A DNA stretch of 34,703 nucleotides from Rhodothermia bacterium (GTDB lineage: Bacteria; Bacteroidota; Rhodothermia; Rhodothermales; JAAAOL01), in assembly GCA_030428385.1 (NCBI GenBank), contig JAUIDY010000065.1, positions 1 through 34,703 on the forward strand. Direction: 5' to 3'. This document shows, piece by piece, positions 1-34,703 of the stretch. The notes beneath the pieces were generated by a model. That model was not told the origin of the DNA. It ran no database searches and saw nothing but the letters and a program-made list of their open reading frames with translations. Each line of letters starts with the position of its first letter. Position 1 is the stretch's first letter. The translations under genes and the position numbers were made by a program.

Positions 1-1
1 T

Positions 2-1642
2 CCGGCCGTTGATTCGTTTCAGCGTTTTGGGAGCCTTTTTTATAAAGGGTTAGAGTGGCTGGTCCGAGAGGCAGAAATCCGTCCGGCTGATATCGAACCC
101 TTGATGCACCGGTTGTTTGATGTAAGCCAGGTGCTGTTGCTGGTATTGGTGTGGGGGCTGGTGCGCCGGTTCAGCACCGATCCGCTTTTGTTTATCTTGC
201 TGGGAGCCTGGTATATTTTTAAACAAAAGGCCATGCTCGGCGGCGCGGCGCTGACCTTTCCTTCCATGACGCATGGTACCGTAGCGTTGATGCTGGGGCT
301 AGCCAGTTTGTACATTTTATTGAAGGGAAACGTGTTGGGGTTTTGGTTGCTCGCAGGTGTAGCCGTGTTTATCCATTCGTTGATGGCGCTGCATCTGGTG
401 GTGTGCGTGGTCCCGGCGTGGTATTTTGTACACCGCCGTTTTACATGGCAAGACGTGGTGGGAGGGCTTTGCTTTGCAGGCTGTGTGCTGGCCTACAAGT
501 TTTGGTTTGCTCCACCCACGATGTCACCCGAAGAGGCTGCCATTTTTCTGGAAGCCCGCTCCAGCATGTATCATGTGTCCCCGTTCAGCCAGGGGCTGCA
601 CACCTATGTACACGCACTCCTCCTGATGGTGCTGGCCGTGATGACCTATCGGTACGCGGCACGGTATGAGGACGCACCCGGGAAGGCCGAGGAAAAGACA
701 AACACGTTCCTGTGGGGCGCTGTCTTGAGCGGGAGTGTGTTTGCCCTGGGGCTGGGCCTGCTAGCCGCCGCCGAGGTGTCGGTGACGCTGGTGCAGGTTC
801 AACCCATGCGTATCTTTACCTGGGTCACCGCCTTTGTCTATCTGCTTCTTGCCCAATCCACCATCCGTATTTTGCGGCATCGGGACATGGTGGGTGTGGC
901 GCTGCTGGGCGTCTGGATGCTGGAACTCATTCCCTCGAAGTGGTGGTGGCTCGCGATGGTGATGTTGACCATCGGTAGCATGGGGTGGGTATTCCTGACC
1001 AAGCAGCGGAACACCACACAGTATCATGGGGTGGTGGGAGGCGGTGTGAGCCTGTTGGTCCTTGTGATGGGCGTGGGATGGATCTTCCGCGACATCGTTT
1101 CCCTGGGGCCGTTCCAAAAAGCCGGACCGGTGTTGGGAGGGCTGTTGTTGCTGCTTCTCGTTGGGCTCTATGCCTCGGCTGATAGGCGGCGATGGCTCGG
1201 GATGGCGGCGGGCGTTTTCCTTGTGGGAACGGCGGCAGTGAACAGTTGGGCCACGACCCGTGAAACCAACCCCGCAAAAGCAGACTGGCTGGCTGTGCAA
1301 GACTGGTGTGCCACGCATACCGCGAAGGCAGATCAGTTTATCATTGTTGACGGAGAAGATAATTTCCGGGTGCGTGCTCAGCGAACAGGAGAAGGGGAGT
1401 CGATGGCGGCGTTGGTGTGGGTGGACCCGCTTTTGCACCAGCACTACGCCCAGCGAAGACAACAAATAAAACAAGCAAGCGGCAAGACGCCTCCCTGGGA
1501 TCTTGAGACCCTGATGGTCCTCGCCCAAACCTGGGAGTATGAATATGTGTTGACCCGCGGTGCCGTCCAGTCACCCTCGCCCGCCGCGTTTGAAGCCGGG
1601 CCGTATCAAGTGTTTGCCGTACCGGCGTTGCACACGCCCTAA
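2..1642 (+). CDS. Multi-pass membrane protein, 5' end outside the window
   Basis: The reading frame is open from the first bases of the window, so the start lies upstream; an internal TTG at 101 is only a fallback start. The visible part is dominated by long hydrophobic stretches (about ten candidate membrane segments between residues ~35 and ~420 of the visible frame). A soluble C-terminal domain of about 110 residues follows, containing ADQFIIVDGEDNFRV. That layout, many helices and then a small extracytoplasmic domain with an 'FRV..QR' segment, resembles uncharacterised polytopic proteins of the GT-C/DUF6798 type found with polysaccharide genes. The next gene starts 36 bases later on the same strand, suggesting a shared transcript. 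A role as a membrane glycosyltransferase or polymer-handling protein is inference from topology and context only. Confidence 0.7.
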   Translation, partial: PAVDSFQRFGSLFYKGLEWLVREAEIRPADIEPLMHRLFDVSQVLLLVLVWGLVRRFSTDPLLFILLGAWYIFKQKAMLGGAALTFPSMTHGTVALMLGLASLYILLKGNVLGFWLLAGVAVFIHSLMALHLVVCVVPAWYFVHRRFTWQDVVGGLCFAGCVLAYKFWFAPPTMSPEEAAIFLEARSSMYHVSPFSQGLHTYVHALLLMVLAVMTYRYAARYEDAPGKAEEKTNTFLWGAVLSGSVFALGLGLLAAAEVSVTLVQVQPMRIFTWVTAFVYLLLAQSTIRILRHRDMVGVALLGVWMLELIPSKWWWLAMVMLTIGSMGWVFLTKQRNTTQYHGVVGGGVSLLVLVMGVGWIFRDIVSLGPFQKAGPVLGGLLLLLLVGLYASADRRRWLGMAAGVFLVGTAAVNSWATTRETNPAKADWLAVQDWCATHTAKADQFIIVDGEDNFRVRAQRTGEGESMAALVWVDPLLHQHYAQRRQQIKQASGKTPPWDLETLMVLAQTWEYEYVLTRGAVQSPSPAAFEAGPYQVFAVPALHTP

Positions 1643-1678
1643 TTTGTAAAACGAAAGCTCCGCTATACACGTTCTTAC

Positions 1679-3181
1679 ATGACATCACTCAAAACCATCC
1701 ATCATCCATCGCCCGTGGGACAAAACGGTCACCATACCGACGAAAGCAAGCCGCACATTGTGCTGATTGTACCGCGGGGTGAGGCGGTGCGTAACTTTAT
1801 GTACTCCGACACGCTTCGGGTCTTGAGCGAAAACGCGCGGGTCTCGTTGCTGTCCGTTATTCATGATGCTCCGTTTCAGGAGCGGTTTGGGTCGTACGTA
1901 GAGGACATCTATCCGCTCGAAAACAAAAAGTACGACGAAAACCCCTGGCTGCGGTCCATCCGTTTTATCATCCATGAAGCCCACTTTCGGTGGATCTGGA
2001 GTGAGGTGGCCAAAAACACGTGGGAACTCAGAAAAGGGAAAGCGACCACCCCGGTGCGGCAGGCGAAACGCATCGCGCTGGAGCGGCTCATTGAACCGCT
2101 CGCCAACCGGCCTACCCTGGAGGCCTTAACCAAGCTGGAAAACTACCTCAGCTACGTATTGCGCCCGGACAACACCTTTAATGAACTGTTCGCCCGGTTG
2201 AAGCCCGACCTGATCTTTAACTGCTCCCACATCCATGGCAAGGCCGCCGCTGAACTGCCTGCCAAAATTGCCTATCGGATGGGGATTCCGGTGACCGGGT
2301 TTATTTTCTCCTGGGACAACCTGACCTCGCGCAGCCGCATTTTTGTGCCCTATCATCAATACATCGTCTGGCACAACCCCATGCGGAATCAACTGCTGGA
2401 ACAATACCCGAAGATTGACCCGCAGACGGTGAAGGTAACGGGGACACCGCAATTCGACTACCATTTCAAACCAGATTACTGGCTCTCGCGGGAGGAATTG
2501 TGCCAACGGATTGGTATCGACCCGTCGCGTCCGTTTGTGTTTTACACCACCGGGCTGGATAAACACTTTCCAGATGAGCATTTCACAGTGGAACGGGTCA
2601 TTCGGCTGTTGGAAGAACTAGACCTTCCCGAAAAACCCCAACTGGTAGTGCGCACCTATGTAAAAGGCATCAGCGATGAGATGCGGGCGCTGGCAGCACG
2701 GATGGAAGACAACCCCGATGTGGTGTTTCCGCCGGTGGCCTGGGATGAGAAGTGGTACATGCCGCAGCATGAAGACTTGGCCTTGTACACCAGCCTGTTG
2801 CGCGAATGCGCCATGGGCATCAACCCGGCCTCCACGGTGTCGCTGGAACTCATGATGCACAACAAACCCGTCATCAACCTCGGCTTCGACCCGCCCGGCA
2901 GCAACCTGCCCCACCGTTTCCGCTGGATCCGGCATATCGAGTTCGACCATTTCCGCCCGGTGGCCGAAAGTGGAGGCACCATGGTGGCCTACAAGCCCGA
3001 AGACCTGGGGCCGTTTATCCAGCGCGGGATGACCCAACCCCTCGCCGACAAGGACGCACAGGATCACTTTATCGGAAGCATTTTTGGCGATACCCTCGAC
3101 GGCAATGCCAGCAAACGCGTGGCCGAACACCTCCTGCACCTGGCGCACCACTACCGTTCATTGAAAAAAACCACTTCCTGA
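1679..3181 (+). CDS. Predicted GT-B-fold glycosyltransferase (CDP-glycerol transferase-like)
   Basis: This 500-residue soluble protein begins, after a polar N-terminus, with a Rossmann-like segment (HIVLIVPRGEAVRNF, about residues 24-38). The middle contains SWDNLTSRSRIFVPY followed by VKVTGTPQFD. The C-terminal half has NPASTVSLELMMHNKPVINL, the position where GT-B enzymes carry the donor-binding 'S-T-x-x-E-x-x-x-x-x-x-P-V' pattern. The same layout occurs in CDP-glycerol glycerophosphotransferase-like and UDP-glycosyltransferase-like proteins of capsule loci. The donor and acceptor cannot be told from the sequence. Its stop is 2 bases before the next gene, a sulfotransferase, so the two are probably translated together. 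The ATG at 1679 has no strong ribosome-binding site. The transferase call is fairly likely; the exact family is uncertain. Confidence 0.62.
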   Translation: MTSLKTIHHPSPVGQNGHHTDESKPHIVLIVPRGEAVRNFMYSDTLRVLSENARVSLLSVIHDAPFQERFGSYVEDIYPLENKKYDENPWLRSIRFIIHEAHFRWIWSEVAKNTWELRKGKATTPVRQAKRIALERLIEPLANRPTLEALTKLENYLSYVLRPDNTFNELFARLKPDLIFNCSHIHGKAAAELPAKIAYRMGIPVTGFIFSWDNLTSRSRIFVPYHQYIVWHNPMRNQLLEQYPKIDPQTVKVTGTPQFDYHFKPDYWLSREELCQRIGIDPSRPFVFYTTGLDKHFPDEHFTVERVIRLLEELDLPEKPQLVVRTYVKGISDEMRALAARMEDNPDVVFPPVAWDEKWYMPQHEDLALYTSLLRECAMGINPASTVSLELMMHNKPVINLGFDPPGSNLPHRFRWIRHIEFDHFRPVAESGGTMVAYKPEDLGPFIQRGMTQPLADKDAQDHFIGSIFGDTLDGNASKRVAEHLLHLAHHYRSLKKTTS

Positions 3182-3183
3182 TC

Positions 3184-4122
3184 ATGGGCCTTGTCCACGA
3201 CCTCTTTGATCCTAAGTCGCGCCTGCGAAAAAAAGGGCAGCGATGGAAGCGGCACGTACGCTACTGGCTACAGACAAAAAGCTCGGCGGACCGTGTCTTG
3301 CCGAACTTCGTGGCGTTGGGAGGGATGCGGTGTGGGACCACCGCCTTTTTTCTGTATTTAAAAGAGCACCCGAATATTTTGCCCACGGTAAAAAAGGAAC
3401 CGCGTTTCTTCGACAACTTTATGGGCAATTACAAGCGCGGGGAGCAGTGGTACCGGGCCAACTTTCCCACCGCGTCGCAGATGGAGGACCACGCCCGGTC
3501 CGTAACCGGTCCGGTTTTGACGGGGGAAGCCACGCCCTATTACCTGTTTCATCCCAAGGCCCCCGAACGCCTCCAGGCGGTGGTTCCAGAAGCACGGTTG
3601 GTGGTGTTGCTACGGAACCCCGTGGACCGGGCCTATGCGCATTATTTCAAAAACACCCGCAAAGGCTATGAGTCGGCTTCGTTTGCCGAACGGGTAGAGC
3701 AGCTCACGGCCCTCTCGTTTGAAGAAGCCCATGCCATGTCGTTGTATGGGCTCGAACATGGGCAGGAGGCCTGGTTGGCTGCGCATGGAAAACGGTATCC
3801 GGGGGTGGAGCATCCGCATGACCTGGCTTATCTGTGCTGGGGGCACTATGCCTGGTACTTGGAGCACTGGTTAGAGGTGTTTCCCCGTGAGCAATTCCTC
3901 ATTATCAACAGCAACGCCATGTTTAGGGATGTGGCTGGAACCATGCAGCAAGCGCATGACTTTCTCGGCATTCCGCACGTTCAACTGCCCGAATATGTGA
4001 ACCGCCCCTCGAAGTATCCTAAAATGGGAGATACGGAACGCAGCCGGCTGCAGGCGTATTATGCCCCGCTCAACCAGGAGTTGGAAGCCTTACTCGGGGA
4101 ATCGATGGGCTGGGATACCTGA
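3184..4122 (+). CDS. Sulfotransferase of heparan-sulfate sulfotransferase type (ST 1)
   Basis: This 312-residue protein shows the order of motifs of NDST/3-OST-type sulfotransferases. The PAPS 5'-phosphosulfate loop is GGMRCGTT (residues 46-53). KKEPRFFDNF (70-79) carries the predicted catalytic Glu72, followed by a GxxWYxxxFP segment (86-95). GEATPYY (114-120) and the 3'-phosphate strand LLRNPVDRAYAHY (142-154) come next. It should transfer sulfate from PAPS to a sugar hydroxyl or amine in the cytoplasm. One oddity is that the serine expected in the RNPxxRxxS pattern is Ala152, while Arg144 is kept. The ATG at 3184 lies 2 bases after the preceding stop; the frame is open further upstream, but that part overlaps the preceding gene and is read as shadow. 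Family call is strong; acceptor unknown. Confidence 0.85.
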   Translation: MGLVHDLFDPKSRLRKKGQRWKRHVRYWLQTKSSADRVLPNFVALGGMRCGTTAFFLYLKEHPNILPTVKKEPRFFDNFMGNYKRGEQWYRANFPTASQMEDHARSVTGPVLTGEATPYYLFHPKAPERLQAVVPEARLVVLLRNPVDRAYAHYFKNTRKGYESASFAERVEQLTALSFEEAHAMSLYGLEHGQEAWLAAHGKRYPGVEHPHDLAYLCWGHYAWYLEHWLEVFPREQFLIINSNAMFRDVAGTMQQAHDFLGIPHVQLPEYVNRPSKYPKMGDTERSRLQAYYAPLNQELEALLGESMGWDT

Positions 4123-4171
4123 GATCATTTGTTGGCTCCGCCAGGCTAAAAGGAGCCGCTGAACAGGCATT

Positions 4172-5239
4172 ATGATACCCGTCACTTTTTTCCATCCCAA
4201 AACCGAGGATATTTCCGCCGTTCAGGGGAAAGCCGTAGACGAACTGTGGAATCAGTTTCTGCACATGACCCGCGAGTTCAACTGGGTGCTTCAGTCGGCG
4301 CTCCGGCTCCAGGAATTTGGCTATGCCGTCTCCCTCGCGTCAGAGGTGCCGGACGAAGGCATTGTGGTGGTAGGAGCCGGTTGGGCACAGAGCCAGCGTT
4401 TTCTGGAAGCGTGCCAGCAACAGAACGGCGTGGATTGGAGCAAGCTGGTGGTGGTCACGGTCAACGGCGATGCGGCGCGCTCTTTTGTGGGCGACTTCGA
4501 GATTGCTCAAAATGGACGGTATGCCGATGGAAAACGGGTTTTTTTTGTCCCTCATTGGCCCCAGCCGAACCTTGTTCCCCGCCATGCAGAACGGGGGACT
4601 ACCATTTCGAACGTGGTGTATAAAGGGGCCCCGGGCAACCTGAACGAGGCTTTTCGTTCTTCTCGCTGGCCCCGCTTTTTGGAAAGCCATGGCATAAACT
4701 GGGTGGTTGATGATCAAAAGTATGCAGATGATCCAAACGCCGTGGACTGGAATGACTATTCCGAGGCCGATGTGGTGTTGGCGGTGCGGCAGCAAATGAA
4801 CTGGTCCTATGAGCGGAAACCAGCCTCCAAGTTGGTGAATGCATGGCGCGCGGGCGTGCCTGCACTCCTCGGGCCGGAGTATGCCTATGAGGAACTGCGT
4901 GAGAGCCCGCTTGACTTTGTCACCATCCGATCGCTGGAAGAGGCCATGCATGCGATGGAGCACTTGCTTGAGCATCCGCGCCACTATCAGGCGATGGTGG
5001 AGCAAGGAAGAAGGCGTGGAGAAGCGTTTTCCCCGCAGGCCATCGCGGAACGATGGGCGTCTGTCCTTTTTGAACGCATTCCTTCCTACATTCAGCACGC
5101 GCCCATGCGTTGGGTGCAGCAATGGCCCATGCCTGCGCGCCGTGTGGTACATGCGGTGCAACGTCCGCCGCGTTGGTGGGAATGTCGTATGTGGGGAGGG
5201 AGGGTGCTGCGCAGCATGAAACGAGGCGGCGGGGAGTAA
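4172..5239 (+). CDS. Putative glycosyltransferase
   Basis: This 355-residue soluble protein has no signal peptide. The N-terminal half includes EGIVVVGAGWAQSQRFLEA, and the C-terminal half has KLVNAWRAGVPALLGPEYAY followed by SLEEAMHAMEHLLEHP. The pattern 'K-x-x-N-x-x-x-x-G-V-P', a short loop and then a helix ending in a C-terminal 'W' helix is typical of the donor-binding half of GT-B enzymes related to GT1/GT4, although the usual E-x7-E motif is not clear. It lies between two sulfotransferase genes, 49 bases after the first and 43 before the second. This fits a role in adding one sugar of the same glycan. It could instead be a glycosyltransferase-like protein without activity; the assignment is moderate. 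Confidence 0.5.
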   Translation: MIPVTFFHPKTEDISAVQGKAVDELWNQFLHMTREFNWVLQSALRLQEFGYAVSLASEVPDEGIVVVGAGWAQSQRFLEACQQQNGVDWSKLVVVTVNGDAARSFVGDFEIAQNGRYADGKRVFFVPHWPQPNLVPRHAERGTTISNVVYKGAPGNLNEAFRSSRWPRFLESHGINWVVDDQKYADDPNAVDWNDYSEADVVLAVRQQMNWSYERKPASKLVNAWRAGVPALLGPEYAYEELRESPLDFVTIRSLEEAMHAMEHLLEHPRHYQAMVEQGRRRGEAFSPQAIAERWASVLFERIPSYIQHAPMRWVQQWPMPARRVVHAVQRPPRWWECRMWGGRVLRSMKRGGGE

Positions 5240-5282
5240 ACTTTTTCTGGAAAAACATTTTTGGGGAATCAACCCAGTTTAT

Positions 5283-6179
5283 ATGCAGATACATGCCCCC
5301 ATCTTTTTGAACTGTTTCTCGCGGGGGGGAAGCAATTTGTTTTGGAATCTTTTCCTGACACACCCCGACGTATGCTCGCCGATCATCGAAACGCTGCAAA
5401 TCTTTCGGGTGGGCCTGCGCAAGCCCCGTCCGGAAGGGCTGCGGGCGGCCTGGCTCAGTCGCCAGCCTCGGTTGTTTGATCAGTGGAACCTGTCGCCGCG
5501 CTCCGTGCTGCGGCCTGCGGCCAAAACCTATATCGACGAGACGCTCTATGCCTGGAAGCTGAAGACGGTCAGCGATCTCGACATGCAGTTCAAAAACGAA
5601 AACGAACGCTACACCGAGGAAGAAGTGAAGCAGGCCCGGTTGGTGGCCAAAAACAACAACGGCCTCGCTTTTATGACCGACTGCTGGCTGGATATGTATC
5701 CCGATGCTACGTTTTTTGGGCTGGTTCGGCATCCGGTACCCTTATATGAAAGCCATAAACGCCGCAAAATTGCGTCTTCGGTCGATGATTTTGTGGGGAC
5801 CTATTGCCGGATTGCCGAGCAGATGCTGAACGACGCCGACCGGCTCGAACGCTACTTTATGGTTCGGTTTGAAGACATGCTCAAGGAGCCCATCGGGGTG
5901 ATGGAGCAGGTGTATGCGCAGGCGGGACTGGATCGGTCGCGGGTGACCAAGATCCGGTTTAAGGCCAAGGCACATTACCAGGGCGAGGGCGAACGCACCA
6001 CCACTTACGAAGAAGGACGACACTACTGGTTTGAGCCTGCCGAGATCTACAAAATGGTGGAGCCACAGATTAACCGTTTTCATGTCGCCCAGTTGGAAGA
6101 ACAGGAGCGCCTCGCCTTGCTCGAACGGACTGCCTCCGTGCGGGAGCGGCTGGGCTATGCGCAGGAGTTTGCCGTTTAA
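5283..6179 (+). CDS. Sulfotransferase family protein (ST 2)
   Basis: This 298-residue protein has a PAPS-loop-like start, CFSRGGSNLFWNLFLTHPDV (residues 11-30). The 3'-phosphate-binding strand is LVRHPVPLYESHKRRK, with Arg149 and Ser157 in the expected R-x8-S spacing. It ends in a helical C-terminal region with FMVRFEDML, a segment common in bacterial sulfotransferases ('..V.YEDL'). The glycine-rich loop differs from the textbook GTT form (GGSN), as in several bacterial sulfotransferases. It likely acts in the cytoplasm on a lipid-linked or nucleotide-linked sugar. The ATG at 5283 gives a short N-terminus before the first beta strand, as usual for the family. The following GT2 gene starts 2 bases after its stop. 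Confidence 0.75.
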   Translation: MQIHAPIFLNCFSRGGSNLFWNLFLTHPDVCSPIIETLQIFRVGLRKPRPEGLRAAWLSRQPRLFDQWNLSPRSVLRPAAKTYIDETLYAWKLKTVSDLDMQFKNENERYTEEEVKQARLVAKNNNGLAFMTDCWLDMYPDATFFGLVRHPVPLYESHKRRKIASSVDDFVGTYCRIAEQMLNDADRLERYFMVRFEDMLKEPIGVMEQVYAQAGLDRSRVTKIRFKAKAHYQGEGERTTTYEEGRHYWFEPAEIYKMVEPQINRFHVAQLEEQERLALLERTASVRERLGYAQEFAV

Positions 6180-6181
6180 TT

Positions 6182-7165
6182 ATGCCGACCAAGATGTCAC
6201 CCCAACCACAAACCGTATCGGTCGTGACGCCCACGTTTCGGCGTCCGGATGAAGTGCGAGGGCTGCTGGCCAACCTGTCTGAACAAGACCTGATGCCGCT
6301 GGAACTGGTGCTCGTTGATGGTGCCGGCGAAGACGAACGTGCCACCGAGGCGGTGGTGATGGAGATCAAAGACACGCTGCCGTTTAACTGTGTCTACATC
6401 CGCCACAGTGGCGGCACGGCCATCCAACGCAACGTGGGCATCGATGCAGCACAGGGACAATACATCGCGTTTGTGGACGACGATGTGCGGCTGGAGCCGC
6501 CGTTTTTGCGGACCCTCGTCGACGTTTTTGAACAACCGCAGCATGCCGGCGTGGGGGGCATCGTCGGCTACCGGACCACCTCTCATTTCAGTTTGCAGAG
6601 CGTGAACCGCTGGCGCTGGTACAAACGCCTGGGTCTGTTGACGACGTACGAGCCGGGGCGCTATGACTACGAGACCGGGTATCCGATCAACGCCAACTTG
6701 CAACCCCCCTTTAGCGGCGTCCGCCCCGTCGATTTTATGACCACGGCTTGTGCGTTATGGCGGTGCGAGGTGATGGATGCCGGACTGCGCTTCGATCCTT
6801 TTTTTCGCAACTATGGCATCCTGGAGGATGCACATTTCTCGCTGCGGGCGGGAAAGACGTGGAAGCTGCTCCAATGCGGCGATGCCTTGTGTGAGGAGCT
6901 ATCGTCACCCCACGGGCGCGAAGGCAGCGAGATCTTGGGCTACAAAAAGGTGATCAACTACTACTATGTGTTTCGCAGCATCGTGCAGCCCCTGACGTGG
7001 CAGCATCAGGTGCGCTTCTGGCGGTATCAATTCTTTGAGTTGGGGCGCATGTTATATTCGGGCATCACCCGCCGCCGAAGAGGGGATTTGCTTCAGGTAA
7101 AAGGCCGCCTGCGTGCGTTTCAAGACGTGGCACGTGGGGTTGCATTTGATTCGGCATCCTCCTGA
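6182..7165 (+). CDS. Glycosyltransferase family 2
   Basis: This 327-residue enzyme opens with TVSVVTPTFRRPDEVRGLL, the classic GT-A nucleotide-binding start. LVLVDGAGED follows, then IQRNVGIDAAQGQYIAFVDD, where Asp99-Asp100-Asp101 form the metal/nucleotide-sugar binding D-x-D type motif. A later GILEDAHFSLRAG segment provides the 'ED' acid pair expected for the catalytic base of inverting GT2 enzymes. No membrane helices are evident, so it is a cytoplasmic or peripheral transferase adding one sugar to a lipid-linked acceptor. It starts 2 bases after the ST 2 stop and is followed after 40 bases by ST 3, continuing the glycosyltransferase/sulfotransferase alternation. Donor sugar cannot be inferred. 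Confidence 0.9.
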   Translation: MPTKMSPQPQTVSVVTPTFRRPDEVRGLLANLSEQDLMPLELVLVDGAGEDERATEAVVMEIKDTLPFNCVYIRHSGGTAIQRNVGIDAAQGQYIAFVDDDVRLEPPFLRTLVDVFEQPQHAGVGGIVGYRTTSHFSLQSVNRWRWYKRLGLLTTYEPGRYDYETGYPINANLQPPFSGVRPVDFMTTACALWRCEVMDAGLRFDPFFRNYGILEDAHFSLRAGKTWKLLQCGDALCEELSSPHGREGSEILGYKKVINYYYVFRSIVQPLTWQHQVRFWRYQFFELGRMLYSGITRRRRGDLLQVKGRLRAFQDVARGVAFDSASS

Positions 7166-7205
7166 CCACTTACTGAAGCAAAGGGGGTAACTTTAAACGA
7201 AGGAA

Positions 7206-8192
7206 ATGACGACGCAAGGAGCACAATCTGCCAAGCATAAACCGTTGTGGAAGCGGGGAGGGGTACAGCGCAAGGTAGCCCTTCCGTTTAATATGGTGCG
7301 GAACGCCCTTCCTATTGCCCGCATGATGGGGAGCGACGCCGCGCCCTATGCTGTCGATGGGAAACGGCTGCTCTTTTCCATCAACTCGGGCCGTGCCGGC
7401 TCTAAATATTTATACCGCCTGCTGGACACGGCTGCCAACGTAACGGCCACGCACGAGCCCAAACCCTCGATGGCGGGCCGTTACGTGATCGAGTATCCGG
7501 TAAGCGATCCGGGTCTGCTGGATTCCCTGTTTTATTACGGGGTGATGTGCCCGCACAAGTTTGAGAAAGTCCGCCATTTGCAGCAGGTACTCGCCGATTT
7601 GCCAGCGAATCATGTCTATGCCGAGACGACGCACATGTTTATCCTGTCGTTTTACGACGTGGTAATGGCCGCTTTTGGCGAGTCAGTGTCGGTCGTGATT
7701 ATGCGGCGGCATTTGCCCAAGGTGGTCAAGAGCATGGTGTCGCTGGGCGATTTTGGAAAGCGTCGCAACTGGCGGTTCTGGCGGTCGTCGCCCAATGCCC
7801 GCAGTGCGGCGGTGCAGGCCGCCGCGCCGGATGCCGAACTTGATCAGATGGATATGGCGATTGCCTACCTGATCGATGTGGAGGCACGGGCCCAGCGTTT
7901 TAAGCAACAGTTTCCCCACATCAACACGGTGGAAGTACGGGTGGAAGCCCTGAATGATTGGGAAACCGTGTCGCAGGTGTTCGAGCAGCTGAACCTGGAA
8001 CCGAGCGATGCCACGCATGAGATCCTGGGAACGGTGGTCAACCAACGCCACAAAAAGAAGAAGGAGATGGACCAGGAGATTTCGGAGGAATACTGCCTGG
8101 AGCGGATCCAGCAATACTGTGCCCGGTGCGAGGCCCAAGGCATCCAGTTGCCCGACTTGCCGCAACTCACCCCGTTTCCGGAGGCTGCATGA
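7206..8192 (+). CDS. Sulfotransferase-like protein (ST 3)
   Basis: This 328-residue protein has a basic N-terminus of about 50 residues. A P-loop-like LLFSINSGRAGSKYLYRLL follows (core SGRAGSK, residues 61-67) and then HEPKP. The second motif is VVIMRRHLPKVVKSM, where Arg167 or Arg168 and Ser176 fit the 3'-phosphate binding pattern of PAPS-dependent enzymes. Later VEVRVEALNDWETVSQVFE matches the helix after the conserved 'V.VE.L' strand. The loop is GSK instead of GTT, so it belongs to a divergent branch; a kinase-like P-loop protein is a less likely alternative. Its stop overlaps the next start in an ATGA arrangement, indicating translational coupling with the GT4 gene. A purine-rich AAGGA lies almost directly against the ATG. 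Confidence 0.65.
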   Translation: MTTQGAQSAKHKPLWKRGGVQRKVALPFNMVRNALPIARMMGSDAAPYAVDGKRLLFSINSGRAGSKYLYRLLDTAANVTATHEPKPSMAGRYVIEYPVSDPGLLDSLFYYGVMCPHKFEKVRHLQQVLADLPANHVYAETTHMFILSFYDVVMAAFGESVSVVIMRRHLPKVVKSMVSLGDFGKRRNWRFWRSSPNARSAAVQAAAPDAELDQMDMAIAYLIDVEARAQRFKQQFPHINTVEVRVEALNDWETVSQVFEQLNLEPSDATHEILGTVVNQRHKKKKEMDQEISEEYCLERIQQYCARCEAQGIQLPDLPQLTPFPEAA

Positions 8193-9310
8193 GGCGTTGT
8201 TTTTTTATTGCCACCAGTTGGCGCGACCGGGCCGTGCCCAAACACTTTAAAGCCCTCGCCCAGCGCCTGGCAGACCGGGGGCATCGGGCGGTGGTGTTTA
8301 TTGATGGCAAGAAAAAAGAAATGGAGGTGCCGCAGGGTAACCCGGCCGTACTCTCGTGGCCGTCCGTCCGCCCCACCACCCTCAAAGATGCCCGGTTTCT
8401 GTGGGAAACCATTCGCCAGTATCGCCCCGATGCGCTGGTGGCTAACTTTGGGGCCGTGAATCTATTCAGCATGGTGGGATGGATGACCGGAGTGACCGGG
8501 CGGATTGTGTGGGAACGGACCCTCAGCGCACAGCACGACATCGACAATGAAAAGGCGGAGTGGGTGCGCTCCTTTCGGCAATTTCGGCGGCGGCTGGTAT
8601 ATGCCGCCGCCACCCATGTGGTAGCCAACTCCGAGGCTACCCTGGCCGACGTAACGGGCCATTACCGCGTGCCCGCCTCCAAATGTCTCGTCTTTCATAA
8701 CGCCTTACCTGATCCGTTGGACAAATATCCTGCGCTGGTGGGACAAGAGAAAGTAGAGAACCGGGTGGTGTGTGTGGGCCGACACGATTATTCCAAGGGG
8801 CAGGATGTGCTCTTGCATGCCATCGCGGAGGTCAGAAAAGTGATACCTGACGTGGAACTGGTGCTGGTAGGCGACGGCGATTTTCGTCCTACCTTGGAAG
8901 CCTTGGCGGCCGAATTGGGCATCGCAGAAAACTGCCAGTTTGTGGGAGGCGTGGAGCATGAAGCGGTGTTCCATCACATGGCAAAGGCCAGTGTAACTGT
9001 GGTGCCTAGCCGGAGTGAGGCCTTTGGCTGGGTGAATGCGGAGTCGATGGCGGTTTGTACCCCCGTCATAGGAGCGGCTGTTGGGGGAATCCCCGAAATT
9101 ATTCGGGAGGGCGTGGATGGATATCTGGTGCCGCCCGACGATGCGGCCACGCTTGCCGAACGGCTCATTCGGCTGTTGCAAGACAAAAAAAGCCAGGCGC
9201 AGATGGGGCAACAGGCCCGCCAGCGCTTCCTTGATCATTTTGAGCAATCGCACATGCTGGACCGGCAGGTGCAGTGGCTGGAAACCCTCACTGAATCACC
9301 CGTGGCCTAG
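8189..9310 (+). CDS. Glycosyltransferase family 4
   Basis: This 373-residue GT-B enzyme starts with MRRCFFIATSWRDRAVPKHF at the ATG at 8189, which overlaps the ST 3 stop by 4 bases; the frame extends further up but only over ST 3. The C-terminal domain begins at VVCVGRHDYSKGQDVLLHAI, has ELVLVGDGD, and carries the family signature EAFGWVNAESMA with Glu277 and Glu285 in E-x7-E spacing. AVGGIPEIIREGVDGYLVPP follows it. These are the retaining GT4 donor-binding features. The protein should act at the cytoplasmic face of the membrane. Specific donor and linkage are unknown. Confidence 0.92.
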   Translation: MRRCFFIATSWRDRAVPKHFKALAQRLADRGHRAVVFIDGKKKEMEVPQGNPAVLSWPSVRPTTLKDARFLWETIRQYRPDALVANFGAVNLFSMVGWMTGVTGRIVWERTLSAQHDIDNEKAEWVRSFRQFRRRLVYAAATHVVANSEATLADVTGHYRVPASKCLVFHNALPDPLDKYPALVGQEKVENRVVCVGRHDYSKGQDVLLHAIAEVRKVIPDVELVLVGDGDFRPTLEALAAELGIAENCQFVGGVEHEAVFHHMAKASVTVVPSRSEAFGWVNAESMAVCTPVIGAAVGGIPEIIREGVDGYLVPPDDAATLAERLIRLLQDKKSQAQMGQQARQRFLDHFEQSHMLDRQVQWLETLTESPVA

Positions 9311-9348
9311 CCGTTTAAGCAAAAAACACCGGACTAACCCCATACGGA

Positions 9349-10422
9349 ATGAGTAAACGAACCTATCTGGTAGGGACCCACTCTTTTTTGTTTGCCCTTG
9401 ACCTGGATGCCAACTGGCAGGTTGAGGGGTACCGCATTCTGCATGACGGGCATCACTACGGGATTGCTTTTTATGAAGACAACGGGCGAAAATTTCTTGC
9501 CAAGCAACCTCATTCCAGCGGAAACGAGGTGAACCTGTTTGAGGCCCAGCCGCCCTACGAGCATCTGGGAACCCGGGCCTTCGAGGACATCAGCAAGTCG
9601 CACCAGATGTCTGTTGCGAACGGCGGGATTTACATCACCAATACGGGCTGTAACAGCATTGTGTATTACAGCATGGACGGGGAGACCCGGCATGAGTATC
9701 ACATCAACGGGGCAAAGCATGACCGCAACCACGTAAACTCGGTGTTTCCTTGCGGCAATCAGGTGTATGCGTTGCTCCACAACAGCTTTCGGCGGGTGAG
9801 CCAACTGGTGGTTTTGGAGCATGCCCCGGAGACCGGGTTTACGCTCCGGCACATGCTTGATCTGTGGAACGAAGGGTGCCACAACATCTACGTGGAAGAG
9901 GACCTGCTCTACTACAATTCGTCGCAGACAGGCCAGTTTGTGGCGGTGGATTTAAAGACGGAGAAGGTGATCCAGAAACTCCGGTATCCCGAAAGCGCGT
10001 CGGGTAAGTTTGTCCTGGATACCCATGATCATCACACCAAGGGAATGGCCGTCACAGAGGATCACGTCGTGGTTGGGTTTTCCCAGCAGGCGTCACGGGA
10101 GGCACGGCGTCGCACACGCGGCCACCTCGCCGTGATTGACCGCCACAGCCTCACCACCCAGGCAATCATCGACCTGAACTTTCCCGATCTTCCGCATCCT
10201 GCGGGTAATGTGAATGAAGTCCGGTGCCTGTCAGAACCCGATCTCGGGCAGGCAAACGCCAACCCGCTGGCTGTGGATTGGGGCCAGTTGAAATTAGCGC
10301 GTCGCAATGGGCTGGAATATGCCCGCACCAACGCCCTGGTGGTGGTACGAAACCTGGGCAAGGTAGGCAAAAAAGTGACCGAGCGTATTTTCCCCAGCCT
10401 GTTTCCTCAAATCGGTGAGTAG
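9349..10422 (+). CDS. Beta-propeller-like protein of unknown function
   Basis: This 357-residue protein has no signal peptide, membrane helix or known catalytic motif that I can recognise. It shows repeated units of 40-50 residues built from beta strands with aromatic and small residues, such as YLVGTHSFLFALDLD, GIYITNTGCNSIVYYSMDG, NIYVEEDLLYYNSSQTG and GMAVTEDHVVVGFSQQ. This pattern is expected of a six-bladed propeller. Histidines recur at repeat junctions (GHHYGIA-like, KHDRNHVNSV, DTHDHHTKGMAV), which could form a metal or ligand site on one face. Its place between GT4 genes, 38 bases after one and 9 before the next, argues for a job in making the polymer. It may relate to uncharacterised propeller families seen with glycosyltransferases (TIGR03032/DUF4915-like), but I cannot confirm that. 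Confidence 0.7.
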   Translation: MSKRTYLVGTHSFLFALDLDANWQVEGYRILHDGHHYGIAFYEDNGRKFLAKQPHSSGNEVNLFEAQPPYEHLGTRAFEDISKSHQMSVANGGIYITNTGCNSIVYYSMDGETRHEYHINGAKHDRNHVNSVFPCGNQVYALLHNSFRRVSQLVVLEHAPETGFTLRHMLDLWNEGCHNIYVEEDLLYYNSSQTGQFVAVDLKTEKVIQKLRYPESASGKFVLDTHDHHTKGMAVTEDHVVVGFSQQASREARRRTRGHLAVIDRHSLTTQAIIDLNFPDLPHPAGNVNEVRCLSEPDLGQANANPLAVDWGQLKLARRNGLEYARTNALVVVRNLGKVGKKVTERIFPSLFPQIGE

Positions 10423-10431
10423 GAGCGTATC

Positions 10432-11592
10432 GTGAAGCTCGTTGTTGTTTCCCACAAGCAGGGCTGGCCCGATGCGGACGCCCCATCGGGCTATGTGACC
10501 GATGGCGGGTTTCCCTATCACATGCAGGCCGTCTCGAACCTGTTCGACGAGACCGAGGTAGTGATGCCGATTGCCATGGCGCCTTCGCCTCCGGGCACGG
10601 GGGCGTTGCGTGGACATCGGTTGCGTATTCTTCCGTTGGTGCCGCCTGCACAAGGTGGGGGCCGCCGCAAGAGTTTGGTGAAGGTCTTGCCTGCCAACCT
10701 GGGCCGTATCTGGAAAGCCGTCCAGCAGGCCGACGCGGTGCACGTGCCCGTTCCGGGCGATATCGGCATGATGGGAATTCTGGTCGCGCTTATTCAGCGC
10801 AAACGCCTGTTTGTGCGTCACTGCGGAAACTGGCTGGTGCAGCGCTCTCCCGCCGAGCACCTGCTTAAGTTTATCATGGAGCGATTTGCAGGAGGACGCA
10901 ATGTGATGCTGGCGACAGGAGGTGGGGTCGCGCCCCCGTCTGCAAAAAACCCAGCGATCAAGTGGATCTTTTCCTCGGGGCTTACGCGGGCCGATTTGAA
11001 GAAGTATGGCGCGCCTCGTACCCAACTTCCCAAGCAGCCACGACTTGTCATCGCCTGCCGCCAGGAGCGCAACAAAGGCACCCACCTTGTCATCGAGAGC
11101 CTGCCCGACGTGATGCAGGCGTTTCCGGGCGTTCATTTAGAGGTGGTAGGTGATGGCCGCGCCTTGCCCGACCTGAAGCAACAAGCCGAGGCGCTCGGTG
11201 TGGCAGACCACGTGACGTTTCATGGGCGGCTTCCACACAAAGGGGTGTTGGAACGCATGCAAGCAGCCGATCTGTTTTGTTACCCCACCCAGTCGCCCGA
11301 AGGGTTTCCCAAGGTGGTGTTGGAGGCCCTGGCGAGCGGGTTGCCGGTGATCACCACCGCGGTATCCGTGTTGCCCCACCTCATCGGTGACCGTTCCGGG
11401 CACATTCTGGACGAGGTGACGCCTGCTGCCATGGCAACAGCCATTCGCCACTGCCTCGCCGACGAGACGCGTTATGTGCGGATGTCGCAGCAGGCGGTGG
11501 AGACGGCGGCGCAGTATTCGTTGGAGGCGTGGGAAGAAACCATTGGTGGGTATCTGGAAGCCGCCTGGGGGCCGTTGCGCAGCGATGGTTGA
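10432..11592 (+). CDS. Glycosyltransferase family 4
   Basis: This 386-residue GT-B protein uses a GTG start at 10432, with a good AGGAG ribosome site overlapping the previous stop codon. The N-terminal domain starts MKLVVVSHKQG. The C-terminal domain contains LVIACRQERNKGTHLVIESL, LEVVGDGRALPDL and the GT4 signature SPEGFPKVVLEALASGLPVI, with Glu290 and Glu298 in E-x7-E spacing. It is predicted to transfer a sugar from a nucleotide donor to a lipid-linked glycan in the cytoplasm. It overlaps the next GT4 gene by 8 bases. No feature defines the sugar. Confidence 0.92.
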   Translation: MKLVVVSHKQGWPDADAPSGYVTDGGFPYHMQAVSNLFDETEVVMPIAMAPSPPGTGALRGHRLRILPLVPPAQGGGRRKSLVKVLPANLGRIWKAVQQADAVHVPVPGDIGMMGILVALIQRKRLFVRHCGNWLVQRSPAEHLLKFIMERFAGGRNVMLATGGGVAPPSAKNPAIKWIFSSGLTRADLKKYGAPRTQLPKQPRLVIACRQERNKGTHLVIESLPDVMQAFPGVHLEVVGDGRALPDLKQQAEALGVADHVTFHGRLPHKGVLERMQAADLFCYPTQSPEGFPKVVLEALASGLPVITTAVSVLPHLIGDRSGHILDEVTPAAMATAIRHCLADETRYVRMSQQAVETAAQYSLEAWEETIGGYLEAAWGPLRSDG

Positions 11593-12685
11593 TCTGGCGT
11601 CGATAAAGGTGTGTTTTCTCGCTGGATCGCTGGGGCAGGGCGGTGCCGAGCGGCAGCTTTATTATATGGCAACCACCCTACATGAAGAGGGCGCCCAGGT
11701 ACAGGTGTTGTCGCTTACCCAGGGTGAGTATTGGGAAGCGCCGCTTCAGGCAGCGGGCGTGCCCGTTCACTGGGTGGGCAAGGCCTCGTCGCGTCTCCAG
11801 CGCATGCAGGCCATCTGGAGGCACCTGCGGGCGTTTCGGCCCCACATCGTGCAAAGCCAGCATTTTTTTGCCAACCTGTATGCCACCGTACCTGCGTGGT
11901 TGCTAGGGCTGAAAGAAGTGGGCGGGATTCGAAATGATGTGTTTAGTGAGGTGAAACAAGGCGGGGCCTTACTGGGGCGGTGTAATCTCTGGCTGCCTCG
12001 GGTTTTAGCCGCCAACTCCCGCCAGGCCCTCGCCAATGCCCAACGCCTGGGGGTGAACGCCCGCCGGTTGCACTTTTTGCCGAACGTGGTTGACACCGAT
12101 CGCTTTCGTCCGGTTACGAAAAAGAAAGAAGGCCCCGTTTGCCTTGCCGCCATTGGACGGTTGGTGCCCCAAAAACGGATGGACCGATTTATCGATGTGT
12201 TGGCGGGCCTCGTGCAGCAAGGATTGCCCGTGAAGGGCCTGATTGTAGGAGGCGAACGCGTCGGGCATGTGGTCCGGGATCAACTACAAACGCAGGCAAA
12301 GACGCTGGGATTGGGACCTACGGTGCTTGAATTCAAGGGCGAAGTTGGGGATATTACATCCATCTATCAGCAGGCCGACGTGTTGGTGCTGACCTCTGAC
12401 TGGGAGGGAACGCCCAACGTGGTGCTCGAAGCAATGGCCGCTGGGATACCCGTCGTCGCCAGCGCCGTAGGCGGAGCCGTAGAACTGATTGAAGATGGAG
12501 AGACCGGCTTTTTGCTCTCTCCTGATGACCGGTCGGGGTACAGGGCCCGCTTGGCGTTGCTCATAGAAGACATCGCGCAACGGGAACGCATGGGGAAGGC
12601 CGCTCGTCAGCGTGCGGTAGAACTTTACTCGTGCTCAAGCTTATCTCTGTCTTTCCGTAGCCTCTATTCCAAGGTGCTGAAGTGA
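11585..12685 (+). CDS. Glycosyltransferase family 4
   Basis: This 366-residue GT-B enzyme has an N-terminal FLAGSLGQGGAERQLYYMA, the 'GGAER' loop common to GT4 enzymes. A C-terminal domain includes LAAIGRLVPQKRMDRFIDVL and SDWEGTPNVVLEAMAAGIPV, where Glu274 and Glu282 form the E-x7-E pair. VGGAVELIEDGETGFLLSP follows. I chose the ATG at 11585, inside the end of the previous gene (8-base overlap), because it places the first beta strand about seven residues in, normal for the family. The frame is open further upstream, but that would bury it in the neighbour. Its stop overlaps the GTG start of the polymerase by 4 bases. Confidence 0.92.
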   Translation: MVDLASIKVCFLAGSLGQGGAERQLYYMATTLHEEGAQVQVLSLTQGEYWEAPLQAAGVPVHWVGKASSRLQRMQAIWRHLRAFRPHIVQSQHFFANLYATVPAWLLGLKEVGGIRNDVFSEVKQGGALLGRCNLWLPRVLAANSRQALANAQRLGVNARRLHFLPNVVDTDRFRPVTKKKEGPVCLAAIGRLVPQKRMDRFIDVLAGLVQQGLPVKGLIVGGERVGHVVRDQLQTQAKTLGLGPTVLEFKGEVGDITSIYQQADVLVLTSDWEGTPNVVLEAMAAGIPVVASAVGGAVELIEDGETGFLLSPDDRSGYRARLALLIEDIAQRERMGKAARQRAVELYSCSSLSLSFRSLYSKVLK

Positions 12686-14142
12686 ATACCTACGTGTCTC
12701 CCTTAACACAGACCATGGCGCAGCTTCGGCTGGATGGGACCTCTTCGCAGCGTTATTCTGGCATCTTTAACGCGCAGAATTACATCCTCCTGTTGATTGG
12801 GCACGGGTTCTTGGGGCTCATCTTTCGTTATGTGCCTAGTATTTCGGAGCTGTACGCGTTTTTTCTTATCGCATTGGGGATCTGGTGGGGCTATAACAAG
12901 CGGCTTGATCTGGTTGCCTATTGGGGCGCGTACTTTGTGGGGATGGAGACCTTGTTCCGTATGACGAAAGGGAATCCCATTCATGAGTTTGGAAAATATG
13001 GGATCTTCTTTGTGTTTCTGTTTGCCCTCCTTCGTTCGGGGCGACGCGGCAAATGGGTAACCCCGGCGCTCTACATGCTCTTCCTGTTGCCGGGGGCGTT
13101 GTATACCATTACCGCCTTGCCCTTTGTGCAAGGACGACAGGCGGTGAGCGGGGTGTTGGCCGGGCCTTTTGCACTGGCGATGAGCATCATTTTTTACTCT
13201 TCTATTCGGTTCGAAAGAAAACACTTGGTTCGGCTCATAATGGCAGGCATTCTGCCGGTTATGGGCATCTCCTTTATTGCCTTGTTTTCTACCGTCAGTG
13301 CCGAACGCATCCACTTCTCCACAAACTCAAACAAAGCGACCAGCGGGGGGTGGGGGCCTAATCAGGTGTCCTCGGGGCTTGCCTTTGGGGCATATATGGC
13401 CTTTATGGGGTATATCTTTGAGCGCGACCGGAAAAAAGTCCGGGTGCTGATGTTGTTCTTGTTGTTGCTTCTATTCTCGCAGGCCGCCATGACCTTCTCG
13501 CGAAGCGGACCGTATCTGGTCGTGGGCTCTATTGCCGTAGCGTCTGTTTTTTACCTGCGCAGCCTGAGGGCCCAAATCAGTATGGTGATAGGGGCCGGGA
13601 TCGTGGTGCTGCTCATGAACTTTGTCATCTTTCCCCAACTGAATGAGTTCACGGGGGGCGCGTTTGAAGCGCGTGTGGTGCAGGACCGTGACCTGTCTGG
13701 GCGGGATAATATTGCCGAGAGCGACTTGCTCATGTTTAAGGAGCATCCCGTCTGGGGAGTTGGGGCAGGCATGTCCGAGCGACAGCGCGAGATCATGTTC
13801 AACGTGTATAATGCCAGCCGCGACCATACCGAGTTTACCAGGCTGTTAGCAGAGCATGGGATATTCGGCGCCGGTGCGATGCTGATTATGCTTTTCTTTA
13901 TCATTCAGGCGTTTGTGACGACGAGAAATCCGTATATGAAGGCCTTTCGCATGTCGGCGTCTGGCTGGGCTGTCGCCTATATGCTCGTGAATGCAACCCG
14001 CCTTGCCGCCCCTGCTTTCCTGTTTGGGGTCGCGTTCATGACCCTCTTCCTCGAAGAAGATATTGAACGCATTCAGCGACAATGGAACATAAAACGAAGG
14101 CAGACCGAGCGAAGGAGGAAGGCACATCTTGCACGGCGTTGA
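12682..14142 (+). CDS. Wzy-type polysaccharide polymerase / O-antigen ligase family
   Basis: This 486-residue integral membrane protein has about ten to twelve hydrophobic segments. A large loop in the second half carries SRDHTEFTRLLAEHGIFGAG, the Wzy_C/O-antigen-ligase signature (H-x-E-x-x-x-x-L-x-E-x-G-x-x-G). The family joins undecaprenyl-linked repeat units in the periplasm, or ligates finished chains. In this cluster, with a phosphoglycosyl transferase and many glycosyltransferases, polymerase is the more likely role. The start is a GTG whose last bases overlap the preceding TGA. The C-terminus is very basic (KRRQTERRRKAHLARR) and should stay cytoplasmic. The flippase normally paired with it is not in this window. 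Confidence 0.85.
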   Translation: MNTYVSPLTQTMAQLRLDGTSSQRYSGIFNAQNYILLLIGHGFLGLIFRYVPSISELYAFFLIALGIWWGYNKRLDLVAYWGAYFVGMETLFRMTKGNPIHEFGKYGIFFVFLFALLRSGRRGKWVTPALYMLFLLPGALYTITALPFVQGRQAVSGVLAGPFALAMSIIFYSSIRFERKHLVRLIMAGILPVMGISFIALFSTVSAERIHFSTNSNKATSGGWGPNQVSSGLAFGAYMAFMGYIFERDRKKVRVLMLFLLLLLFSQAAMTFSRSGPYLVVGSIAVASVFYLRSLRAQISMVIGAGIVVLLMNFVIFPQLNEFTGGAFEARVVQDRDLSGRDNIAESDLLMFKEHPVWGVGAGMSERQREIMFNVYNASRDHTEFTRLLAEHGIFGAGAMLIMLFFIIQAFVTTRNPYMKAFRMSASGWAVAYMLVNATRLAAPAFLFGVAFMTLFLEEDIERIQRQWNIKRRQTERRRKAHLARR

Positions 14143-14189
14143 TGGAGGCACCGCTTGCGCTCTTTTTGAAGGCTGAAAGGCGGTGAAGA

Positions 14190-15260
14190 ATGGGCACCCT
14201 TTCAATCCCCAAGCATATCGGCATATTGAATTTGGAGCAAGGCGGTATAGAAGAGACATCACAAGAGTCGACGGGCACGCCCTTGCGGGTGCTAATGGTG
14301 ACCAGCCAGTGGCCCGACGAGGAAAACCCGAACCGGGTGCCGTTTATTGTCCGGCAGGTGGACTATCTGCGGGAGGCAGGAGTGCATCTGGATGTCTTCT
14401 ACTTTATTGGGCGGTGGCATCCCATTCGGTATCTAAAGGCGGCCCAGGAAGTACGGCGCCGCGCTGCGGCCTATGATGTGGTGCACGCCCGGTTTGCGCA
14501 GGCCGGACTCGTGGCCCTTCCTCAAAAACACGCTCCCGTCGTGATCACCTATGGCGGTACCGACGTGTTGGGGCGGCGCAATCAGGAGGGACGCCTCACC
14601 CTTGGCGGGTGGATTCAGCAACAAATTGCACAGTACGTCGCCCGGCGTGTGGATGCCAACATCGTTGTCTCTCAAAATCTGGCGGAGGCGCTCTCGTTTG
14701 TGCCAACCATCCTGATTCCAGATGGCATCGACATGCGCTTTTTTAAGCCGATGGACCAGGCCGAAGCGCGTCAGCAACTGGGGCTGTCCCCCGATGCCAA
14801 GATCGTGGTGTTTGTTGGTGATCCGCAGGGCGGACGTGACAAGAAGCGGTACGGGCTGGCCAAGGAAGTGGTGGAGCTTGCGCAGCAACAGATCCCCGAA
14901 CTCGAACTGGTAGCGGTGTATGGACGCCCGCACCAGGAGATGCCGCTGTTTATGAACGCTGCCGATGTGCTGCTGCTCACCTCGCGCTCCGAAGGCTCGC
15001 CCAATGTGGTGAAGGAGGCGCTGGCGTGTAATACGCCGGTTGTGTCCGTGGATGTGGGGGATGTGCGCGAGCGGCTAGAACACATCGAAGGATGTGCCGT
15101 CAGTGACTCGGACGCCCCCGAAGCGATTGTTGAAGCGTTGGTGCGCACGGTGAAGGAAAACATCGCCATTGATGGCCGCACAGCGGTGGCTCCCCTCGAC
15201 GAATACGAGTCGGCCCGCAAAACCATCGGGGTGTATCAGCAGGTGCTGGGGCGTGGTTGA
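14190..15260 (+). CDS. Glycosyltransferase family 4
   Basis: This 356-residue GT-B enzyme has a roughly 30-residue N-terminal extension before the first strand, LRVLMVTSQWPDEENPNR. The N-terminal domain has VVHARFAQAGLVALP and VVITYGGTDVLGRRN. The donor domain contains LLLTSRSEGSPNVVKEALAC, with Glu268 and Glu276 in E-x7-E spacing, followed by NTPVVSVDVGDVRE. The ATG at 14190 has an AAGGCGGTGAAG stretch nearby. A start at 14280-14300 would remove only the extension and cannot be excluded. It sits after the polymerase, separated by 47 bases, and is followed by two sulfotransferase genes. Confidence 0.9.
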   Translation: MGTLSIPKHIGILNLEQGGIEETSQESTGTPLRVLMVTSQWPDEENPNRVPFIVRQVDYLREAGVHLDVFYFIGRWHPIRYLKAAQEVRRRAAAYDVVHARFAQAGLVALPQKHAPVVITYGGTDVLGRRNQEGRLTLGGWIQQQIAQYVARRVDANIVVSQNLAEALSFVPTILIPDGIDMRFFKPMDQAEARQQLGLSPDAKIVVFVGDPQGGRDKKRYGLAKEVVELAQQQIPELELVAVYGRPHQEMPLFMNAADVLLLTSRSEGSPNVVKEALACNTPVVSVDVGDVRERLEHIEGCAVSDSDAPEAIVEALVRTVKENIAIDGRTAVAPLDEYESARKTIGVYQQVLGRG

Positions 15261-15288
15261 TGACGCAATCAACAAGAGTGCACCCGTC

Positions 15289-16158
15289 ATGACGCAGACC
15301 AGTCGCACCCTCCCTTCATTTATTGGCATCGGTCCGGGAAGGACAGGCACCTCGTTCATTTATGAGGTGCTGCGCCACCATCCCGAGGTTCGGATGGCGC
15401 ACGGGACCAAGGAGACCAACTACTTCAGCCACGAATACCATCGCGGCCCGGACTGGTACGCGGCTTTTTTTGAAGGCACCGAGGCTGCCCGCGCCGTTGG
15501 CGAGATCGCGAACGTCTATTTTTATGATCCCGCCGTGCCAGCCCGCATCCACGAACTGTTGCCAGACGTGCGGCTGTTTTCCTGCCTGCGTAATCCGTTT
15601 GAACGGCTGCGTTCGGTGTTTCTGTACCGCCAGCGCTCGCATGAACTGCCGGGCTCTATCACCCTGAATGAAGCCGTGGCCCAAGACCCGGACCTGACCG
15701 CGCACAGTCGATATGCGACGCTGTGGGGCGGATACCGCTCCGTGTTTCCCGATGCCCAGCGGTTGCTGCTCTTTTATGACGATCTGGAAGCTGACCCTGA
15801 GGCATTTATCGAGCAGCTTTTGAGGTTCATCAGGGTGTCGCCGACCGTAGATCCAGAGCGGTTAGCCACCCGCGTTAACCCGAGCGCTGTTCCGCGATCC
15901 CGGTTGGTCAGCGGATTGGCCGCGGGAACGTCACGGGTGTTGCGGCAGGTGGGATTGCTGGGCGTGCTGGACGCGGCAAAACGCACCGCATGGATCCGGA
16001 AGGCGGTCTTAAAACCCGCTGCCGCTGAAACGCGGGCCGAACTGATGCTAAACGATGCCACGGCCTCGCGTTTGCTGGAGGCCTGGACGCCTGAAGTGCG
16101 CCAGATCGAATCCTGGACGGGCCGTTCGCTGGATCATTGGCTGGTGCCCAACCCGTAA
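15289..16158 (+). CDS. Sulfotransferase of heparan-sulfate sulfotransferase type (ST 4)
   Basis: This 289-residue protein has FIGIGPGRTGTSFIYEVLRH (PAPS loop GPGRTGTS, residues 15-22). KETNYFS (41-47) carries the predicted catalytic Glu42, and a GPDWYAAFF segment follows. VGEIANVYFYDP comes next, then LRNPFERLRSVF with Arg101 and Ser109 in the standard 3'-phosphate site. This is the same subfamily as ST 1, but with the serine intact. I chose the ATG at 15289 because it places the PAPS loop close to the N-terminus as in relatives; an in-frame GTG at 15253 would overlap the previous gene. The final helix ends with ESWTGRSLDHWL, a tail common in this subfamily. Confidence 0.85.
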   Translation: MTQTSRTLPSFIGIGPGRTGTSFIYEVLRHHPEVRMAHGTKETNYFSHEYHRGPDWYAAFFEGTEAARAVGEIANVYFYDPAVPARIHELLPDVRLFSCLRNPFERLRSVFLYRQRSHELPGSITLNEAVAQDPDLTAHSRYATLWGGYRSVFPDAQRLLLFYDDLEADPEAFIEQLLRFIRVSPTVDPERLATRVNPSAVPRSRLVSGLAAGTSRVLRQVGLLGVLDAAKRTAWIRKAVLKPAAAETRAELMLNDATASRLLEAWTPEVRQIESWTGRSLDHWLVPNP

Positions 16159-16162
16159 CGCC

Positions 16163-17182
16163 ATGCCGATTTTTATCGTGGGGTACATGCACTCGGGGAC
16201 GACGCTGCTGCGCAACATCGCGGCACGGGCAGAGGGCGTTTACACCATCGCGCACGAAACCAAATTTTTTGAGCGCATCGCGCTGTTCAAAAAGCAATAC
16301 CCCGACCTGCACGATGCGGCCACGTTGCAGGCATACGTGCAGGCCCTGCTGGCACAAGGCACGGACGAAACCATTGACGCCAACCGTATAATCGAAGCAC
16401 TTCCTGAAGATCAGGGGCGGACGCATGATGCCGTGTTTGGGGGGGTCTTTGATGTGCTAGCGCAGCAGGCTGGCAAGGCCGTTTGGCTGGAGAAGACACC
16501 GGGCCATATCTTCCGCATTAAGGATATCCTGGCAGCCTTCCCCGAGGCCCGAATCATAGAAATCGTGCGGGACCCCCGCGACGTGCTGGCGTCCAAAAAA
16601 ACCCGCCGGGCGACGGTGTGGACGACCCAGCGGTACGACGCCACGCAGCGGGCGGATAAACATTTGGAGAAGGCCTACGATCCGTTGTGGGATACATTAT
16701 CTTGGAAAGCTGCCCTTCAGGCCGGACAGCAGGCACAAACGCTTTATCCTGATCATCTGCATACGGTGCGCTACGAAGACCTGATTCAGCAACCCGAAGC
16801 CACGGTGCAGACCGTCTGTGACTTTCTGGGGCTTTCATTTGTCCCAGCCATGATGGAAGTTCCTGCGGGTATTGCGGCAGACTGGAAGGGAGAGCCTGCC
16901 GAGGGCGGCGTCCGCAAGGACTCGCTCGCACGCTGGAAGGCAGTGTTAAACGAATCGGAAGTAGCACTCTGCCAGCGGCTGGTCGGCGACGAGATGCAGC
17001 AGATGCACTATGCGCTGATGCCCATTGCGCTGGCGCAGTATGCCGGAGTGCTCCCGCTGCTGCTGCGCAGCATGCTGGATCTGCTGCGGCGAATCTATCA
17101 CCGGGGGCGGCAGCATGGCATGGCGTATATGTTTAATGTGGTGCGGGGCTACCTGCATCGCCTCAAAAGATTGGCAACCTAG
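16163..17182 (+). CDS. Sulfotransferase family protein (ST 5)
   Basis: This 339-residue protein begins MPIFIVGYMHSGTTLLRNIA, with a clear PAPS loop GYMHSGTT at residues 7-14, followed by HETKFFE. The second PAPS motif is IIEIVRDPRDVLASKK, with Arg136 and Ser144, and the later LHTVRYEDLIQQPEATVQTV matches the conserved 'RYEDL' helix start. This set is characteristic of the Sulfotransfer_3 family. Its ATG lies 4 bases after the ST 4 stop; upstream frame extension overlaps ST 4 and is not used. The C-terminal 60 residues contain an amphipathic/hydrophobic stretch (YAGVLPLLLRSMLDLL) followed by basic residues, suggesting membrane association. Confidence 0.85.
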   Translation: MPIFIVGYMHSGTTLLRNIAARAEGVYTIAHETKFFERIALFKKQYPDLHDAATLQAYVQALLAQGTDETIDANRIIEALPEDQGRTHDAVFGGVFDVLAQQAGKAVWLEKTPGHIFRIKDILAAFPEARIIEIVRDPRDVLASKKTRRATVWTTQRYDATQRADKHLEKAYDPLWDTLSWKAALQAGQQAQTLYPDHLHTVRYEDLIQQPEATVQTVCDFLGLSFVPAMMEVPAGIAADWKGEPAEGGVRKDSLARWKAVLNESEVALCQRLVGDEMQQMHYALMPIALAQYAGVLPLLLRSMLDLLRRIYHRGRQHGMAYMFNVVRGYLHRLKRLAT

Positions 17183-17202
17183 CGAACCAGTAAATTCTGA
17201 AT

Positions 17203-18522
17203 ATGCGAATTGTAGTGTGGGGCCTCGGCTATGTGGGTACCGTAACGGCGGCTTGTCTTGCCCGGCTGGGGCATGACGTGGTGGGTGTGGAGCCCAACGC
17301 TGCCAAGGTTGACGCGGTAAATGCCGGGCGCAGCCCCATTCATGAACCGGGCCTCGAAGCGCTCCTCACCGAAGTTGTCTCCGACGGGCGGCTGCGGGCG
17401 ACGTCGGACGGCATCGCCGAAGTGGCCAACGCCGACGTCTCGCTGATTTGTGTAGGCACGCCGAGCAGCGCCGACGGAAGCCCTGTGATGACGTACATCG
17501 ACACCGTGTCTGAGCACATCGGACAGGGGCTCAAAGACAGCAACCGGTATCATGTGGTGGTGCTGCGGAGCACCGTTTTCCCGGGCGTCACCCGCGAGCG
17601 TATCCTGGAGCGCGTAGAAGCGCAGTCGGGCAAAACAGCGGGTGACGGGTTTGGGCTAGTGATGAACCCCGAGTTCTTGCGTGAAGCCAGTGCGTTGTAC
17701 GACTTCGAGAACCCGCCCTATACGGTCATCGGATCCCTCGACGAACGTGCCGCCGAGGTGGTGGCGGCCATGTACGACGGCGTGGATGCACCGATCTTTC
17801 GCGTGGCGCTCGAAGAAGCGGAACTGCTGAAGCTTGTCAACAACGCCTTCCATGCGCTCAAGGTGGGCTTTGCCAACGAGGTGGGGCGCATGTGCGAGCG
17901 CGTGGGCATCGACAGCCACACCGTCATGGAAATGGTCATCGCCGACCGCAAGCTGAACATTTCGCCCGCGTATCTACGCCCCGGCTTTGCGTTTGGCGGC
18001 TCGTGTCTGCCCAAAGACCTGCGCTCGCTCAACTTTCACGGGCGGAGGCTGGGGGTGCATACGCCCATCCTCGACGCCGTGCTGCCCAGCAACCAGTTTC
18101 AGGTGGAGGCGGCGCGGCAGAAGATCCACGCCCTTGGCAAAAAGCGCGTCACTGTGCTGGGTCTCAGCTTTAAGGCAGGCACCGACGACCTGCGCGAAAG
18201 CCCCGTCCTAACCCTCATCCGCGACCTGTGGCAAGATGGATTCGATGTCGTGGTGCATGACCCCGACGTGCATCTGGAGGCCATGCTTGGCAGCAACCGC
18301 GATTACCTCGAACGCCAGCTTCCACAGATCCATCAGATTTTTCAGCCTTCCCTTGAGGCGGCACTTGCCCATAGCGAAATTGTCGTCGTCAGCCAGAAAC
18401 GCGATGACTTTGTGCAAGCGTTGCAGCACCTCAACGGGCAGGCGACGGTACTGGACCTGGTACGCCTCAGTTCGTCGCCCGACGCGCTGGGGTTGGGCAG
18501 CTACAACGGTCTTTCGTGGTGA
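17203..18522 (+). CDS. algD: GDP-mannose 6-dehydrogenase (AlgD type)
   Basis: This 439-residue enzyme oxidises a sugar nucleotide twice with NAD to the uronic acid. The NAD-binding start is MRIVVWGLGYVGTVTAACLA. ICVGTPSS and NPEFLREASALYDF follow, and the active-site segment FAFGGSCLPKDLRSL has the catalytic Cys at residue 268, the same number as in Pseudomonas AlgD. The end of the catalytic region reads LGLSFKAGTDDLRESP, again AlgD-like. These details favour GDP-mannose over UDP-glucose as substrate, giving GDP-mannuronate for polymer synthesis. It lies 20 bases after ST 5 and 59 bases before the next GT start. A UDP-glucose dehydrogenase role is the main alternative. Confidence 0.85.
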   Translation: MRIVVWGLGYVGTVTAACLARLGHDVVGVEPNAAKVDAVNAGRSPIHEPGLEALLTEVVSDGRLRATSDGIAEVANADVSLICVGTPSSADGSPVMTYIDTVSEHIGQGLKDSNRYHVVVLRSTVFPGVTRERILERVEAQSGKTAGDGFGLVMNPEFLREASALYDFENPPYTVIGSLDERAAEVVAAMYDGVDAPIFRVALEEAELLKLVNNAFHALKVGFANEVGRMCERVGIDSHTVMEMVIADRKLNISPAYLRPGFAFGGSCLPKDLRSLNFHGRRLGVHTPILDAVLPSNQFQVEAARQKIHALGKKRVTVLGLSFKAGTDDLRESPVLTLIRDLWQDGFDVVVHDPDVHLEAMLGSNRDYLERQLPQIHQIFQPSLEAALAHSEIVVVSQKRDDFVQALQHLNGQATVLDLVRLSSSPDALGLGSYNGLSW

Positions 18523-18571
18523 TTTTTGATTGTTTTCTCGTTTGAATGAGCAGCAGTGATACCGCAACTCC

Positions 18572-18576
18572 GGAGG
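18572..18576 (+). promoter_or_regulatory. Ribosome binding site that decides the start of the next GT
   Basis: GGAGG lies 5 bases before the ATG at 18582. The in-frame ATG 36 bases upstream (18546) has no purine-rich site. This favours the downstream start. Confidence 0.6.
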
Positions 18577-18581
18577 CAACG

Positions 18582-19883
18582 ATGACCGAATCGGTTGCGC
18601 CTGACGTTTTTCCTTTCCGTGACGTAATCATCCTCACGCAGTATTATGCACCCGAGCCGGGAGCGCCACAGGTGCGCCTCGGAACGATGGCGCGGGAGTT
18701 AAACAAAGCAGGCGTGCGGGTGCGTGTTATTACAGGCATGCCAAACTATCCCGTCGGTGAAATTTTCGACGGCTACGAAGGCAAGTGGACGATGCGGGAA
18801 ACCATCGACGGCATCCCGGTGCAACGCCGTTGGCTGTATCCGGCGACGGGGCGGGGCAGCATCAAGCGGCTGCTCAACTACTTCAGCTTCTCGGCGACAG
18901 GACTGCTGGCGCTGCTGCGTGAGCGCAAGGCGGACCTGATCTTTGTCGAGGCGCAGCCCATCACGCTGGCGTTGGCGGCATGGCTCATCAAAAAGGTGCG
19001 CGGCATCCCGTACGTCTACAACACCCCCGACCTTCAGGTGGAGCACGCCGAAGAAGCGGGATGGCTGCCGAACAAATCCCTTATCGAGGCGGCCCGTCGG
19101 CTCGAAGCATTCCTCATGCGCGAGGCGCTGACGACCACGACGGTCACGCACGCCTTCATCGAGCATTTTATCCGCGAACGCAGCATCGCGCCTCGAAAAA
19201 TGAGCTTTTTGCCAAACGGGGCCGACACCGAACGGCTGCGTCCGTTGCCACGCGACGTGGCGTATGCGCAGCGTATGGGCGTCGGCGACCGCAAGGTGTT
19301 TACCTTTGCCGGAACCCATGCTCCGTATCAGGGGCTTGAGGTGATTGTGGACGCCGCCGAGCGGCTGCAGCACCGCGACGACATTGTGCTGCTGATGGTG
19401 GGCAAAGGGCCGGTGCGGCAGGCGCTCATCGAGCGGGCACATGCCAAAGGGCTCACCAACATCCGCTTCGAGGATTCGCCGTTTGAGGAGATGCACCAGT
19501 TGATGTCTATCACCTACGCTTCGCTGGTGACGCTGCGCGACCAGCCCACGGCGCAGAAGATGCGGCTCTCGAAAACGATTCCGCCGCTGGCGTGCGGCGT
19601 GCCGGTTATCTTTGCAGGCAACAGCGAGTCGGCGCTGATCTTGCAGCGGGAAGGCTGTGGCGTCCAGATTCCGCCCGAACAGCCCGCCATCCTCGCCCAC
19701 ACCATCGAGCAGTTGGCCGACGATCCAGTCCTGCGCGATGCCATGAGTACAAGCGCCCGCGCCCTCGCCGAGCGCGAATTTTCGTGGCGGGCGCTTGTCC
19801 GCGACTGGATGCGTCAGGTGGGCGCCATTGCCCGGGGCGCGCCGCCGCAGATTCCCGACTTTCATCCTTCAACTGACAGCTAA
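18582..19883 (+). CDS. Glycosyltransferase family 4, WbuB-like
   Basis: This protein is 433 residues from the favoured ATG at 18582, or 445 from 18546. It begins with VIILTQYYAPEPGAPQVRLG and has ITGMPNYPVGEIFDGYEG, LIFVEAQPITLALAAWLI and YVYNTPDLQVEHAEEAGWLP. These are the hallmarks of the WbuB-like GT4 group that includes acetamido-sugar transferases of O-antigen loci. The donor domain contains FTFAGTHAPYQGLEVIVDAA and KMRLSKTIPPLACGVPVIFA, which replaces the usual E-x7-E region in this group. By family it probably transfers an N-acetylated 6-deoxy amino sugar onto the first lipid-linked residue. That fits the phosphoglycosyl transferase and amino-sugar genes just downstream, but the specificity is inference. 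Confidence 0.85.
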   Translation: MTESVAPDVFPFRDVIILTQYYAPEPGAPQVRLGTMARELNKAGVRVRVITGMPNYPVGEIFDGYEGKWTMRETIDGIPVQRRWLYPATGRGSIKRLLNYFSFSATGLLALLRERKADLIFVEAQPITLALAAWLIKKVRGIPYVYNTPDLQVEHAEEAGWLPNKSLIEAARRLEAFLMREALTTTTVTHAFIEHFIRERSIAPRKMSFLPNGADTERLRPLPRDVAYAQRMGVGDRKVFTFAGTHAPYQGLEVIVDAAERLQHRDDIVLLMVGKGPVRQALIERAHAKGLTNIRFEDSPFEEMHQLMSITYASLVTLRDQPTAQKMRLSKTIPPLACGVPVIFAGNSESALILQREGCGVQIPPEQPAILAHTIEQLADDPVLRDAMSTSARALAEREFSWRALVRDWMRQVGAIARGAPPQIPDFHPSTDS

Positions 19884-19891
19884 TTGGCGTT

Positions 19892-20548
19892 ATGAGTAAA
19901 TCGGTATTGGTCATCGCCGCCCATCCCGACGACGAAATTCTGGGGTTGGGAGGGACCATTCGCAACCATGTGTTAGCGGGCGATACGGTGCATTCCGTCG
20001 TTATGTGCGAAGGAACGTCGGTGCGCTATGAAGGCATGGATGTGCCGCAGCGCGTCCACGGGCACGCCGCCGCTGAGATTCTGGGTGTGACCTCCTTCGA
20101 GATGCTGAGCTTCCCGGATCAGAAGCTGGACACGCTCAACCTGATGGAGGTCATTTCACCGATTGAGGAGCGTGTCCGCAAACACCAACCGCAGATCGTG
20201 TACACGCACTTTGGGCAAGACCTCAACCGCGACCACCAGATCCTGTGTGAAGCCGTGCTGGTGGCCTGCCGCCCGGTGGAGCCTTGCGTCGAGGCGATTT
20301 ATGCGTACGAGACGCCCAGCTCCACCGAGTGGAACACGCCGATCCGGTTTGTGCCGAACCACTTCGTCGACATCAGCGAGACGCTGGAGACCAAGCTGGA
20401 AGCGTTTGCCTGCTACGAGTCGGAGGTGCGCCCATATCCGCATCCTCGTTCGTTGCAACACCTGCGGCACCGCGCTCACTACTGGGGCAACCTGATGTAT
20501 ATGCACGCCGCCGAGGCGTTTGTCACCTACCGCACCCTCTGGCGCTGA
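19892..20548 (+). CDS. PIG-L family N-deacetylase
   Basis: This 218-residue protein has the zinc-binding start VLVIAAHPDDEILGLGGTI (His11, Asp13-Asp14-Glu15). The third expected zinc ligand, His115, lies in FGQDLNRDHQIL. These are the defining features of the PIG-L/LmbE/MshB family, which removes N-acetyl groups from amino sugars in lipid- or nucleotide-linked form. It starts 8 bases after the WbuB-like GT and ends 4 bases before the phosphoglycosyl transferase, so its substrate is probably an early lipid-linked amino sugar of this glycan. Deacetylation would leave a free amine that could be sulfated or charged. Confidence 0.88.
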   Translation: MSKSVLVIAAHPDDEILGLGGTIRNHVLAGDTVHSVVMCEGTSVRYEGMDVPQRVHGHAAAEILGVTSFEMLSFPDQKLDTLNLMEVISPIEERVRKHQPQIVYTHFGQDLNRDHQILCEAVLVACRPVEPCVEAIYAYETPSSTEWNTPIRFVPNHFVDISETLETKLEAFACYESEVRPYPHPRSLQHLRHRAHYWGNLMYMHAAEAFVTYRTLWR

Positions 20549-20552
20549 TCCC

Positions 20553-21230
20553 ATGAATGCTGCCCAACGCCTCGCCAAGCGCACCTTCGACGTGGTGGTG
20601 TCCGGCAGCGCCTTGCTCGCGCTGTCGCCGCTGTTTGCCGTCGTGGCGGTGCTCACCAAGCTCGACTCGCCGGGGCCGATTTTTTTTGTCGCCCAGCGCT
20701 GTGGACAAGGCCGCCAGCCGTTCGACTTCTACAAGTTCCGCACGATGGTGACCGACGCCCACCGACGCGGCAGCACCATGCTAACCACCGCAGGCGATGC
20801 CCGTGTCACCCGCGTCGGGCGGTACCTGCGCGCCTTCAAGATCGACGAACTGCCGCAACTGCTCAACGTGCTGAAAGGCGACATGAGCATCGTCGGGCCG
20901 CGCCCGGAGGTGTTCGACATCGTGGATCACTACTTTGTGGACGAGTGGGACGAGGTATTAACCGTGAAGCCGGGCCTGACGTGCCTGCTGCAAGTGGAGG
21001 TGTATCCCGATTTCACCGCCGCGCACGGCGATGTGGAAGATCCGCACACTTACTACCTTGAAGTCGATTTGCCGCACAAGATTCGCCGCGACAAAGAATA
21101 CGCGCAGCGTGCGTCGTTCTTGCTCGACATGAAGATCATCTTCCAGACGGCCTACTGCATCCTGTTCAAAAGCTGGGCCTACGTGGGGCGCAACAAACCG
21201 TCGGAGAAACCATCGGAGGCGTCGGCGTAG
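20553..21230 (+). CDS. Phosphoglycosyl transferase (PglC/WcaJ catalytic domain type)
   Basis: This 225-residue protein is the minimal monotopic form. One hydrophobic re-entrant segment lies near the N-terminus (about residues 13-35). KFRTM follows at 61-65, then the catalytic Asp98-Glu99 in [18 protein letters not shown], and the VGPRPE motif. It moves a sugar-1-phosphate from a UDP-sugar to undecaprenyl phosphate, starting the repeat unit. Length and lack of the extra N-terminal helices match PglC/WcfS more than WbaP. The frame is open somewhat further upstream, but the ATG at 20553 gives the standard 'KR-x-F-D' start. The aminotransferase and 4,6-dehydratase genes downstream suggest an amino-deoxy sugar as its donor substrate. 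Confidence 0.92.
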
Positions 21231-21232
21231 CG

Positions 21233-22207
21233 ATGGCATACACCGTATTACGTACCGCCGCCGGGTCGCCTGTTGCGCCTTCGGTGATTCAGGCGCTCAA
21301 GGAAATGTCGGATGTACGGGTGGTGGCCGTTGACATCGACCCGTACGCGTGTGGCTTTTTGTCTGCTGATGCCGCGCACCTCGTCCCGCGTGTGGACGAC
21401 CCGGCGTTTCTGGAAGCCATGCTGGCGGTGTGCCGCGCCGAAAAGGTCGATCTGCTGTTTCCCGACCTCGACGAAGAATTGCCGCTGCTGGCCCAACACA
21501 AGGCGCGGTTCGAAGCCATTGGCACGCAGGTGATGGTGTCGCCGCCGGACACCATCGCCACGTGCTTTGACAAGTACCGGACATATCAGTTTTTCCGAGA
21601 AAACGGGATTCCTGCGCCCATTTCGTTTTTGCCGGACGAAATTTCTGATCCAGACGTATTGCCGTGGCCGCTTTTTATCAAGCCCCGCAGCGGGCGAGGC
21701 AGTCGCCATGCGTACAAGCTGACGAATACCGACGAGTTAGAATTCTTCACGCGGATGATCGAGCGTCCCATCGTGCAGGAATTTATTGACGGCGTCGAAT
21801 ACACCATCGATACCCTGTCCGATCAGGAGGGGCGATTTCTCTACTGCTCCGTCCGCGAGCGCATGGCAACGGATTCCGGCATCTCAACCAAAGGCCGCAC
21901 CGTTTCGCATCCGGTGATTGAGGCCCATGTCAAAAAAATCGTGGAAGGGTTGGGGTTAGTGGGACCGGCGTGTGTGCAGGGCATCGAGGACGGTGAAGGA
22001 AACGTTGGTTTTATCGAAGTGAATCCCCGCATTGCCGGAAGCGCGGTCTTGTCGTTTGCTGCTGGTGCCCCTGTCGCCGCTGATGCCGTGCGGCTGTTTC
22101 GGGGCCAGGTCCCGGTGGGCAAGAAAAACTACCGCACCGGTCGCATCATGCTGCGGGCCTGGCAGGAGCATTTTGTAGACGCCCCGCTGGTGGATGGCAA
22201 CGATTAA
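21233..22207 (+). CDS. ATP-grasp ligase
   Basis: This 324-residue protein has an N-terminal region with VVAVDIDPYACGFLSADAA, the pre-ATP-grasp fold. An ATP-grasp domain with CFDKYRTYQFFRENGIPAP follows, then LFIKPRSGRGSRHAYKL (ATP-binding lysine and glycine loop), and IEVNPRIAGSAVLSF, with Glu262 and Asn264 as metal ligands. The family activates a carboxylate as acyl phosphate and couples it to an amine or similar group. In a sugar-amine locus it could attach an amino acid or other acid to a 4-amino sugar, or act as a carbamoyl phosphate synthase-like enzyme. The gene sits 2 bases after the phosphoglycosyl transferase and overlaps the HAD gene by 14 bases. The substrate is unknown. Confidence 0.88.
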   Translation: MAYTVLRTAAGSPVAPSVIQALKEMSDVRVVAVDIDPYACGFLSADAAHLVPRVDDPAFLEAMLAVCRAEKVDLLFPDLDEELPLLAQHKARFEAIGTQVMVSPPDTIATCFDKYRTYQFFRENGIPAPISFLPDEISDPDVLPWPLFIKPRSGRGSRHAYKLTNTDELEFFTRMIERPIVQEFIDGVEYTIDTLSDQEGRFLYCSVRERMATDSGISTKGRTVSHPVIEAHVKKIVEGLGLVGPACVQGIEDGEGNVGFIEVNPRIAGSAVLSFAAGAPVAADAVRLFRGQVPVGKKNYRTGRIMLRAWQEHFVDAPLVDGND

Positions 22208-22880
22208 ACTGCTCCTCTTCGACCTCGACTACACGCTGTACGACATGCGTCAGTACTTGCGCGGTGCCTTTCGTGATGTCGCACACGCTATCGCGCCCGA
22301 TAGCGATCAGCCTACTGAGGTGCTGAATGCATCGCTGTGGGCATTGTGGGAGGAAAAAGGCACCGACTACGGCTATCTTTTCAACGACTGGCTGACACCG
22401 CTGGGTCTTTTTACCAAAACCCGGCTGCACCGATGCATCGACGTGTTGCACGCGCACCAGCCGACCTTGCATTTCTATCCCGGCGTTCGAGCCATGCTGG
22501 ACACGCTGCGCCTTTCTTATCAACTAGGGCTTATCACCGACGGCAGCGCCCGGATGCAGCGCCATAAAATCGGCGCGCTAGGGGCTGAGGCATGGTTTGA
22601 CCCCATCATTATCACGGCGGACTATGGCACTAGCAAGCCCGACTCTGTGGTGTTCCACCAAGCACTGAAGCGTGCCTCGGTTTCCCCAGATGAAACACTG
22701 TATATCGGCGACCGGCCCAGCAAGGACCTTGTCGGTGCCGCCGAGGCGGGGATTGCTTCGGTACGGGTTTTGACGGGTGAGTTTAAAGGGCAGCCGCACC
22801 TGCCCGCTTACCCTCCAACCTATACCCTGCCAAGCGTAATTGAATTGCCCAACCTGCTGCGAGAAGTTATGGTACCGTAA
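22194..22880 (+). CDS. HAD superfamily hydrolase
   Basis: This 228-residue protein shows HAD motif I LLLFDLDYTLYDM (nucleophile Asp10, acid/base Asp12). Motif II lies in LGLITDGSARMQ, motif III is the Lys in GTSKPDSVVF, and motif IV is YIGDRPSKDLVGAAEAG. The cap domain lies between motifs I and II, as in C1-type phosphatases. Its ATG lies inside the end of the ATP-grasp gene, so the two are probably made together and work on the same metabolite. Dephosphorylation of a sugar or acyl intermediate is plausible but not shown. An inverted repeat overlaps its stop codon. Confidence 0.88.
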   Translation: MATIKLLLFDLDYTLYDMRQYLRGAFRDVAHAIAPDSDQPTEVLNASLWALWEEKGTDYGYLFNDWLTPLGLFTKTRLHRCIDVLHAHQPTLHFYPGVRAMLDTLRLSYQLGLITDGSARMQRHKIGALGAEAWFDPIIITADYGTSKPDSVVFHQALKRASVSPDETLYIGDRPSKDLVGAAEAGIASVRVLTGEFKGQPHLPAYPPTYTLPSVIELPNLLREVMVP

Positions 22881-22917
22881 AAGTGCCCCTCCTTTTGGGG
22901 AGTGCCGCCCTTTTACG
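22876..22917 (+). repeat. Inverted repeat, possible terminator without U tract
   Basis: CGTAAAAG at 22876-22883 is the exact reverse complement of CTTTTACG at 22910-22917, and a GC-rich stretch with its own short CCCC/GGGG pairing lies between. The left arm contains the HAD stop codon. No T run follows directly, so it may be a weak or factor-dependent terminator or an RNA-stability hairpin between the HAD and aminotransferase genes. The next gene begins 104 bases further on. Confidence 0.4.
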
Positions 22918-23021
22918 TTCAGATTTTGTACCTTTTCGCAGCCTGTCCCTCAGCAAGTGTAACTGACAAGCAGGTCGCCCTCTCTTTACACCCCCTTTTC
23001 TTGTAACCAGAGGATCTCATC

Positions 23022-24209
23022 TTGATAACAACACCGGAACTCATTGAGAAGCGAACGGCCTTCTTACCGTTTGCACTTCCCGATATTGGTGACGAAGAAT
23101 TGGCCGAAATGGCCGAAGCCGTGGCATCTGGTTGGATTACAACCGGCCCCAAAACACGCGCCTTCGAAGCCGCCTTTGCCGAGTTTGTCGGCGCAAAGTA
23201 TGCCATCGCGGTCAATTCCTGCACCGCAGCACTGCACCTGGCCCTCGAAGCCATTGGCCTGAAGGCGGGAGATGAAGTCATCACCACGCCGTACACCTTT
23301 GCCGCCACCGCCGAAGTCATTCGCTACTTCGATGCCCGGCCCGTCTTTGTTGATGTAGAGCCCGATACGCTGAACCTGCGGGCGGATCTGCTGGAAGACG
23401 TCATCACCGACCGCACGCGGGCCATCATCCCGATCCACATTGCCGGGTTGGCCGCCGACCTGGATGCCATCTATGCAGTGGCTGAGCGGCACAACCTGGT
23501 GGTGATTGACGACGCTGCGCACTCGTTTCCGGCGACCTACAAGGGCCGCATGATAGGAAGTGAGAGTGCATTTACGTGTTTCAGCTTCTACGCTACCAAA
23601 ACCATCACCACAGGCGAGGGCGGCATGCTGTGCACCAACGACGAGGCGTGGGCCGAACGGTGCCGCATCATGGCGCTGCACGGCATCAGCAAAGACGCCT
23701 GGAAGCGGTATACGGCTGAAGGCTCGTGGTATTACGAGATTATCGCCCCTGGCTACAAATACAACATGACCGACATCGCGGCGGCCATGGGGCTGGTCCA
23801 ACTCCGCAAGGCCGAAGCCATGTCCGCTCGCCGGCTACACATCGCCGAGCGGTATCATGCGGTATTCGGTCCGAGTGCGGCGCTGGAAATTCCGGCAGAC
23901 CGTGCAGATTGCCGGCATGCGTGGCACCTGTATATGCTCCGGCTACACCTCGACCAACTGCGCATCGACCGGGCCGCGTTTGTGGGTGAACTCAAGGCGC
24001 GTAATATTGGCACCAGCGTTCATTTTATTCCCTTACATCTCCACCCGTACTACCGCGATCTTTATCACTTCGAGCCCGAGGATTTCCCAGTGTCTTACCG
24101 CGAGTTTCAGCGTGAGATTTCGTTGCCCATCTATTCCAAGATGACCGATGAGGATGTGGACGATGTGATCGCCGCCGTTCTTGATGTGGTGGATCAGTAC
24201 CGGGCCTAA
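23022..24209 (+). CDS. DegT/DnrJ/EryC1/StrS family sugar aminotransferase
   Basis: This 395-residue PLP enzyme has an N-terminus matching the family (FALPDIGDEELAEMAEAVAS, GWITTGPKTRAFE). AVNSCTAALHLALEAIGL is the phosphate-binding turn, VVIDDAAHSFPATYKG carries the Asp that holds the pyridine nitrogen, and FYATKTITTGEGGML carries the PLP lysine Lys193. The start appears to be TTG at 23022, with AGAGGA about ten bases upstream; the next ATG would remove conserved N-terminal residues. With the adjacent 4,6-dehydratase it should convert a UDP-4-keto-6-deoxy-HexNAc to the 4-amino sugar, as WcfR, WbgX or PglE do. Either gluco or galacto configuration is possible. Confidence 0.92.
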   Translation: MITTPELIEKRTAFLPFALPDIGDEELAEMAEAVASGWITTGPKTRAFEAAFAEFVGAKYAIAVNSCTAALHLALEAIGLKAGDEVITTPYTFAATAEVIRYFDARPVFVDVEPDTLNLRADLLEDVITDRTRAIIPIHIAGLAADLDAIYAVAERHNLVVIDDAAHSFPATYKGRMIGSESAFTCFSFYATKTITTGEGGMLCTNDEAWAERCRIMALHGISKDAWKRYTAEGSWYYEIIAPGYKYNMTDIAAAMGLVQLRKAEAMSARRLHIAERYHAVFGPSAALEIPADRADCRHAWHLYMLRLHLDQLRIDRAAFVGELKARNIGTSVHFIPLHLHPYYRDLYHFEPEDFPVSYREFQREISLPIYSKMTDEDVDDVIAAVLDVVDQYRA

Positions 24210-24379
24210 TACCTTGATTTCAAAGCCTTTGTAAGAGGTAGGCTGTACTTTAATAAGTATTTAGGAATCTTCGAAAATATGATGGGAAGGAAGGATTTTG
24301 TATTTTGGACCTGTCTTTGTACGACCCTTCCGTGCATGTCATTGAGGCGTCAGCTCTGATTGTACTGGTGAGAACGGAT

Positions 24380-24421
24380 ATGCCCGCTCCCCTTCACGTG
24401 CCTTGTCACAGCGTATGCTGA
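24380..24421 (+). other. Possible 13-codon upstream ORF coupled to the dehydratase gene
   Basis: In the 205-base gap before the 4,6-dehydratase gene, an ATG at 24380 preceded by GGTGAGAACGG opens a 13-codon frame. Its TGA (24419-24421) lies 2 bases after the proposed start ATG of the dehydratase (24415-24417). This layout can couple translation of the two. The rest of the gap (24210-24379) is AT-rich compared with its surroundings and may hold a promoter, but I see no convincing -35/-10 or Bacteroidota -33/-7 pair. Confidence 0.25.
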
Positions 24422-26424
24422 ACCACTACTTCTCGCAAATCATTGATGCCACGGCGAAACTCCTGCTCAAGCTTCGCAATCGGCATTTTTTGGTTCTTGA
24501 TATTGCCATCCTATTGATTACCCCTGCAATTGCCGTGATGCTTCGCACGGAGCGCATGGATGTGCTGGATGCCTTCGGGGTGGGGCTGATTGAGGTTACG
24601 CTGGTCTTTTTGCTGGTCAAGTTGCTGGTCTTCTACGCGGCGGGCCTCTATAACCGCTACTGGCAATATGCGAGCATCGATGAACTGGCCAAGATCACGT
24701 TGGCGGTGCTTACGGCCACATTGATTCAGGCCCTGTTACTCTTTATGGTGCTTCGGCCGTTTATCCCTGGGCTCGAAGACTTCCCCCGCTCGGTGCCTTT
24801 TTTGGATGGACTGGTGGTATTGCTGCTGGTTGGAGGTACCCGCTACAGTGTGCGGCTTGCCCGGCGCTTACGGCAACGCGTGAATGTGAATGGCAAGGGC
24901 CGTCGTGTGCTGATCATGGGTGCCGGGGAAGCAGGGGTTATGATTGTGGAGGAGATGCGCAGCAATCCCCAGTTGGGACTGCATCCCATTGGCTTCCTGG
25001 ATGACAATAAAGACAAACTGGGGGTGCGGATTCGGGGCCTCAAGGTGTTGGGTAACCGGGATGACATCCCCGACCTCGTGGAGGAAATGAATGCCAACCT
25101 GGTTATCATTGCCATCCCTACAGCAGCGGGGAACGTGGTGCGCGACATCGCCGAGGTGTGTAAAAAAATCGGCGTTAAGACGAAGACCATTCCGGGGATT
25201 TATGAATTGTTAGACGGGCGCGCCAGCATTGGCTCGCTGCGTGATGTGCAGGTGGAAGACCTGCTGCGCCGTCCTCCGGTACAGATTGACATGAACAAGG
25301 TGGAGGCCCTGCTTAATGGGGCACGGGTGTTGGTGACAGGCGGTGGAGGTTCTATTGGTTCCGAGTTGTGTCGCCAGATCCTGGGCCTCCAGCCAGCCGA
25401 GATATTGCTGCTCGGGCATGGAGAAAACTCGATTTTTAAAATTGAGGGTGAACTCCGGCGTCGCATCCGTGAAAATGTAGACCTTCAAGGCCATACGCAG
25501 GTGCGTTCCGTCATCGCCGATGTGCGTGACCACGAACGGTTGGAGCAGGTGTTTGATCGTTTTCGCCCGCAGGTGGTGTTTCATGCGGCGGCGCACAAAC
25601 ACGTCCCGCTTATGGAATCCAATGTGGAAGAAGCGGTGACCAACAACGTCATGGGGACGCGCAACGTATTGGCTTGTGCGACGGCGTATGAAGTGGAGCG
25701 GTTTATCCTGATTTCGACAGACAAGGCCGTGAATCCCACCAGCATCATGGGCGCCACCAAGCGCATTGCCGAATTGCTGGTGCGGGACACCGCCCTCCGG
25801 ACAGGGCGGCCTTTTGTGGCGGTTCGTTTCGGCAATGTGTTGGGCAGTCGGGGCAGTGTGTTGGAAATCTTCCGGGATCAAATCACGCGGGGCGGGCCAT
25901 TAACGGTCACCCATCCTGATATCAAGCGGTACTTCATGACCATTCCTGAAGCCGTACACTTGGTCCTTCAGGCAGCAGTGATGGGGAAAGGCGGCGAAGT
26001 CTTTTTGCTCGATATGGGAGAGCCGATGCGCATCGTGGATTTGGCCCGCGACCTGATTCGCCTGAGCGGAATGGAAGAAGGGCGTGACATTGACATTGAA
26101 TTTACGGGACTTCGTCCGGGTGAGAAATTATTTGAAGAACTGGCTGCTGACGGGGAGACGTTTGTAGGCACCTCGCATGAGAAAGTGATGGTCTGTGCAG
26201 AGTATGAAGGCGATGTGTTGCCAACCGACGAACTTCATTGGCGCATCACCCAAATGGTAGAAACGGCGAAAGAAGGTAAGGCCATTTCGCTGGTGCAGCA
26301 CATCGCCGACCTCGTCCCTGATTATCGGGAGAGCAAACGCTTGGTTCTGTTAGAGCAGTTGGAGTTGGCGCTGGTGGAAGCTGAAATCCGGGCACAAAAT
26401 GCGCCCGTGGAACCGCGCGTATAG
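24415..26424 (+). CDS. Membrane-bound nucleotide-sugar 4,6-dehydratase (WbpM/PglF/CapD family, long form)
   Basis: The protein is 669 residues. Four membrane helices occupy about residues 15-145. A first Rossmann domain (VLIMGAGEAGVMIVEEM, Gly169-Gly174) is followed by the catalytic SDR domain (RVLVTGGGGSIGSELCRQIL, about 301-320). The active site reads ISTDKAVNPTSIMGATKRIA, where Met445 replaces the usual SDR tyrosine and Lys449 is kept, as in other long-form enzymes such as WbpM and PglF. It forms UDP-4-keto-6-deoxy-HexNAc from UDP-GlcNAc, the substrate of the neighbouring aminotransferase. The ATG at 24415 is preferred to a TTG at 24403, which adds four residues. The region before it is a 205-base gap, so it may be transcribed separately. 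Confidence 0.93.
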   Translation: MLNHYFSQIIDATAKLLLKLRNRHFLVLDIAILLITPAIAVMLRTERMDVLDAFGVGLIEVTLVFLLVKLLVFYAAGLYNRYWQYASIDELAKITLAVLTATLIQALLLFMVLRPFIPGLEDFPRSVPFLDGLVVLLLVGGTRYSVRLARRLRQRVNVNGKGRRVLIMGAGEAGVMIVEEMRSNPQLGLHPIGFLDDNKDKLGVRIRGLKVLGNRDDIPDLVEEMNANLVIIAIPTAAGNVVRDIAEVCKKIGVKTKTIPGIYELLDGRASIGSLRDVQVEDLLRRPPVQIDMNKVEALLNGARVLVTGGGGSIGSELCRQILGLQPAEILLLGHGENSIFKIEGELRRRIRENVDLQGHTQVRSVIADVRDHERLEQVFDRFRPQVVFHAAAHKHVPLMESNVEEAVTNNVMGTRNVLACATAYEVERFILISTDKAVNPTSIMGATKRIAELLVRDTALRTGRPFVAVRFGNVLGSRGSVLEIFRDQITRGGPLTVTHPDIKRYFMTIPEAVHLVLQAAVMGKGGEVFLLDMGEPMRIVDLARDLIRLSGMEEGRDIDIEFTGLRPGEKLFEELAADGETFVGTSHEKVMVCAEYEGDVLPTDELHWRITQMVETAKEGKAISLVQHIADLVPDYRESKRLVLLEQLELALVEAEIRAQNAPVEPRV

Positions 26425-26464
26425 CGTTAGAAATTTTTTACCTCCGCGGAAAAGGGGTACCTTT

Positions 26465-26496
26465 AGCGGGGCTGTGTCTCAGGATGCAGCCCCGCT
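26465..26496 (+). repeat. Strong GC-rich stem-loop, possible terminator
   Basis: AGCGGGGCTG at 26465-26474 is the exact reverse complement of CAGCCCCGCT at 26487-26496, with a 12-base loop. It lies 40 bases after the dehydratase stop. No T run follows on either strand, so termination would be weak or factor-dependent. A 5' leader structure for the next gene is an alternative. Confidence 0.5.
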
Positions 26497-26606
26497 GTCA
26501 GTTAAAGGCCCTGAAAGATTCATGCGCATAATGGAACTGTGAAGGGGTTTGCCTATTCATGCAGGCCGTTGTGTCGTTTGTCTGAGTCAGCAACCACATT
26601 TTATTT

Positions 26607-28004
26607 ATGCATCAAGGTCAAGAAGCCCCGGCTGATATCCTGCACCCCGATCTTTTTGAGCAGGGACACCGCAAACTTGAGCAACGCACCGCAACCATTA
26701 GCGTGATTGGGTTAGGCTATGTGGGGTTGCCCCTGGCCATGGAGTATGTGCATGCCGGGTTTCAGGTGGTTGGCATTGATGTGAACGAGGCCCGGGTAGA
26801 CCGCCTGAATGCGGGCGACAATTTTATACAGGACGTGGATGACGACGCGGTAGCCGAAGCCGTGGCCCAGGGGAAGCTGCGGGCATCGGCCTCCTTCGAT
26901 CCGCTTGATGTGGCCGACATCGTTTTTATTTGTGTCCCCACGCCTGTCACACCCAACAAAGATCCCAACACCTCCTACATCGAGGCAGCGGCCTATGAGG
27001 TTGCGGCGCACCTGCATCCGGGGCAGGTCGTCATTCTGAAAAGTACCACCTATCCGGATACCACCGAGGGTTTGGTGCTTCCTATCCTGGAGAAAAGCGC
27101 CGCCACACAAGGGCTGGTCCTGGGCACTGATTATTTTCTTGCCTTCAGCCCAGAGCGTATCGATCCGGGCAACACTCGTTTTCATACGGGCAATACCCCC
27201 GTGGTGGTTGGGGGCGTGACGCCACGATGCACGAAAATAGCAGCCGCGATCATGCAGCAGGTAGTGGCACAGGTGCACACCGTGTCGAGCCCAAAAGTGG
27301 CCGAAATGGAGAAGCTGCTGGAAAATATTTTCCGCTCGGTAAACATCGCGCTGGTGAACGAACTGGCGCGGCTGTGCGACCGCATGGGTGACATTTCGAT
27401 GTGGGAGGTGGTGGAAGCCGCCGCCACCAAACCCTTTGGGTTTATGTCGTTTTATCCCGGCCCCGGCCTTGGCGGACATTGTATTCCCATCGATCCGTAT
27501 TACCTCTCGTGGTTGGCCCGGCGCTACGACTTCGAGACGAGCTTTATCACCCTCTCGGCGCATGTGAACGAAGAGATGCCGTTTTATGTGGTCGAGGCGG
27601 TGTTGCGAGGCATTGCGGCGCAGCCAGTAGCGCTTTCGGAAGCCAACGTGCTCTTGCTGGGGGCAGCGTTTAAGCGCGATGTGGATGATTCGCGGCATGC
27701 CCCGATTTTTAAGGTCGCGGAGTTGCTGTTTGAAAAAGGGGTCGGACGGCTGCAATACAACGACCCCTTTATTCCTGAACTGGCCCTCCCGGTAAAAGGA
27801 GGGCCGTTGGAGTTGGCATCGGTGCCACTAACCGAAGCTGTACTTCAGGACCAGCATGTGGTAGTCATCCTGACGGATCACACAGCGTATCCCTATGCCC
27901 ACATTGCCAAGCACGCACGGTTCATTGTTGATACGCGCCATGCTCTGCGCCACGTGCCGCACGACCAGGACAAGGTGTGGCTGCTAGGTGGTGGTCAGAG
28001 CTAG
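26607..28004 (+). CDS. wbpA: UDP-N-acetyl-hexosamine 6-dehydrogenase, WbpA-like
   Basis: This 465-residue enzyme has a 25-residue polar N-terminus and then ISVIGLGYVGLPLAMEYVHA (NAD site Gly35-Gly37-Gly40). IVFICVPTPVTPNKDPNTSY, FLAFSPERIDPGNTRFHTGN and PGLGGHCIPIDPYYLSWLAR follow, the last holding the catalytic Cys292. The 'SPERIDPGN' and 'GGHCIPIDPYYL' forms are typical of the WbpA/WecC/TviB group acting on UDP-GlcNAc or UDP-ManNAc. They differ from the AlgD-type enzyme 8 kb upstream. Oxidation of UDP-GlcNAc to UDP-GlcNAcA is the first step of the WbpABED route, whose other members lie on the opposite strand just downstream. Stop codons of this gene and the converging gene are 4 bases apart. 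Confidence 0.9.
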   Translation: MHQGQEAPADILHPDLFEQGHRKLEQRTATISVIGLGYVGLPLAMEYVHAGFQVVGIDVNEARVDRLNAGDNFIQDVDDDAVAEAVAQGKLRASASFDPLDVADIVFICVPTPVTPNKDPNTSYIEAAAYEVAAHLHPGQVVILKSTTYPDTTEGLVLPILEKSAATQGLVLGTDYFLAFSPERIDPGNTRFHTGNTPVVVGGVTPRCTKIAAAIMQQVVAQVHTVSSPKVAEMEKLLENIFRSVNIALVNELARLCDRMGDISMWEVVEAAATKPFGFMSFYPGPGLGGHCIPIDPYYLSWLARRYDFETSFITLSAHVNEEMPFYVVEAVLRGIAAQPVALSEANVLLLGAAFKRDVDDSRHAPIFKVAELLFEKGVGRLQYNDPFIPELALPVKGGPLELASVPLTEAVLQDQHVVVILTDHTAYPYAHIAKHARFIVDTRHALRHVPHDQDKVWLLGGGQS

Positions 28005-28007
28005 CAG
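27981..28007. repeat. Inverted repeat at a convergent gene junction
   Basis: CTGCTAG at 27981-27987 is the reverse complement of CTAGCAG at 28001-28007, with a 13-base loop. It spans the stop of the WbpA-like gene and the 4-base gap to the converging Wzi-like gene. It could act as a bidirectional terminator, but there is no T run on either strand. Confidence 0.3.
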
Positions 28008-28008
28008 C

Positions 28009-29670
28009 CTAATACCGTACGCTCTGAAACGGCAGTCCCCAACGCAGTCCTAGAAATGGTGCCACATAACGGTCGGTGCCCGTTTCGGCGTCGTCGATAG
28101 ACTCGGCGCGAAGCGCTACATGGACCCACAGCGCTGGAAGGAACTCGTATCCCACAAATCCTTCGGCCAACAGAATGGTTTGTTCGATGCCTTGCAGGAT
28201 TTCGATGCCCCGTTCACCTACGCGCTCGTTGGTAGTACGGCTGGGGTCCGAGCCAAAGTTTTGCGCTTCGGTGTTGCGTCCCCGGCGGGTATACGCCAGC
28301 GTACCTGCAATCTGTAGCCGCTCCAATGGCTGATACGAAAGATCAATGAGCCAGTCGATGGCATTGGGACCTGCCGGATGTCCGTACAGGTCTCCATAGT
28401 GCAGGTACGACGCCGTCGTGTTGTCGTGGGCATAGAAATATGGACGAAGGCGGGCGTATTCAAGCCGAAGCGACAGGTTGTCGAGCGGCAGGTCGGCAAC
28501 ATGTACCCCCGCCAGCCAGCCCCATTTGTTGGCCCACCATTTCTTCCCAATTTCGCTCACCCGTAACTCGTCCAGCAAAAGGTTGGTGTGCAGCCGAACG
28601 CCGGGCACCGCCACCCACGAGAGCCCCGCACCCAGCAACGCATTGTCGGGGCTGCCCCGGTCGGCTTCCACCGCGCGCAGGAAAATGATCGGGTTCATGT
28701 AGGTGAGATCGAAGCCGCTGTCCCGGAAGCCGGTCGAGTCATCGGAGGCGAACATGATGGCTTCAAAAAGCTCCACACGCAGCCGGGCCGGGAGGGCAAT
28801 CTCTAGGCGGTGAAAGACGCCGTAAAGCCGAGGCGCAAAGCGGCTGGCGATGTCGGCGTTGGGACGGGTGCGGCCCACATAGAGGTTGGTGTACTGAATG
28901 CGCCAGACCGTGGTGCGAAGTTGCAGTTGGTCGTACACGGTGGGATAGTTCGAGAGGACCAGGCTTCCTTTACCGTAGCCCCAGCGGTTGCGGTCGCGCC
29001 CAAAGCGGGCCTCGAAATATTTCGACTTCACGCCCACCATGCCCGTCGCAATGAAGTAGTCGTACACCTCGGTTTCATCATTAAACTTGGTACGACCGAG
29101 CCGGGGAGCGGTACGCGCTTCGAAGGTGGGCCACACGTCACGGCGCTGGTTTTCTTCGAGGCGTGTTTCAAAGAAGATGTAGCTGCCCACGTGCCCCGCT
29201 GCCCGGATGCCCCGGGTGTTTTGCCAGAAGGCCACCGAGGCGTCGCGCCCTTCGCGTTTGGTTTGCTGGGCCTGCCCGTAGGAAAGATAGGCGAGCGGGT
29301 CTACCTCAAAGCCATACTCTTCATGCTGGACGCTAATCAGATTGCGTCCGTTGGCATAGGCCACAGGAATCAACCGCTGCACAGTTTGTACGCCGGGGCC
29401 CGGTGCAGTGCCTCGGAAACGGGCCAGCAAGCGGCGGTCAATCCGGCTCAGGGCGTCGGCACTTAACGCGAGGGAGTCGAGGTAGCGCCGGGCTTCGTAG
29501 GCAGAAAGGGGCTGATGGGTGAGGAATGCGTCGGGGAGACGGCCCTGCACTTGTTGGCGTAGCAGGAATTCGTGGACGGCATCGTTGGGTTGCAAAAGGC
29601 CCTCTTGTTGTGCATACGACGGCATTACCGCGCACACACAAAGCAACAGCAAGAGACTAAGACGCACCAT
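28009..29670 (-). CDS. Wzi-like outer-membrane capsule assembly protein
   Basis: This 553-residue protein begins with a signal peptide (MVRLSLLLLLCVCAVMPSYA, cleavage near AYA/Q). A short helical region with PLSAYEARRYLDSLAL follows. A long stretch of alternating hydrophobic and polar residues then ends in the aromatic FLGLRWGLPFQSVRY, as expected for an outer-membrane beta barrel. The segment ARFGRDRNRWGYGKGSLVLS is a hallmark of the 'capsule assembly Wzi' family of Bacteroidota-type bacteria. Wzi proteins bind polymer at the cell surface or help assemble the capsule. It is the last gene of the minus-strand group, 79 bases after the oxidoreductase gene. This gene suggests that the product stays cell-associated. 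Confidence 0.85.
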   Translation of the reverse strand: MVRLSLLLLLCVCAVMPSYAQQEGLLQPNDAVHEFLLRQQVQGRLPDAFLTHQPLSAYEARRYLDSLALSADALSRIDRRLLARFRGTAPGPGVQTVQRLIPVAYANGRNLISVQHEEYGFEVDPLAYLSYGQAQQTKREGRDASVAFWQNTRGIRAAGHVGSYIFFETRLEENQRRDVWPTFEARTAPRLGRTKFNDETEVYDYFIATGMVGVKSKYFEARFGRDRNRWGYGKGSLVLSNYPTVYDQLQLRTTVWRIQYTNLYVGRTRPNADIASRFAPRLYGVFHRLEIALPARLRVELFEAIMFASDDSTGFRDSGFDLTYMNPIIFLRAVEADRGSPDNALLGAGLSWVAVPGVRLHTNLLLDELRVSEIGKKWWANKWGWLAGVHVADLPLDNLSLRLEYARLRPYFYAHDNTTASYLHYGDLYGHPAGPNAIDWLIDLSYQPLERLQIAGTLAYTRRGRNTEAQNFGSDPSRTTNERVGERGIEILQGIEQTILLAEGFVGYEFLPALWVHVALRAESIDDAETGTDRYVAPFLGLRWGLPFQSVRY

Positions 29671-29749
29671 TCCAGATCACCGTAAATGACAGCAGCAGCG
29701 AGCGGCTCCAAGATATGCGATGGGTAGCCTGAAACCTAGCCTTTACGGA

Positions 29750-30778
29750 TCACACATCGACGGCCGTGCCGTTATGCGCCAGCGAGCGCTGGGCCGCATC
29801 GAGAAGCTTTACCACCGCCAGCCCATTCCGCCCATCCGAGCGGGGCGTGGTGTCATTCTTGACACAGTCGACGAAGTGCTGGCATTCGAGCCGCAGGGGC
29901 TCTTGCATATTGATGCGGGGAATATGGATGTCGCCCGAACGCACGGTCATAGCCTCTGCATAGTCCGCGTACCGTAGTTCTCCGGGACGCGGGACTACGC
30001 CTTTGTCGTAGATGCGCACCTTTTCGCTCGCTTCCACGTCGTCGATGACCGCCATTTGTTTGCTCCCCACCACCGTCACCTTGCGCATCTTGTGCGGATC
30101 GAGCCAACTAGTGTGCAGATGCGCCAGGGCACCATTCTCGAAAAACACCGTGGCAAACGCCACGTCTTCAATGTCGCGCTGGAGGTAGGCATGGCCTTGC
30201 GCCGAAACCGCTACAGGCGGGGCATCAATAAACTGGAGCGCCACCGACAGGTCATGCGGGGCAAGGCTTTCTAGCGCGTTCTCACGCTGGCGGATGATGC
30301 CCAGGTTAACGCGCATGCTGTAGAGGTAATACACGTCGCCCAGCGTACCTTTCCGAATCAGGTCTTCCACATGCTGAAACGCCGGATGGTACAGCAGCAG
30401 GTGACCCACCATCAGCCGCCGGTCGTTGTCCTCCGCCAGCGCCACCAGGTGCTCTGCCTGCTCCACACTTTGCGCCATCGGTTTTTCTACGAAGACGTGT
30501 TTGCCCGCTTGGAGGGCTTGCTCTGCCATCACATAGTGCTGCGGTGTTTCGGTAGCAACGACGATGGCATCCAGCGAGGGATCTTCGAGGAGGTCGGCGA
30601 AACGCTTCGTGGTTTGGAGGGAGGGGTACTGGGCTGCTATCCGCGCTCGCGTCTCGGCATTTTGATCACACGCCCAGGTCACCTCGGCATTGGCGAGGGT
30701 GCTGAAATTACGGAGCAGGTTTTTGCCCCAATACCCGATTCCTACTTGTCCAATTCGAATGGCTTGTGACGTACTCAT
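29750..30778 (-). CDS. wbpB: Gfo/Idh/MocA oxidoreductase, WbpB-like
   Basis: This 342-residue NAD-dependent enzyme has IRIGQVGIGYWGKNLLRNF (Gly13-Gly15-Gly18 nucleotide site), ATETPQHYVMAEQALQAGKH and the family catalytic motif HVFVEKPMAQS with Lys99. The C-terminal half contains HDLSVALQFIDAPPVAVSAQ and LHTSWLDPHKMRKVTVVGS, both typical of the subgroup next to sugar aminotransferases. It should oxidise C3 of UDP-GlcNAcA to the 3-keto sugar, which the next enzyme aminates. I chose the ATG at 30778 because it overlaps the stop of the aminotransferase by 4 bases (ATGA). The frame extends upstream, but only over that neighbour. Confidence 0.88.
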   Translation of the reverse strand: MSTSQAIRIGQVGIGYWGKNLLRNFSTLANAEVTWACDQNAETRARIAAQYPSLQTTKRFADLLEDPSLDAIVVATETPQHYVMAEQALQAGKHVFVEKPMAQSVEQAEHLVALAEDNDRRLMVGHLLLYHPAFQHVEDLIRKGTLGDVYYLYSMRVNLGIIRQRENALESLAPHDLSVALQFIDAPPVAVSAQGHAYLQRDIEDVAFATVFFENGALAHLHTSWLDPHKMRKVTVVGSKQMAVIDDVEASEKVRIYDKGVVPRPGELRYADYAEAMTVRSGDIHIPRINMQEPLRLECQHFVDCVKNDTTPRSDGRNGLAVVKLLDAAQRSLAHNGTAVDV

Positions 30779-31917
30779 GTGGCAATCGAATTTCGTTCTT
30801 CCACAAAATCGATGAGCGCTTCGGCAATATACTGTTGCTGTTCCAGCGAAAGCTCGGTGTGCATGGGCAGCGAAAGCACTTCTGCACACGCCCGTTCTGT
30901 TTCGGTCATGTCTCCATGCCGGGCACCGGGCATGGTGGCGAAAACAGGCAACTGATGCAAAGGAACCGGATAGTAGATGGCATGCGGAATCTGTTGTGCC
31001 TTCAGATGTGCTTGAAGCGCTTCACGGCCTCCCGGAACGTCCGGGTTGATGCGGATCGTGTACTGGTGAAAGACGTGATGGCAGTCTGGATCTCGATAGG
31101 GTGTCGTGATGGCATCGTGCTCAGCAAAGAGGGCATCATACCGGTCGGCGGCTTTCCGCCGGGCAGCCGTAAACGCATCCAGGTGGCGCAGCTTCACGCG
31201 GAGGACAGCGGCTTGCAGGGCATCAAGACGACTGTTGATGCCCACCACTTCGTTGTAGTATTTCTTGCGAGAGCCGTGGTTGGCCACCATTTTCATACCC
31301 TCGTACAACGCTTCATCGTTGGTGAGCACCATGCCCCCGTCGCCATACGCGCCCAGGTTTTTAGACGGGAAAAACGACACCGTGCCGATGTCACCCAAAT
31401 AGCCTACTGTTTGGCCTTTATACGTGGCACCAATGGCCTGGGCCGTGTCCTCAATGACGCGCAACCCATGCCGGGCGGCGATGTCGAGGATGGGGTCCAT
31501 GTCGGCGGCCTGCCCAAATAAATGCACCGGAACAATGGCTTTGGTGCGAGGCGTGATGGCAGCCTCAATTTTTGAGGGATCCAGGTTAAAGGTGCGGGGG
31601 TCGATGTCGACAAAGACGGGCACAGCGCCAATGAGGGCGGCGGCTTCAGCGGTGGCAATGAAGGTGAAGGCCGACGTAATCACTTCATCGCCGGGTTGAA
31701 GGCCCGCTGCCATGAAAGCCAGTTGCAAGGCGTCGGTCCCGTTGCCCACGCCCAGGGCAAACAAACCCTTCAAGTGGGCCGCCATTTCCTGTTCAAACGC
31801 AGTGACGACTGGGCCTTTAATAAAATAGGCGCTGTCGAGGACTTCCTGGAGGGCCGTGTCTATCTCTGCTTTAAGGGCTCGGTATTGCCCCTGCAGGTCT
31901 ACCATGTGAAGCTTCAT
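30775..31917 (-). CDS. wbpE: DegT/DnrJ/EryC1/StrS aminotransferase, WbpE-like
   Basis: This 380-residue PLP enzyme starts MKLHMVDLQGQYRALKAEID, the standard N-terminus of WbpE-type 3-aminotransferases. GVGNGTDALQLAFMAAGLQP and TSAFTFIATAEAAALIGAVP follow, then VIEDTAQAIGATYKGQTVG (pyridine-binding Asp) and SFFPSKNLGAYGDGGM (PLP lysine Lys186, next to the Lys185 of Pseudomonas WbpE). It should convert UDP-3-keto-GlcNAcA to the 3-amino sugar together with the coupled WbpB-like enzyme. The frame is open 86 codons further upstream, but that sequence has no family similarity and overlaps the acyltransferase gene. Confidence 0.9.
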   Translation of the reverse strand: MKLHMVDLQGQYRALKAEIDTALQEVLDSAYFIKGPVVTAFEQEMAAHLKGLFALGVGNGTDALQLAFMAAGLQPGDEVITSAFTFIATAEAAALIGAVPVFVDIDPRTFNLDPSKIEAAITPRTKAIVPVHLFGQAADMDPILDIAARHGLRVIEDTAQAIGATYKGQTVGYLGDIGTVSFFPSKNLGAYGDGGMVLTNDEALYEGMKMVANHGSRKKYYNEVVGINSRLDALQAAVLRVKLRHLDAFTAARRKAADRYDALFAEHDAITTPYRDPDCHHVFHQYTIRINPDVPGGREALQAHLKAQQIPHAIYYPVPLHQLPVFATMPGARHGDMTETERACAEVLSLPMHTELSLEQQQYIAEALIDFVEERNSIAT

Positions 31918-31999
31918 AGGTAGGAAAGGATGTGTGTAGGTATCGGGTTCGTCAAGATACCCGGCAGGGCCGTTCCGTGATGAGGCAAAACGAAGAAAT

Positions 32000-32773
32000 T
32001 TAGGTCGATTCGTCCCAGCCCTGGTTTTCCAGCCATTGTTCAGGGGGGACCGCGCGAAATGGAGCCGCAGGCACACCCGCATAGATAGTTTTCTCCTCCG
32101 CATTGTGGGTGAGTACCGCGCCCGCTGCCACCACGCCGTCGGGTGCGATTTCTTTGCCAGGCAATACAACGGCACCTACGCCCAGTCGTCCACCGCGACG
32201 TACCGTGATGCCTTTAAAATGGTTGAACCGTTCTTCGCTGCGCCCGATGTAGTTGTCGTTGCTTGTGAGGACACCGGGGGCTACAAAGACGCGGTCTTCG
32301 AGCACAGAATAGGCCGTCAGGTATACATTCGTTTCCAGCTTACAATAGCGCCCGATGGTACACCGGTTCTCGACGGCCACCCCGCGCCCGATGATGGTGA
32401 AGTCACCCACCGTAACGGCCTCTCGGATAGTGGCGAGGTCGGCGACCAGCACTTTCTCGCCCAGGACACATCCGGCATACAACACCGCGCTTGCCCCAAT
32501 CAAACAGCGACCCCCAATCTGAGAGGGGGGCTGGACTTTGTCGGAAGTCACGGCGCTGTTGGGGGAGCGCATCGGCTGTTTGCCAATCGTAGTGTGGTCG
32601 TCGATGCGGACGTGGTCGCCGATGGTGGTTCCAGCATGGATAACCACGTGATGACCGATTTGACAGCCTTCTCCAATGGAAACATCGTCCTCAATGACAC
32701 AAAAGGCACCGATGGTGGTGTTGGCTCCCAAGCGGGCAGAGGGAGCAATATGAGATAAAGCGGACGTAGACAT
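32000..32773 (-). CDS. wbpD: Left-handed beta-helix acyltransferase, WbpD-like role
   Basis: This protein is 257 residues from the ATG at 32773, or 267 from the ATG at 32803. Nearly its whole length is hexapeptide repeats of the [LIV]-G-x4 type, such as IAPSARLGANTTIGAFCVIE, DDVSIGEGCQIGHHVVIHAG and VAVENRCTIGRYCKLETNVY. It ends with IYAGVPAAPFRAVPPEQWLE, the usual trimeric acetyltransferase tail. It is longer than Pseudomonas WbpD (about 190 residues), so the assignment rests on family plus gene context. It would N-acetylate the 3-amino group made by the WbpE-like enzyme, using acetyl-CoA. The 32803 start abuts the terminator of the gene before it, which is why I prefer 32773. Another acyl donor is possible. 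Confidence 0.8.
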   Translation of the reverse strand: MSTSALSHIAPSARLGANTTIGAFCVIEDDVSIGEGCQIGHHVVIHAGTTIGDHVRIDDHTTIGKQPMRSPNSAVTSDKVQPPSQIGGRCLIGASAVLYAGCVLGEKVLVADLATIREAVTVGDFTIIGRGVAVENRCTIGRYCKLETNVYLTAYSVLEDRVFVAPGVLTSNDNYIGRSEERFNHFKGITVRRGGRLGVGAVVLPGKEIAPDGVVAAGAVLTHNAEEKTIYAGVPAAPFRAVPPEQWLENQGWDEST

Positions 32774-32803
32774 AGCCACAGAGGAATGATCTGAAACCGA
32801 CAT

Positions 32804-32838
32804 AAAAAAGCCCGTGGTCAATACTGGCCACGGGCTTT
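32804..32838 (-). terminator. Strong intrinsic terminator of the TPR gene
   Basis: On the minus strand a stem of 14 pairs (one G-T wobble) with a GTAT loop ends in six T residues at 32809-32804. The plus-strand arms are 32807-32820 and 32825-32838. It lies 20 bases after the TPR stop. The T run touches an in-frame ATG of the downstream acyltransferase gene. Confidence 0.88.
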
Positions 32839-32858
32839 GAAGAGGAGGAGAAGCGTGT

Positions 32859-33737
32859 TTACTGGGTTCCGGCGATTTGCCCGAGCAGGGCTTCGGCGCG
32901 GGCTTTGGCGTTGCCAAAGGTGGCTTGCTGCAGGTGGTTGCGCGATTCCGAGATGTTGCCCTGGTTGAGGTACATTTCGCCAAGGAGCAAGTGGATCAGG
33001 GCGGCGTCGGAGCGGCTAGGCCGTGCTTCGAGCGCCTGGTTGGCATAGCTAATCAACTGGTCCGAGTCTCCCTTGGCATCATACGCAACGGCCATGTAAT
33101 ACAACGAACTGGCGTCATGCTCCAGGCGTTCGGCCAACTGATTGAGGTAACCGATGGCTTGGTCAGCGGCGGACGAGGTCGGGCGGGCACCATTGGCCGA
33201 GAGGGTAGAGGAGGCAAGATAGAGATAGTTCTCTCGGATGGCATCTTCGGCCTTACGTGCCGTTTCGCGGTCGTTGACGCGTTGGCCGACTTCCATGGTT
33301 TGCACAAAGGCATCCATGGCTTCTTCGGTTTGTCCCAACTTTTTGAGGGCAAGGCCACGGCCGAGGTAGTTCTTGGCGTAGTCTGGGTAGCGGTCGATGC
33401 CTTTTTGAAAGCTATCGAGGGCCCCGTCAAAGTCTTCGCTGTTGATGGCGGACAGCCCATTTTTGTAGTCAAGCTGGGTTACATAATAACTCGCCTTCCG
33501 GGCAATGTCGGCATCCCCAGCCTGTTGAGCAAGTGTAGCAGCGCGGCTCCACTGGGTATAGGCTTCGGTGTTGTTTTTGGCTTTGTAGGCTTCGAGCCCA
33601 GCATTATACGCTCGTTTGTATTCTTGATCGTCCTGCGCCAGGGCTGCGTGGCTGCTGAAGCCAACAAAAACCACAGCGAGCAGAAGCGCTTTTGCTAGGA
33701 GTTTCAAAAGGGGAGCTGATAGGCTGTTGTGAGTCAC
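32859..33737 (-). CDS. Secreted TPR-repeat protein
   Basis: The protein is 292 residues from GTG 33737, or 294 from ATG 33743. A signal peptide (KLLAKALLLAVVFVGFSSHA, then ALAQ) gives a periplasmic product. About five to six tetratricopeptide-like units follow, for example RAYNAGLEAYKAKNNTEAYT, AINSEDFDGALDSFQKGIDR and YLGRGLALKKLGQTEEAMDA. TPR proteins are binding scaffolds; no enzyme motif is present. The neighbouring capsule genes suggest a link to polymer export or the envelope, but its own terminator separates it from them. The GTG start is preferred because AAGGAGG is 8 bases upstream of it and only 2 bases upstream of the ATG. Confidence 0.85.
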   Translation of the reverse strand: MTHNSLSAPLLKLLAKALLLAVVFVGFSSHAALAQDDQEYKRAYNAGLEAYKAKNNTEAYTQWSRAATLAQQAGDADIARKASYYVTQLDYKNGLSAINSEDFDGALDSFQKGIDRYPDYAKNYLGRGLALKKLGQTEEAMDAFVQTMEVGQRVNDRETARKAEDAIRENYLYLASSTLSANGARPTSSAADQAIGYLNQLAERLEHDASSLYYMAVAYDAKGDSDQLISYANQALEARPSRSDAALIHLLLGEMYLNQGNISESRNHLQQATFGNAKARAEALLGQIAGTQ

Positions 33738-33745
33738 GGTCATCG

Positions 33746-33752
33746 CCTCCTT
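33746..33752 (-). promoter_or_regulatory. Ribosome binding site AAGGAGG of the TPR gene
   Basis: AAGGAGG on the minus strand is 2 bases from the ATG at 33743 and 8 bases from the in-frame GTG at 33737. The spacing supports the GTG as the real start. Confidence 0.6.
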
Positions 33753-33855
33753 GATGAGTGGGTTTAAAGGAATGTCGTGTTAGATGCAGCTAGTGCGAGG
33801 ACTATGCCAAGGCGTGGGGAGCACGCGCCAAGCACTCAATATCGTAATGTTTTGC

Positions 33856-33885
33856 AAAAGTTGGAAGGTAAATTCTTGTTCCAAC
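33856..33885 (-). terminator. Candidate intrinsic terminator of the LOG gene
   Basis: On the minus strand GTTGGAA (33885-33879) pairs with TTCCAAC (33866-33860) across a 12-base loop, followed by four T residues. It lies about 90 bases after the LOG-family stop. The stem is short. A weaker inverted repeat, CTACAC/GTGTAG, is at 33922-33944. Confidence 0.45.
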
Positions 33886-33977
33886 ATATGAAATCTGGTG
33901 AAGGAATGAGCCAGGAACCGCTACACCTTGCCCAAAAGTGTAGACAATGAAGGACAGTCTTAGTTGCTGCGGAGTTT

Positions 33978-34661
33978 TTAAAAATTGGGTGCCAATGCAT
34001 GTTCCTTGTAAAAAGCATTGATGACTCCTACGGCTTCATGGGGGTCATCCGTAAGGGTAAACAGATCGAGGTCGCCCGGCGAAATATTACCATGAGCAAG
34101 CAGGGTGTGGCGCAGCCAATCAACCATCCCCTCCCAGAACGAAACACCCATCAGCACCACGGGGAAGTGGGTGCATTTGCCCGTCTGGATGAGCGTTAAC
34201 GATTCGAACAGTTCATCCAAGGTGCCATAGCCACCCGGCAAAACGATAAAGCCCTGGGCGTATTTGACAAACATAGTTTTGCGGACAAAGAAAAAGTCGA
34301 AGTTGACCAGCTTGTCGGTGTCAATAAACGGGTTGGCACCCTGCTCAAACGGCAGGACAATGTTGAGCCCTACCGAATTGCCTCCTGCTTCGCGAGCTCC
34401 TTTGTTCGCGGCTTCCATTATGCCCGGACCTCCGCCCGTAATGACGCCAAACTCGTGCTCCACCAACAGCCGAGCTACATCTACCGCCATCTGGTAGTAA
34501 GGGTCGCCGGGTTGGGTGCGGGCAGATCCAAAGACAGACACACACGGACCCAGGCTCGACAGGGTTTCGAAACCCGTTACAAACTCAGACATGATGCGGA
34601 AGACCCGCCATAGGTCTTTGATGCGCATCTGGTTCCAGGCCTGAATTTCCCGCTCCGACAT
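33978..34661 (-). CDS. LOG family protein (nucleotide 5'-monophosphate phosphoribohydrolase-like)
   Basis: The protein is 227 residues from the ATG at 34661. The frame stays open to the right edge of the window, so a start further upstream is possible. It has the LOG signatures GVITGGGPGIMEAANKGARE and FIVLPGGYGTLDELFESLTL (the PGGxGTxxE nucleotide site). GPCVSVFGSARTQP is a first strand that resembles Bacteroidota versions. LOG enzymes hydrolyse nucleoside 5'-monophosphates such as cytokinin ribotides; many bacterial ones are housekeeping proteins annotated as TIGR00730. No link to polysaccharide synthesis is evident, so it probably marks the edge of the locus. A gap of about 230 bases with a candidate terminator separates it from the TPR gene. 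Confidence 0.88.
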   Translation of the reverse strand: MSEREIQAWNQMRIKDLWRVFRIMSEFVTGFETLSSLGPCVSVFGSARTQPGDPYYQMAVDVARLLVEHEFGVITGGGPGIMEAANKGAREAGGNSVGLNIVLPFEQGANPFIDTDKLVNFDFFFVRKTMFVKYAQGFIVLPGGYGTLDELFESLTLIQTGKCTHFPVVLMGVSFWEGMVDWLRHTLLAHGNISPGDLDLFTLTDDPHEAVGVINAFYKEHALAPNF

Positions 34662-34703
34662 TTTTTCAGGAAACTGACTGGGTTGCTCCGATAGCGGTGG
34701 AAG

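Follow-up and report, generated by a model that had tools for sequence, protein, structure and literature searches.

Does the order of glycosyltransferase (GT) and sulfotransferase (ST) genes in a polysaccharide cluster reveal the order in which their products act? Our understanding of sulfated bacterial polysaccharides is poor, and the step at which each ST acts is a question common to all of them. It arises here for contig C37 of a Rhodothermia bacterium draft genome (6.19 Mb, 245 contigs), whose 34,703 bases make up the whole window analysed here. At 1679-9310 seven genes follow one another as GT_A, ST_A, GT_B, ST_B, GT_C, ST_C and GT_D, and the sequence-only reading took this as a sign that each ST works on the sugar added by its neighbour. 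We find that the seven-gene alternation is real, yet not above chance, and that it reveals neither the target sugar of each ST nor alternating GT and ST steps.

A sulfotransferase-rich polysaccharide locus

The run belongs to a series of polysaccharide genes that extends along the + strand from 2 to 28,004 and holds five STs and about eight GTs. The features of the locus are as follows.

2-1642, +, EpsG-like multi-pass membrane protein, cut by the contig end (weak PF14897 EpsG match below cut-off; many hydrophobic segments)
1679-3181, +, GT_A, divergent glycosyltransferase (NCBIfam BFO_1060 glycosyltransferase, E 4e-11, below cut-off; no Pfam match)
3184-4122, +, ST_A, PAPS-type sulfotransferase (PF13469/PF00685; motif alignment)
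4172-5239, +, GT_B, Glyco_trans_1_2 family glycosyltransferase (PF13524)
5283-6179, +, ST_B, sulfotransferase (PF13469, E 8.5e-13)
6182-7165, +, GT_C, family 2 glycosyltransferase (PF00535, E 5e-20)
7206-8192, +, ST_C, divergent sulfotransferase (ST profile built without ST_C; both PAPS motifs; no Pfam match)
8189-9310, +, GT_D, family 4 glycosyltransferase (PF00534, E 1e-43; ATGA overlap with ST_C)
9349-10422, +, OLF, olfactomedin-like beta-propeller-type protein (PF02191, E 1e-4, just under cut-off)
10432-11592, +, GT_E, family 4 glycosyltransferase (PF00534)
11585-12685, +, GT_F, family 4 glycosyltransferase adjoining GT_E (PF00534)
12682-14142, +, Wzy-type polymerase / O-antigen ligase family (PF04932, E 7e-12)
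14190-15260, +, GT_G, family 4 glycosyltransferase (PF13692)
15253-16158, +, ST_D, sulfotransferase (PF00685/PF13469)
16163-17182, +, ST_E, sulfotransferase in tandem with ST_D (PF13469, E 1e-35)
17203-18522, +, UDP-sugar 6-dehydrogenase, uronic acid supply (TIGR03026)
18546-19883, +, GT_H, family 4 glycosyltransferase (PF13579/PF00534)
19892-20548, +, PIG-L family deacetylase (PF02585)
20520-21230, +, priming polyprenyl-phosphate sugar transferase (PF02397, E 1e-57; EPS_sugtrans)
23022-26424, +, DegT aminotransferase and CapD/PglF-like 4,6-dehydratase, amino-sugar supply
26607-28004, +, second UDP-sugar dehydrogenase, UDP-HexNAc type
28009-29670, -, Wzi-like outer-membrane capsule assembly protein (PF14052, E 2e-13)

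This content makes it quite probable that the cluster is part of a Wzy-dependent capsule or exopolysaccharide locus for a sulfated, uronic-acid-containing heteropolysaccharide, with STs and GTs recruited singly or in small changing blocks; that its product is sulfated we infer from the genes. The cluster contains both a priming polyprenyl-phosphate transferase and a Wzy-family gene, and the latter may encode a polymerase or a ligase, both of which are compatible with the PF04932 match. The EpsG-like protein is possibly a second polymerase. The contig starts inside a gene, leaving the cluster incomplete, and carries no Wzx flippase; several PF13440 flippases lie on other contigs of the genome, one of them with an ST and a GT4 as neighbours on contig C102 (3.15 kb).

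Five of the seven labels in the run are confirmed by Pfam (ST_A, GT_B, ST_B, GT_C and GT_D), and support is weaker for ST_C and GT_A than for these five. ST_A, ST_B, ST_D and ST_E pass the cut-off of the PAPS-dependent sulfotransferase family (PF13469/PF00685). ST_C, which found no match in the Pfam search, scores 37.9 bits (E 3.6e-10) against a profile built from 93 further STs; two of its segments, SGRAGSKYL (P-loop-like) and RRHLPKVVKS (3'-phosphate), line up with the corresponding motifs of other STs. The motif alignment places a 5'-PSB loop and a 3'-phosphate-binding R...S motif in ST_B, ST_C, ST_D and ST_E; ST_A has alanine in place of the serine that binds the 3'-phosphate, a residue conserved in 139 of the 145 ST rows. 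GT_A likewise found no match in Pfam. Searches of the order and class with GT_A and ST_C as single proteins gave weak matches only, tblastn of both against plasmids gave none, a PDB sequence search returned nothing useful, and single-sequence AlphaFold2 models (pLDDT 41 for ST_C, 39 for GT_A) were too poor for use. A two-row GT_A profile, by contrast with the single-protein search, matched 32 genomes including the window's own, and the relatives sit in polysaccharide clusters of the 31 other genomes.

The alternation is real but not above chance

The sequence-only reading had the order and close packing of the seven genes right: coordinates and junctions are confirmed, the latter measuring 2, 49, 43, 2, 40 and -4 bases along the run. 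Strict alternation holds within 1679-9310 and breaks down immediately beyond it, where OLF, GT_E, GT_F, Wzy, GT_G, ST_D and ST_E bring GT-GT neighbours and a tandem ST-ST pair. Junction tightness follows no consistent GT/ST register either, as the tight junctions are GT_A to ST_A, ST_B to GT_C and ST_C to GT_D, which leaves GT_B unpaired. We also considered whether the STs and GTs differ visibly in base composition and rejected this, given that their GC and GC3 values overlap.

When GT and ST labels were permuted among the GT/ST slots of the cluster, a run of seven had p=0.016. The run had been chosen for its striking look, and we therefore compared 23 further clusters, most of them drawn from the order, class and phylum of the window species, each with at least two STs and at least two GTs. 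In these 23, labelled with profiles built here on mechanical ORF calls and with some GTs of other families counted as 'other', GT-ST neighbours numbered 49 against 51.2 expected, ST-ST neighbours were if anything slightly commoner than expected (24 against 19.3, P 0.076), and the longest alternation was 5. Adding the window cluster brought GT-ST neighbours to 56 against 55.6 expected over 24 clusters, and the probability of at least one run of seven or more somewhere among them was 0.13.

Relatives of the run genes keep other neighbours

If GT-ST pairs were inherited together, relatives of the run genes should have kept their partners. Our cross-genome comparisons, made at 23-45% identity among genomes that include no close relatives of the window species, show little of this. 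An ST adjoins one of 32 GT_A-family genes examined in context (the window's excluded); 21 of the 32 have a GT4 as their immediate downstream neighbour. The sole GT_A relative with an ST neighbour, at 8319-9710 of locus L145, has the ST one base downstream; we rejected it as a conserved GT_A-ST_A pair, since the L145 ST falls outside the ST_A clade. Among GT_B relatives (27-42% identical, from genome and plasmid loci), an ST adjoins 2 of 26, a count that leaves out three of 22 loci whose GT_B gene was lost in the mechanical ORF call. The two are in a Salinibacteraceae MAG and a Thiohalocapsa MAG, and two Salinivenus relatives about as close as the former have no ST neighbour.

The view from the STs is similar. 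Members of the ST_A clade (SH-aLRT 98) neighbour other STs, TPR proteins, an ABC transporter or GT4, and neither GT_A nor GT_B was found beside any of them; the ST_A paralogue in the window's genome lies between methyltransferase and heparinase II/III genes. The only plasmid relative of ST_B has a GT4 before it rather than a GT_B or GT2, and the only ST_C relative outside the window among the matches listed begins an ST-ST-ST-GT4-ST run. In the ST tree, many of whose deep forks are open, the five cluster STs occupy separate parts; on this ground they are not local duplicates, and we rejected local ST duplication as the source of the alternation.

Gene order in related loci thus shows no conserved pairing for GT_A, GT_B, ST_A and ST_C. 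Because their relatives have other partners, what the comparison shows is largely STs and GTs reshuffled independently, the pattern named beforehand as speaking against pairing, and the proposal that each ST serves the neighbouring GT is left unsupported.

Some GT-ST associations persist

Two observations do favour linkage of particular genes. Across 39 adjacent ST-GT4 pairs, ST relatedness and GT relatedness were weakly correlated (Mantel r 0.11, P 0.03), and the signal traces to one block, of the form GT, unassigned gene, GT, ST, GT, found in L084, L093 and L095, which represent three genera of a single family within the order. Between the same GTs the L084 copy carries a pair of sister STs, and the L095 copy contains a further ST and a further GT, showing that GT-ST-GT blocks can persist while the number of STs and their neighbours change. 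The window's genome also encodes an ST-GT4 fusion, on the minus strand of contig C165 (L061, 7880-10135), with Sulfotransfer_3 at residues 111-281 and Glycos_transf_1 at 554-718. This is a physical ST-GT4 link in one case and no rule: no second fusion spanning both halves was found among the matches listed from the class search or from plasmids, and our literature search found no description of GT-ST gene pairing or fusion. Together, the fusion and the conserved block hint that some ST-GT couples in this lineage might work as functional modules, the next glycosylation having to wait for the sulfation before it, and that the run might be an assembly of such modules, an idea we regard as unlikely. 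Were it true, sulfation sites would be predictable from gene order; the present data do not support it.

Where and when sulfation is likely to occur

PAPS is cytosolic and Wzy polymerisation periplasmic, which makes it likely that the lipid-linked unit is sulfated in the cytoplasm, with timing and acceptor drawn from gene content. This part of the sequence-only reading is plausible in light of the Wzy and priming transferase genes, the single APS kinase carried by the genome, and the STs themselves, as no clear membrane or signal segment was found in the STs of the seven-gene run and ST_E has one borderline hydrophobic window. Whether sulfation is stepwise or acts on the full unit is not readable from gene order. 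Nor would the build order be unusual, the cytoplasmic route being the expected one and already modelled for synechan (PMC8205485).

We propose that the priming transferase would begin the repeat unit on the lipid carrier, that cytosolic GTs would lengthen it, and that up to five soluble PAPS-dependent STs would add sulfate in the cytoplasm before the unit is flipped and polymerised. Both enzyme groups, STs and GTs, would have been acquired singly or as small changing blocks from different sources, with the seven-gene alternation as one outcome of this accretion. Within this scheme, completed lipid-linked units may be sulfated late, before flipping and in any order, with ST and GT steps independent of one another, and we give this nearly even odds. 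Such timing would suit STs that look soluble and cytosolic, the tandem STs and the chance-level gene order, as well as the finding that a synechan xssE sulfotransferase mutant still produces EPS and forms blooms (PMC8205485). The synechan xssA mutant points the other way: it loses bloom formation and its EPS accumulation is suppressed (PMC8205485), and later steps in at least one system thus seem to depend on the prior action of an ST.

The reading in which each ST sulfates the sugar of the neighbouring GT, the pairs being inherited functional units that oblige glycosylation and sulfation to proceed step by step on the lipid carrier, draws on the gene order and tight spacing of the run, the L145 arrangement, the block kept in three genera and the one fusion. 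We consider it very unlikely, as the L145 ST lies outside the ST_A clade, 31 of 32 GT_A and 24 of 26 GT_B relatives have no ST neighbour, GT-ST adjacency is at chance level, the conserved block itself gains STs and a GT, and ST_D and ST_E stand in tandem in the window cluster. It is also unlikely, if slightly less so, that some STs modify another molecule (a lipid, a protein or a second polysaccharide), or that ST_A is weak or inactive, and that their location is incidental. The missing serine of ST_A would fit this, as would the 21 PF13469 matches that the genome carries on many contigs, but all five STs point the same way within a single, closely spaced run of polysaccharide genes. The account we prefer is accretion of STs and GTs onto a Wzy-dependent locus, with probable cytoplasmic sulfation of the lipid-linked unit.

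Comparison with known systems

The closest described parallel is the xss cluster for synechan in Synechocystis sp. PCC 6803, which has two STs and eight GTs and includes Wzx and PCP (PMC8205485). Like the window cluster, which is probably of the same Wzx/Wzy EPS type, it combines several GTs with at least two STs; the window cluster differs in its five STs and about eight GTs, its Wzi and uronic/amino-sugar genes and the absence of Wzx from the contig. The sulfated capsule cluster of Vibrio sp. KMM 8419 similarly combines GT, ST and sulfate-activation genes, and differs in ABC-transporter export, PAPS genes within the cluster and fewer STs; growth there was proposed to proceed via an already sulfated sugar, on which the next GT acts (PMC11641403). 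The marine capsule cluster of Cobetia marina KMM 1449 shares GT and ST genes and PAPS supply, again with ABC export and PAPS genes inside the cluster, unlike the window (PMC11766843). Nearer in descent, the ST-rich clusters L084, L093, L095 and L210 of the same order also intersperse several STs each with GT4 and GT2 genes, whereas their longest alternation is 5 and tandem STs are common. Set beside these, the window cluster is an ordinary, if ST-rich, example of an already known polysaccharide cluster type, one from outside Cyanobacteria, and it cautions against taking GT/ST gene order as the order of action.

Sulfotransferase variation and GT-ST blocks

The 3′-phosphate-binding serine is near-invariant (139 of 145 sulfotransferase (ST) rows) and is retained in the closest relatives of ST_A, the PAPS-type ST encoded at 3184-4122 within the glycosyltransferase (GT)/ST alternation. 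ST_A itself carries alanine at this position, and it is possible that its activity has been lost or changed. A paralogue of ST_A is found in L062 (G000:C137, 549-4335), a second polysaccharide cluster in the window's own genome (G000), where it is flanked by a methyltransferase gene and a heparinase II/III-like gene.

A GT-ST-GT core is syntenic across three genera of one family (loci L084, L093 and L095); its ST is duplicated in L084, and in L095 it holds an additional ST and an additional GT. These cores can be read as a snapshot of a possible origin of alternation or of tandem STs. On a Parasedimentitalea psychrophila plasmid (L103), one EPS cluster carries two GT-ST couples with overlaps of 4 bases, whose STs belong to different clades.

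In G000, we also observed a single ORF (L061, G000:C165, 7880-10135, - strand) with an N-terminal ST domain and a C-terminal GT4 domain; no second ST/GT4 fusion appeared among the matches listed from class genomes and plasmids. The 3150-base contig L071 (G000:C102) carries a GT4, an ST and a Wzx-type flippase, and could be a fragment detached from the window's capsule cluster or from another.

Other genes of the window

9349-10422, olfactomedin-like protein, within the GT run
26607-32983, UDP-HexNAc dehydrogenase, MocA-type 3-dehydrogenase, DegT aminotransferase and hexapeptide acetyltransferase (assigned by family)

By family membership, the genes at 26607-32983 appear to resemble a WbpA/B/E/D set for a 2,3-diacetamido uronic acid.
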